This document shows, piece by piece, positions 1-64,000 of a stretch of 64,000 bases of DNA. A program made the translations under genes and the position numbers. The stretch is from Polytrichum commune. Taxonomy: Eukaryota > Streptophyta > Polytrichopsida > Polytrichales > Polytrichaceae. The notes below the pieces were generated by a model, which was not told where the DNA came from, ran no database searches, and saw only the letters and a program-made list of their open reading frames with translations. Location: assembly GCA_950295325.1 (NCBI GenBank), contig OX485806.1, positions 46,433,169-46,497,168 of the forward strand, given 5' to 3'. How positions within the stretch are numbered: the first letter of the stretch is position 1; every line of letters begins with the position of its first letter.

Positions 1-3000
1 TGGAAGCTGAATGTTCCACAACCCCTGCTTCCATGGTCTTTTGCATCTTCATAAAGCTAAAAGTACATCTCCATGACTAGTCTTGTGCATTAGGTCATCC
101 TTGTTTTTTTTGGGGTGAAAGTAATGTTATTAGTGCCATACTGAGATTCTGGTCCTAAAAGTGTGGTGCCTGAAGATTGGTCTGATTGATAACATCTGTT
201 GAGTTGTCCAAGTAAGATACGGTACTCATTGTGTGAATATCTACCATAAAAGGTGATCTGGTATCCATTCCTGGTAAACATTATGCAGTTGCAAAGAAAT
301 GACTGAGGCTGTAAGAATGTAATGGATGTGAGGGGAGAATGACCAAGTATTGTGGCATAAAAGAGATGGATTTTGAATTACTGGATTATTATTAGTGTTA
401 CTCAGTCAACTGAACCTGGTTGTTTGATGTGTTTTGTAATGGTAAGCATGCATGGATGTGTCTGGTACCAGTTTTATCTACTTGTGTCTAAGAGGCCTAC
501 TCTGGGCCTCCAAGCAGAAAATAGTGTGTTTGAGCGGAATACTCTCAGTTTTAGCTAATCATGTCAAAAGTGACCCTATTTAAAAATCAACTTATTCATC
601 AAGTACACTATCTGATTAAGTCAAAGACCTCAATGTTATTGAAATTTCAGTTCAAATTTGCAGGATGGATCCCTGTGGATGCAAACACATGTGGTTTATT
701 TTGATTATCATTGTCGAGTGTGAGTATATATTTTCTTTCCCTGACATACAATTCAATGAGTATACATTGTTTATATAATTATATGTTTGAACGTATATTG
801 AGTGTGAGTATATATTTACTTTCAAACATATAATTATATAAAATATGGTCTCTGAACTTGGTGAAGCCTGTATAAATTGTGTGTGTGGCTGTATATTGAG
901 ACCCCACATCCTCAAAGCATTCAGCTCTGAAGAGGTTCAAGCAGGAATGCTTCCCTTGCATAATTTGGAAGGGAAAGCTCATTATCATTGCTTCAATCTG
1001 GTATCAGGTATTTGAAGAGTAACATGGGTTATGTGGTATCACCAAGGGTTTTATCCACCAAAAGGCTTTAGTATCCAAGAGATGGAGATCAATTGTTAAC
1101 TGTGCCTGCCTTTAATGTGGGGTAGGGTTTTGGGGTGAGCATGTATTGCAGAATAGCCACCGGGACCCATAATATGCAATCTGGATAAGGTAGATTGTTT
1201 ACTTTTTCCAATGAGGGTACTCCTCCTAGGATATTGAAATATGTGATTAGGGCGGGATGGTTAGCAAATCTATATCGAGGCCATATACACAATCCCCATA
1301 AGTTTTGGAGCTTATATGAAGATTCATAGTTCTTTGTCAAAGTGAAGATTCTTGTGCATATTAAGTGGGTGTATGCCAACCCCCCCCCCCCCCAGTGTCC
1401 AAATTATGTTCACTGTTGAACTTAGAATGGTTAACACATTCTTTACATAGTCCAATCTCTTTTGACCAGATGTTTTTTTGGTGTTTCTTCTTGGATGAAC
1501 ATGTAACCACACACCATTAAATATAGATGTTTGAGCAAGATAAGTAAACGAGTTAGGTGCATCCACCTTAAATGATGTGCTAATGTGGTAGTTTCCTTGC
1601 CACTATATTGATGTTTTAGATCTTTATTGATTTGGTGTACATTGTCTTGGTATTTGGTGTCATGTATACTCCTAGCTTGGAGCCGTGCCATCCCAACCAG
1701 TTACACCCGTCCATATGAATCAATGTCCTTCGCCACTATGAGTATTCCTGGCATGTAGCACCCATGTGAATGTAGTTGGGAAAAACCTTCTGAATTTTTT
1801 CTTTTTTCCTTTCATGGCCGAGACTTGGACCTTTTTTTTTATAATTCCTTGATCACGACTTTTGCAAGGAAAATACGAAGGTTCTCACTGCAATGAAAGC
1901 TTGTAACTGAAGATCCCTTGTAAATTGCAACCACAAAAAATGGAGACTCTGTGATTTTAGGTTCGTGAATGTGATAGTGCTTCCAAAGCTCTTTCTCTAG
2001 CTTGTAAACAACTCTCAGAGTTGGCAAGCTGTAATCCTCCAGGGAGCTTCAAAATTTTCGTCTTAGTTGATGATGGCAACTGGAACATCGTCTCTAGTTT
2101 TTGAGTTGGACTCCTTGTGACCAGACCTTTTCAGATTAAGGGTTGAAGGGATAGGTTTCCATCCCGAATTTCAAACATTTTGTCCCTATAAGGTAAACAC
2201 ACCTAATTCGGTTACTTATCTTAATCCTATACCTATATTTGAGTGGTGTGTGCTTAGATGTGGATGCAAGAACCGACACCAAACAGTCGTGTGTAAAAGA
2301 GATTGGACTACTCGTTCAAAATTGGTAACCACTACAATCTCACATTTTGGGTTTGTACACTCATGTATCCAGTGCTGCAATCCCCCCCCCATCTCATGCC
2401 CCTGTAATAATGCCAAGTTCTTTAGTGCTCACAAGATCAATATCTTCAAAACTAGAAGCCATGTAGTTGAGAAGATCCACAGATGTCACATTTGATTATT
2501 GAAGCAATGGATTCTGAGTCCTATCATGAGCTGCAAATGTGCACCTGAGATCAACGTGTTTTGACAGATTAGATAGTCCAGATATTGGCAATTTCCTATG
2601 CTATTGCACGAGTGAACAATTCCTCCACATTCAGAAATCTAAGCATCTGTAAGACTTTCGAATTGTATACCTTTGGAATTGTAAATCTAAAGTGTTTGTT
2701 ATGATCTCGTTTGGGTTGCAAAAGTACATTGAGGACAGTCTAGCTCAATGAAGTAAAACCAGTGGCAGCAGATCTTCTCAAAACAAGCTCTTTCAGGAAT
2801 ATACACATAAACAGGTATTTAAATGATTTTTTTTCATAATTATTACAAATTCATTTGAGTTGTCTTGGTGTTTTGTCACCATTATAGTTGTAATCTTTTT
2901 CTCCTTGGTACCTTGGTGGTGTTTTTTGTTGACTTATAATATAGATATTTTAGTATAAAGATATAATATATTTTAAGATATAATATAGATAATATAGATA

Positions 3001-4095
3001 TGTCTTATTTCTCTTTGAAAATTGGTTGCCCCCTTTTATTCCTTTTTTTGGTAATTTTTTTCACACTATACATTATTAAAATGTGCTTTGTCAATAATTG
3101 TCACCCGTGTGCCCCTCATGAATAAGGAGGTGGTGTAGAGAAAAATCACTAGATGATATCTAGACTCCTGTGTATCCCAAACTATTAGCATATTTAAGGT
3201 TGTATTTATTGGTATTCCATCCTCATATACAATGTTATGAGACGTTACCCAAATAATTAAACCTAACTTCTACGTAGGTTGTTACTTTGGTAAGGATGGT
3301 TGGTGGTGCAGTTGTATGAATTTCTTGCAAAGGTTGTACTTGTGATAAGGTGTGGATGTGTTCTCTATCACCCTTGATACCATCCATTTGATTTTGGCCA
3401 ATTTATATGCAATGAAGTGGCAGTGATTAAGCCCTCCCTATTCGTTTGTTGAAGTTCTTATGACTCACATGTGGTTAGGTTCACGTTGTTTGGTTGTTGT
3501 TTTTTCACTCATATTAATATGCTTTATAAACATATATCTAATATATTTTATTCAAAACTACACATGTCTAGCAAATATAGCTATGATTGTATCTTTGTTG
3601 GATATGGCCTTCAATTTTGTTCGTATACTTAAATTTTTTTTGCATACCAATATTGATTATACTCATGCACTCCAGTTCGTAAAAATAACTCCGTGATTTC
3701 TTTCATTTTTAGTTTGACATAAACCACACCTTCTGTAATCTATCTTGACTATATCATGGGTTTTGTTTCTTAAAAAAATGTTTGTCCCTCTTTGAATGTT
3801 TTTTGACATCAAAAACTAGTTGACCTAGAAATAGGCCTATAGTATCCAGTTATCAGAACCAAATTTTCATATCTTTTAAATTCCCTCAAAAGGATCATGA
3901 GAGTGGTCAAGATTCCAAGTTTGTTAAGTTGAGCAAAAAACACCAAAATGAGCACTGCCAAAAGCCCTCCACCCCCGATATTGTTCATTGGTTGCCACTA
4001 GCACTAGCACCCTATCCAAATGGCATGGTACACTGCTAGTCACGTCCAAGCCTTGCGAAAACACCTCTTGAGCTAGTCTTTCATCACTAGATTGC
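1..4095. other. AT-rich intergenic DNA without recognisable gene
   Basis: No open frame here resembles a known protein and none is long. The sequence is AT-rich with homopolymer runs, including a C run near 1381-1393 and a very AT-rich stretch of repeated 'ataatatagata' type at 2935-3010. A perfect inverted repeat at 772-840 is listed separately. I see no LTR ends or transposase remnant. Confidence 0.6.
772..840. repeat. Perfect 20-bp inverted repeat (small hairpin)
   Basis: Positions 772-791 and 821-840 are exact reverse complements over 20 bases, separated by a 29-base spacer. The arms are AT-rich. The motif 'gagtgtgagtatatatt' occurs both in the spacer and upstream near 716, so a local duplication accompanies the hairpin. 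It could be a MITE remnant or a cruciform-prone site; no function is claimed. Confidence 0.7.
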
Positions 4096-5620
4096 TCTTC
4101 CAACGTATGTTATCTTAAAACTTTCGTTTAAGGCTTAAATAGATGCTTTGAACACTACCTACCAATTCATATATTTGGACCGATCGGCCAAATTCCGGAG
4201 GTCGATCCACAAACTAAGTTTGGATCTGGCATCTCTAACCTTCTACCAACCTATGGTAGAGTTTTCAAATCATTCTAACCTCTTTCATATTTCTGACCAA
4301 CTAGCATTTTTGGTTAGATTAGCCAACTTCCGGAGGTGACTATTGCAAACCAAGTCCGGATCTGACCTCCTTAACATTCTACCAACCTATGGTAAAATTT
4401 CCGAGCCATTTTGACCCTTTTCATATTGCCGACCAGCTAAAGTTTTTGGTCAGATCCACCAACCTTTGAAAATGTATTTTGCATATCAAGTCCAGATCTG
4501 ACCTGTCTAACTGTCACAACCCTTGCTAGCCCCCCTTGACAATCTTGCCAATTTTCAATTCTAGCAAAGGTTACGAGTGGCTAACCATTCGCATTCCGCC
4601 ATGCTAATGGTTAGCTCCTCCTACCCCGGACCTTATAGTTCATAGGAGGGAACCAACCCTCCTACTTTGCTTTAGGGACTCACCCCTTAATCGGTAACCC
4701 ATTCCTAGATGTGGACTTCCATCCATGGAAGTCCAATCCCATGTTGATCATCGCGTTGCCGGAGCAACACTACAACAACCCGAACCATACTAGGCAACTA
4801 TGGCCTCACATTGGGCCAATGCCCATGGAGGCCGTGCCGTTCGGCCTCGGGTGGGTGAGGCCACACCACCTCACCCGTATAAGCCTCTGGGACTTCACGC
4901 GGGGCCCCTACCCCACCGTCAACCAACCTCTTGTCTCTCTACCAAGAGTTGGGGCCAAGTGGACATTTTCCTTTAGCTGCTGGGCCTAGAACCCCCCCAG
5001 CAGCTTCAGACCATCATAACTTCCTTGTATGATGTCTGATCATAACAACCAACCACTCCATGTTCATCTACGCTTCACGTAGATGCCGATGGACTCCTCA
5101 CTTGCTCCATTTGAGCAAGTCTTGAGGAAGTTATGCCTATTTGAACCTTGGCAGTCCCGGGAATCACTCCCAGGCACTGCTGTACCAGGGCGCTGTCCCG
5201 GGACAGCGCCCCACTCAAATGGCCATAACTCCTAGCTCACACCTCCGATTGAGGTGTTCTTTAGCTTTCTAGAATCACCACGCCATGAGCTACGCATAGC
5301 TCATGGCCTTACCCTTGTGCCTCCTAATCTTCGTGGGTGGGAGGCGTTCCCAACGCCCGGGGCCCTCACCCACAGTAGGATCACTTGGGCCCTCTCACCA
5401 ACGGCGCCACAAGTCCCGGGTGTCACTCCGGGGTCCCCCTTGTGCCCATGGTGTTTCGGGCACTCCTCATGGAGAGGTGCGCGACACTAACCTTCTACCA
5501 ACCTATGATACAGTTTTCAGGCCATTTGGACCACTTGCTCTGGATGTCCTCCCACGAGTGTCACGTCCGCGTATACCCACCCTCTCTACTTCGTACTGCA
5601 TTCCTAGGTGGTACATCGCA
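4096..5620. repeat. Tandem repeat of about 136 bp, split by a solo LTR
   Basis: The landmark 'ttctaccaac' recurs at 4241, 4377 and 5492. With the 975-bp LTR and its 5-bp duplication removed, the last falls about 136 bases after the second, so the unit is about 136 bp. A weaker unit starts near 4096. Units share 'cggaggt', 'tccggatctg' and 'accaactag' blocks but have diverged. The array was present before the family C LTR entered it at 4512. Confidence 0.6.
4512..5486. mobile_element. Solo LTR, family C (chromovirus LTR)
   Basis: The segment starts TGTCACAACC, ends GTGCGCGACA and is flanked by the perfect 5-bp direct repeat CTAAC (4507-4511 and 5487-5491). Length is 975 bp. No internal region adjoins it, so it is a solo LTR left by LTR-LTR recombination. 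Related copies lie at 33736-34646, 47863-48681, 48682-49653 and, inverted, 55966-56938, where the LTR follows chromovirus integrase and chromodomain remnants; that defines the family. By that orientation this copy reads on the minus strand. Confidence 0.9.
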
Positions 5621-6659
5621 AACTAGCCGATGGACACTACTTGTCCAGATCCAAAACTCACAAGCATACACACCTTCTCTAAGAGTCGCATATGTGAACT
5701 AAGAGAGCCAAAAGGCTCTAGGACAATATTTATATACACTTCAAAACAACTACCTACTAGGTGGGTCAACTTGGTAGGTTGCCACCCTGTCCTGACGTGT
5801 TTTTGCCCTTTGTACAATTCATGACTAGCTGGCACACTAAGGTGAAAAAAATGGTCAACTAATAATAAAAACTTGTAATGCGATTTTAATAACTTTGGAC
5901 CTACAAGTTGCTTTCTGACCAACTAAATTACTAACACAAAATAATTATTCTTACAAAATGGATTGTTTAATAGTGAAACAATATAACCCAACTAGTGGAT
6001 GTTCCAACAAGTAATTGTATTAGGAATTAATAAACTAATATTTTTTTTTGGTCTTTTTGACAATTTCTGACCAACTAGTCCATTTTTGACGGATTGGTTT
6101 GCTATGGGCATTTATATTCTTCAAACTTAGTGCTAAATTCTACCTTAATAGCCATCGAATGGGCCCAAACCACAATCACTCAATATCACATCTCTATCAT
6201 CATACCACTAGTACCTCATTAAGACTTGTTCATTGAATCCAACGTAATAGACCAATCCCATTTTGACATCTAAATATTTGTCCACTACCCTTTATATACT
6301 AATGATGTTGAAAATCATGATATTGAATCAAGTCTAGAAAGCCAAATACCTATAGAGAATTAAGGTCAAGAAGAATCATTTTCACCTCTTAAACCACAAT
6401 AATTAAAGTTTGGTTCAACCTCAAGAACTTCACAAGGTCATACTATTCAAAATTCTCTGACATATTTATCTCCTTCATTACATGTTTTGTCTCCTCCACC
6501 TCAAACACCGTACCACCACCAATGGCCAACCCATCATATCATTAATGTCATCCACTACCTTATTTTCTAGAAAGGCCAAGAGTAGATCCTAATATCCATG
6601 CTGTAAAATTTGAAATCATTTGTGCTACAAATGATATTCCCCTACTAAATTTTAAAAGA
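5621..6659. other. AT-rich DNA upstream of the element F gag remnant
   Basis: No confident protein similarity is visible. The stretch may include the degraded 5' LTR, leader and gag start of element F, because gag-like sequence follows at once, but I could not find an LTR boundary. Confidence 0.4.
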
Positions 6660-7026
6660 TCTTTGCCGCCTCTTTGCAGGAGGATGCCTTTGCATAGCAC
6701 CAAAAAAACCATCATTTGCAGGTTGGAATGCATTAAAAAATGTTTTAAAACTCAATTGAGACCATTAATTCTTGCTAGTAATTTTTTTTAAAAAAATCAA
6801 CATAAGAATGGGTATGAATGGAAGGGTTGATAGCTATTACGGTCAAATGCAAGACATCCTACAACATATGGGAACCCATTTAATACCAAATAATTTTCTT
6901 ATGAGTATTTTTATTGGAGATCTTTATCCCAACCTATAAAAAACTTATGTGAATAGGATGCCCCTACGATGTATGCACAAGCATATGCTAGAGCCAAGGT
7001 CTGGGAGGAATGTTGTTTAGAAGTTG
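6660..7026 (+). pseudogene. Element F gag remnant (5' part), Ty3/gypsy
   Basis: This is a decayed stretch of retrotransposon capsid coding sequence with several stops and frameshifts. The clearest part is at 6958-7022, where one frame reads PTMYAQAYARAKVWEECC, a motif known from the Gag of a common plant gypsy family. The reading frame is cut at 7026 by element E, and the following Gag segment (linker plus zinc knuckle) resumes at 26793 after the duplicated target AGTTG. The two halves therefore belong to one element, split by a 19.8-kb nest. The Gag start is not identifiable. Confidence 0.65.
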
Positions 7027-7182
7027 TGTCGGAACATGGGATCAACAAAAGAATCCGGTGAAGCGTTTTTAGTGCTTAATCCGGCTGTCCGGATGATCCG
7101 AGTATCATTCCAGGGACTCTGTGAAGTGTAAGATGGTAGCTCCACTCCTTCCCTGCTTGAAAATCAACCACCGGGCGGAATG

Positions 7183-8920
7183 TGTGAGCCCAAATTGGTG
7201 CCCACATGTGTTCTTAATCCTAAAACCACTAAAACCTTAGGCTTTAGATTTATATTGAATATTCAAAAAGATGAACAGAGTGAGACTTTGAGTTTAGGTT
7301 TGAGTTAAGTTTGAAAGCTTAGGTGGGAGTTACTTGGGCTTGAGGCTAGACTTATTGAGTTTGGGAAATTAATTAATTGTTAGAAGAGACTTAGAGTTAG
7401 TTGGGACATGATTTAGGTTAGTGTGGGTGTAGGATGGAGGATTAGGCCAAAGTATTGTTCGTTTTAGGATGAGTGTGATGTGGTTTAGAGGGGGGGCTTC
7501 TCAAATGGATCGACTTCGGATTTCTCGGATCAGCAGAGAGTGGCCTGGAAGCCTCGGGCCTGGGAGCCTCGGGCCTGGGAGCACTCTCTCTCTCTCTCAC
7601 ACAGTGACCAAGAGGCTGGCCGGAGGGGGGAGCCCCTGCTGGATTTTCAAGCTTCTGGTGGGAGGGGCCTCAAAAAAAAAAATCGATGGTTGGAAGAGCT
7701 CTCGAGCTCAGGCTTCGGTGAGGAGATTTCAGCCAAGGCAGGTGACGTGACCTGAATCCATTCCCTCGGCTAGGTCAGCTTGAGCGCTTCCAAGGTAGCT
7801 AAAGACCGGGTTCGAGTGCTCGAAGTGAGTGGGCAGGGTGAATTGGAGGTCGTGCTTACTGGATCGTTGGGTGTTGTGCAAGCCCCAGCGCAAGAGATCA
7901 TAGCACTGATGGGCGAATGCATTCATGCATTGGGACAACCAAACATGGGAATTCTTTGGTGTGGATGTCTGAGGATGCTCACAGTCGGTGCCTTGCCCTG
8001 GATGAATTGGTAGGTTAATCTACATTGGACCTCTACCTCGACATCAATGACATCAACACTAGAATTGGTGTTGCACTAAGTGAGCAGGTATCTTATGGCG
8101 GGGATCGTCAACACGCAATGCTGATTGAAGGAGCTCGGTGTCGGCATAGCAGCGGCCATCGGAGTACAGGCTTGCATTGGAAGAATTAGGGAGAGGGAGG
8201 AATCATGTCGCTTGTCTCCTACCTTGCAAGTGACCTGAGGAGAGGTGGAAAATGGGTGATGATCAGCTCAGACTCTCCCTCATTAGATTGACGGGTAATC
8301 AGGGAGCTGGAATGTGCAACCGCTTCAAAGCGGAAGCCAAGTTGATTACAGGCGTCTAACTCGCCGATTGAGGTAGTGGGAATTTGCTGAGCTCGGTGGC
8401 AGGAGGCTACTGTGGCAGCTAAGCTGAAGAGTCTGTGGCCCAGTTGGCCAAGGCAGCTGGTAGTTGAGCCAGAGTGGGAAGGAGATTAGGAAGGGAAACC
8501 GATTCAAGACCAGGGGCACCAAGGCATCACTGGGCACACTAAAATAGGGTAGCAGTTAGGATTTGGGGGTTGTATTAGCTTGTTAGCCGAGTTGCCTTCA
8601 CAGGTGGCGGCCAATTGTGAATGTGGCTAGGTTAGTGAATGGAATTCAGGTCATGCTAGGATGGTGTGTTAGGGAAACTCAGGTGTGGAGTGGGGGTGAT
8701 TGGTGATGGGTATGATGACGCGATAATGACCACAAGAGCGGGGAGTATTTCTATATGCTTTAGCCCTGTGCTCTCTGAATAAAAGACATGTGTTTTATAT
8801 TCATCTTGTTGTAGCATTGGAATTTTGACTCCATGGAATAAGGGAGATTACACTAGTGCATGTGAGCCATGGGCTGTCACCCGAACTATGACGCTAAAGG
8901 GTGGGGGTTTATGGCTGACA
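7183..8920 (+). mobile_element. Solo LTR, family D, nested in E
   Basis: The segment starts TGTGAGCCCAAATTGGTG and ends GTTTATGGCTGACA (1,738 bp). Flanks are GAATG at 7178-7182 and TAATG at 8921-8925, a 5-bp target duplication with one mismatch. The same termini bound the copy at 57821-59105, which has a perfect duplication. An AATAAA at 8778-8783 near the 3' end suits a plus-strand polyadenylation signal inside the LTR. No coding region adjoins it. Confidence 0.85.
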
Positions 8921-9227
8921 TAATGGCCTTTCCGTTTCCGGATGGTTAGTTGGAAATCCTCACTTCCGGGACTTGCCTTCCGGATGAACAACTAAATTTA
9001 AGATTTACTCCTACTCCTACCTCCTCAATTCCTACCTCCTCTATACCTACCTCCAATGGTGATGTGGTTCATCCGAGAAAGATGCCCCGATCTGGCCACT
9101 CTCCGGTCTTCCCTTACAACCAGTCCGGATCAGCTTAATCCGGCCTGGCAGGTCACACAGAGATTCCGTAATGTGTGCCCAGAACTACAACGACAGATTG
9201 ATCTGGATCCGCCCGGGGTCTATAAAT

Positions 9228-9445
9228 CTGGGATAACTAAACGACCCGTACCGCTCTTTGAACTACCCCTTCCAGATACTATGGGACCTCTTCGGAAGGT
9301 CGGATGGCGTAAGTTTGAGTACCCCTCACACCCCTTACCCAGTCCTAACAACGACTTTCCCACATAGAAGTTATATATGCAAACAAACCAGCAAGGCTTC
9401 ACTTCCACTACACCTCAGAAGTGATCAACCCGATCCGGCATCCTA
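9228..9445. repeat. Element E internal duplication (partner near 9512-9550 plus 23725-23905)
   Basis: The block from 'ataactaaacgacccgtacc' to 'agaagtgatcaaccc' is repeated, with changes, at 9512-9550 continuing at 23725-23905 across the inserted element B. This is a tandem duplication of roughly 215 bp, offset about 285 bp, inside E. The intact unit also shows what the target looked like before B inserted: the CGTACTACCCC junction is restored when one TACTA copy is removed. Confidence 0.75.
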
Positions 9446-9550
9446 ACCTATCCGGTTTCTCTCCCTCTTCCAACAGACCTTTCCGACTACAAGTGACTGA
9501 GGTCCAGTAAATCCGAGATAATTGGACGACCCGTACCGCTTTCCGTACTA

Positions 9551-10488
9551 TGTGGTACTTTTGGGCCACCCCCTTTCGAGGGAGCCTAAAAATATCACAC
9601 AAGCCCTTCGATGAAGATGGCCTGCACTTGCAGGCACCCAAGCCGAACCCGGATGATAGGTGTATAACGTGAATAGTTAGATTTTTTAAGGGAGATTAAA
9701 TATGCGTCGTAGTACCTCCGGAGGTTGGGCCTTAGTTTTTTACTAGTGTGGCTCTAAACTCCACTAACCAATTTCATATCTAGTTCTAACCATAACCTAC
9801 AACCTATTCTACGCGCAGACGCACCAGCCTTGAAACCAAGGCAATCCTAATTTGTGAATTATGATGGTTCTGATACACACCAACCGGGTGTGACTCATAC
9901 CACCCTAGTTCAACGAACGGAATAACGACAATTTGATGGACCATTCAATTATTCCTATTTTTTTTATTTAGTTCTATTTAGTTTTCTAAGCGGGGGAACT
10001 TGGCCTAAGTCCCACCCTTCACACAAATTCCTTCTTAATTACTTACTTTCGTTTGCACGTCCTACCTCACTACATTCACATATTAGGCATCACCCCTTAC
10101 CTGGTTGGCGCACCTCTTATCTTGGAACCTTCTAAGGCCTCGTGCAGGTCCTTTGAAGGTTGAGTGACATCTCAAACCCATTCGAACATCAATGGTTTGA
10201 AGGGTGGTATCACTATACCGAGTTAAGTTTCCGATTCGGGTCTCTTGCCAACAAGGGTTCACGATTTATTTTGTATATTTTGATTGTTAAATGTGTTTAC
10301 ACTGGATAGACCACGAAATGCAACTCAATGGGACCAGGGTGACGGGCGACCTGTAGGTTCAATTTGTTGCGCAATCTTCATAAATTGGGGCCATTACTCC
10401 CAATCTATGGGGCCAACAACATAATAGTGGATTCGCGGGTCATTAATTCCACCTTTCTACCAACAACATTAAGAGTGGTTATGTAGGT
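9551..10488 (-). mobile_element. Element B 3' LTR, outer part (before the A insertion)
   Basis: This begins with the B terminus TGTGGTAC and matches 51744-52684 almost base for base. That paralogue runs on uninterrupted through 'gttatgtcggtgattaatcc', whereas here the sequence stops at 'gttatgtaggt' and element A begins at 10489. The remainder of the LTR resumes at 19909. A GC-rich, protein-free block with 'cctccggaggttgggcc' near 9716 is shared by all B copies. Confidence 0.88.
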
Positions 10489-10885
10489 TGTCACGTGAGG
10501 CGACATCGAGGGCTAAGTCACGTCAAATTAGGAGTAAATGGACTCTATTAGGAGTCCATGTGTGTTTGGATGGATTATGGACTCCATTGGGAGTCCTAGT
10601 TAGTTGTTCATCCACTCCATGGATGAAATCCACATAGGATTGGAGTTATGTGGAGAGGAAGGCATCTTGACTTGCCATTGTTGTCAAGTCAAGTCTTGTG
10701 AGTGTATTTTGAGAGAGAGAGAGCTTGTTGTTGCTATCTTATGGCTATGGTGTAGTAGATCATGAGTAAAGCCTTTGAATTCTTTCTCCATCACTTGCAC
10801 TCTTGGATTCTCCCTTTGTGGAGTGAGAGATAGCTTGACTCTTGTGTGTGAATTTTAGAGTTTCTTAAGCTTTGTAAGGAGACTT
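10489..10885 (+). repeat. Element A 5' LTR (shared part)
   Basis: This segment matches 19454-19849 with about 8 differences in 397 positions by my count, including one indel. It opens with TGTCACGTGAGGCGACATCG and holds a 'gagagagagag' run near 10710 and a short inverted repeat 'cttgacttgcc...gtcaagtcaag' near 10670. The LTR very likely continues past 10885, because the only strong TATA box is at 11011, but the 3' copy diverges at 10885/19849, so the true LTR end and the primer-binding site cannot be placed. Confidence 0.8.
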
Positions 10886-11010
10886 CTTAGTTTCTTGAGC
10901 TCGGAGAGAGAAACCCTCATACTTGACAACAATTGCATTTATTTTTCATTTTTGGTTGTATTTCTGAGCTAGAAGGGCCCAGTAGTGGGAGCAAATGAGT
11001 GATACAAGAG

Positions 11011-11018
11011 TATAAAAG
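11011..11018 (+). promoter_or_regulatory. Candidate TATA box of element A
   Basis: The octamer TATAAAAG lies about 520 bp inside the 5' end of element A and about 770 bp before the Gag start codon. Position and sequence suit a plant Pol II core promoter at a U3/R boundary. The matching region is missing from the 3' LTR, so it cannot be confirmed by LTR comparison. Confidence 0.45.
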
Positions 11019-11264
11019 CTTAGTTTGCAATTCCTTGCAACCCTCAAGGAGATTTTGAGAAAAATCTTCACATTTCTCTTTTGGTGTCTCTTTGTGTTTT
11101 CTTGAATTGTTGATGGTTGAATCTTGAGACCAAATGGAATCTCAAGTCACATCTTTATTGCTTGCAAATTGTGGAAGCAAAGTTTAATTTTTGTTCTTTT
11201 AAAACAAACACAACAATAAAATAAAACAACAATAAAATAAAAATCCGATTTGTTTTTAATTGTT

Positions 11265-11288
11265 GAGCTCCGGACGGATCCGGAGCTC
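11265..11288 (+). promoter_or_regulatory. GC-rich leader hairpin of element A
   Basis: GAGCTCCGGA and TCCGGAGCTC form a perfect 10-bp stem around CGGA, in an otherwise AT-rich leader. The same GGAGCTCCGG core recurs at 11302-11311, so alternative or intermolecular pairing is possible. Retroelement leaders often hold such stems for dimerisation, packaging or primer placement; that role is inference. Confidence 0.45.
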
Positions 11289-11786
11289 ACCGGACCCTCT
11301 TGGAGCTCCGGTTCTGCAAGGGGGCGGGCGGCGCCAACCAGGCCCAGGTAAGCCTCTTCATTTTTTTATTTTTTTATTTTAAAAATAAATAAAAAACATT
11401 ATTTTTATTTTTATTTTTCATTTTCACATTTTTACTTTCACCTTTCAAACTTGGCATTCAATTCTCACAAACTTTGAGGTTCAAATTTGGGGGCATACTA
11501 GCTCGGATTGGAGTGAAATTTGAGCCTAATTTATGTGAAATCTTCCTAGGAGTCCATTGGTGCAATTAGTTTGTTGATTGGAGTCCATAATCACCTTGGA
11601 AATTAACATTTTCAACGCTGATTTTTTAATTTTAATTACCAATCTCAAACCTTTGCACAATTTTGGAGTTCTGGGGGCCTAAATAAACACTTGGCATTTG
11701 GCAAGGGATTGCCATTTAGATAGCCCGCAACAGGTGCAGGTTGCCATTACCTTGTTGATAGTTGCCGGTACTCAAGTGATTATTTT

Positions 11787-14024
11787 ATGGTGCAAACTAG
11801 GAGCCGATATTATCGATCTCCATCACCAGATTACTTGGAGGACGTGCATACCACAAATCTTGAGCCAGAGGTAGATACCAACGAGGCTTTTGAGCCTATT
11901 TCGGCGTTGGACACCACTAGTAGGCTTCGGATTTGGAGTGTTGGCACGTTCGACGAAATGGACGACGATCACCACGGTTCAGTGCGTGATCGGTTCTCAG
12001 GTCGAGCTGGGGGCATTTCCTTGCCCGATTGGAAACTCCGGTTTCGTACCTGGATTAAGGAGAAACGCCAAAGGTCTTCCAATTTCAATGATTGGTATGC
12101 TTTTGAATTTCTGCCTCAGCATTTGAAGTATGAGGCACTCCAAACTTACGAACGCTGGACTGAGGGTCATCAGCGACAACTTCGGGAGGTGGAGCAGTAT
12201 TGGGAGGCCCGGGTTGAGCTTATTTCAGCCCTTAAAGATGGGGCCATTGCCACCTTAGCTCCACCCACCTTAAAGGAGGAGGATCTATCGGAGGAGTCTA
12301 AGGACCAAGAACTGGCCCTTGGGCCAATAGTGGCTGGCAGTAGCACGGCTACCCTTTCACGGATGGCACGTGCTACACAGGCAGCATTGACGGCTGTTGG
12401 TCCACCACCTCCATTTAATCCCCTTGCTGAATTTGTCGCACATTTGGAGGTGGAGTATGGTGGATTTGGGCGAGACCAAATGCAGCGCATTCAGGATTTC
12501 CACAGAGAGGAGGATGACACTCCACGGACCATGTATACACGACTCGCACGCTTTGCTGTTGAGTCGGGAGGTGTTTTTGCTGAGAGTCAGCTTGTCAAAA
12601 TCTTCTTGTCTAAGATTGACAAGCGGCTACTTGAGTTGGCATCACCTCGGATTATCCTCGATTATGAAGGCAGAGCTACGCTTGCACAAGCGTTTGCCGT
12701 GGTTGAGAGATGTGATCGGGCTCTCTGTCAACACGATGCCACAGACATGGTATCTTGGATGACAGAGAGTACGAAATCAAGAAGAATTGTCACAGCTACT
12801 AGTAGTTTAGCTGAGACTCAAACCGTTAAGGAGCAAAAGATTTTGCATTGTTGGGGTTGTGGAGAAGCTGGTCATACGAAGAATGATCCCAATTGTCCTA
12901 AGAAGAAGAAAACCCAGCCTTTGGGAAAATTAAAACAAAAGATAGAACCAGTAAAGGCAGGGGACAATTCTAAGAAGAGACAATTGAAATGTAACCATTG
13001 TGGTGGCACTAATCACGATGTGGATCATTGTTTCCAACTTCATCCTGAGATGCGGCCTGCTAGTTATGTCACTGGCAAATCTCCAAGGGAGCAGAGTCTT
13101 GAGGCTAAGGTGGCAGAGCTTGAGCAAAAGCTCAAATCTTCTGCATCTTTTGCTCAAATTTATGAGCCGCATGCGGGTGGGGGCACCTCGGGTTCGGACA
13201 TGTATATGTTTGGGGCATCTAGAGAGGTGGTGGCTGCGGCTTCTACTCGATCACAAACATTGGCAAATGGGGTGGCTTCTTCAAGTGGTGGTAGCAACGA
13301 GGTGTCACATCCTCGCCATGCCGGACCAGCGGATCAAGTTGGTCAAGCACGTTTACCTCTCTCATTTGGATTGGTAGACACTATTGTTGTTGGGGCAAAA
13401 AACCCTGTACCTTTGAGAGATGGGGATTCCATCTCGAAGGATGTTACGCAGGCATTGGCATATAAAATTCTCCATATGCCAATTTTCTCGGGTTCGGAGT
13501 TGATGGCTCCGGATTTCAAGCCTGCTGGAGTTTTCCATTTAGCTGGGAAAATGTTAGAAGGAAAGGCGGATTTGCCATCCCTTCAAGTATCCCAAGCTAT
13601 TGTTGACGTACCTGTGGCTGAGGAGGTGGAGGACTTAGCCAATTTGCGAGCGAGCCTTGCGGATGCGGCGATCATTGCTTTTGGTAAGCACACTGATATT
13701 CCTCCATCAACAATTTCAGCAGTGGACACGTCATTTTCGAATTATGCAGCGGGAGCGGCATATCTTACAGATAGTTCTGCAAGGCCTGCGCGCGAGCGGC
13801 ATAATTTGCAACCTGGAGTTGTACGGCTGATGAACGACAAATCTTTGTTTGTCGTTTCACGCGCGGATATGCCTATTATTCGTGCTACACCACTGAGAGT
13901 TATGATGGATTCCGGTGCTCAACCGGTTATGATTGGCAAAGGATTTGCTGACAGTCTTGGATTGACGCCAGCAAAACTTAGATCCTTGTCCATTCACAAT
14001 TGTGACTTCAGTAGGGGGCACTGA
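11787..14024 (+). pseudogene. Element A Gag and protease (first part of the polyprotein)
   Basis: This open frame of 745 codons starts at the first ATG after the leader. Residues about 60-320 are Gag capsid-like sequence (for example LPDWKLRFRTWIKEKR, FEFLPQHLKYEALQTY). Two zinc knuckles follow: C355-x2-C-x4-H-x6-C with an unusual last spacing, and C402-x2-C-x4-H-x4-C. A coiled-coil-like stretch (about 435-455) and a long low-conservation linker lead to the retropepsin active site MDSGAQPVMIGK (Asp708). In a living element it would form the particle, bind RNA and cleave the polyprotein. A frameshift near 13990-13996 moves the true frame to the next one, so the last ten or so residues are off-frame and the protease continues in the neighbouring entry. 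Confidence 0.88.
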
Positions 14025-14922
14025 ACGTGCAACAGGTTACACCAAGGCACCTCTACGTTTGATTTTTAATGTGGGGGCAGGACCTACCTACATCCATTTG
14101 TCAATGAAGTGTGTTGTTACTAATGCTACCAACTATGATATACTTGTTGGTCAGCAAGCTCTTTATCCACTTGGCTTTGGTTTGGATAATTGGACTGAAA
14201 AGGCATGGATTAGACCGGGATGATCTTCTAGAGATGGCAGGAAGGTATTTATTCCTGTAGCATTTGCAGCTACTTCTATGACTATGGTTGCGGAGACAAT
14301 GTTTGGTTGCAGCGGTTCAGTTGCGGATTTGCCTTATGCTCCAGTTTTGTTGGAGGAAACATTGGACTACGCTTGTAATGCAGCAGAGCAACAAATTTTG
14401 GCATCTTTACAAATTTCTGCTCGACATTTCAAGGATCCACCTCCACCACGGCGTACTCCTAAGGAGTTATCCGACCATTGTCGACACATTGTAGCGGATT
14501 TGGGGCTTGGAGAGACACCTCCAACGTCATCCTCATTTTCTTTTGCTCAACCCATTCATTGGCAACCACCACCTGAAGGTATTGTCCTTGTAGAAATCTT
14601 TGGGGGCATTGGCACAGGTTTGGTGGCAGTGTTGGAGGCTGGGATTACAGTTAAGCGATATATTCATGTGGATAATGGATATGCAGCCAACAGAGCCGTC
14701 CGACACCACATTCAACAATTGTTGTTGAGGTACCCCACACAATTGTCAGCCACTGCCATTCTTGGATGTTGTAGTCAACTTCCTCAAGATGTCACTATGA
14801 TTAGTGATGAGGATTTGAGAAGATTGGGCCACGTGGATTTAATTATTGCAGGATGGCCTTGTCAAGGGCAGGAACTGGCCAGGGTTTGGATGATCCTAGG
14901 TCTAGTTTGTTCGCGGATTTGA
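14002..14922 (+). pseudogene. Element A protease end and methyltransferase N-terminal half (motifs I-IV)
   Basis: This is the +1 continuation of the polyprotein. The protease end (ERATGYTKAPLRL, TNYDILVGQQALYPLGF) runs to a TGA at 14221-14223, and the same frame continues without a gap. After a proline-rich linker comes the C5-cytosine methyltransferase: motif I EIFGGIGTGLVAVLEAGI (about 14590-14643), then RYIHVDNG (motif II-like acidic end) and motif IV VDLIIAGWPCQG with the catalytic Cys codon at 14860-14862. The phrase GIGTGL...LGI/AGI...RYI is close to DNMT3. Right after PCQG the frame is lost: against copy 2, about 16 bases are missing near 14865, so the last 15 or so residues are off-frame. 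As part of a polyprotein the enzyme would be released by the protease or act as a fusion. Confidence 0.88.
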
Positions 14923-15875
14923 TGCGATTGACACAATGGTGGTTTACCCACCAATCAACTCCGCCAGAGTACATTTTTGAAAATGTGCCATTATTGGATG
15001 ATACACGGCACAAAGTGGTGAAGGATGGTGAGTACATTAACCAAATTCTGGGTACTCCAACATTTCTGGATGCTGCATCGTTGGGATCCTTTGCTCATCA
15101 GCCTCGTTGGTTTTGGACCAATTTGGTAACACCTCAGGTACTGTCAGCGGTGATCGCCCGCATTCCCCGCCTTATGAATCACAAGGTGGATGACATTTTA
15201 GATGCTCATCGTGTTTCTTTGGCAGTTACCAAGGATGACACCTTGCCATTTGCATTAATTAACAAGGTGGGCATTCCGAGAGGTGCACTACCTACTTTTG
15301 TGACATATCCACGGTTTTTTGCATTTCGATCTCGTGGACCAAGCATGGTTTGGGATTCAAAATCCCAAACTCATGATGAGCCTACGGCAGATGAGCGGGA
15401 ACGAGCCATGGGTTTTCCTACAGGCACCACGGCTGCTCATGGGCTTCAGGAAGGTCAGAGACATTTCCTATTGGGACAAGCTATGAATCTCAATAGCATT
15501 GTGTGGATAATTGGAATTTGTCTTGTTGCTCAACAAAGTATGGATGACCAATTGCTTCCTCTGAGGGCAGAGAACAATGGTCAGGGGGCAATGGAGCCGC
15601 AATCCAAGGATCACATTGAGGTCAATGACACCGAGGGATTATTTTCTTTGAAACAACAGGTTGCGGAAGAGTTTCGAGCCCAACGTGTTTTTTCGGCTTT
15701 GGCACAAGATTTTGGGAAGTTGGAGGCACATAAAATATTTCCACTTCTATTTCTTGGTGACACTTCATATGTGGGTAGCTATTTAGCTACACAAACTGAT
15801 TGTAGTGGAGAGGATACGCATTTGGATTCAAGTATAGATGATGGAGGCAAAGGTGTTGCCCTCTCCACGAACTAG
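14853..15875 (+). pseudogene. Element A methyltransferase C-terminal half (motifs VI-X) and linker
   Basis: This resumes the methyltransferase just after motif IV. GLDDPRSSLFADLMRL matches the post-PCQ helix, FENV (Glu codon 14979-14981) is motif VI, and QPRWFWTNL matches the motif VIII region of DNMT3 (R-x-FWxNL). ERERAMGFPTGTT is motif IX-like and LLGQAMNLNSIVWIIG (from 15471) is motif X. The order I-IV-VI-VIII-X is canonical, unlike the rearranged order of plant DRM enzymes, so DNMT3-like is the best family. No ADD, PWWP, BAH or UBA domain is visible. About 110 residues of linker follow, with DDQLLPLRAE and FRAQRVFSALA also present in copy 2, before a TAG at 15873-15875 that interrupts the frame into RT. 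The ATG at 14853 is not a natural start. Confidence 0.88.
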
Positions 15876-15887
15876 CAATCACAGGCT

Positions 15888-17084
15888 GTGCTGGCACCAA
15901 GTGGCAATCCTTCTATGAAGAAGGAAACCACGGAGTTTGACGATTGGCCAATTGAAGTGGGGCCAAAACTTACTGGTGTCGAAGCACAAAAGGTACGGGC
16001 ATTTATTCGCTCTTACCGTAATTGTTTTGCCTTTAGTCTTCATGATCTTGAAGGATATAAAGGTAAACCTGTTCGTATTCAACTCGAGGACGACCATCCT
16101 ATTTTCAGACGGCCGTACAAACTTAGTACATCTGAAACGTTGGGTGTTCAAACTCGATGTCAAGAATTATTGGCAGTGGAATTGATTGAACTCTCCAATG
16201 GAGAGTATGCTTGTGCCACGGTTATGCCTTCAAAGAAAGATATCTTTGGCAACTGGACGGAAAAACGGATGTGTGGTGATTATCGTCCAGTCAACCGTAA
16301 GACCAAGCCGGATCGATATCCAATGCCGATGCCAGAGGAGTTGTTTGATGCACTGGGATTTGCTAGAATCTTCAGCACTCTGGATTTGAGGTCTAGTTAT
16401 TATCAATTACCTTTGTTGTTGGGTGATCGGGTGAAGACCGCATTTTGGGAAATTGATAAAGATGGCAATGATCAACTTTATCATTGGAAATTTTTGCCAT
16501 TTGGTCTCAAGAATGTACCAGCTGAATTTCAGCGGGTGATGGACCAATTATTGGCTGGTTTACCGTTTGCTAGATGTTACATTGATGATGTTATCATCTT
16601 TAGTAATAGTCCACATGATCATGTGAGACATTTACAAGCGGTATTTGAACGACTACAACGGTGGGGACTCCGTTTACATCATAGCAAATGTAAGTTTTTC
16701 CATGATCAATTGCCCTATTTAGGCCACATGATTGTTTCTGGCGGTCTTGGTGTGCAACAGGGGAAGGTGGATGCTTTGCATAAAATTCCCGCACCTAGTG
16801 ATGTACCACGACTTCGGGCATTTCTAGGATGGGCAAATTATTATAGAAGGTTTGTCAAAAACTTTAGTTTGATTGCCAAACCTCTCACCATTCTCACGGG
16901 GAAAGACCAACCATGCATTTGGAGTCGGGAACAACAACATGCATTTGATACATTGAAGCAGAGGCTCGGTTCAGCGCCAGTGCTTCGACGCCCGGATGTG
17001 TCTAGAGCTTTTCAATTGCACACGGATTGGAGTGCAGTGGAGTTGGGAGCGGTATTGACACAGAAAGATGAAGAGGGAAAATAA
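15888..17084 (+). pseudogene. Element A reverse transcriptase and start of RNase H
   Basis: In frame with the preceding segment. The run EFDDWPIEVGPKLTGVEA opens the domain. RIQLEDDHPIFRRPYKLS, MCGDYRPVNRKTKPDRYPMP, FSTLDLRSSYYQLPL, WKFLPFGLKNVPAEFQRVMD and the catalytic YIDDVIIFS (YIDD at 16578-16589) are the classic Ty3/gypsy blocks. FLGWANYYRRFVKNFS and the connection follow. RNase H begins at LHTDWSAVELGAVLTQ and is cut by TAA at 17082-17084. The enzyme would copy element RNA into cDNA in the particle, beside the fused methyltransferase. The segment is otherwise well conserved. Confidence 0.95.
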
Positions 17085-17087
17085 TAT

Positions 17088-18305
17088 GTGGTGGCTTATG
17101 CATCTAGAAGCAATAATAATGCTGAATCTAATTATTCTTCTTATGAAGGCGAGGCCTTGGCGGCCATTTGGGCCATTGCACATTTTCGACCTTATTTGTA
17201 TGGGCAAAAATTTACTTTGGTGACTGATCATCAGCCTTTAAAATGGCTTATGGAATCAGATAAATTCACTGGGAAACTTGCTAGGTGGGCATTGTTACTT
17301 CAAGAATATGACTTTGAAGTTGTTCACCGAGCAGGAATTGCCAACTTGGATGCAAACGGATTGTCTCGCAATCCAGGTCCTTCAGATGAGGATTTAACTC
17401 GAGCCAGGTGGCATGGAGATTGTGATCGTGAGGCAGTGCCGGGTTGGCATGCTGCCACATATCTCACAATGATGTCGGGATTGGCTGCTGAGATCCTTGT
17501 GGAAGAACAAAATGAGGAGGTTGATAAATATGTCGTTGTTAGTGATGTGTGGGAAGACCAGGCGATCTTGCACGAACTTCAACAAGGGATATTTCCTCTT
17601 GGACTATATGCTATGGAGCGAGATAGAGTTAGCCATCAAATAACAAGGTTTCATTGGGCAAACGGCTTGTTATTTCGTGTGTGGCCAAATGGAACGAGGC
17701 GCATCGTTCCAAGGCCAAATCAAAGAGCTTCATTAGTGCGGCAAGTGCACGAGGAGCATGGACATTTTGGAGTGCGAAGGACACACTCTATGTTGCGCAA
17801 CCAATATTGGTGGACTGGGATGTATCAACAGGTTGCCACTTATGTTTCTAGGTGTGAAGCGTGTGACCGGGTCAGGTCAAGTTTTAATACTTTATCACCC
17901 CAACTTCAGCCTTTACCTATTATGGGTTTGGGATATCGTTGGTCTTTGGATTTTGCCGGACCACTTACTGTCACTCCACGTGGGGCAAAATATGTACTTG
18001 TGATGGTGGAGCATTTTAGTAAGTGGATTGAACTCGTGGCTCTTCCCCAAAATTCCTCAGAATTGGCGGCTGTAGCATTTCTTGATCGAGTTTTGGCACG
18101 GTTTGGAGCACCTGCAGAGGTGTTGACGGATCAAGGGAGAGAATTTCTTGGATCTTTCGAGGCTTTGTGTACTAAGGCTTTGATTGATCATCGAACAACT
18201 TCCAGAGATCACCCTGAGGCAAATGGCTTAGCTGAACGAGTTGTTCAGACTGTCAAGCGCGGTTTGCGGAAGTATGGGTTGTTTCATGGCAACCATCGCG
18301 ATTAG
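17088..18305 (+). pseudogene. Element A RNase H and integrase
   Basis: Directly continues the frame after one stop. RNase H blocks are YASRSNNNAESNYSSYEGEA, TDHQPLKWL and HRAGIANLDANGLSR. The integrase zinc-binding domain is HEEHGHFGVRRTH...CEACDRVR (HHCC). The catalytic core has Asp in WSLDFAGPL, Asp in LTDQGREFLGSF and Glu in HPEANGLAERVV, the D,D-35-E triad. An acidic spacer (about residues 145-165, EEQNEEVDKYVVVSDVWED) separates RNase H from integrase. A TAG at 18303-18305 ends the open stretch; integrase goes on in the next entry. The domain order PR-RT-RH-INT places the element in Ty3/gypsy. Confidence 0.95.
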
Positions 18306-18659
18306 GACTTGATGTTACCATGGATAGCAATGGGTTACCGTTTCAGCAGGCAAGCATCTTTGGCATCCTATAGTCCTTACCAACTCTTGTATGGACGGGA
18401 ACCAATTTTACCTAGCTCTGTGCGAGAGAAATTGGCTCATGTGGTAGACTTGGATGATCCAGATGTTTGGGCTCAATGTCTTCATGACCGAGCATAATTC
18501 TTTCAAAAGGCCATGCCTATGGCCATGGAGAACTTAAACATAGCTCAACATCGTGATACATTACGGTATGCCCAGATCCGCAGTGGAGCTTATCGACCTT
18601 AGGTTCGTAGATTTTCCAAGGGGAATTATGTTTACTTACAACGGGAGGCGCCTACGTCA
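18306..18659 (+). pseudogene. Element A integrase C-terminal region, with stops
   Basis: The same frame reads LPWIAMGYRFSRQ, YSPYQLLYGREPILPSSVRE, a helical basic stretch (MAMENLNIAQHRDTLRYAQ) and RRFSKGNYVYLQR, the usual C-terminal integrase fold that precedes a GPFxV-type block. Stops at 18495-18497 (TAA) and 18600-18602 (TAG) break it. It links the catalytic core to the PHD-bearing tail. Confidence 0.85.
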
Positions 18660-19019
18660 TTGGATGTCAAGGCTGGGCGCACAATTTTGCGGATAAAAGA
18701 TGTTTTACCAAGTGGTATATTATTGCTTGAAGGCAAGGATGGACGGGAATGTCGTGAGCATTCAAAGAATTGTGCTCCATGTCACCTTCCCATCGACGGC
18801 TCTGTGCATCCCGAGTTGGCGGCTGTACCACAGGGTCTGCCTTGTTATGTGTGTGGAGAGAAGAAAGGAGCTGCAACAATGTTATTGTGCGACCATTGTC
18901 AACGTGGATGGCACATGGCATGTTTGACACCTCCCCTTTTGACTCTTCCTTCTGGCAATTGGGTTTGCCCTCGTTGTTGGAAAGCCTCCCACTCCATGGC
19001 CGTTAATGCTCATGATTAG
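18660..19019 (+). pseudogene. Element A integrase tail with C-terminal PHD finger
   Basis: This 119-residue tail continues the integrase frame (LDVKAGRTILRIKDVLPSG) and ends with a PHD zinc finger at 18843-18977. The Cys4-His-Cys3 ligands are visible in order: CYVC, CDHC, WHMAC and CPRC, with the usual aromatic before the last pair (NWVCPRC) and LTPPLLTLPSG in the loop. PHD fingers read histone H3 tails, often H3K4 state. At this position chromoviruses carry a chromodomain that steers integration, so a targeting role for the PHD finger is plausible but inferred. The stop at 19017-19019 is the likely natural end of the polyprotein. The zinc ligands are all intact. Confidence 0.88.
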
Positions 19020-19333
19020 GGACTTTGTGGATGTTTGCCACATGTCTTAGTGGTGAAGTTGTTATCTAGTTGGTCGGAAGTTTTATGGGATTGAAAATCA
19101 CATTGGGAAAGTTATCAAATAATTCAACATAAATTGTTGAAGACGATTAAGAATGGGGCTCACATTGCACCCAGCCTACAGTTCTTGGGTTACTTCCTCA
19201 ACCATAAATTTAATTCCTTAGATTACCACTACCCAATTGGGTTGTACAGATGTAGCAACAACTTCATCATGTTCAACACCTCTCCCGATGAGTGTGTTTG
19301 TTCCTAGCCGATTGGAGGGGCTCCTTATCTGCT

Positions 19334-19341
19334 AGGGGGGG
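19334..19341 (+). promoter_or_regulatory. Candidate polypurine tract of element A
   Basis: AGGGGGGG lies about 315 bp after the polyprotein stop and about 110 bp before the recognisable 3' LTR. G-rich tracts of this kind prime plus-strand synthesis in LTR elements. It is not directly next to a TG, and the intervening 110 bp includes a copy of the element's own terminal 48 bp, so placement is uncertain. Confidence 0.4.
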
Positions 19342-19403
19342 CACTTGAAGAGGTGGTTGTTTAGCATATTAGTTTGCTATATTTATTTTGCTAATTGATG
19401 TTG

Positions 19404-19908
19404 ATGACGACACTCGATCTGTTGTGTTTAACGATCTAAGTTTACACGACAGCTATCACGTGAGGCGACATCGAGGGCTAAGTCACGTCAAATTAGGAGT
19501 AAATGGACTCCATTAGGAGTCCATGTGTGTTTGGATGGATTATGGACTCCATTGGGAGTCCTAGTTAGTTGTTCATCCACTCCATGGATGAAATCCACAT
19601 AGGATTGGGGTTATGTGGAGAGGAAGGCATCTTGACTTGCCATTGTTGTCAAGTCAAGTCTTGTGAGTGTGTTTTGAGAGAGAGAGAGCTTGTTGTTGCT
19701 ATCTTATGGCTATGGTGTAGTAGATCATGAATAAGCCTTTGAATTATTTCTCCATCACTTGCACTCTTGGATTCTCCCTTTGTGGAGTGAGAGATAGCTT
19801 GACTTTTGTGTGTGAATTTTAGAGTTTCTTAAGCTTTGTAAGGAGACTTTTCGATCTGTAATGACGACACTCGATCTGTTGTGTTTAACGATCTTAGTTT
19901 ACACGACA
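19404..19908 (+). repeat. Duplicated terminal 48 bp of element A
   Basis: Positions 19404-19451 and 19861-19908 are the same 48-base sequence with one mismatch, both ending TTACACGACA. The second copy is the outer end of the element next to the target repeat. The first abuts the 3' LTR start with only 'gc' between. The result looks like an LTR-end to LTR-start junction or a templated filler. Confidence 0.75.
19454..19908 (+). repeat. Element A 3' LTR
   Basis: The segment begins TATCACGTGAGG (TGTC with one change) and matches the 5' LTR through 19849. It then has a different 59-bp tail ending TTTACACGACA at the insertion border. Its 455 bp is close to the roughly 440 bp solo LTR of this family at about 59400-59838, so this may be the normal LTR length, with the 5' copy altered downstream of 10885, or the reverse. 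No TATA box lies inside it. Confidence 0.75.
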
Positions 19909-21957
19909 CGGTGATTAATCCGACTTACCACACACAAAACTTGCTAATAAATGAAGCTACTACCACAAAACATACCAAGGGCCCCGAAAAAAATGGAGTT
20001 GGATATTCCCTTGGCAGTCAAGTAGTCAAGCCACTTGACCTTACGAGATATGTGAGTGGGTTTAGAGATGCGTACCTTAGCCGCGCTTCCTCCAACCCTA
20101 AATGGAAGGCTAGCGTTAGTAAATTTACCTCAATTCTCCTCGGTTGATTTGGGCTCGATGGAGGCCGAGCCGCTACTTCCTTCCTTGCTCCACTTCCCGA
20201 GCGTCGACCTTGCCTCCTTCTTTGTAACTAGTTTGGTAGTAAGCGTACCTTAGTTAACAATTAAAATATAAAGTATTTATTCTGCACTGTAATTTAATCC
20301 TAAGCATAATATTTATACTTAGTGCACCTAATTATCTTTCCAATGATCTAAAAATCACTTTAATCGGATAAGAATTGCAAAAGTTATGAGGGTTGGAAGT
20401 GTGAGGTCGATTCAACCGACCCTTCCAATCCACCTATCTACCTTCTAACTTCAAAAATTCATAGCACATTCCTTACTACTTGGATCTAGACTTTCCTTGT
20501 ACCATTGGAAAGCTATGAACAAGTTCTAACTAGGATAATTATGACATCAGCAGGTTAAGCTAATAGAAATTCAGCAGACTCCTTGTAACACAACAGTCAA
20601 TCAAGAAGGCTTAGACTATGTATCTGGCCTTCAACAATTCATATCTAATTCAAATCATGCTTAAATCAAACGTTCTATATGACCCTGGAGAGATATTAAA
20701 AATATGTATTTGATAAAAATATGTGATTAGAAAGGTAAGCCGAAGTGAACCCAGCAGATCCTCTGTAATGCAGTAGTCAACCAAAAGTTCTCAAACTATG
20801 TGTTCCAACTTCCACAATTCATATCTAATTCAAATCATGCTCAAATCAAATGTTCTAAGCCATTTTGGAAAGCTACACAAAAGTTCTACTTGGAAAAAAT
20901 ATAACTTCTTGGAATTAAAATTTCCATTGGGCTCGCAGGTCTGATCCAACAGCCGCTACCCACAAGACCACCCAGTTTTTTTACTCCATCTTTGAAAATC
21001 CATAACTAATTGTCATCTTAACCAAATCACAAATGGGAAACGGCTATGGATAGCTATAGGAAATCTCTCTAAGAGAAAAATGATAAGTATCTTTTTCTAG
21101 CTTCTGAACTAAGCCTTCAGGGCATTGGCAGATGAGGTCTACAATGCCTCCACTCAAAATTCTACCATCCAACCTACCTCTACAAAAGAAGGAATCATTT
21201 TGTTGGTGTGTTAATAAACACACAACCTAACTAGGAGAGAGAGTAGAGGAGGTTCTCAAGCCTTTCTTTTAGGCCATTGAGAATGCATGCTAAAGGATTT
21301 TTTCCTAACTACATTGAAGCAGGGCTTCCCCCAAAAACTAGAAAAAGATAGAGATCCTACAAGGTGGAAGGAGGGGTTTTTAAACCCTCTCACAAAATGG
21401 TTGGACCCCTCCTCCACCGGATCCATTTTTCAAACCCTTTCCCAAAATTTTGGCTCGGGGGTTTTTCCGGTTGAGGTTGCCACCCTCTCGCCGAGGTGGC
21501 TCCGACGGGAAACCTTAGAAATCTTTCTAATTTTTCCGCCATCGAGTTGGCAAGGGGGCAAGTGGGCAAGTGGGCAAGTAGCCCCCTTGCTCTCTTTCTT
21601 TTTTGTCTTCAAAATTTTTCAAGCTGATTTTGTCTTCTTACGCAAAACACCTCCAATAGTCTTGTGTGCCTCACACTAACTAATAAACTAACACTTGCTT
21701 AGCTAGCATCTACTAACATTTGCTTAATAGCTAGCATCTACTAATATTTGCTTAGCTAGTTGTTTTTACTAGCTAGCATATTTTTTTCTATTTTGCTATC
21801 TTCTAGCACTACTTAGTTTCATTTTGACCTTCTTTCTTCTAGGCTAAATGCTAAATGAACTAATTTTCCCTAAATTCCCTATCAATTATAACTTTTAATG
21901 CTAACATTCTAACTAAAAGTGATCCCGCGGAGTGGTGGACCACTCAAAGGGTTCACA
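19909..21957 (-). mobile_element. Element B 3' LTR, inner part (after the A insertion)
   Basis: This resumes the LTR exactly where 10488 left off and matches 52677-54287 at very high identity until 21523. It contains three diverged tandem units of about 180 bp (landmarks near 20455, 20635 and 20815, with 'cttcaacaattcatatctaa' and 'aaatcatgctcaaatcaaa'). Near 21703-21780 are short 'gctagcatctactaa' repeats, and it ends at AAGGGTTCACA (21957). No open frame here looks like a protein. Confidence 0.85.
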
Positions 21958-22491
21958 TATGTCGGCCATTAGGGGAGTTGCTTGTTCGAGCGCTACGAAC
22001 ACCAGCTCTTGCTCGCACGCCAATCCTAGGTACACGGTCACCTGCATGCACACAACTACTTACATATATATATATTTGTTTTGTTTTTGTTATTTTTTAT
22101 TATTATTTGCACTTTTATCCGTTCAAAGATGTGAAGAGGAGAGAAAAAAGAAATAGTACTATACTAAAGCCAAAAAACACTTCAAAGCCACCACACTCCC
22201 CCACCGGACTGGGTTTGTGTCTATCTAGGACACCCCCTCCGCCTTGCGGGAGCAACTTGGAGCTATAGAAGAAAAAACTTTCAACCCTCTTCCTTCCTCT
22301 TTGGAGAGAGTTCGGACTACAAGAGCAATTCCCAGGCGCTGAAGAAAGAAGGTCCCCCTACTGGTTTCCTTCAAACAATGACCACGGAAGGCCGACCTCT
22401 AACCTAGCACCTATTGCAGGAATTGGAAACCCTCCGCCTTTGCCTTGGGTCTAAAGGTATCACATCACATTTAATCCGCTAGTTGCACCTG

Positions 22492-23418
22492 TCACACATT
22501 ATACAACTTACACCAACCCCCGTTAGTTCGCGTAGGGAAATATGTGCCATCACGTGTAGCCAATTGAACCGAATTATTGTCATACACGTTCGTGACCCAA
22601 AAGGGGCCCAACCACAAGGCGTCAAACTTACCTGGGAACTCCAGTTTCCTCGCATCTTGGAGCATCACCAACGTCCCGGGTTGCAAAGTTCTTACCTTGT
22701 GTGGTTTGTCGAAGATGGCCTTGCACCTTCGTTGCATCGCCTCCAGATGTTGCACACTAGCTCGTCGTCGCTCGCTAAGACTCTCTAACATTAGCAACCT
22801 ATCTGATAGTGATTCGGCTACCGTAAGTCTTGAATCAACTGCAATTCGCAAAGAGGGGATCTCCAACTCAATCGGGAACACTGCTTCAATCCCGTATACA
22901 AGGGCAAACGGTGTTTGGTTGGTTGGGCCTTTATACCAATCGTTTGGCACCGAAGGATATGACGCGAAATCATGGCCTACCTGAATTCCGGTAGAGGTGT
23001 TCTTGAAATGCAAGGATGGAAGAATATCTTCTTCGAGCACGAGGTCCTTTAGGCCTATAGGTTGCATGCCATCAATCTCAAAGGAATAAATTGACTCAAG
23101 CGGTAGGTCATAGGCTATGAGCGCGAATCCGGTGTGTCCACGTGACGTGTCCTCGGTGGCGGTGATCGCATATACTTGGGTGTGGTTGGGAATTTCTTCC
23201 GAGTTGAGTTCCATCCATGCTGTGAACTCACCTGTGTCCTCCCAGCCATAGAGGCCATGACCCATGTCCTTTACTGGGCCTAGATGGGTCTTAGTGACCA
23301 ATGTTTGGTTGGCTAAGTCTACCGAAACTATGTTGGGTTCTGGCTTCGACTTCGGTAGGTTGGATTCCGTGAATTCTGTCGAAGGCTTACGGAGTGCAAT
23401 TCTTGTCTTAGCTAGCAT
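22492..23418 (-). pseudogene. Element B pol remnant: integrase C-terminal end, chimeric
   Basis: The open frame spans 308 codons on the minus strand. Its last 150 residues are typical gypsy integrase C-terminus: NQTPFALVYGIEAVFPIELE, LSERRRASVQHLEAMQRR, LQPGTLVMLQDARKLEFPGK and LGPFWVTNVYDNNSVQLA. The first half (about residues 1-145) does not resemble the integrase core that should precede it, so an internal deletion seems to have joined two distant parts; the 5' end overlaps the truncated LTR at 23410. No RT, RNase H or catalytic triad remains. The element cannot be autonomous. Confidence 0.75.
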
Positions 23419-23719
23419 CTACTAACATTTGCTTAATAGCTAGCACCTACTTATATTTGCTTAGCTAGCATCTACTAACATTTGCTTAATAGCTAGCATC
23501 TACTAATATTTGCTTAGCTAGTTGTTTTTACTAGCTAGCATATTTTTTTCTACTTTGCTATCTTCTAGCACTACTTAGTTTCATTTTGACCTTCCTTCTT
23601 CTAGGCTAAATGCTAAATGAACTAATTTTCCCTAAATTCCCTATCAATTATAACTTTTAATGCTAACATTCTAACTAAAAGTGATCCCGCGAAGTGGTGG
23701 ACCACTCAAAGGGTTCACA
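23410..23719 (-). mobile_element. Element B 5' LTR, truncated
   Basis: This repeats 21690-21957 closely, including the 'gctagcatctactaacattt' cluster and the end GTGGACCACTCAAAGGGTTCACA split over 23697-23719. Only the first 310 bp (in element orientation) survives; the rest of the LTR and most of the internal region were deleted together. The outer end is followed by the TACTA duplication. Confidence 0.85.
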
Positions 23720-24559
23720 TACTACCCCTCCCAGTTACTGTGGGACCTCATCAGAAGGTCGGATGGCATAAGTTTGAGTACCGCTTGCACCCCTTATCCA
23801 TTCCTAACAGCGGCTATCCCATATAGAAGTTATACATGCAAACGGAACAACGAGGCTTCACCTCCCACTACACCACAGAAGTGGTCAACCCAATCCTGTA
23901 ACCGGAACCGATCCAGGCCTTTCCCTCTCGTGCTATCTTGACTTCCTAACCCTCCTATTCTCCCTGATCCTTGGACACACTCCGGACTGCTCATGCATAA
24001 ACACATCAGGGCTATAGAGAATCTGAGGTTTATTGAATTAAAAAGCACAAAACAACACAAAAGGGGAAAAATACCCCTTTCCAAACTTCCAAGCCTCCTA
24101 AATAGTGGTCTTTGACCCCAAACTGAAGGGGCGGCGCCGTTGGCCGCTCTACCCTACCCTAACTGAGAGTGCCCTGGAATCGACGCCTTGCGGAAATTCC
24201 GGATCTCAAATCCTACTTTTACGCTGACACAAAATTTGAACTACCACGTCCCTGCACGACCTCCTATTCTGGACTACCCAATTGTTCAACTACCTATCTT
24301 AGGTGGTTCGGTGCTTCTTTGGTGTTGTCCCTGTCTTGGACTGGATGGCTGTCCCTACTGACCCACTGATTCCGGACGCCCCTCCACATGGGGTCAAGAG
24401 CCTCCTCTCCTGAAGTCGGGTGAAGATCTTGCGCATGCTGGGAGAGGGGGTGATTTCTTCTTCGGACTCCTCTGCTACTAAAGGACCTGTCTGTTCCCAC
24501 AATCTGTCGTCCGAGCCGGAACGCTCTGGGGTCGGAACCTTCTTCTTCTTCTTGGAGCT

Positions 24560-24898
24560 CTACCGCGGTGAATGCTCGCTCTCCGCTGTCCGTTCCCTGA
24601 TCCGGCCACTCGGGGTTGGAATAATCCTACGTTTCCTAACTGCCAGAGGGAGTGGTTGTCCCCAAGGCTCCACGATCATGCAGTCGGGTGTGGGTGGGTG
24701 CGAAACCTGTACCGTAGGGGCCTTACCGCGATCCGATGTCTTTGCTCGTTCTGGAGTCCGAGCCCTATATGGAGTCTTAGCCCTTTTCGGCGTCTTGGCC
24801 CTCTCTGTCATTGGGAATTGGACCCGCCCTGACCTCGCCGAACGCTCTGTGCTCTTCCTTCGAATCAAGCCCTTTCCGGCTCTGGAGTCTTCTCGCAA
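24560..24898 (-). CDS. Element E third frame, basic repeat protein fragment
   Basis: This 112-codon frame overlaps the preceding one by 34 bases in another phase, so it may be its frameshifted tail. It holds an imperfect repeat of the type RAKTPKRAKTPYRARTPERA followed by RKRRIIPTPSGRIRE. The composition is rich in Arg, Lys, Pro and Thr, which suits nucleic-acid binding. No family is recognised. Start codon and independence are doubtful. Confidence 0.35.
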   Translation of the reverse strand: MREDSRAGKGLIRRKSTERSARSGRVQFPMTERAKTPKRAKTPYRARTPERAKTSDRGKAPTVQVSHPPTPDCMIVEPWGQPLPLAVRKRRIIPTPSGRIRERTAESEHSPR

Positions 24899-25539
24899 TC
24901 CGGAACTCTGCCGGATTCCTGCTGCCTTGATGTCCCTGCGGCTTGGCTGGGCCCGGCAGTGGCCTGGGCAGTTGGGATGAGCTCCACCTTGCCTATTACT
25001 TTGTAAATCCCGGCCGTGGGCGATCCAAGCAAGCCTGAATCCGTCATCCGCCTTGGGGGTCTGCGCGGGGGCAGGAGCTTCTGAATTTCCTTCAATAGGT
25101 CTTTCATTGACTTGGAGTACTTAACCAAGATCTGCAGGGTCTGCCAGGTTGAGGAGGGATCCGCCGTTTCCATGAGCTTGTCATACAGATGAGCTTTGTT
25201 GACGATCTCTCCCGGATGTCCGACCAGTTCTCGGACTCGGTTCAATACCACTGTCTGCTCCGCCTGATAGCGACGGACCTCCTCACTCTTATGCGGAAGC
25301 TCCAGGGTCATTGCTGCTACTTGCGCGGCCAATTGTGCCTTCTCGGTCTTTAGTGCGTCCACTTTTGACCGGTCCGTCTTCATGGCCAATTCTCGGAGAA
25401 TGTTTCCGGGTCCGCAGTTGTCCAGTGCCATGCTTACTCCCCGGGTGATACGCTCCAGCCGGAAGTAATGATTCTGGAGGTGGGTCAGATCCTCCCGGAC
25501 TCGCTTGAAAGGGGTTTCCGGATACTCGAAGGAGGACAT
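24865..25539 (-). CDS. Element E ORF2, coiled-coil protein
   Basis: The frame has 224 codons and begins 12 bases after the ORF1 stop. Residues about 50-110 have heptad-like charged and hydrophobic spacing (LKTEKAQLAAQVAAMTLELP, HKSEEVRRYQAEQTVVLNRV), suggesting a coiled coil. A basic patch PPRRPPRRMTDSG comes near residue 155 and a Gln/Ser/Pro-rich end closes it. I do not recognise the family. Order and spacing next to ORF1 suggest one transcript and possibly one original protein split by a frameshift. A Gag-like structural role is a guess. Confidence 0.5.
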   Translation of the reverse strand: MSSFEYPETPFKRVREDLTHLQNHYFRLERITRGVSMALDNCGPGNILRELAMKTDRSKVDALKTEKAQLAAQVAAMTLELPHKSEEVRRYQAEQTVVLNRVRELVGHPGEIVNKAHLYDKLMETADPSSTWQTLQILVKYSKSMKDLLKEIQKLLPPRRPPRRMTDSGLLGSPTAGIYKVIGKVELIPTAQATAGPSQAAGTSRQQESGRVPDCEKTPEPERA

Positions 25540-25551
25540 GTTAATGTCCCT

Positions 25552-26379
25552 CTAGTGCGGCTCCCTGCTTGGGCCGGCTTCGTTTCGGGGCTGAGGAGTG
25601 GCCGCTCTTCTTGAGTTAGGGGTGGGTGCGGTAGGAGGCGGCTCAGGGACGGCGGGGTCACCGAGTGACTCTTCCGTTCCGGCCTCTGTCAACTCAACCT
25701 CCGGCCCGAGTTTGTAGACGACCTCGTCCTCCGCAATTGTTAAGGCATCCTCATCCTCTTCCTTAACACACTCATTCCACTGATAGACATGAAGAAGGTA
25801 GGGGGAGAGGGGAGAGGGTTTCTTTCCGATGTGGGGGATCGACATCTCCACCAATTCCTGGATGAGTCGCCCCCAGTTGACCGGCCGCGTTCCGGACAGG
25901 GCTCCGAAGATGGTATTGGCCATTGTAATGCTTAACCTCTTGGGTTTCTCCGGGTAGAGAATGGGGAGGAGAAATTCTATCACCCTACGCTCCCTAGGGT
26001 TCATGCAATCACCCGGATGGAACCCATCCTTCGGATCGTGCTCGGTTCGGAATTTCCCAACGAAATAGGTGTCCTTCCGGTTCGCCCACCCTTCGCCTCT
26101 CTTTGGAGCGAACCCATAAACATCTGCCCATATCTCCGCGGTGCATTGTTTCGGAACCTGCCGCATTGTCCTCTCCCATTGATTCTCTCTTTCGGAGAGA
26201 AACTCCCTCAATGTCGCTTCACTCCATAAATTCCAGGGTTTCGCAAGGAGGCCCTCGCATCCCATCCGAGTGAGGTCCTCTATCAATTCCATCAACTCCG
26301 ACTCCCGATTCGGAATGGCGGGCGCTACATTCTTAAGGGGAATCAGAACAAAATCATCATCCTCCCGCACTTCCGGCAT
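25552..26379 (-). CDS. Element E ORF1, putative plant transposon-domain protein
   Basis: The frame has 275 codons on the minus strand and starts about 413 bp inside the E terminus. Residues about 125-205 (RERRVIEFLLPILYPEKP, ANTIFGALSGTRPVNWGRLI, HIGKKPSPLSPYLLHVYQ) resemble the 'putative plant transposon protein' domain found in many unclassified plant retroelement ORFs. The C-terminal third is acidic then Pro-rich. There is no reverse transcriptase, protease or zinc knuckle. Its function is unknown; a capsid-like or trans-acting role in a non-autonomous element is inferred. The frame is intact, in contrast to the other coding regions here, so E may be young. Confidence 0.6.
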   Translation of the reverse strand: MPEVREDDDFVLIPLKNVAPAIPNRESELMELIEDLTRMGCEGLLAKPWNLWSEATLREFLSERENQWERTMRQVPKQCTAEIWADVYGFAPKRGEGWANRKDTYFVGKFRTEHDPKDGFHPGDCMNPRERRVIEFLLPILYPEKPKRLSITMANTIFGALSGTRPVNWGRLIQELVEMSIPHIGKKPSPLSPYLLHVYQWNECVKEEDEDALTIAEDEVVYKLGPEVELTEAGTEESLGDPAVPEPPPTAPTPNSRRAATPQPRNEAGPSREPH

Positions 26380-26792
26380 TGTGCACTAACCCCAGTCCGT
26401 CCTAAAACAGAATCTCTTGGCACTGTCGCACTACGCAAATGGCTCAAAGGGAGGGCTAATTTCCTTAAGTGTCCTCGTCCCCCTTGAGTTCGGCCTTGTA
26501 ACCGCCTAGGGTAACCGTTTATGGTAACCGCCCTATTCCTGTACAACTGCCATTATCCCGGTTGCTTCGGGGCTGGCAGTTATCTAACGGTATTTTTGGG
26601 TTGGTCCGGGGTCGGTTAAAGGGACCGTTTTAGCCATTTTATTGCGTTTGGTTGGACGCACCAAGAGTTATTTCCTAAAACAGCTAAGCTACACTAAAGT
26701 CCCTTAACTCAATCAAAACACCTAACCTATTTCTCCACTAAAGACCGGTTTGGCCGGTAATCCAGACTTTCGTGCATTTTCAGGCTCCCACA

Positions 26793-27240
26793 AGTTGAAT
26801 TAGTCTTTTGTACCAAAAAAACTTATTATAATAATTCCATTCCACCTTAGATGGGAACTTTTCCCATAACCAATCAAAATCAACATTATGTCACATACGT
26901 CCACGTTTTTAGTACTTTTAATGCCCCATTATCTACTAAACCAATTGTTATGAAATCTACATTTCAAGACCCTGTGATAGCCAAACATGAGGATGCAATC
27001 TTGAACCTCACAAAACAAATATCAGAACTATGAGTTAAGGTCATGAAAGGAGCCCCAAAACGACTCCAACCCACTGATGATTGTACTAACATTTGGTGCA
27101 CAAATTGTAAAGGTCACGGAAACATAGCTAACAAATTTCCTACACCCCAAAGCATTAGAATTAAATGCACATATTTTGGGGGTAATCATTCTATGGATGA
27201 ATGTTTGAATTTGAGACTCTAACGTCATGTTAATCAAATT
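26793..27240 (+). pseudogene. Element F gag remnant (3' part, zinc knuckle)
   Basis: This continues the gag cut at 7026. The linker MGTFPITNQNQHYVTYV and KHEDAILNLTKQISEL lead to CTNCKGHGNIANKF and CTYFGGNHSMDEC, two decayed CCHC knuckles in which several ligands are lost. Stops interrupt the frame (for example right after QISEL at 27033). The AGTTG at 26793-26797 is the duplicated target of element E. Confidence 0.75.
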
Positions 27241-27429
27241 GAGGATGACAAGAACTGTCTATGGCAAGAGGAAAGATCAAGACGGGGACCAAATTCTAAT
27301 TACAACCCTAGAAATTTTTTCAATAAATGTCTCGTACCTATTAGTTTTCCTAACCGACCTTGTTGGGGTAGGATTAGTGGACCCCCAACTAGAACGGGCC
27401 ACCTTACATTCCTAATAAAAGAAATTACA

Positions 27430-28615
27430 ACTCAAATTCCCATGATAAGAAGAAGATACATGTTTGTTTTAAGTGCCAAGAATTACGAAATTATGCCAAC
27501 AAGTGTCATAATTTAAGGATATTGCAAGATTATGTACCCTTATGTGGAAATTATAGAATACCTTGTCATGATAGCCCAATTACTGGTCATTTTGTGAATG
27601 ATGTCATTGCATGCAAAATGTGGCAATCCGGTTATTGGTGGCCTACTTTATTTGCAAATTGTACTACTTATACTAGGCAGTGTGACATGTGTCAATGAAT
27701 AGGTCGGCCCACCCACTCATCGGCAACGCTTTTTACCTCAATTTTACTCTTGGCCCTTTTGAAAAATGGGGTATCAATTTTGTGGGTCATATTAACCCCC
27801 CTAATCATCATGGACAACACCGTTATATTTTAGAAGCTACTAAATATGTCACCAAGTGGGCCCAAGCTGAGGTCATTAAAACTAATGATAAAGTAGTTGT
27901 TGCTAAATTCTTTAGTGAAAATATTATGGCTCATTTTGGTTGCCTTAAAGAGCTAGTGAATGATAGAACCACATACTTTGTCAACGATGTTATTGAGGAG
28001 TTAACCATTAAATTTAAAATCAAGCATAGATTGGCCATCCTTTATCACGCACAAACTAATGGCCAAATTGAGAAAAAAAATGGTATATTTTGTAAAATCA
28101 TCACCAAAACAATACAAGGCTCTATGATTGATTGGGATTCCAAATTAATTGATGCATTATCAACGATCGCATTGTGTATAAAGTTACAATTAATTTAAAA
28201 CCCTTTCAATTAATGTATGGTCAATAGGCAATCCTATCCACTAAATTTAAATAATCTTTATTAAGGATTGCAATTGATGAATGTTTGGAAAACGTGGAAA
28301 CTTTAGAGGTGAGATTTAATCTCCTCGAGAAATTAGATGAAACCCAAAGTCAGGAGTATTTAAACACCATTGCCATTCAAAAATGGTGCAAATCCTATTA
28401 TTAGAGTAAAATGAAGGATAAGAGGATAAGACCTACAAACCTCATGCTCCTTTATGATAGAAAATTTCCAAAGAAATTTAGATTACACTAGCTAGGTCCA
28501 TATAAAGTGCGTGTAAATCACGCAAACGAATCCTTTGATCTTGAAAATTTGGGAGGCAATGTTTTCCCTACCCGCCTTAATGGAAATCACATCGTAGGTA
28601 ACTGAGTCAAGTTAC
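27430..28615 (+). pseudogene. Element F integrase remnant (PR-RT-RH deleted)
   Basis: Decayed gypsy integrase. The zinc-binding part reads GHFVNDVIACKMWQSGYWWP with CDMCQ at 27550-27700. The core (27740-28150) has FEKWGINFVGHINPPNHHGQ, LVNDRTTYFVNDVIEEL and HAQTNGQIEKKNG, the positions of the D, D and E residues. The C-terminal region (LGPYKVRVNHANESFDLENL) ends near 28615 at VKLPKLK. Between the zinc knuckle of Gag and this point there is no protease, RT or RNase H, so about 2.5 kb has been deleted. Several stops and frameshifts are present. Confidence 0.8.
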
Positions 28616-28622
28616 CAAAATT

Positions 28623-28641
28623 AAAAGGGGGGGGGGGAAGG
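28623..28641 (+). promoter_or_regulatory. Polypurine tract and 3' LTR start of element F
   Basis: An uninterrupted purine run (A4 G11 AAGG) immediately follows the end of the integrase frame and is followed at 28642 by TGAAATAAGG, the expected TG of a 3' LTR. The far end of that LTR was not found. Confidence 0.6.
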
Positions 28642-30734
28642 TGAAATAAGGTATAATATTTAGTTGATTATTTGTTAACATTTTATATGTTGAAATACAA
28701 TACTATATATATATATATATAATATGTTTTGAAGTTAACGTGACATTCTTAAGATCAAACTATGGAATAATAATGACCTATGTACTTTAGGCAATTGTTT
28801 GGGGGCAAATGGCCATTAAGTTCATTTGGCCATGGACTCTTAGCGTATGTGAATTGACTAGGTTAAGAATTTTTTCCATTATGGTGAAACCCGTAGAATG
28901 GTTAGGCTATGGTCTGTTAGATAATCACCTCACTATGGCCATAGCCAACCGTTTTGGTGAATTTTGTGAGTATGCTCAGGTGGATAAGGAGGCCATGATC
29001 TTGAAATGAATAAGACCTGCATTGTTAACACAACACCATAGCCAAATGCTAGTGAGAGCCTTGAGCGGAGTGTTCATGAAGGGAAAAAAGTCAATAGTCT
29101 TTAGAAAATTTGTAGATCAGTACTTACATTGTAAAGAATGCAAGTTGTGATTTGGAAGAAGTATGAGTAGCAAGGTGGAAGTTGGAAGGAATGATGATGT
29201 AGGAAAATGCTACTACCAAATATTCATATGTGAGTTGTGTGAGAAAAAAAACCCTCCTTCAAGGTATGGAAGTTAATTTTTTACTTTCAATATAAAGAAG
29301 GTGCATTGGTTGCCAATATGGATATAAGTTAGTATTGCTATGAAGTTTAAGCATCCAAATCATAATTGAGACCTAATAAGAGTACCTTGCCAAAATGGTT
29401 TCAATGGTGAAGAGGCTATTGTTAATTCCATGATAGTTATGCTAAGAGAGAAAAAATAATATAAGACAAAATAAAGTTGCCAATTGAGAACGAATGTATA
29501 TTTAGAAAAGGCATAGTTCAAAAGGAGAGTGATATTAAGTTGGAAGTTGAGAAAAAAAATACATGAGGGGCGCCTATCTACAATAAAAATTGTTATGTCA
29601 AACTAAGTGTATTTTGTTTTTGTAGGTAGGCCTCAACGGTTGTATATACTCCCTCCTCTAGTTCATTGTTATTTCTCTACCTATAATTTAAAATAATTAT
29701 CAAAGGGATAATGAGCACAAGAAAAAAGAGCAAAGCATGGCCAAGTACAATTATCGGGATAAGATTTCTAACAAGATTACTTGTAGTTATCAACTTCAGT
29801 ATTTGCCAAGAGATAGTGAAGAGCTTTGATGCTAAATTAAAATTGGTTTATTTCCAAGTGTTTTCAAGAATTATAATTGGTAAAATTTGATATTGACCTT
29901 GAAGGAACCGCGACACTTAGTGGTTTATGACAATAGTGGCAGATTTCGGGCCATCTCCTCTAATTCAACTCTGAGATTGGAGAGATGCTATATTGAAAAG
30001 ACGTTTTGTGGGAGGTGTAAGCTTTGCAGGTATGTTTGGAATTTAGGAGCAATACTTAATAAGTACCGTGTTGCAGTTTTTACAAGGTAGGGGCAGAGTG
30101 TGAGCCAACTCTGCAATCCAATACCCATCTACTGCTTTGAACTCGGAGATTGGCACAACCCATTATGATTTTGTGCGTTGTCTAGCAAGTTATGCATGCC
30201 GTTTGAAAGCTATAAATAATGAATTTTGCGTTGCTGGAAAACCAAGTGTTTTGCCTAGGTCCAAAAGCTTATTTGGATCATGCAACCGGTGCAAATCTAT
30301 TAACTTTGAGGGGTTTAGGCCTGAGGCGCCTGGACCACTTTCCATGAAAACTTGCAAAATCTACGGTCTGGAGGTTAACACTTTCATATGGAAGTTGTGG
30401 GAAAAGAACTTGGAGGTGATGTTGCTTGAGCACTGAATTTTCATTGGGGTTTTGCAGTTTGATAACAAGTCGGGACAAGTAGTGTCCATTTTGAGTGAAC
30501 ATTTTGAGGGGGAAAAGGAGAGATGGCATGTTGTGTTCAAGAGGGGTTTGTGTAAGGGTAATTTTGATTCAACCTCAGACTATAGAAGTGAGAATCTTGT
30601 GATGTTGTTGGCAGATGATAGTAGTGCAGATTTGAAGGAAATGACCATGAATGCGGCAAGAAATGAAAACAGAGGACATTAATTGAAGATGTTAGATTTA
30701 GTGTTCAATTGATGTTGTAATGTGATTCAAGTAT
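28642..30734. other. Probable F 3' LTR, then AT-rich DNA without recognised gene
   Basis: The first few hundred bases are probably the F LTR. It contains an AT dinucleotide run at 28706-28721. Short open frames at 29887-30090, 30137-30436 and 30452-30682 are on the plus strand but match nothing I know; their composition is not clearly coding. The last base precedes solo LTR B. Confidence 0.4.
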
Positions 30735-33407
30735 TGTGGTGCTTTTGGGCACCCCCCTCCGAGGGAGCCTAAAAGTACCGCACAAGCCCTTCGGTGAGGA
30801 TGGCCTGCCTTCGCAGGTGCCCAAGCCGAACCCGGGTGTTATGATATTTAATAGGTGTTTTGTGTTTGTAATGGAATTTGATAATCGCGTCGTATCCTTC
30901 CGATAGGTTGTGCCTAGATTTTAAGTGCCTAAGATAATTATCAAGTTCCCTAACCTAATGCCTAATCTATCCTAGTCTACGCGCAGACGCACCAGCCTTG
31001 GGATCAAGGCAACCTAACCCTAATGAATGAAATAACCTTACATTTTATCTTGGACCACCTCTGATTCTTTACTTCTTATATATTAAATTCTCTAAACGAA
31101 GGGACCTTAATTAAGTCCCACCCTCTCAACCTTTATTCTTAGTTTATGGTTGATTGAACAAACCCAATGTTACTAAGTTCATAATATATGGCATCACCAC
31201 CTACCTGTTTGGTGCACGCCCTAACCCAAACCCTTCAAGGCCTTATGCGGGTCTCTTGAAGGTTGATTGATACTTACACCCTCCGATCTTTGCCGTCGGA
31301 GGGGTAGTCTCAATCCTTTGAGTTAAGTTTCCGGCTGGTTTTTTCCCATGGGGGTCGTACGAATGTTGTTGGTTATTAATTAGTTCAACACGGTTTGACC
31401 ACGAAAATTCAACTTGATGGGACCGGGGAATAAAGCAACTTGTGTGTTCAACTTGTTGCACAATCTTCAAGGGTTGGGGCCATCACCTCCAACCCTTGGG
31501 GCCAACAATATGATGGTCATTACTCCCACCTTACCACCTACAAACATACAGAGTGGTCATGCCGATGATTAACCCGGCTTCACCACACACGAACGAGTTA
31601 TGAATGAAAAGCTACTACCACAACATTTAACCGAGAGGCTCCGCACACATGGGAGTTGGAATCCCCCTCGATGGCTAGGTGGGTGATGCCCCCCTAGCCT
31701 TACATAGATAGTTGGGTTGGGGTGAGAATTTACCTTTGCCGCGCTCCTTCCAATCCTAAATGAAAGGGTATAGAGTTAAAACGCTTACCGATTTACTCCC
31801 ATCTTGGCTTGGTGATGGTTGGTGCGGAACCCTTACTCTAACGCTAGGCCGCCCACAACACCAATTCGTACCCGCCAACCTTGGATGGACGAACCTTTTC
31901 TTGTATGGCAGCAGACACCATTTTGCTTAAACGGCCACAATTTTTGTTGACAAGCTTCAATTGGGACAATTGTTAGTAATTTGAAAAGCTAACAACAAGA
32001 ACTATAACTCATCCAATTATGAAAGAAATTGCATGTAACTTCTTAGAGATACGAGCTTACAAAGTCAGCTCTTAGAATTCAAGAAGCAGTTGGGATACCT
32101 TCATTCAAACATCCATAACTTTTGCTTATTAAGTTAGATTCTAGCAAACTTAGACTTTCTAGAATCCTTAAAATCAGATCTACAACTACCCAAATATCAA
32201 AACAACTGCATGTTTTTTCTTGCGGATATGAGCTTACAAAGTCAGCTCTTATATTTTAAGAGGCAGTTGGGATACCTTCATTCAAACATTCATAACTCTC
32301 ACTCCTTAAATTTGATTGTGACAAACTTATACTTTCTAGAAAGCTAACAACAAGAACTATAACGCATCTGAATATCAAAGCAATTGGATCATTTTTCTTT
32401 TAATTATGCACTTGCAAAGTCAGCGTTTATAATGTAAGAGGCAGCTGAGACATCTTCATTCAAACACTCATAATTTTTGCTTCCTAACTCTAATTCTAAC
32501 AATATGAGGCTTTTTGGAAAGCTTACAATAAGGGCTAAATTAACTCAAAATATGAAGGCTAAATTGTAATTTTTGTGTCTACTACACTTGCTTGGAAGTG
32601 ACACAGCTACTTAAGGGTGTGTTAGAAAACACACTAGCTTCTCTCAAGAATTCTAACTACAAGAATTCTAACTTATGACTATATTGAATGAATTAGGATG
32701 TTTCCTCCTTCTAACTACAATTCTAGAGGGCTTTGCCGTGCAAAAAATAAAAATGTGGAGAGAGATTGAAAGGGGAAGAGGGGTTTTTAAACCCTCTCAA
32801 AAAAGAGTTGGACCCCTCCGCCACTGGCTTCATTCTTCGAACCCTTTCCTGAAATTTCGGCTCGGGGTTTTTCCCCGGTTAAGGTTGCCACCCTCTCGCC
32901 GAGGTGGCTCCGACGGGGAACCTTAGAACATTTCTAATTTTTCACCATCGAGTTGGCAAGGGGGCAAGTGGGCAAGTGGGCAAGTAGCCCCCTTGCTCTC
33001 TTTCTATTTTTTCTTCAAAAGTCTTCAAGCCGATTTCGTTTTCTTACGCCAAACACCTCCAATAGTCTTGTGTGGCCCCTATTAACTAATAAAATAATAT
33101 TTTCTTAGCAAACATCAACTAATATTTGCTTAGCTAGCATTTACTAACATTTGCTTAGCTAGCATATTTTTCTACTTCGCTATTTTCTAACACTACTTAA
33201 TTTTCATTTTAACCAATCTTACCTTTCACTAGAATTTTGTTACTTCCGGTTGAAGGCCCGAAGTCCTCAGTACTTCACCTTCATTATTCTCGGCTAACTA
33301 CTAATTAAATTAATTTTCCCTAAATTCCCTATCAATTCTAAATTTTAATGTCATCATTCTAACTAAAAGTGATCCCGCGGAGTGGTGGACCACTCTAAGG
33401 GTTCACA
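30735..33407 (-). mobile_element. Solo LTR, element B family
   Basis: The segment starts TGTGGTGCTTTTGGGC and ends AAGGGTTCACA (2,673 bp), with the perfect 5-bp repeat AGTAT on both sides (30730-30734 and 33408-33412). It is a diverged relative of the 9551/19909 and 51744 copies, sharing 'cctaaaagt', 'ctacgcgcagacgcaccagc', 'gatcccgcggagtggtggacc' and the tandem 'gcaagtgggcaagtgggcaag' run near 32957. No internal region is attached. Confidence 0.92.
32056..32560. repeat. Tandem repeat of about 177 bp inside LTR B
   Basis: The landmark 'acaaagtcagctcttataat' (with changes) recurs at about 32056, 32233 and 32411, giving periods of 177 and 178. Each unit also has 'gcagttgggataccttcatt' and 'caaacattcataactt'. 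The equivalent region of the other B LTRs has a period near 180 with different sequence, so the unit length is kept while the sequence has diverged. Confidence 0.7.
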
Positions 33408-33735
33408 AGTATTTATAAATACTTTCATGTTTATTAATGATATTGTGCAACTCACATACTACTTCACACTTAATTTGAGTTGAATGAAATGCACAATTAG
33501 GTAGTAATTAGCAAACAATTTTGTGAAGCGGAACCCTTTATCTAGACTACAGATGCCAAAGTTTAATTGTGCCAATTTTTAAAATTTATGCTCACATTCA
33601 AATGGCAAAGTCTTTCCTTGATAAATGTGCCAAATTTTTATTTTTTTATTCATGCATCTTGATGATATTCATTTGGTACATTATGCCTTTACATATTTTT
33701 GTTGTAATTTTTTATTCAATTGGAGTATCATATCA
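33408..33735. other. Flanking AT-rich DNA
   Basis: The target repeat AGTAT opens this stretch, which continues the DNA interrupted at 30734. Nothing recognisable is seen before the LTR C copy. Confidence 0.5.
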
Positions 33736-34646
33736 TGTCGCAAGCCTTGCTAGCGCCCCTTAACTTATCTTGATCGCTTTCCAGCTCTAGCAAGTGTCAG
33801 GAGCGCTAACCTACACATCCTCCACACGTGCATGGTCAGCTCCCCATACTGCAAACCTCCAAGTGCATGGTTTCCTAGACCTTGACCCTCCTACACATGC
33901 ATTCGGGATTCTCCCCTTAGTAGGTAGCAAATGGTTAGATGTGGATTTCCATTCTTGAGTTGATCATTGTAGCCAAAGCCAAATTATAACAACATGAAGC
34001 CTAGTTGCCAAGTATGCTTTAAGTGGGGTCAATCGGCAATGCCACCTCACCCATATAAGCCTCTAGGACTTTGGGCAAGGACCCTATCCCACCGTCAGGT
34101 AACCTTTTGTCTTTATCCCAAGGGTTGGGGCCAAATAGACATTTTCCCTTAGTTGATGGCGCAAGAAACTCCCAATAGCTTCAAACCACCACAAATTCTT
34201 TCTATTGTCTTTGATGCAATCAATGGACCACTTTATCAACATACATTCTTTGCGTAGATGCCGATAGACCCCTCACTTGCCTCATTCAGGCAAATATTGA
34301 TGAAGTTATGGTTATTCTAACCTCGGCAGTCCTAGGCTCCACTCCCAAATCATTGATGTCCTTAGGCAACGCCCCACTCAAATTGCCATATCTTTCAGCT
34401 CACACCTCCAATGGGGGAGTTCTTGAGCATTATAGAATCCAGACACCATAAACTCTTCAATGTTTATGGCCTCACCCTCGTGATTCCCAGTCTCCATGGG
34501 TGGGAGGCGTTTTCAATGCCCAGGGCCCTCACCAACACTAAGATCATTTGGGCCCTCTCACCTACGGTGCCACAAGTCCCGGGCGTCACTCCGGGGTCCC
34601 TCTTGTGCCCACGGTGTTGGGGACACTCTTCATGAAGAGGTGCGCG
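33736..34646 (-). mobile_element. LTR, family C, diverged and slightly truncated
   Basis: It starts TGTCGCAAGCCTTGCTAGCG and follows the 4512-5486 copy throughout ('ggaggcgtt...gccctcacc', 'tcccgggcgtcactccgggg'), ending at GAGGTGCGCG. The last ACA is replaced by 'taatatta', and no target duplication is seen, so the end is lost or mutated. Length is about 911 bp. Confidence 0.8.
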
Positions 34647-36659
34647 TAATATTAGGTTGAAGTACACTTGAAAAAAAAATGTTCATTAAGGGTTAATTTG
34701 TTTGCAACATATGTAGGATCCCAACAACAATGGAATTCATTCCAATTGATTCCACAATATCACCATCCTAATCGATATTGCGTGAAGCAATTATTTTATA
34801 TATCAACATGTAAAAAATCAACCTTGCATTGTAAATGTGTAATCAACATCTGTTTTGGTGTTTTGTAAATTTTTATCCTCATACTTTGCCTTGTAGCAAA
34901 AAACTGCAAAAATGTTGGACATGTTTTTGTTAGTTCTTTCCAATACTCATTATATGCAAGTTAATTGTCCACGAAGTTAAACAAAATGATGTCCATTGTG
35001 TTCTTGACAAACCTTTTGTATTGTTCTATCACAATTCGAATCACTATTGGAAGTTTTGTCAAGTTTGTTGAAGGTGGAGTATTAGATTGCTTGTAGTCGA
35101 TAGGCATGTAATGGAAGAGGCATGAAAAATAATGCCACAACGTTGGTCCTAAAGGGATAAAAATTATATCATATCTGAATTCGAATTTTTCCTTACACCT
35201 CAATCTACTCAAATGATCCCTCTTGCATCTTGAATCCATCCCAACCATATCCCTTTGAACCCAAGATAAACCTTATTTTCAAATGTGTTTTTGCACTTTT
35301 AATCCACTCAAATAAAGTGTTCTTAAATTCAAATGTGTCATTGCAATTTCAATCAAATCATATTTAATTTTTAGCAAATCTAATATGTTTTTGTACCTTC
35401 AAACTATATAAATCAAAACCTTTTAAATTGAAAAGTGTTTTGCACCTTCAAACTATTAAAATTAAGCCTTTTCAATTCAAATGTATCTTGGCACAATCAA
35501 TCCTCAAAATCATATCCTCTTCAATGCAAATGTGGCATTGCACCTTCAAACCACTCAAAAAAAACCCTTACAACTCAAATGTGTTTTTAATTTGTTAGTG
35601 TGTTCAATATATATGAGTTTTAATTATAAATTGAACACAATCTATATTTAGCCCAATTATTAATTCTATTTAAAGTTCAACTATAACATCCACAATTTGT
35701 TTTTAGAATAGATATAATAAAAAAATTGGTAGTATATTCATATATTCAATTTTATCATATTAAATATTATATTATAAAAACTTTTATAGTCGTATCACTC
35801 ATTGTATTTAATTTCCTTAGGCAATCAATCATGCTCATGAAACACTAATAACGTAGGTTCAAGAATGATAGCAAAATGAAATAAATTTGAAAAAAAAAAT
35901 TTGATTTATGTTAAGATCTTGATATCTTATAGACTCATAACGACATTGATTTACATAGTTATACGTATTCAATTATCAACATCCTCACATGTAACCTCAT
36001 GCATTCTTTTTTTTATATTTCTCTCTCAACACTTACACAATTGCCTTTCATTAATACAATTTATCTCGCCACCCGTGAGCATCTGTAAGTTCATTCCTTA
36101 TAGAATTGCATTTCAATTTTTACAATCCCCTTACTTATTATAAATTCTATATATTTATCTCAATACTCTCAGTGACCGACTCATGAGACTATCTCACTTC
36201 ATGTGAGTTCATATTTATGACACTCATCAATTCTCTCAAACATAATCAACTTGATGATGTCTATGCTAACAATTATATTGCCTTTATTTTGAATAACTAA
36301 GAAAAAAGTTTGAGCTTGAAGCTCTTGTATTCCAAAATGGTAAAGACACAAAGGATCTAGCTCTTCTGTAGCCTATCGTTGTGAATAAGGTGTTTGAAAA
36401 TTAATCCTAGCACTGTATATACTAGGAGTTGGTGTGTAACATGTACCATCCTTCTAGATGCCTATATCTACTAATCCTTTAAGAATATGAGATTTTTGTG
36501 AGAATCCTCATGAAGACAACAATTTCCTATTTAAAAAAAATAGAAATTCACTAATTGGTGGTTCAGTAATATAATGGTTTGCTTATGTGTTATCATTCAA
36601 ACGCTCTTATTAATTTTGCTAACAAACCCATTAGTTCGTATTACCCGGTTATGGTGGCT
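34647..36659. other. AT-rich DNA without recognised gene
   Basis: There are many repeats of the phrase 'tcaaatgtgtttttgcacctt' with changes between 35280 and 35590, a degenerate short-period array of about 60 bp. Otherwise nothing is recognised. Confidence 0.5.
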
Positions 36660-37335
36660 GGTCTATATTATAAATTTTCCTAGGGCCCACGGGTCCTCAT
36701 TATCCAGCCTCCCCCGGGCCTTTAGTCTTAATACCATATCTCCTCCCCCTAGCTGGTTCCTAACCTCTTTGTTGGCTCCTCACTCTCCTTGTTGGCTCTT
36801 TATTTTCCTTGTTGGCTCCTTACATTCATTGTTGGTTCCCTCATTTGTCCTGTTGGTTGTTTCATTTCGCCTTGTTGGCTCCTTGCATTCCTTGTTGGCT
36901 GTCTTGTTCTTCTTGCTTCTCGTCGCGCTTCTCCTTGCCGGTTGTTTGCCTCTTTGTGCTAGCTACTTGTTTTCCTTGTTGGTTTCCTCGTTCTTCTTGT
37001 TGGTTGTCTTGTTTCTCTTTGTTGGCTCTCTTGGTCTTCTTACATCTTGTCTCACTTCTCCTTGGGGGTTGTTTGCCTCTCTGTGCAAGCTACTTGTTTT
37101 CTTTTTTGGTTTCCTTGTTTTTCTTGCTGAGTGTCTCACATCTTTTTGTTGGCTCCTTGCATTCCTTGTTGGTTCCCTCACTCTTCTTGTTGGTTGTTTT
37201 GTTTCTCTTTGTCGAGTTCTTGTTTTTCCGTTTGGCTACTTAATTTCCTTGTTGGCTGACTCGCTCTTTTTGCTAGTTGTCTTGCTTCTCCTTTCCATCT
37301 TGCCTCTCCGTGTTGGCTACTTGCATCCCCCACAT
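36660..37335. repeat. Degenerate minisatellite, 'ccttgttggctcctt' type
   Basis: About 25 imperfect copies of a 24-33-base unit built on 'ccttgttggctccttgcatt' and 'cttgttggttgtttcgttt'. A larger repeat is visible too ('gtttgcctctttgtgctagctacttgttttcc' near 36945 and 37070). The array stays open on the plus strand for 259 codons from 36574, giving a Leu/Cys/Phe/Ser-rich hydrophobic product, and on the minus strand for shorter runs; low complexity explains this and I do not call a gene. Confidence 0.7.
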
Positions 37336-37930
37336 GTCATTATCTTTTGCTAGTTTTTGCTAGCTATGTTTGCTCCGGGTGTCTTTGTCCAATTTTTGGT
37401 CAAAAATCTTCCTTTGGTTTGAGAAACCTCTATTTAATGTTATCATATACGTGACATGATGGATGTTGACATATATTCCTCGGGTGGAATTTGAGTTTTT
37501 CTTAAAACAAAGTTGTTACCCCCATCCATTTGTCCAAAATTACCCCAAAGGAAATATGGGCAATACAATGTGGAACCATACCTTGGCGGATTCTTACCAC
37601 ACCACTTCATGCACATGTTTTCTTTGAAAAATGTTAGTTCATCTTGAGCATTGCAATGAGTTTTGGCAAGGATAGTATAGCCTTTGAATGGAAACAAGTT
37701 GTCTTGTGTTTGTTTCGTTGCTTTGATCCCACCCTAGACCATAGGCCGTACAATAAAAAAAGAAGGCACGGTTTAGGCCATGCACAAAACTTACAAATTT
37801 ATTTCATTTCGATACAACAACACATAATATACCCCTAATACTATATTTGTATGCATCATATTTTAAATCAATTATGTAGAGGACCAATGAGGGACCACAT
37901 TCTATACATATACTTTATACATATTCTATA

Positions 37931-38074
37931 CATGGCAATACATTTTATAAACAAATTCACACATTCTATACATATACTTTATAGAACATATTGTAATGCA
38001 CGTGGGACTTTAACCCATGTAGAGGGAATACATGTATAGAATGTGTGAATCTGTTTATAAAATGTACTGCCATG
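37931..38074. repeat. Foldback: 43-bp inverted repeat with 58-bp loop
   Basis: Arms 37931-37973 and 38032-38074 pair at 41 of 43 positions. Both mismatches would become G-U pairs in a minus-strand transcript. The arms contain 'acacattctatacat', which also recurs singly nearby. It could be a MITE remnant or a small-RNA precursor-like hairpin. Confidence 0.7.
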
Positions 38075-38313
38075 TAGAGGACTTGTCTAATGGGATGGTC
38101 CAATAAAATCATTATTTAAACCTAATGCATTATTCGATAACACCTACACTACAAAATAAACATGTAAAAATGACCAAGGCCATATGACCGAATATGACTA
38201 GCGGTTGCAAGGAAGTCATATTGAACCAAAATGATTACTACAACTGAATTTAATCATTATATGCCTAAGGTTTTAGTCAAATCGGATAAGGATTGGCTGA
38301 GAGCCCTATAGAG

Positions 38314-38389
38314 AACGTGTTGAGAACATATTCTTTCAATATTTTATGGCAAACGTGTTGAGAACATGTTCTCTCAATATTTTATATTT
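38314..38389. repeat. Two tandem copies of a 38-bp unit
   Basis: The unit from 'aacgtgttgagaacat' to 'caatattttat' begins at 38314 and again at 38352 with few changes. 'gttgagaacatgttctc' in the second copy is itself nearly palindromic. Confidence 0.65.
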
Positions 38390-41218
38390 TCATTGTAGTC
38401 ATAACAGTCCAGATGACTAGGAGTGATACTTAGTTGATTATTGTTTCCAAGTCCCAATAGCAAATGGTTTTTGGGATGCATTTGGATACCCTTTGTGCTT
38501 CCCTTTGTAAGGGGTCCCCTGTTTTAATGGCTTTGCCAACAATGGCATTTTTGCTACTTGTATGTTTATTTTTCACAGTATAACCATATTCTCATTTATT
38601 TGCAATGCTTATGAGTTCTATTACTTTTACACAACATCATAGTCTATTTCTTGGCTTTGAAAAATGAAAATACATAGTCTATACAATACATATAGAACGA
38701 GATATACATATAGCAATTGTCTCCACCATGTGACCTCCCTTCCTAGTGATGGACAACATCGACTTCCAAAATCTAGATCCTCTTCCATGTTTTCCAAAGC
38801 TTTCCTGACATCTTTCATACTTAGAACCCTACATCTCCTCAACATATGGGTGCCAGGTGTCGTGTCAATGCCAGTGGATATGTCCTGAAGGAGTGATGTT
38901 CTATGTCCATGCCTATTTGCAGTATTTGCATTTCAAGTCCTCTGTCCACCTTTGTGGCTCTCTCCGTGAAACAATTATCCAACTATCATTACCTCCATCA
39001 TCCACAAAAAAAACTTGTTGCACATGAAGGGGAAAAACAAATGAGTCTACTGAATAAGGAATCAGTCAATCAAATTTTAAGAGTGTCAATCCATATTCAT
39101 TGCAATTCATTGTGGCATGAGCTCCAATCTTATCTGCTTATGCCCGTGTGCAATACAACACAACGACCTCAAAGTCTCCAGAGTCCACGCTTATTATTTC
39201 TTGCACCCATCCAACCTATTCTAGATTCGTTGTCCTCATGCTCATGTAACTGGTGCTAGATTGACAAGACTATAAAAATGTGGTGGCGACCCCGCTGTCG
39301 CAAATCGACAAATCCACTTCTACTCCACGTATACTTATATGATTGTCATACTCATACATTGGCTTGTACCCTTTTGCATCTCTTGAGGGTGGCAATAGCA
39401 ATACTTGCAGACCATTGGATACAATCCCCTTGCAATGTCCTCATCCACTGCAATTTATAACCATGCCATGAGTATTGCTTGTATACTCTACACACCTTCC
39501 CTTGGATCGCCATTTTTTCTCATGTCTTACATGTTCTTTCCTCCTCATATCATTTCTCTGCCACATGTAGTCTCAAGATAAACATGCAATTAATCTCAAA
39601 GTTGTCCCTTCTCTTCTTCACATTTTTACTTCATTACATTCTATGAAACATACCTAGTCATTTTCTCCACATATGTGATTACACATAGTTTTTTTTTTGT
39701 TGCTATGGAACATATATGGTTGTAAAGGTTTAATTTGATTTTTTTATCGAATTAACCTAGTATTAGTGGTAAATAGAAAATAGATAATAAATATTATGTC
39801 GGTTGGATAAATTGGAAGTTAGAAATTAGTTTAGTAAGTAAATCCTAATAGAATAAGCGGCAACGGATTATTATAAGACTATTTTAAGATTTAATTAGCT
39901 AAAGGTAATAATCAAGTGGTTGGTACGGCTAAAGGTTTGGGATGTTCCAAATTCAAGATGACTACGCCAAAATATGATTAAATGATTAGGGTAAAACGAC
40001 ATTGACTAGTAAGGATACTCTTTTGACTTAGCCGATTCGCCTCGACGAGGGAAGATCTAATTTGACAAGTATCTTTTGACACTACTAGGTCAAAATAGGA
40101 TAAAGTCTTTTGGATACAAAGAATTAACGGTGGCTAAGAGAATCCAATGCGAAGATGGACGTAACAAGGCAAAATACCACAGAAGTGTTCAACTTCACCG
40201 CGTGACACAACCTTATTTAAGGAGCGTCGAAGCTCCCTTCAACATCGCCATTCTTTCATTTTGAAGTTTTTTCTTGGTCTCAGACGTTTAGAGACCCAAA
40301 CCTCTCCAAGCATAGTCGTTTTCTTTTTCAACCCAAACGTTTCCGACTTTGATCAACCATTGATCGAAAGTCCTGTTGTTAGTATTTAGTAGTTTAAGTG
40401 TTTATGCTCCTTGAGAAGGAGTAGGTTGTTTTTATTACTCAAATAAAATATTTTTCTATAGTTTATTTAGTCTTTATTTCTTTGTATTCAAGGTACATCC
40501 CAATATTTCTTTTCTTGTTAGTATAGAAAAATTAGTTCATATAAAATATCATATTAGTTAATGATTTTAAACTAAAAGAAAAAACATACTTCAGAAGCTC
40601 ATCACATCTTATTTTAAGGTCCGATTCCAACATATCTTATATACATAGATAAATGTTAAAGTCTCATTTTTAACAAAAGTAGTTTCATTGAAATCTAAAA
40701 TTCTTTCTAGAATTTATGAGCATTTCCGTGAGACAACTTCTGCTATAAACTTGCTAACTTTATAGCTTCACCGTGGCTAGCTGGAGAGTCCATTTTCTAG
40801 TATTTCATATTTCTAGATAGGTTTTAAAGTTATCTCTCTAATTATATTAGTTTCATTGAAATCTTAAATTTTGACTAAAAGTTATAAGCATTTCCGTGAG
40901 GCAGCTCACATAAACGTCATTTCTTCATATTCCTTCCCAAATAGTTAGAAGCCGTAAAATATTATATTAGCTTTTGGTCCTTTTTATATTGAATTTTTGT
41001 AGTTGAACTACATTAAAAAGGTGTAGGTTGCCGATTCCAAGGTAACTAAGTTTAGATTGGGCTAATTCGATGCTTAGAAGGCTTACTACAACCTTTTCAG
41101 TCATAAGACTTTCGAACCTTAAAAAATGTTATTTGTGAACTAAGGGTAAACACGATTCAACCCTTTGGTTTGGAAACCAAGAGGTTGCCTATTTTACCTC
41201 ACAATGGTGCTTAGATGC
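38390..41218. other. No recognised gene
   Basis: Short open frames (for example 38627-38845 minus, 38903-39259 plus) match nothing known to me. A direct repeat with 'agtttcattgaaatct' and 'gcatttccgtgaggcagct' occurs at about 40680-40740 and 40848-40910. 'ccttatttaaggagcg' near 40209 resembles a TATA region of an LTR, but no LTR ends were found. Confidence 0.45.
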
Positions 41219-44200
41219 CTACTCCCTATAATCTTTAAATATTTCAACGTTATTTATTACAAATTCGTGAATCCAATAATGTAATTTTTTTGTCAATATA
41301 CGCCTTCTTTCTTTTCCTTTCAAAACTTTATCATTTATACTGGGTTTTTTTGTGTTGTCCCATATACAACATGCCGTCACACTACAATTTTGCATGTACT
41401 CTATGCAAAATCCAAGGGATTTGTACATGATGTAGCCTATTGCCATAGAGCCCTCTGGTTGTGCACATTGCCGGACCTAACCCTTCAAGGTTTCAAGTAC
41501 CGTTCCACTAAGTACATCCATCGTGTGTGGACTGGCCCGCAAATGTTAAGTTGTTGCATTAAATGAATTGGCATATGGGACATCACATCAAAGAATGAAG
41601 GTAGAAAGATATTTTCTAGCATGCACATGGTCATTACTATTTTTCCAACAACTTTGTCATTGCTGATAGGTCCATGGATTTTGCACAAATGCGTGCAAAC
41701 ACCCTGCTTATTCAAATATTTTGCACTCGAATTTCCTTTGGCAATAGTGTTCCCAAACATGGGAGAATAATTTGTTGCATCGACTTAGGCCCTTGCAAGC
41801 TCTTCGTCTATTGTGGTTTTCTTTAATAATTGCCCAATGTAAATGGCGGGAATCTCCAATATGTGGATAATCTTGATGAACACTATCCTCTCTGACTTTA
41901 ACAACACGTATGGAGGAGCCGGTAATAACATCATCCCATTTGCAACATCATCCACTGGATGAATCTCCAACCTTATCTTTGTGTTTTTCATATCCAATCG
42001 TTCTTTCAATGTATATTTCAAACCCCAAATTGTCTTCATGATGTTTTCGCATAGGTTTTGCTTACAATGCATTGAATCTAGGATATGCCAAACCATGAGA
42101 TACTCCTACCATTGCCCATACCTCATTAAAACAAACATCATTTATTATTTCAGTACATTCTATATGTTTGTTTAGTCATATATTCAGAATGATGACTTCT
42201 ATCAATTAGTCATTACTTCAACATAATGCCTTCAACATTTAGTTGTTACATACACATGCAATGACTACAAGTAGTAATATCTTTCATATTGGAGGAATTC
42301 TACATCAAGTGGCTAGCAGTGACCTACCAATATGGGATAGCGTATAGGGTTGACAACCTCTTCACTCATGTTTGGTGTACTCGATTGTTGTCCCCTCCTG
42401 CTTTGTTGTATTTGAAGGCATTTAGCCACGTTTCCCTTGCATTAGCATGCGGCATGATGTTTCGGCTAGTGAAAGGGCAAGGAGGTGTTTTTTTTGTGCC
42501 ATCAAATGACCTTTGGAGTCTTTGATATGGGTGACTCTTGTTCAGGTACCTCCGATGTCCCAAATATAATTTTTTTCCCAACATTGCAGATCAACGAGTT
42601 GTGACATTAGGACTGCATTTTGTACATCTTCTATATCCTTTTGTCACTTGTCCAAAAATAAGACCAGACATTGGATAGTCATGAATGCATCACATCAAAA
42701 TAACATTAAGGACAAAATTCTGATTTTCATTGTCAATAGAATGTCAAGAACATAAACACCATCCACAACTCTTGTAGCTCTTCAATAAGGGGAGCCAAGT
42801 ACACATGTATATTTTTTAATGTCACACTCTCTTTTCCGGGAATTAAGAGAATCAACATTAGATAATTAAAAAATGTTTGGTGACCAACCACGGTGATAGA
42901 TTGTAATTCAAAAACACCACCGACCAAGTTGAGTGGCTTAATGATTGATTGAAAAATGGGCTCACAACATCTAAGGCCATTCCTAGTTGTATATTTCTCT
43001 CAGAAAATCCAAACTCTAGATAGATAGCATCTATGTGCTTCCATGCTTTCGAGTCTAAGATACTCTCTATATTTCCCTCCACATTTTTTTTTGTTCCATG
43101 CCATTTGATTAATTGTGCAAGGCAAGCACATCAAAACATCCATTGCAAACATGGCATCAATGGAATGTGTTTTAGGACCTTCATTGCCTTTCTATTGTTG
43201 TCTGACATGCACCACATTTGCCCGTATTTTGGGCAGTTCAATGCATCTGCCAACTATTGGCGGAAGAGACAAAATTTGATTTTGCAAGCATGGATGAAGT
43301 CACAAGGGAGCCCCAATAGTTGTAAAAACTTCCTTATTTTGTAGTGAGATTTTGGTTGAATGTTACCGATTGGAAGAAGTTTGTTGACTAGTTTACAAAT
43401 TTTATTTGCACATGCATTTGATATTCCAAAATCCGTGAAGCACTTCAATTAATCGCACTGTTTGAGAACCCTAGTATAGGAGAAATTTTTAATCCTCTAG
43501 GACCTTCGTGAGGTCTTCCTTCTTGATCTCCTCCCTTTTCATGATAGGTTCATCTTTGTCATTGCTAAGTCCATCAATATTGTCAGTAGGGTTGTTATTT
43601 TACATTCTCGTGTAATCTGTTATCAGTCTTATAACTTCAAAATCTTCATCTTTGCTTCTAGTATTCAGAAATTCCTCCCGCATTTGGCTACGACAAATGT
43701 CGTCTTCACATTCTTCCACGCATTTTTTCACACATAGTTTCAAACTACAAACGTAACAAGAAGAAACCACATTGCTCTATTTGTATTAGTATGTAAACCT
43801 GCAAGGTTGGCTCCATAGTCCTACTTCAAGATTTGGCAAAAAAAATCTACGTGTTTTAGAAACAAATGCATTGAAGGAAATTGTGAACTACAATAGAAAC
43901 CTCAATATTTGCATAAATGCATACATGCAACTATGTTAAAATTTATACATCCTATAGTGAAGAATTTAATCATCTATATGTGTTCATAGTTTGTAGTCAT
44001 AGAGTCCAAAACAATGACTACATTTTGTCATCCGTATGCAAGTCATTGTCTACAATTGGCTCTAATGAGGGTTTCCCACATCCACTGTCTAGTAGCGCTA
44101 AACTCTCACTAACCCTATGCAAAAAAAACAATGGAACTAAGCCACAATGGGGGCAACCAAAGTCGTTCAATATACTAGGTCATATGTAGATAGCTCGTGG

Positions 44201-45114
44201 CCCTCTTCAATGTCTCGTGTTGCAACAATCGTAGCATTTTCCCAAACTAAGGGGTTCCATGGTGTGGACAATGACACATACTACCATTGCACATTGCCCT
44301 CCTCCTCTTTTCCAATAAAGCTATTAATATATCCAGCAATGTTTCCATTCAAAACATTCTTATCTAGATAAACGTTTTTCTTTAGCTGTAGCGCATATTT
44401 TGTAAACTATGGGTTGGTTTTGCACATAATTTTAAATTCCATTCTAGAAAATGATTGCCTTATAAATGGCAATAATTCATCCCCAATCTTTGTTGTTTCC
44501 AATGCAAAGAGGCCCCATCCCATGAATGCATGTGTTGACACTTTGACCTCCCACTTCTTATTCCAATATATAAAGGGAGCAAGCTTTGGAATTGGTCATG
44601 GGCCCCACTGTCCATGCAAACATTTTGTACCTACATGTGTTGGCCCCCAAATGAACTAGATTCTCCCTCCTTTTGGAATAGTATAGTATTTGAAATTAGG
44701 GAGCGCAAAGCATCAGTTGTTGTGGCTTGCACATAATATCTCCACATATCCTACAAGTTTGAATGCAACATAGTATGCTAAGTACCATTCCATGTAGACA
44801 CTATTGCAAAAAGAGAATATTTCAATGATGTCTATCAAACATGCCAAGTTTGATTTCTTGTATTCAGGATCCCATTTGTGCTGTTGAAAATGTTTGTGGA
44901 TGGTTTTCCTTAACAATACTTTTATTCCCATGCATTTGGTGCATGGGCATCCATAACTTGTGAGATGTTGTCTATATGCTTCTATATGTTGTCTATAAGT
45001 CCCATAGTTGCAACTGCAACAAAGCCTGTTATGATTCCGAATCCATTTCCAAACTTCTCTAAGCGATTGAAAGGGGTCGGATTTTTTCTCTACGCTACTC
45101 CTGCAAGGACACAC
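41219..45114 (-). pseudogene. CACTA (En/Spm) transposase remnant, TNP2 type
   Basis: Reading the minus strand from 45114, conserved TNP2 blocks appear in order but in different frames with stops. There is a transposase-associated zinc motif GCPCTKCMGIKV...HKHFQQHKW (44880-44950), then KSHYKIRKFLQLLGLPCDF (about 43310). KAWKHIDAIYLEFGF, STWSVVFLNYNLSPWLVTK and LILLIPGKES follow (42830-43060), then LYLGHRRYLNKSHP and SFDGTKK (42480-42570). Next come WHILDSMHCKQNLCENI and LLPAPPYVLLKSE (41880-42093), FLPSFFDVMSHMPIHL and GPVHTRWMYLVERYLK (41490-41620), and finally the C-terminal part. The DDE enzyme would cut and paste its element; this copy is dead. The terminal CACTA repeats were not found with confidence. 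Confidence 0.85.
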
Positions 45115-46904
45115 AGAAATCTAGGGATGATGGTTGGATTGTTTGTAGTCTCACCATATCAACAGTTGATAGCGTCTAAACCAAGTGCACTTGTGACTAG
45201 TTGTGGTGCTTAATAAAGCATATGACTACCTATAATCATCAACGTAGGAAACAATGAGAAAATACCCAAACCTTACCGTTGGTCTCTAGCTAAGATTAAT
45301 CATGCATAATATAGACCAAGTACGACTACAAATAATCATTTTCTTTGTGAAAAAATGAATGCACCTAGTCACAAAGAGCAAAAAACCTATAACCCTGCAA
45401 AAAAAACCCTAGGTCATGAATGTGGTTAGTTGCATGCAAGACGGACCAGCTTCAGGCGGAGGGCGCCATGGTGTGAGCTCAAAAATTGTACTCCCATGCT
45501 TGGTTGATAAAGGGACAATGCAATCAAGGGAGTAATAACACATTTAAAAACTTGAATAACCCTTGGAAGATTAAAGTTGTCCAAGGTTAGGTTAAGAAAG
45601 AAGAAGGAAAAAAATGACAAGAAGAAGAAATGGGGGAAGGTTTAAGTTTTTTTCTCGACGAGCTACCCCTTTCAATCCATCGGCCATTCGGCAACCTGGG
45701 AAGAAAATGAAGGTGTGAGCCCATAAATGTGCCCCTATGCCTAGTTAAAAAGAGGATAAGACAATCAAGGAGGTGAAAATGCAATCAAAAACTTAATCAA
45801 CCCTAGAAATGTTAAAAACATTCAAGGTTTTAATATGATGGTTGAGAGGGGGAAATTACATGAAGAGATGACAAAAAAACCCAAAAAATAATGATAAAAA
45901 AACATTTTTTTATCCTTAGGTTGCCCCTTAGGTCGGTCATTGAGTAGCCCTGGAAAATAGGGGAAGGCTATAGGGGTCTCCGAGGTCTAGAGGGAAGAAG
46001 CTCATTAGGGTGGTGGAGAGTGGGAGCAGGAGGAGGGAGGTGAAAGCCCTACCGCTGTAGGAATTCTTTGGTTGAGTGGAAGGCGAGAAAGAGAGGTGGC
46101 GCATTGGTGGCAAGGGCTATGATGAAGGCATTGAATTTTTCCCTTATCTTCCTTTTTGTGGTGGCAAGTGGGAGGTTGTGCTTGTGAGTGCTAGTTAGAG
46201 AGGAGGATCTAATTGCTAGATCCAGGTGTTTGTAGGCAAATAAACATAGAAAAAAAAAGAATATTGAGCAACCTTAGATTAACACATATTATGCCTCATT
46301 CATAATCAAAGATTTATTGCATGTTAAGGTTGGTTTGAATGCTCGAACTCAAACATGAAGTGTTTTTGGATGTCAAATTGGAACCAAGGCAACTGAGGAG
46401 TGTTTTTCTCTCTCAAAGCTAGGTTGGGTCTTGATTTGAGCTATTGATTCATCACAGATACAATCGTTATTATCATTGTTTCTTGCATTTCATAGATAAG
46501 GTGAAACATTTCAACTTCTCTATGTATTTTTGGTATTTATTCTATGTGAAAATGGCGCGGTGAGTAGTGTTTGGGGAGATCGTGGGAAAAATCAATGGAA
46601 ATCCTAGCGTTTCCAAATCCAATTGGTTACATGTTGATATTTTTTCATTTTTCCTTCATTAGGTAGTAAGGTATATTCTACATATTCCTCAAAAATAATC
46701 AACCAGCCCATACATATATAGCGACCAGATCTCCCCGTTTGTAGGTGGTGATAGTAGCAACCAGTTTTTGTTCTGTTTGGAAAAATAGATGGCAACACGA
46801 TATTCAATATTTTGAGATAGTGGGATCCTCTCAAAATAATATTGGCCATTTGGACACCTAAAAGTCATGTTAGGTTGATAAATACTAGATTATACTTTAG
46901 ACGT
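45115..46904. other. No recognised gene; duplicated block
   Basis: A duplicated segment is visible: 'gtgagctcaaaaattgtactcccatgc...ggttgata' near 45472 and 'gtgagcccataaatgtgcccctatgc...agttaaaa' near 45715, both followed by 'gtcca/attcaaggtt'. The rest is AT-rich. It may be part of the CACTA element 5' region. Confidence 0.4.
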
Positions 46905-47266
46905 GTAGTTTCCATTAAAATGAGAGTATATTAAGCTGGGAAATCGACTCATTTAGGTTGAGTCTACCTAAATGAGGACAATATTTTGTCAATTTAGGTT
47001 GAGTCGACCTAAATGAGGACATTATGTTATCAATTTAGGTTGAGTTGACCTAAATGAGGACAATATTTTGTCAATATAGGTTGAGTCAACCTAAATGAAG
47101 ACAATATTTTGTCAATTTAGGTTGAGTCAACCTAAATGAGGACAATATGTTAGTCAATTTAGGTTGAGTCAACCTAAATGAGGACAATATGTTGTCAATT
47201 TAGGTTGAGTCGACCTAAATGAGTTGATTTCCCAGCTTAACATACTCTCATTTTAATGGAAACTAC
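46905..47266. mobile_element. MITE-like foldback with seven 41-bp palindromic units
   Basis: The ends GTAGTTTCCATTAAAATGAG and its reverse complement form terminal inverted repeats of about 45-60 bp (one side has 'agtatattaagctgggaaat', the other 'atttcccagcttaacatact'). Flanks GACGT (46900-46904) and GACGG (47267-47271) are a near-perfect 5-bp duplication. Between them are seven units of 40-42 bp starting at 46951, 46991, 47032, 47073, 47114, 47156 and 47197, each with the hairpin TTTAGGT-n7-ACCTAAA. The whole would fold into a series of stems. No coding capacity. Confidence 0.75.
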
Positions 47267-47862
47267 GACGGAATTTACGGCAAAAAATCAAATGTTATTT
47301 TTTTACTTGTACTCTACAACTTTCCAGTGGCTTTCATTTCATTCTTGGATTAACAGTTTGTTTTATGTACTCTCAATTCACTGGAAAACTCTCATTTTAA
47401 TGAATATTGTGTTTGGCATACTTCAATAGATGTTGCAATCTTTGGAATTGGTGGGTTGACCCCCCGCTAACCAATAATTATGCTTTCACATGGGGAAACC
47501 CACAATGTAATACATTCTACATACTTCCTATTTTTTCTAATTGTGTCAAAACTTGAGTAGTTTCATATCTCGGATGGTGAGTGTAGAATAATTAGTAAGA
47601 AACCTCGTCAAAAAATTGACGAATTTGATGTACTATGAAGATTTTCTTTTAAAAAATGAATTTATCTCTAAACTTGATTGTAGGAATTCATGTGATGCGT
47701 TCTTGATATAGTGAAGGTTTTTGGTACAATCCTCAAAAGTTGGCATTTTTCAAGACAAGGTTGCGTTCTATTTAGAATGGTATCCATTTCAACATTTTTG
47801 TAATGATGTTTTTACAAGTGCATAAAGACGGTCCTCAAATGAATTTGTAAATTCCCTGGACC
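47267..47862. other. No recognised feature
   Basis: AT-rich single-copy-looking DNA between the MITE and the LTR C cluster. 'ctctcattttaatg' near 47390 echoes the MITE terminus. Confidence 0.45.
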
Positions 47863-48681
47863 ATGCGAATGGTTAGCTCCCAACACCGCAGACCTCTTAA
47901 GCTCGTAGGTGGAGGACCAACCTTCCTACACTTGCATTCGAGACTGTTTCTTAATAAGTAACCCATGGTTAGATGTGGACTTCCATCCTTAAAAGTTCAA
48001 TCTTAAGTTGATCATTGCATTGTTGGAGCAACACTACAACAACCCGAACCATACTAAGCAACTATGCCCCCATGTTGGGCCAATGCTCGTGGAGGCCGTA
48101 CCGTTTGGCCTTGGGTGGGATTGGCCGGCCACACCTCCCCAACCATATAAGCCTCTAGGACTTTGGGTAGGGCCCTATTCCACTCTCTAGAAACCTTTTG
48201 TCTTTCTACAAGGGTTGGGACCAAGTAGACATTATCCCTTAGTTGTTGCGGCTGTGAAGCCTCCAACAGCTTCAATCCTCCATAATGTAGATGTCGATGG
48301 AATCTTCACTTGCCTTGTTTTTGCACGTATTGAGGGAATTATGCATGTTCAAACCTAGGTAAACCCGGGTGCCACTTCTAGGTCACTATAGTCCCATAGC
48401 GTTGTTCCGGGATAGTGCCCCACTTAAATTGCCATATCTCCTAGCTAACACATTTAATTAACATGTTCTTGAGCATTCTAAAATTTGGATGCCATAAGCC
48501 GCTCATAAACTATGGCCTTATCGTTGTGATTTCTAGTTTTTGTGGGTGGGAGGCGTTCTTAACGCCCGGGGCCTTCACCCACATTAGGATTATTTGGACC
48601 CTCTCACCAATGGCGCCGAAAGTCTTGGGTGTCACTCCGAAGTCGTCTTTCTGCCTATGGTGTTTCAAACACTCCTCATGG
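47863..48681 (-). mobile_element. LTR, family C, diverged and truncated
   Basis: Homologous to the LTR C copies from about base 100 of the LTR ('atgcgaatggttagctccc') to 'cactcctcatggtg' at 48681, where the next LTR C starts without a gap. The outer first part is missing. It is much more diverged than its neighbour, so it is an older target into whose end the younger copy probably inserted. Confidence 0.75.
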
Positions 48682-49653
48682 TGTTGCAACCCTGGCTAGC
48701 GTCCTTAACAATCTTCCCAATTTTCCTTTCTAGCAAAGGTTACGAGCGCTAACCCTTTGCATTCCGCCATGCTAATGGTTAGCTCCTCGTACCCCGGACC
48801 TTATAGTTCATAGGAGGAAACCAACCTTCCTACTTTGCTTTGGGGACTCACCCCTTAATTGGTAACCAACCCTTAGATGTGGACTTCCATCCTTGGAAGT
48901 CCAATCTTATGCTGATCATCGCATTGCCGGAGCAACACTACAACAACCCGAAGCATACTAGGCAACTATGCCCTCACATTGGGCCAATGCCCATGGAGGC
49001 CGTGCCGTTCGGCCTCGGGTGGGTGAGGCCACACCACCTCACCCATATAAGCCTCTAGGACTCTACGCGGGGCCCCTACCCCACCATCAAGAAACCTCTT
49101 GTCTCTCTACCAAGAGTTGGGGCCAAGTAGACATTTTCCCTTAGCCGCTGGGCCTAGAAGCCCCCAGCAGCTTCAGACCATCATAACTTCCTTGTATCAT
49201 GTCTATTACTAACAAACAACCATTTCATCTTTATCTACGTTTCACGTAGATGTTGATGGACTCCTCACTTGCCCCATTCGGGCAAATATTGAGTAAGTTA
49301 TGCCTGTTTGAACCTTGCCAGTCCCCGGAATCACTCCTAGGCACTGCTGTACCAGGGCGCTGTCCGGGGACAGCGCCCCACTCAAATTGCCATAACTCCT
49401 AGCTCACACCTCCGATTGAGGTGTTCTTGAGCATTCTAGAATCACCCTGCCATGAGCTACGCAAAGCTTATGGCCCTACCTTCGTGCCTCCCAGTCTTCG
49501 TGGGTAGGAGGCGTTCCCAACGCCCGGCACCCTCACCCACACTAGGATCACTTGGGCCCTCTCACCAACGGCGCCACAAGTTCCGGGTGTCACTCCGGGG
49601 TCCCCCTTGTGCCCATGGTGTTTCAAGCACTCCTCATGGAGTGGTGCGCGACA
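48682..49653 (-). mobile_element. LTR, family C (3' LTR of the left-arm chromovirus)
   Basis: Starts TGTTGCAACC, ends GTGGTGCGCGACA (972 bp). The following 'ctcacccccaccaaac' is the reverse complement of the polypurine tract GTTTGGTGGGGGTGAG, so this is the 3' LTR of a minus-strand element C. It is highly similar to the inverted copy at 55966-56938. Confidence 0.85.
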
Positions 49654-50454
49654 CTCACCCCCACCAAACGGAGTCGATGCCCTCATCGACTATGCTCGTA
49701 GTCGGCACACCAATTCTCAAGTTGCCATCATCTATGGTGCAACATTGTGTTTACCTTAGGGCGCGACCCCTACAATGCATGTTCAAATTTGGCATAGTCC
49801 CAAAGGTGTCGTTCCTAGGTGGTCCGTTAGCGACCTTGGATTTCTCCTCCAAGGACCTAATCTACACTAGACCCAACTACTTTGGGACTCACTTGGGTTG
49901 CCCCGCCTTTGGGGCCTCCCCTGTTAGGCTCCACTAGCCTAACACGACACATCTAGGCGAGACCTCAACGTTTCTACTAAGTTGTTTCGGTTGCAACTCC
50001 GAGATGGCTTTCCATTGTTAAGGCACACCTCGATCGCACGGGGGTGATGCCAAGTCCCGCCCGACTCGGTTCCCACTTTGCTTTTTCAAGACATGGGTTC
50101 ATGACTCCCATGCGCCAACTCTCGTTAGCTCGCGGGTAGCACTTTTATGAGCACGCGCCATCACCTTGTCCCCGCCCGGACAAGCCCACAACTAAGAAGT
50201 TTCTTGGTTTTATCCAAGGCCCCTCCAAGCCATGGCCCCCAATTACTCGGCTTACCCAACCTAGTTTGGCATGTCTATTCCCCCTCTTCCACTAACCAAA
50301 CACAAGTACAAGACTAAGACCTCATCTCATACTTTTCTCTTTGCACCACTAAAGTTTGGACTTTATTCCCTCAAGCCAAAGAATAAATACATGTTGTGGA
50401 GTAATTAGCCTCAAAGCTAAGTGTGCTACTAGCGTCTCTCCCCCACTAAAGGAG

Positions 50455-51148
50455 ATTGATGTCCTCATCAATGCCTACGCTTCATTTTATTGGAATGTCT
50501 AGCCTTAGTTTCTTCAAAGTACTTTACCAATTCCTTGGTGTTCATCATGTCTCTTGCCGCTACCCAAGCGGCTTCTTTCTTATGGTATCCACACCATTTC
50601 ACCAAGTATTCCTTTGTACATTTTCTTTCCTTTTCACTTGGGCTTCTTACATTTGAGGATGCCCTCTTACCTCATGTTCCAAATGACGTCCACAAGGTGT
50701 CGTCCTTAAATGGCTTTAGGAATGAGACATGAAATGTCCGATGCACTTTGATCTCGGGCGGTAATTCCAACTTATATATGTTCTTGAACACTTGTTCCAC
50801 AATGGAAAACGAAGCTCCAATTTAGGATATGAACTTTGGAATGAGGCCTTCCGGCTAAGTGAAGTTGTTCACATTCAACAACATCTTTTGGCCCACCTCA
50901 TTCTCCACTTCGCGTCTTCCGGCATTGATTTGGACTCCGTAGTACCTTCGGGCTTTCTCCACCAACAACTTGGTCATCTCCAAGACTTGTTTACCATCCT
51001 TGGCCAAGTCCTTACATCTTGGTTGAACTCTAGTGTTGAATGTGCCCCCTCGAGAGCTAGGTTAATAGGTTGGAGCTAGCGCCTCCACTCCATAAGCCAC
51101 CACGAAAGACCACCCCTTCGTGGCCAAGTGCGTGGCTACATTGCAATT
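50455..51148 (-). pseudogene. Element C pol remnant, left arm
   Basis: The minus strand encodes the same integrase C-terminal and chromodomain stretch as 54434-55150 (for example ALEGAHSTLEFNQ on the reverse of about 51015-51060). It is interrupted at 51148/51149 by LTR B. Stops are shared with and additional to the right arm. It carries no RT or catalytic core. Confidence 0.75.
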
Positions 51149-51743
51149 TGTGGTACTTTTGGGCCACCCCCTTTCGAGGGAGCCTAAAAGTATCACACAA
51201 GCCCTTCGGTGAAGGTGGCCTGCACTTGCAGGCACCCAAGCCGAACCCGGATGATAGGTATATAACGTGAGTAGTTAGATTTTTAAGGGAAATTAAATAT
51301 GCGTCGTAGTACCTCCGGAGGTTGGGCCTTAGTTTTTTACTATTGTGGCTCTAAACTCCACTAACCAATTTCATATCTAGTTCTAACCTTAACATACAAC
51401 CTATTCTACGCGCAGACGCACCAGCCTTGAAACAAAGGCAATCCCAATTTATGAATTGGGATGGTTCTGATACACACCAACCGGGTGTGATTCATACCAC
51501 CCTAGTTCAATGAACGTACTAACGACAATTTGATGGACCATTCAATTATTCCTATTTCTTTACTTAGTTCTATTTAGTTTTCTAAGCGGGGGAACTTGGC
51601 CTAAGTCCCATCCTTTACACAAATTCTTTCTTAATTATTTGATTACGGTTGCACCTCCTACTTCACTACATTCACATATTAGGCATCATCCCTTACTTGG
51701 TTGGTGCACCTCTTACCTCGGAACCTTCTAAGGCCTCATGCAG
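51149..51743 (-). mobile_element. LTR B fragment (terminal 595 bp)
   Basis: Starts TGTGGTACTTTTGGGCC directly after the element C sequence 'ttgcaatt' and follows the B LTR until 'ggcctcatgcag', where a second, complete B start takes over at 51744. It is slightly more diverged from the 9551 copy than the next one is. Confidence 0.85.
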
Positions 51744-54287
51744 TGTGGTAATTTTGGGCCACCCCCTTTCGAGGGAGCCTAAAAGTATCACACAAGCCCT
51801 TCGGTGAAGATGGCCTGCATTTGCAGGCACCCAAGCCGAACCCGGATGATAGGTGTATAACGTGAATAGTTAGATTTTTTAAAGGGAGATTAAATATGCG
51901 TCGTAGTACCTCCGGAGGTTGGGCCTTAGTTTTTTACTAGTGTGGCTTTAAACTCCACTAACCAATTTCATATCTAGTTCTAATGTTAACCTACAACCTA
52001 TTCTACGCGCAAACGCACCAGCCTTGAAACCAAGGCAATCCTAATTTGTAAATTGGGATGGTTCTGATACACCCAACCGGGTGTGACTTATACCACCCTA
52101 ACTCAACGAATGGAATAACGACAATTTGATGGACCATTCAATTATTCCTATTTTTTTTATTTAGTTCTATTTAGTTTTCTAAGCGGGGGAACTTGGCCTA
52201 AGTCCCACCCTTCACACAAATTCCTTCTTAATTACTTACTTTCGTTTGCACGTCCTACCTCACTACATTCACATATTAGGCATCACCCCTTACCTGGTTG
52301 GGGCACCTCTTATCTTGGAACCTTCTAAGGCCTCGTGCAGGTCCTTTGAAGGTTGAGTGACATCTCAAACCCATTCGAACATCAATGGTTTGAAGGGTGG
52401 TATCACTATACCGAGTTAAGTTTCCGATTCGGGTCTCTTGCCAACAAGGGTTCACGATTTATTTTGTATATTTTGATTGTTAAATGTGTTTACACTGGAT
52501 AGACCACGAAATGCAACTCAATGGGACCAGGGTGACGGGCGACCTGTAGGTTCAACTTGTTGCGCAATCTTCATAAATTGGGGCCATTACTCCCAATCTA
52601 TGGGGCCAACAACATAATAGTGGATTCGCGGGTCATTAATTCCACCTTTCCACCAACAACATTAAGAGTGGTTATGTCGGTGATTAATCCGACTTACCAC
52701 ACACGAAACTTGCTAATAAATGAAGCTACTACCACAAAACATACCAAAGGCCCCGAAAACAATGGAGTTGGATATTCCCTTGGCAGTCAAGTAGTCAAGC
52801 CACTTGACCTTACGAGATATGTGAGTGGGTTTAGAGATGCGTACCTTAGCCGCGCTCCCTCCAACCCTAAATGGAAGGCTAGCGTTAGTAAATTTACCTC
52901 AATTCTCCTCGGTTGATTTGGGCTCGATGGAGGCCGAGCCGCTACTTCCTTCCTTGCTCCACTTCCCGAGCGTCGACCTTGCCTCCTTCTTTGTAACTAG
53001 TTTGGTAGTAAGCGTACCTTAGTTAACAATTAAAATATAAAGTATTTATTCTGCACTGTAATTTAATCCTAAGCATAATATTTATACTTAGTGCACCTAA
53101 TTATCTTTCCAATGATCTAAAAATCACTTTAATCGGATAAGAATTGCAAAAGTTATGAGGGTTGGAAGTGTGAGGTCGATTCAACCGACCCTTCCAATCC
53201 ACCTATCTACCTTCTAACTTCAAAAATTCATAGCACATTCCTTACTACTTGGGTCTAGGTTTTCCTTATACCATTGGAAAGCTATGAATATGTTCTAACT
53301 AGGAAAATTATGACATCAGCAGGTGAAGCTAATAGAAATTCAACAGACTCCTTGTAACACAGCAGTCAATCAAGAAGGCTTAAACTATGTATCTGGCCTT
53401 CAACAATTCATATCTAATTCAAATCATGCTCAAATCAAACGTTCTATATGACCCTGGAGAGATATTAAAAATATGTATTTGATAAAAATATGTGATTAGA
53501 AAGGTAAGCCGAAGTGAACCCAGCAGATCCTCTGTAATGCAGTAGTCAACCAAAAGTTCTCAAACTATGTGTTCCAACTTCCACAATTCATATCTAATTC
53601 AAATCATGCTCAAATCAAATGTTCTAAGCCATTTTGGAAAGCTACACAAAAGTTATATTTGGAAAAAATATAAGTCCTTGGAATAAACATTCCTATTGGG
53701 CTCGCAGGTCTGATCCAGCAGGCGCTACTCACAAGACCACCCAGTTTTTCTACTCCATGTTTGAAAATCCATAACTAATTGTCATCTTAACCAAATCACA
53801 AATGGGAAACGGCTATGGATAGCTATAGGAAATCTCTCTAAGAGAAAAATGATAAGTATCTTGTTCTAGCTTCTGAACTAAGCCTTCAGGGCATTGGCAG
53901 ATGAGGTCTACAATGCCTCCACTCAAAATTCTACCATCCAACCTACCTCTACAAAAGAAGGAATCATTTTGTTGGTGTGTTAATAAACACACAACCTAAC
54001 TAGGAGAGAGAGTAGAGGAGGTTCTCAAGCCTTTCTTTTAGGCCATTGAGAATGCATGCTAAAGGATTTTTTCCTAACTACATTGAAGCAGGGCTTCCCC
54101 CAAAAACTAGAAAAAGATAGAGATCCTACAAGGTGGAAGGAGGGGTTTTTAAACCCTCTCACCAAATGGTTGGACCCCTCCTCCACCGGATCCATTTTTC
54201 AAACCCTTTTCCAAAATTTTGGCTCGGGGGTTTTTCCGGTTGAGGTTGCCACCCTCTCGCCGAGGTGGCTCCGACGGGAAACCTTAG
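51744..54287 (-). mobile_element. LTR B, near full length, the empty-site paralogue
   Basis: Runs TGTGGTAATTTTGGG to 'gggaaaccttag' and matches 9551-10488 plus 19909-21526 almost without change. At 52671-52690 it reads straight through the point where element A is inserted in the other copy, with one CGGT. It is cut at 54287 and joins element C pol sequence. It has the same tandem units of about 180 bp. Confidence 0.88.
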
Positions 54288-55150
54288 GAATGAAACTAAG
54301 GTTTAGCACGACCTTGCATTCCCAAGTGGATGAGAAAGCGGAGGATGTGAATGGAGTCTTGAAGCAATACTTGAGGAACTTGGTGGGGGCGGACCAAGGA
54401 GATTCGGCGGACTATGTGGGTCGAGCGGAGTGTAATTGCAATGTAGCCACGCACTTGGCTACCAAGGGGTGGTCTTTCGTGGTGGCTTATGGAGTGGATG
54501 CGCTCCAACCTATTAACCTAGCTCTCGAGGGGGCACATTCAACACTAGAGTTCAACCAAGATGGTGAGGATTTGGCCAAGGATGGTGAACAAGTCTTGGA
54601 GATGACCAAGTTGTTGGTGGAGAAAGCCCGAAGGTGCTACGGAGTGCAAGTCAATGCCGGAAGACGCGAAGTGGAGAATGAGGTGGGCCAAAAGGCGTTG
54701 TTGAATGTGAACAACTTCACTTAGCCGGAAGGCCTCACTCCAAAGTTCATGTCCAAAATTGGAGCTCCGTTTCCCATTGTGGAACAAGTGGTCAAGGACA
54801 TATATAAGTTGGAATTACCGCCGGAGATCAAAGTGCATCCGACATTTCATGTCTCATTACGAAAGTCATTTTAGGACGACACCTTGTGGCCCGATCACAA
54901 GCAAGTGATTAGGCCACCTCCCGACCTTGTGGACGTCATTTGGAACATGAGGTAAGAGGGCATCCTCAAGTGTAGGAAGCCCAAGTGAAAAGGAAAGAAA
55001 ATGTACAAAGGAATACTTGGTGAAATGGTGAGGATACCATGAGAAAGAAACCGCTTGGGTGGCGGCAAGAGACATGGTCAACACCAATGAATTGGTGAAG
55101 CACTTTGAAGAAACTAAGGCTAGACATTCCAATAAAAAGAAGCGTAGGCA
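54288..55150 (+). pseudogene. Element C pol remnant, right arm: integrase end and chromodomain (chromovirus)
   Basis: An open stretch to 54722 reads MKLRFSTTLHSQVDEKAEDV, LKQYLRNLVGADQGDSADYV, ALEGAHSTLEFNQDGEDLAK and NAGRREVENEVGQKALLNV, the end of a gypsy integrase (the codons after the catalytic Glu onward). After a TAG come PEGLTPKFMSKIGAPFPIVE and PPEIKVHPTFHVSL. A decayed chromodomain follows (ILKCRKPK, ETAWVAARDMVNTNELVKHF) with stops and frameshifts at about 54950-55130. A chromodomain at this position defines chromoviruses. The upstream catalytic core is missing, cut by LTR B. Confidence 0.85.
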
Positions 55151-55965
55151 TTGATGAGGACATCAATCTCCTTTAGTGGGGGAGAGACTCTAGTAGCAAA
55201 CATAGCTTCGAGGTTAATTGCTCCACAACATGCACTTGTTCTTTGGCTTGAGGGAATAAAGTCCAAACTTTAGTGGTGCAAAGAGAAAAGTATGAGATGA
55301 GGTCCTAGTCTTGTACTTGTGCTTGGTTAATGGAAGAGGGGGAATAGACATGCCAAACTAGGTTGGGTAAGCCGAGTAATTGGGCCATGGCTTGGAGGGG
55401 CCTTGGATAAAACCAAGAAACTTCTTAGTTGTGGGCTTGTCCGGGCGGGGACAAGGTGATGGCGCGTGCTCATAAAAGTGCTACCTGCGAGCTAACGAGA
55501 GTTGGCGCATGGGAGTCATGAACCCATGTCTCGAAAGAGCAAAGTGGGAACCGAGTCGGCGGGACTTGGCATCACCCCCGTGCGATCGAGGCGTGGCTTA
55601 ACAATGGAAAGCCATCTCGGAGTTGCAACCGAGACAACTTAGTGGAAGCGTTGAGGTCTCGCCTAGATGTGTCACGTTAGGCTAGTGGAGCCTAACGGGG
55701 GAGGCCCCAAAGGAGGGGCAACCCAAGTGAGTCCCAAAGTAGGTGGGTCTAGTATAGGTTAGGTCCTCGGATGAGAGATCCAAGGTCGCTAACGGACCAC
55801 CTAGGAACGACACCTTTGGGACCATGCCAAATTTGAAGATGCATTGTGGGGGTCGCGCCCTAAGGTAAACACAATGCCGCACCATAGAGGATGGCAACTT
55901 GAGAATTGGTGTGCCGACTACGAGTATAGTCGATGAGGGCATCGACTCCGTTTGGTGGGGGTGAG
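55151..55965 (+). other. Element C 3' untranslated region and polypurine tract
   Basis: No coding similarity. A first purine tract 'agtgggggagaga' lies near 55178-55190 just after the chromodomain. The tract directly before the LTR is GGTGGGGGTGAG at 55954-55965, next to the TG of the LTR. The 800-bp distance between pol end and LTR suggests a long 3' region, repeated in the left arm at 49654-50454. Confidence 0.65.
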
Positions 55966-56938
55966 TGTCGCGCACCTCTCCATGAGGAGTGGTCGAAACA
56001 CCATGGGCACAAGGGGGACCCCGGAGTGACACTCGGGACTTGTGGCGCCGTTGGTGAGAGGGCCCAAGTGATCCTAGTGTGGGTGAGGTCCCCGGGCGTT
56101 GGGAACGCCTCCCATCCACGAAGACTAGGAGGCACAAGGGTAAGGCCATGAGCTATGCGTAGCTCATGGCGTGGTGATTCTAGAATGCTCAAGAACACCT
56201 CAATCGGAGGTGTGAGCTAGGAGTTATGGCCATTTGAGTGGGGCGCTGTCCCAGGACAGCGCCCTGCTACAGCAGTGCCTGGGAGTGATTCCCGGGACTG
56301 CCAAGGTTCAAACAGGCATAACTTCCTCACCACTTGCCCAAATGGGGCAAGTGAGGAGTCCATCGGCATCTACGTGAAGCGTAGATGAAGATGGAGTGGT
56401 TGGTTGCTGGAATCAGATATCATACAAGGAAGTTATGATGGTCTGAAGCTGCTGGGGGGTTCTAGGCCCAGCGGCTAAGGGAAAATGTCCACTTGGCCCC
56501 AACTCTTGGTAGAGAGACAAGAGGTTGGTTGACGGTGGGGTAGGGGCCCCGCGTGAAGTCCTAGAGGCTTATATGGGTGAGGTGGTGTGGCCTCACCCAC
56601 CCGAGGCCGAACGGCACGGCCTCCATGGGCATTGGCCCATTGTAAGGCCATAGTTGCCTAGTATGGTTCGGGTTGTTGTAGTGTTGCTCCGGCAACGCGA
56701 TGATCAACATAGGATTGGACTTCCATGGATGGAAGTCCACATTGGGGAAATGGGTTACCGATTAAGGGGTGAGTCCCGAAAGCAAAGTAGGAGGGTTGGT
56801 TCCCTCCTATGAACTATTGGTCCGGGGTAAGAGGAGCTATCCATTAGCATGGCGGAATGCGAAGGGTTAGCGACTCGTAACCTTTGCTAGAATTGAAAAT
56901 TGGCAAGATTATTAAGGGACCTAGCAAGGGTTGCGACA
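55966..56938 (+). mobile_element. 3' LTR, family C (right arm)
   Basis: Starts TGTCGCGCACC and ends GGGTTGCGACA (973 bp), with a polypurine tract immediately upstream. This copy shows the native orientation of the family: plus-strand pol, then polypurine tract, then LTR. It abuts a D-like LTR fragment at 56939. Confidence 0.88.
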
Positions 56939-57395
56939 AACCTTGTGTAATCACCAACTTCTCACCCTGCAACCCGATGCGGCAGAGCTCTGCGCTCCCG
57001 CCGCCACACTCTCTTCTGCTGCCTCCGAACCTCCTTGCACAACCGCTAGCACAGTCTTCCGAGGAGCCGGAAAACTCTAGGGCCCGGTGGACACCTGGAC
57101 CCCCATCCCAAAACGAACAGAGTCCTAACACTAAACGACCAATACTCTTCTTACACACACCACATCCCTACCTTAAAGCCGTTTGAGCATGGCATCCCTT
57201 AACTCTAACCAACTTAATTAACTAATTTTTACTTTTCGCACTTAATAACTCAAGCCAATAGCTTAACAAAACAATAGTCTAACAAGGGAAACAACAACCC
57301 CATCTAATCCTCAACTGACTCAAGACATCCTGATTCTTATGTTTTAGTGTTTTATAAAGTTCAACATGAATTGTGAGAATGAATTCGGGCTCACA
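56939..57395 (-). mobile_element. LTR D-like fragment
   Basis: On the minus strand it starts TGTGAGCCCGAATTC at 57395, then 'aaaacactaaaac' and 'gagtattggtcgttt', echoing the D LTR start at 7183 and its 'agtattgttcgtttta' near 7455. It interrupts the RT region of element A copy 2 and is itself truncated by LTR C at 56938. Confidence 0.55.
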
Positions 57396-57820
57396 CTCCC
57401 CATTGGAAAGTTCGATTAGCCTTGTTGCCAAGAGCTCTCGGCAGCAAGCCTGAACGCCAATCCACTCGGAAACACTGAGCCTATTAGGTCTTCAAAAAAT
57501 AGGATGGTCGTCCTCCAACTGAATGTGGATGGGTTTTCCTTTATAACATTCAAGAATTTGAAGGCTGATAACAAAACACGTACAGTACGACTGAATAAAT
57601 GCTCAAACTTTCCGTCCTTCAGCACCAATGAGATAAGGGCTAATTATCAAACTTTGTGGTCTCCCTCTCCACAAAAGGGAAGCCACCTAGTGTTGGCCTG
57701 GACTATAATTGCTATTAAGAGGAGAGGTCATTAACCATGCCTCCAACCTTTGTGCTAGTAATAAAGTCCATCCCCTCTTCATCACCACCAATATGTGATG
57801 ATGAAGCCACCAACGGAGGT
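57396..57820 (-). pseudogene. Element A copy 2: linker and N-terminal reverse transcriptase
   Basis: Minus-strand frames read ERETTKFDN and then YKGKPIHIQLEDDHPIF followed by VSEWIGVQACCRELLATRLI, matching the start of RT in copy 1 (KPVRIQLEDDHPIF, QTRCQELLAVELIELSNGE). The part before it (GGDEEGMDFITSTKVGGMV) aligns with the linker end of copy 1. At 57395 the frame is cut by the D-like LTR right after LSNGE. Stops and frameshifts are numerous. Confidence 0.75.
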
Positions 57821-59105
57821 TGTGAGCCCAAATTGGTGCACACATGTTAAGTTGATCCTGCAAAGTCGTTTTGATTTGATTTTGAAATTCTTTTAGTTAC
57901 TTGAAAACTTAAAAAAAATGCAAGGATGGGTTTTGGTTTGGAGTTGAGTTTTACTGCGAGTTTAAGTGTTTTGATAGGTTGGGTGTGAGTGTGTTTAATG
58001 AGGGAGAATGAAAGTGTGGAGTGGGACTTGTCGTGAGGTGAGAGCGGGGTTAAATGTTTAGATTAGGCTAGGGTATGTTAGAATTAGAGTGAAAGGATGT
58101 CCAAATAGGGCTCGCTCGGTGTTCATTGTGGGACAAGGTCACTGTGGCCTAGTTTTACCGGGTCCAGGGGTATCCAAAAGGTTTCAGTGGCCGCTGCCGG
58201 GTCTCTTCTACACAATGCCGCAACCAGGAGGGTTGCGGCAACCGGAACACACAAGGGAGTCTTGCTGACCGGCTTGCAGGCACCTCCGCAAGGAGGAGAA
58301 GGGGGACCAGCCAAGAAGCGAGGAGGTTTACGGCAAGGAGGCGAGCAATGCTGGGGAGTTGGGACCTGAATGAAGCCACATCGATGCTCTAGTGGATGGG
58401 GAGGGTGGAAGATTGACTGTGAGTGAGGGGAGATTGCTGGAATCGCCACCTCTCGGTTGAAGCTCAGAATTCTAGCTGCCTGATTCGAATTCGGAGTTGG
58501 AATTGATCGCAAGAACAATAAAATCACCACTGGGATTCAACTGTGTGGCTCAGAGAGGGAGATCCAGCTCCGTAGCACAGACAGTTAACCACCTGCCGGC
58601 AGAGAGCCCGGTGACTGGCGTTGACGGGCCGGGCTTGATGCAAACAACGCAGGTTCTACGAATACAGTGGACTACTGAAGCCGGGTACCGAGGCTCATAA
58701 GGAGCAGAAGGGGAAGGCCCATGGGCTAGTTGGGGTGTGTATGGGATTAGGCAGGGATAAGTGGGATTAGGCTTAGTTAGACGGTAGTTAGTAAGGGTTT
58801 AGGACCGGTCCTTAGTGGGGCCTTGGTTCTTGAGTCTGATATGTGGCACAAATGGTTGCAAAACATTGAATCTAAGCTAGGTGTGATAGGGTAGTGAGTG
58901 GGTTAGTGGGTAAGGAGATGTGAATGGGAAGAGAAAAAAAATTCTTAATGTTTGTACTTTGTACTAAGAAATGGAAGGGATGATTTGGTGGGATATCTCG
59001 TGAACTTCACACATGTCAAGGGTTCAGTGGACATTTAGCAGTGAATGTGGGCTCTAAGCTTCCACCCGGATTACGACGCTTAAGGGTGGGGGTTTAGGCC
59101 TCACA
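57821..59105 (+). mobile_element. Solo LTR, family D, inside element A copy 2
   Basis: Starts TGTGAGCCCAAATTGGTG and ends GGTTTAGGCCTCACA (1,285 bp), with the perfect 5-bp repeat GAGGT at 57816-57820 and 59106-59110. It splits the linker between methyltransferase and RT. Short open frames within it on both strands look non-coding. Confidence 0.92.
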
Positions 59106-59399
59106 GAGGTGAAGAAGCCAAAGCAGTATAAACTCGTTGAAATCGAAGCTCCTTCATCACCTGCTGTTCAAATCAAAAGATTCGTTCGGCTTCTTCAACC
59201 ATTCTCTATGGATGTGGACCGATGTGCCCCTGACCAGAGTCCTCGGCCCCAAGAGACAACAACTGGTCATCATGATGTTGTTGCAATCTAAGGCATAAAT
59301 TAACAGTCCATACCATGGTATGAAGATCTACGGCTTGGCCCAACACGAAGCGTCGTTGGCCCTCAGAAAAGCCAAGAGCTATGTCACGGTATGCGGCGT
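59106..59399 (-). pseudogene. Element A copy 2: methyltransferase motif X and linker
   Basis: The minus strand reads LALGFSEGQRRFVLGQAVDL and HTMVW (motif X), then DDQLLSLGAEDSGQG and FEQQVMKELRFQRVYTALA. The same blocks follow motif X in copy 1 (GQRHFLLGQAMNL, DDQLLPLRAENNGQG, FRAQRVFSALA). The linker is thus shared by both copies. The stretch is separated from the rest of the methyltransferase by the solo LTR at about 59400-59838. Confidence 0.78.
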
Positions 59400-59838
59400 C
59401 GGCGGCCGCTCCTTATCCATTGGGCTTCATCCATTTAGAGTTGGATGGATGAACCTTAGTTTTGGGAAGTGAGGCTCCTAAGTGAGGAGCCTCCTCCTTG
59501 GCTTGGCATTCTTGCCAAGTCAAGTCTTGTGAGTGAGTGTGTGGAGAGAGCTTGTGTGAAGTGAAGATTGCATGTTGTTGCAATAAATCTTGAATTTTTC
59601 TCCCCATACTTACACTCTTGGATTCTCCTGTGGTGGAGTGAGAGATAGCTTGACTCATTGTGTGCATTTGAAGAGAGATGTAGAGCTCTTACAAGGGTTT
59701 GACTCTCTTCCTTCTCACTTGGCAAGAATTTGTCAAGATGTGTTGTTCATGTGTGACCTTGCTATGTTTTAGTGTTGTTTGTTAGTGGTGGTTGGTACTC
59801 GAGCTGCAGTGACACACAATCGGTATTTCCACGACGGC
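59400..59838 (+). mobile_element. Solo LTR related to element A, inserted in a methyltransferase gene
   Basis: This shares with the A LTRs, in the same strand order, 'gccaagtcaagtcttgtgagtg', 'gagagagcttgt', 'cactcttggattctcc', 'gtggagtgagagatagctt' and 'gactcattgtgtg'. It lies between motif IX (GTTA) and motif X of copy 2, in opposite orientation to that copy. Removing it rejoins the reading frame around GTT-Ala-Ala. Exact ends are uncertain by a few bases because the flank (CGGC) and LTR end are GC-rich and repetitive. Length is about 440 bp, similar to the 3' LTR of copy 1. Confidence 0.65.
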
Positions 59839-60991
59839 TGCGGTGGTGCCAGTGCAAAACTCCCGTTTGTCAGCCAATGGTTTGGTGTGAGCATCCCACA
59901 CCATATCCGGCCCTCGATCCCGGAATGCGAATGACTGTGGAAACGTCATAAAGGTGTGCAAAGCCCTCTGTGGTGCCCCCATTCTGGATACCAATGCCAA
60001 CGGGGGTAAATCATCTAGAACAACCGACAAAGAGGTCCGGTTTGGATCCAATATGTCATCCACCTTCTGATGAAAATGTGGAGGCACTTAAAAAAATGTT
60101 GCAGCTAAAGTGGATGACGATGCGAGGTTGGTCCAAATTCACCGAGGCCGGTGGGCATAAGAACCAAAGCTTGTGGCATCCACAAAAATGGGATCTCCAA
60201 GGTGTTGACAAACATAATGTTGGCCTTCCAAGACCTTGTCCCGAGAGTTTACCAACAAAGGTACATTCTTAAAGATATACCCAGGAGGGAAAGGTTGGTG
60301 GGCAAACCACCAGTGCATGAGCCGGATGAGGTCCCAAAATAGATTAGACTTGGGATCTTCTAAACCTCGGCCTGCCCTAGCACGTGAATGGCCTTGGCAT
60401 GGCCATCCCGCAATCACCATATCCACCGGACCCAAGTGTCGTAAGTTTGCTTCACTGATAAATGTAACATCACGGGGGAGACGTGAAAAACACCCACGAA
60501 TGATAATCGGGTATAACTGTTGTGGTTAAAATACCATAAATTGGTGAAAATGGTGACAAGCCACATATGTGGACACTTAAATGTTGTCCACATAGACATA
60601 CCGTCAAACCATGAAGCTAGCCTCCAACACGGCTGCCAATCTTATCCAATGCCCCCAAACACTTCCACCAAAATAATCCCCTTGTCCGGTGGGCGCCACA
60701 AAATGGGATGTGCCAACGCTGATGGGCTATCTGGTATGACCGGTATCGTAGAACCGAGAGAGAGGATAATGTCCTCACATCGCCGGAGTAGCTCTGTGAA
60801 ATTGCGCGAAGGAGCAAGAGCATTGGTGCGTCATGACTTTGAGGTGCCTTCTCCTGTTTATTCTCAACATTCCCCATAAATTCCAATGACTCCTCCAATA
60901 ATGCGGAACCATAGGGCAATGTGTCAATAAAAACACCACACCCAAAAACCATGGATAATGGTACTATGGGAGCGGCGGCCGCGAATGCCAC
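59839..60991 (-). pseudogene. Element A copy 2: DNMT3-like methyltransferase motifs I-IX
   Basis: Minus-strand fragments in order: motif I GIILVEVFGGIG (near 60680, then a frameshift and AAVLEAS, RYVYVDN), and motif IV DMVIAGWPCQGHSRARAG with intact catalytic Cys (about 60405). GLEDPKSNLFWDLIRLM follows. Motif VI FENV is mutated to FKNV. QHLGDPIFVDATSFGSYAH comes next, then KVDDILDPNRTSL, FAFRDRGPDMVWD and FCTGTTA. It retains the bases around motif IV that copy 1 lost. Stops and frameshifts fall mainly between motifs I and IV. The enzyme family assignment is the same as in copy 1. Confidence 0.85.
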
Positions 60992-62044
60992 ATGAATAAG
61001 TTCCCTTCGGCCACCCCCAGCCGACCAACCTGGTTGGATTCACGCCTTTTCAGTCCATATGTCCAAACTAAAATTGAGAGGATAAAGTGTTTGTTGACCA
61101 ACTAAAATGTCATAGTTGGTCACCTTTGTTACTGCACACCTAATAAAAAGAGGTGCGGGTGGATCTCCACGCTTCATTCGGAAGCTAAACTGTAGTGGCT
61201 CCCGAGTATAACCAGTGGCCCGCTCCACGTGGCCAATGGATGTAATGATGGTAAATGAATAGGGAGCCAAGTTGTCGGCCGCCAACCACAATTCCTACGC
61301 AAGTTTTTTGCCGAAAATAACAGGTTTTGCCCTCGAATCCATCATTCACATACTAGGTAGCCCCCAGCCCGAGTGACCACCAAAATGCTGGAATCATTCA
61401 CCATATGTACAACGCCAGGTCGAATGCCTCGACAGTCGCAAGCATTTCAAGCAACTACATTTGAGAGATAAGCTGCGCCCGCGGAGGTTGCTGAATCATA
61501 AGATGATGTTGGCTCTTGGCCATCCGAGGCGTGTGTGTCAAAAGATGCAATGGCCTCTGCTACAAGCCTTGCTCGCCGTCTAGCCGTTTCCTCAAGATCT
61601 TATGTGGTAGGAAGGTCAGCGGTGGCTTGAGCCACGGTCTAAGAAAACCGGGGTGCCTTTCCTACCAAAATCCTACATGTTAGGTGAAAAACCTTAGCTG
61701 CTTGGATGCTGGATGACGACCACTCCATTGTTGTGAACAAAGGTGTGTGCAACACTTTAGATGCCAAAGTGTGCAACACGTCGGTCGCCAGATTCAAAGC
61801 CTTTAAGCTTAAATTATGACCATTGACAAATTGGACAACATCCGCCAATCCAAAAAACAATGGTAGACGGGTCTGGCCAATCTGATCCGCGAGACCATTG
61901 TTCCGAGCTCGTAAGGTGTTCCCTAACTCCCTTGTGGTCGAAGGCATGGCTTGTGACATGAATTGAGCACGTGTCACTGCTGTGGAACTCACCACTTCTT
62001 TTGAGGCTCCGAACATATAATAATCCGGAGTGGAAGAACTAGCC
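60992..62044 (-). pseudogene. Element A copy 2: Gag linker and protease
   Basis: Contains MFGASKEVVSSTAVTRAQ, LADQIGQTRLPLFFGLADVV and KVLHTPLF (matching copy 1 MFGASREVVAAAS, VGQARLPLSFGLVDT, KILHMPIF). The protease active site is MDSRAKPVIFGK, with the catalytic Gly changed to Arg, then HVERATGYTREPLQFSF and TNYDILVGQQTLYPL. Frameshifts separate these blocks. Confidence 0.82.
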
Positions 62045-63450
62045 TTATCTTCGCAACAAGACGGTGAGTCTTAGATTTGGTCGGATGACGCCAAATTTTT
62101 GAACCTCTTCTCCAAGGCTCCAATCTTTGCTTCTAACGCCTTTTCTTGTTTGAAATAATAACGTTTCTCTGGATGGAGGGTGAAGCAGTTCTCCACCGTG
62201 TGATTCTTTGGACCATAATGAAAACATTTCAACTGCTTGGGTAAATGATTACCCGGCCCCTTCGTCAAATCCTTAGCAGGAAAAACTGGTTTCCGCTTCG
62301 GATTACCTATAGTCTAGGCCTGCCTTGGCTTTGAAGAAAAATCCTTCTTAGTGTGGTCCGCTTGCCCATAAGACCAACAATACAAGGTCTTGTCCACCTC
62401 TACCATTGCCAATTCCGCAGCCGCAACCGGAACCTTCCGGGATTTGCTAGAATCCACTAGCAAGGACACCAAATTAGTGGCATCGTGTTGAGCTCCACAA
62501 CGGCGAAGACCTCTGTAAGTGTCACCTTACCAATATAATCCATGATGATTTTGGAAAGAGCTAAGTCAATGAGGCGTTTGTTAATTTTTGACAAAAAGAC
62601 CTTCACCAATTGGTTTTCCGCTAAAAAAACCTCCATATTCCCCGGAAAATCTTGCCAACATCGTGTACATGGTACAAGGTGTGTCCTCTTTCTTCCACTA
62701 GAAGTCTTGGATCCGCTGCATTTGATCCTAGCGGAAACCTTCATATTCCTCCTCCAAATGAAGATGGAATTCTTGCAGAGGATCAAAATCAAGCAGAGCC
62801 CCTAAAGAGGCTAGTGCCGCTTGTGTAGCTTGGGCATAGCGGGAGAATGAGAAGATTAGGCTCGATGTACTCGTAGATGCAGAAGTACGATTTTTTCCTT
62901 AGGTTCACTAAGAAAGGCTCCCTCCACGTCCACTACAAAGATGTTTTCCGCTTGCTTTACCTTCACCACAAGAAGGGCTAATAAACTAGAAGTTGTACCA
63001 TCTTTCAATGCGGAAACCAACTCCATCCGAGGTTTTTAATAACGCTCCACTTGGCATAGCTGCATCCAATTAGCGTATTTTCATTGCTCATAAGTGTGGA
63101 GAGCTTTGTACTTCAAATGTTGGGGCAAAAACTCGCACACATAATAGTCATTAAAACTGATATTGCATTGACGTTTCTTTCGCATCCACATCCTAAACCA
63201 AATTTTCCAGTCTTGAAGGAAAATGGTCCCTGCTCGATCGGAAAACCGGTCTTGGACTCCACTTCGTATCTCTTCCTCCATCTCGTCAAAGGTCCTTATC
63301 CAAAGGTTGTGAAACCGAGTGGCAGTCTCCTACGCCGAAGTAGGTTGAAAAGCCTCGTCGAGTGCTACCACTGGTTCAACCACCGAAAGGGCTTATGATC
63401 AACCTTCCAATGCTCTTGGAGATGATGAATGATAATGTTGGCTCCGAATC
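62045..63450 (-). pseudogene. Element A copy 2: Gag
   Basis: Blocks match copy 1 in order: EAFQPTSA, FDEMEEEIRSGVQDRFSDRA, LQDWKIWFRMWMRKKRQ, CEFLPQHLKYKALHTYEQ, ELVSALKDGT, ENQLVKVFLSKINKRLIDLA, then two zinc knuckles CWSYGQADHTKKD and CFHYGPKNHTVENC, and FTLHPEKR. In both knuckles the second Cys is Tyr, a G-to-A change each. The Gag start is not clear; similarity begins near 63450. Confidence 0.82.
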
Positions 63451-63888
63451 GTAACCATAAATTCACAATGAATATGGTGACTGAAGCCAACAACCTACAC
63501 TACTCTGCACCTGTAATCACCACCAATCTTATGGTCTACTGGTCATTACTCCAGCCTCAACATGAGGGAATACAAACACTGCCTACTTGGTGCAAACACA
63601 AGGGTCCCGTTAGTCATCACTCCAACCTCACCCCCACAATACCCTATTACAATACAAAATGGGGCAATGCTGGCAACGTCAAATAACACAGCCCGCGACG
63701 AGGAAAGGTGCCACAACGAAATACGGAAAACAATGCAAATACAACAGTGGATCATCTTCCCCAAACAACAAATAAACAAAATTCAAATTGACCGCGCCCA
63801 ACCGGCACTCGCCTGCGGGTGGTGGTCAAACGTGAGATACCCGTATTGTTGTGGGAAAGAATGAACACATAAGCACATCTCTCATATT
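63451..63888. other. Probable leader of element A copy 2; no clear feature
   Basis: No coding similarity and no convincing match to the copy 1 leader or LTR. GC content is a little higher than elsewhere. Open frames on both strands here look like chance. Confidence 0.35.
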
Positions 63889-64000
63889 CACTACAACAAA
63901 AAAATTCCCTCCCACAACAATCCCTCAGAGTCTGTGTTGCTAAACATAATTCTACCTTAACAATGATGTTGTTAAGTCGAATGATGATTCCATGTGCCAT
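63889..64000 (+). mobile_element. Candidate CACTA-type terminus running off the window
   Basis: CACTACAACAAAAAAATTCCC is the typical start of plant CACTA elements, and the following 'aacaatgatgttgttaag' has subterminal-repeat character. A 12-base inverted repeat (63845-63856 with 63910-63921) straddles the point. The other end would lie beyond the window, so this is only a candidate. Confidence 0.3.

What the first reader, a model, noticed from the sequence alone, without database searches (positions are those of the whole stretch)
10489..19908. Gypsy retrotransposon that encodes its own DNMT3-like cytosine methyltransferase
Seen: a Ty3/gypsy polyprotein with methyltransferase motifs I (EIFGGIGTGL), IV (GWPCQG), VI (FENV), VIII-like (PRWFWTNL), IX-like (MGFPTGTT) and X (LLGQAMNL), placed between protease and RT in what was one frame of about 2,400 codons. 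Known: such captures are described for dinoflagellates and charophyte algae; plant DRM enzymes have rearranged motifs while DNMT3 has the order seen here. Inferred: the element could methylate its own cDNA or its insertion sites, hiding from or using host silencing. I know of no land-plant family with this layout.
Basis: partly seen in the sequence, partly recalled or inferred. Interest (0 to 1): 0.96.

Follow-up and report, generated by a model that had tools for sequence, protein, structure and literature searches.

The report
Jumping gene carrying a DNA methyltransferase
This is one decayed copy of a young family of plant jumping genes that carry their own DNMT3-like DNA-methylating enzyme and a chromatin-reading domain; such elements were known from algae and dinoflagellates, and here they turn out to be abundant in one genome and present in liverworts and peat moss.

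Summary
Confirmed with corrections. 10489-19908 is a Gypsy-type element with a DNMT3-like methyltransferase between protease and RT. It is a real insertion: an empty copy of the site lies in the same window, with a 4-bp target duplication. This copy is dead, but its genome holds at least 79 further copies with the enzyme, 35 of 79 without a stop in that region; the enzyme lies directly upstream of RT in 79 of 80 RT copies examined. The profile is nearest DNMT3 (1.7e-18), then DRM (3e-8). Relatives occur in Marchantia, Calypogeia, Sphagnum and Closterium records. New anatomy: (1) not one frame: gag-PR-DNMT ends in UAG CAA UCA, a tobamovirus-type leaky context, in 30 of 30 copies and a distant relative, so DNMT should be made at Gag level and RT-IN by readthrough; (2) a PHD finger after integrase; (3) terminal repeats are DIRS-like split repeats with a palindromic junction, yet with a DDE integrase. 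Klebsormidium KnitGypsy-Dnmt3 shares the split-repeat/Gypsy/DNMT3 combination, so this is a new variant of a known kind. That the enzyme methylates the element's own DNA is inference.

The parts
10485..10488 (.). left target-site duplication (AGGT; one mismatch to the right copy)
   Evidence: empty site at 52678-52681 reads CGGT
10489..10922 (+). terminal repeat B1 (begins TGTCACGTGAGG)
   Evidence: right boundary taken from other copies; B is 433-436 bp in 4 of the 5 copies measured
11724..13979 (+). gag and start of protease (first ATG 11787; protease DSGAQP near 13905)
   Evidence: 92.7% identical in protein to copy L034 over 752 residues
14278..14922 (+). PR/DNMT linker and N-terminal part of the methyltransferase, motifs I and IV
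14853..15518 (+). C-terminal part of the methyltransferase, motifs VI to X
15519..15872 (+). variable tail of the first frame
15873..15881 (+). TAG CAATCA: conserved stop with leaky type-I context between the two frames
   Evidence: context described in PMC2754532
15888..17081 (+). reverse transcriptase and start of RNase H
   Evidence: RVT_1 2.3e-29
17088..18302 (+). RNase H, H2C2 zinc binding and DDE integrase core
18843..18977 (+). PHD finger, C-terminal to the integrase
   Evidence: PF00628 2e-11; stretch 90% identical in L001
19334..19342 (+). polypurine tract (AGGGGGGGC)
   Evidence: sequence
19345..19451 (+). split repeat A1 (TTGAAGAGGTGG...ACACGACA)
19448..19457 (.). palindromic A|GC|B junction (GACAGCTATC here, GACAGCTGTC in 5 of 6 other copies and in L001)
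19454..19850 (+). split repeat B2, 98.2% identical to B1 over 395 columns, 3' end deleted
19861..19908 (+). split repeat A2, last 48 bp only (5' part deleted in this copy)
19909..19912 (.). right target-site duplication (CGGT)
51744..54291 (+). unoccupied copy of the target site

Best explanation
A dead copy of a young, high-copy Gypsy-type retrotransposon family that carries a DNMT3-like cytosine methyltransferase. Shown from sequence: two frames in the order gag-PR-DNMT | RT-RH-IN-PHD, parted by one in-frame UAG CAA UCA; ends B ... A-GC-B-A with a palindromic junction; insertion with a 4-bp duplication. Inferred: most ribosomes stop at the UAG and make Gag-PR-DNMT, a minority read through and add RT-IN-PHD, so the methyltransferase is packed into particles at Gag level, in excess over RT. 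Inferred: reverse transcription gives DNA whose A-GC-B repeat is opened at the GACAGCTGTC junction by the integrase, with the PHD finger steering insertion to a histone state. Inferred, least sure: the enzyme methylates the element's own fresh DNA (or its insertion site).
For: Empty site in the window; 4-bp duplications in 7 of 7 copies looked at, 5 of 7 perfect, 2 with one mismatch. One search scored 79 of 646 candidates: each of the 79 matches the whole 546-residue PR-tail/DNMT query, 35 of 79 without a stop there. In 61 of 104 scored RT copies the DNMT match ends exactly one codon upstream in the same frame. TAG CAATCA in 30 of 30 copies, the window and L001; ten invariant bases TAGCAATCAC between window, L034, L038 and L001 on a saturated synonymous background. 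39 of 90 homologous proteins with motif X end at one of three shared C-termini before RT; 5 of 90 run on into RT. L001 has no in-frame ATG for about 110 codons after the stop, against simple reinitiation. DNMT3 by profile, fold (the 50 matches listed are all DNMT3 structures) and colinear motif order. Purifying selection on DNMT and PHD against L001; within the genome pN/pS is 0.42 for the catalytic part against 0.67 and 0.65 for its flanks. A and B repeats differ by at most 2 substitutions each, with gaps of 1-3 bases, in 5 of 5 copies measured.
Against: No protein, RNA or methylation data. Readthrough is judged from sequence alone; no stable conserved RNA structure follows the stop. The 30 copies are close kin and count as one lineage; only L001 is independent at DNA level; of 7 further copies with DNMT upstream, 6 have TAG and 1 TAA. 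One of 80 RT copies examined lacks DNMT within 1.3 kb. PMC5890265 expressed the Klebsormidium DNMT in yeast without activity (called inconclusive there). The structure model is only moderate (mean pLDDT 72.8; the other four models 47-62). Within-genome pN/pS of 0.42 is not strong selection, perhaps because dead copies dilute it. Five protein records run from DNMT into RT without a stop (P0054, P0160, P0209, P0210, P0215), so the stop is not universal in the wider group.
Confidence: 0.72

Rival explanations
1. The DNMT domain acts on RNA: it marks the element's genomic RNA or a tRNA used as primer inside the particle, not DNA.
For: It sits with Gag, which binds RNA; I saw no clear tRNA-complementary primer site by eye in the leader; PMC5890265 itself raises RNA as target for the LINE type.
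Against: Profile and fold are nearest DNMT3, with DNMT2 (the tRNA enzyme) far weaker, 1.7e-18 against about 1e-4.
Confidence: 0.12
2. The domain has lost catalysis and serves as a DNMT3L-like structural or tethering part.
For: The Klebsormidium domain gave no activity in yeast (PMC5890265, called inconclusive there).
Against: Catalytic motifs are kept in the window family and L001; in alignment A3, ENV is found in 20 of 24 rows, AHR/AHQ in 20 of 24 and the string PC in 17 of 24, several of the misses being fragments; purifying selection on the catalytic part.
Confidence: 0.13
3. The UAG is not read through; the second frame is made by reinitiation, internal entry or a spliced mRNA.
For: A Marchantia gene model (P0209) runs from DNMT into RT, perhaps by a predicted intron; own copies have an ATG about 13 codons after the stop.
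Against: Leaky hexamer exactly of type I, kept in L001 where that ATG is absent; the frame is open straight after the stop.
Confidence: 0.2
4. A host methyltransferase gene fell once into an ordinary Gypsy element, or the assembly is chimeric.
For: Only that this copy's frames are broken and that one RT copy of 80 examined (L055) has no DNMT within 1.3 kb.
Against: DNMT directly upstream of RT in 79 of 80 RT copies examined, on seven chromosome-size contigs; the same order in L001, metagenome proteins and Marchantia.
Confidence: 0.01

Closest known systems
KnitGypsy-Dnmt3 of Klebsormidium nitens (PMC5890265)
   Same: Intronless Gypsy-type polyprotein with a non-rearranged Dnmt3 domain, DIRS-like repeat structure with Gypsy domain content, purifying selection on the DNMT (abstract and sections 9-11 read).
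   Different: Here DNMT lies on the Gag side of a conserved leaky UAG and a PHD finger follows the integrase; neither 'PHD' nor 'protease' occurs in the main text (figures and supplement not seen). Family is large and young; relatives are in liverworts and peat moss.
SymbioDIRS-Dnmt3 and SymbioLINE-Dnmt of Symbiodinium (PMC5890265)
   Same: Retrotransposons with cytosine methyltransferases; SymbioDIRS enzymes methylate CG de novo in yeast.
   Different: DIRS and LINE elements, not Gypsy; PMC5890265 treats the captures as independent.
DIRS/PAT tyrosine-recombinase elements (recalled)
   Same: Split direct repeats with an internal junction.
   Different: Here a DDE integrase with H2C2 domain and 4-bp target duplications.
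Chromoviruses (recalled; PMC3605345 seen in a search listing only)
   Same: Chromatin-reader domain at the C-terminus of the Gypsy integrase.
   Different: PHD finger instead of chromodomain; DNMT present.
Tobamovirus-type readthrough, UAG CAA UYA (PMC2754532, passages read)
   Same: Identical stop and hexamer class.
   Different: Found at a Gag-DNMT/RT boundary of a retrotransposon, not in a viral replicase gene.

Membership tests
Ty3/Gypsy order | PR-RT-RH-IN order with integrase after RNase H | tested here: met
   no RT tree with reference lineages was made
Ty3/Gypsy order | two identical full LTRs at the ends | tested here: not met
   ends are B ... A-GC-B-A in 5 of 6 copies, B ... A in 1 of 6; hence 'Gypsy-type by domains'
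KnitGypsy-Dnmt3 kind | Dnmt3 domain with colinear motifs in a Gypsy polyprotein | tested here: met
KnitGypsy-Dnmt3 kind | DIRS-like arrangement of repeats with Gypsy domains (Fig. 4 legend) | tested here: met
KnitGypsy-Dnmt3 kind | purifying selection on DNMT (Ka/Ks below 0.2 between copies) | tested here: inconclusive
   against L001 dN/dS about 0.12 for the N-terminal part with dS saturated; between 30 copies of one genome pN/pS 0.42
KnitGypsy-Dnmt3 kind | common descent with the Klebsormidium element in DNMT and RT trees | not tested
   no Klebsormidium sequence was named among the hits listed
DIRS order | tyrosine recombinase, no target duplication | tested here: not met
   rve integrase; 4-bp duplications; no separate search for a tyrosine recombinase beyond the Pfam scans
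Chromovirus | chromodomain after integrase | tested here: not met
   PHD finger there, no chromodomain hit
DNMT3 methyltransferases | closest to DNMT3 by profile and fold | tested here: met
   no tree with host DNMT3/DRM was made
DRM methyltransferases | rearranged motif order | tested here: not met
   motif I to X in order
Type-I readthrough signals | UAG followed by CARYYA | tested here: met
   30 of 30 copies, window, L001
Type-I readthrough signals | measured readthrough | not testable with these tools
   needs a reporter assay

The most novel reading that the evidence does not exclude
The element packs a DNA methyltransferase as a quasi-structural protein: Gag-PR-DNMT is made in excess by stop-codon control, so every particle carries many enzymes that methylate the new element DNA before or as the PHD-bearing integrase inserts it. 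Writer and chromatin reader, which animals hold in one DNMT3 protein (catalytic plus ADD), would here be split over the two products of one leaky stop. New insertions would then arrive already marked, a self-imposed epigenetic identity that governs their own silencing, and the many copies would be a standing source of de novo methylation in a plant genome.
Probability: 0.3. Interest if true: 0.92.

Novelty: new variant of a known kind. Interest (0 to 1): 0.76.

Why it matters
Silencing by cytosine methylation is the main plant defence against retrotransposons, so an abundant, recently active element that carries its own methyltransferase turns the usual story round. PMC6338049 (passages read) states that methylase transposons are absent from land plants such as tracheophytes; liverwort and peat-moss records here show they reached land plants, including the model Marchantia, where tests are practical. 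The stop-codon anatomy makes a sharp prediction (enzyme at Gag level), and split repeats with a DDE integrase bear on how such elements replicate.

Tried and rejected
Single insertion of a host gene: rejected. DRM origin: rejected on motif order and profile. Plain LTRs: the 48-bp repeat D3 made no sense until the split-repeat layout was seen in other copies. Conserved RNA structure after the stop: z-scores -0.9, -2.7 and -1.2 with different folds, not pursued. Viral contigs: no relative at the sensitivity used. NCBIfam adds only 'dcm', below its cut-off, and one chance-level match. Rfam: no hit in the window. Literature searches for PHD fingers in Gypsy integrases, readthrough in retrotransposons and split repeats with integrase gave listings in which I recognised no paper on this combination (listings only, except passages of PMC2754532 and PMC4132726). 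Host identity was not settled. A genome-wide count of copies with a sense codon instead of the TAG was planned and never answered.
Full report
What is there. Between 10489 and 19908 lies an insertion of 9,420 bases. Its flanks, 9551-10488 and 19909-21522, match 51744-52681 and 52678-54291 of the same window at 97.7% and 98.0%, so an unoccupied copy of the target is at hand; the site reads CGGT and the insertion is flanked by AGGT and CGGT. Pfam finds RT, RNase H, H2C2, integrase core and a PHD finger. The two broken DNMT halves score nothing in Pfam, but the 82%-identical metagenome protein P0001 hits PF00145 at 1.1e-12.

The enzyme. phmmer of P0001 against the PDB puts DNMT3C/3B/3A first (4.5e-10 and on), DRM from 2e-5, HhaI from 1e-3. 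A 24-row profile sharpens this: DNMT3A 1.7e-18, DRM 3e-8, HaeIII 1.6e-7, DNMT2 about 1e-4, DNMT1 1.7. An AlphaFold2 model of P0007 (mean pLDDT 72.8) has DNMT3 structures as the 50 Foldseek matches listed (118 matches had E below 0.001, the rest not shown). The motifs run I to X in order, unlike DRM. PC, ENV and the AHRPR...WTNL stretch align with their DNMT3 counterparts. No tree with host DNMT3 or DRM sequences was made.

The family. The window lies in an unnamed assembly of 407.8 Mb in 64 contigs, seven of them 42-78 Mb. A six-frame search with P0001 gave 646 candidates, of which 79 were scored; each of the 79 matches over the full 546 residues at 79-82%, 35 of 79 have no stop inside, and 15 of 79 combine that with a 1,386-codon open frame (counted by me from its rows). 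These are lower bounds. A PF00145 search scored 123 of 353 candidates, with further frame lengths (such as 1,366 and 1,372) that suggest more than one subfamily (loci not fetched). Because those searches look for DNMT itself, they cannot show copies without it; so I searched with the RT of L034: 2,488 candidates, 104 scored. In 61 of 104 a DNMT match ends exactly one codon upstream in the same frame, in 11 more a PF00145 match lies at the expected distance, and 32 had neither. I read 1.3 kb upstream of the first 8 of these 32: 7 have DNMT directly upstream (2 of the 7 only its tail), 1 (L055) none; the other 24 were not read. So DNMT stands before RT in 79 of 80 RT copies examined.

Two frames and a leaky stop. 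In the six copies fetched whole (chosen for open frames, so not a random sample), 5 of 6 have a 1,386-codon first frame and 4 of 6 a 1,047-codon second frame, stop to stop, in the same frame with one TAG between. TAG CAATCA stands in 30 of 30 copies and in the window; 14 of the 30 have no stop in the 1,046 codons before it. Of the 7 further copies with DNMT upstream, 6 end in TAG and 1 in TAA. The distant relative L001 has DNMT 55-63% and RT 84% identical in protein, with synonymous sites saturated; there too the first frame ends in TAG CAATCA and the second begins in the same frame, and ten bases TAGCAATCAC are invariant in the four rows aligned. Of 90 homologous proteins with motif X, 39 end at one of three shared C-termini short of RT (22, 7 and 10), 5 run into RT (P0054, P0160, P0209, P0210, P0215), 4 (P0219-P0222) carry DNMT before the integrase instead, and the rest end elsewhere, some no doubt at contig edges. 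Only L001 and the own genome give DNA for the stop; whether the other two termini are leaky stops is unknown. UAG with CAA UYA is the type-I readthrough signal; reporters in plants gave 32% for the tobacco mosaic virus site and 11% for that of beet necrotic yellow vein virus (PMC2754532, passages), and all six bases matter (PMC4132726, passages). Own copies have an ATG about 13 codons on, but L001 has no in-frame ATG for about 110 codons, which speaks against reinitiation. Hence the inference that Gag-PR-DNMT is the main product and RT-IN-PHD the minor extension. I know of stop suppression in the plant element SIRE1 from memory only.

The PHD finger. PF00628 hits at 2e-11 in the window, 4.3e-10 in L001 and in metagenome polyproteins P0216, P0219, P0220 and P0222, whose DNMT part was found by homology (PF00145 itself hits only P0220 among these four, at 5e-4). 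The PHD stretch is 90% identical between the window and L001, RT 84%. Its best PDB matches include CHD4, PHF12, UHRF1 and ATXR5; several of these read unmodified H3K4 (recalled), hence a prediction, no more.

The ends. Five of six copies have the layout B ... PPT-A-GC-B-A, with A of 104-106 bp and B of 433-436 bp (563 in one copy), and one (L033) ends after the first A. The A|GC|B junction is the palindrome GACAGCTGTC in 5 of 6 copies and in L001, GACAGCTATC in the window. Outer ends are TGTC...GACA with 4-bp duplications in 7 of 7 copies, 5 perfect and 2 with one mismatch (window and L037). This is the split-repeat layout of DIRS elements joined to a DDE integrase. The short form of L033 could come from a circle with one repeat or from recombination between the two A repeats; I cannot tell. 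A1/A2 and B1/B2 differ by at most 2 substitutions each, with gaps of 1-3 bases, in 5 of 5 copies measured: these insertions are recent. The window copy is older (B repeats 98.2%) and differs from L034 by 391 of 7,295 bases; C>T plus G>A outnumber the reverse 178 to 101, as expected if methylated cytosines decay, though direction is only assumed.

Selection. Against L001, pN is 0.29 and 0.21 in the two DNMT parts with pS 0.74 and 0.80; dN/dS is 0.12 for the first, while the second is saturated. Between 30 own copies pN/pS is 0.42 for the catalytic part, 0.67 and 0.65 for the flanking linkers.

Where else. The first protein search gave 66 hits, the third 37. Named hosts: Marchantia polymorpha (P0060, P0206, P0208, P0209, P0211, P0213; two on contigs of 24 and 27 Mb), Calypogeia fissa (P0204), Sphagnum jensenii (P0062), Closterium (P0223; also P0160, with motif X before RT); most others are unnamed metagenome proteins, and P0003 is filed under a bacterial MAG. 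L001 is filed under a cyanobacterial MAG and is surely eukaryotic DNA (inference). A tree of 23 DNMT domains groups the window's family with P0001 (99/99) and unites Marchantia and Calypogeia with two metagenome rows (100/100); P0219-P0222 form their own group; the root is only a midpoint, and P0216 and P0022 could not be cut by my motif rule. The host of the window is probably a bryophyte; seven chromosomes would fit the moss family Polytrichaceae (recalled), but this was not tested.

Against the literature. PMC5890265 (abstract, sections 9-11 read in full, passages) reports KnitGypsy-Dnmt3: Dnmt3 in the Pol frame of a Gypsy element whose repeats are 'the same as that of a DIRS retrotransposon', Ka/Ks below 0.2, and no activity in yeast, called inconclusive because human DNMT3B was also inactive; SymbioDIRS enzymes methylated CG. 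The present family shares the defining odd trio. It adds the leaky stop that puts DNMT on the Gag side, the PHD finger, a large young population, and named land-plant hosts. PMC6338049 (passages) says methylase transposons are absent from land plants such as tracheophytes; [quoted passage not shown] the passages of PMC10508981, PMC5784723 and PMC10538959 that I saw gave nothing on DNMT-bearing elements in land plants. I found no description in land plants in searches; subscription journals, Repbase and supplements were not searched.

The claim that other family members carry DNMT first rested on a search that could only find DNMT; some searches were added to test it.

Noticed in passing
57396-63461, minus strand: A second, older and broken element of the same kind: gag 39-48%, PR 50%, DNMT 50-54%, RT piece 69% identical in protein to the family, with a repeat-like stretch at about 59493-59669 inside.
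   Followed up: partly
9551-10488, 19909-21522, 51149-54291: The target region is itself a repeat present twice, with a unit of about 597 bp three times (51149, 51744, 9551); it supplies the empty site.
   Followed up: partly
48682-50698 and 54924-56938: Inverted 2-kb repeat at 93% identity, with a further 1-kb copy at 4512-5492.
   Followed up: no
46951-47223: Tandem array with a period near 41 bp.
   Followed up: no
27689-28198, plus strand: Open frame of 169 codons resembling a Gypsy integrase core of another lineage.
   Followed up: no
P0216, P0219, P0222: Metagenome polyproteins with DNMT between RNase H and integrase and a PHD finger at the end: a second placing of the same domain.
   Followed up: partly
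L033: Copy with the short end form B ... A and a perfect 4-bp duplication.
   Followed up: partly
L055: RT copy of the family with no DNMT within 1.3 kb upstream.
   Followed up: partly
L001 (CADCWO010000201.1): Retrotransposon filed as a cyanobacterial MAG contig; its ends overlap by 127 bp, as in a circle or an assembly loop.
   Followed up: partly
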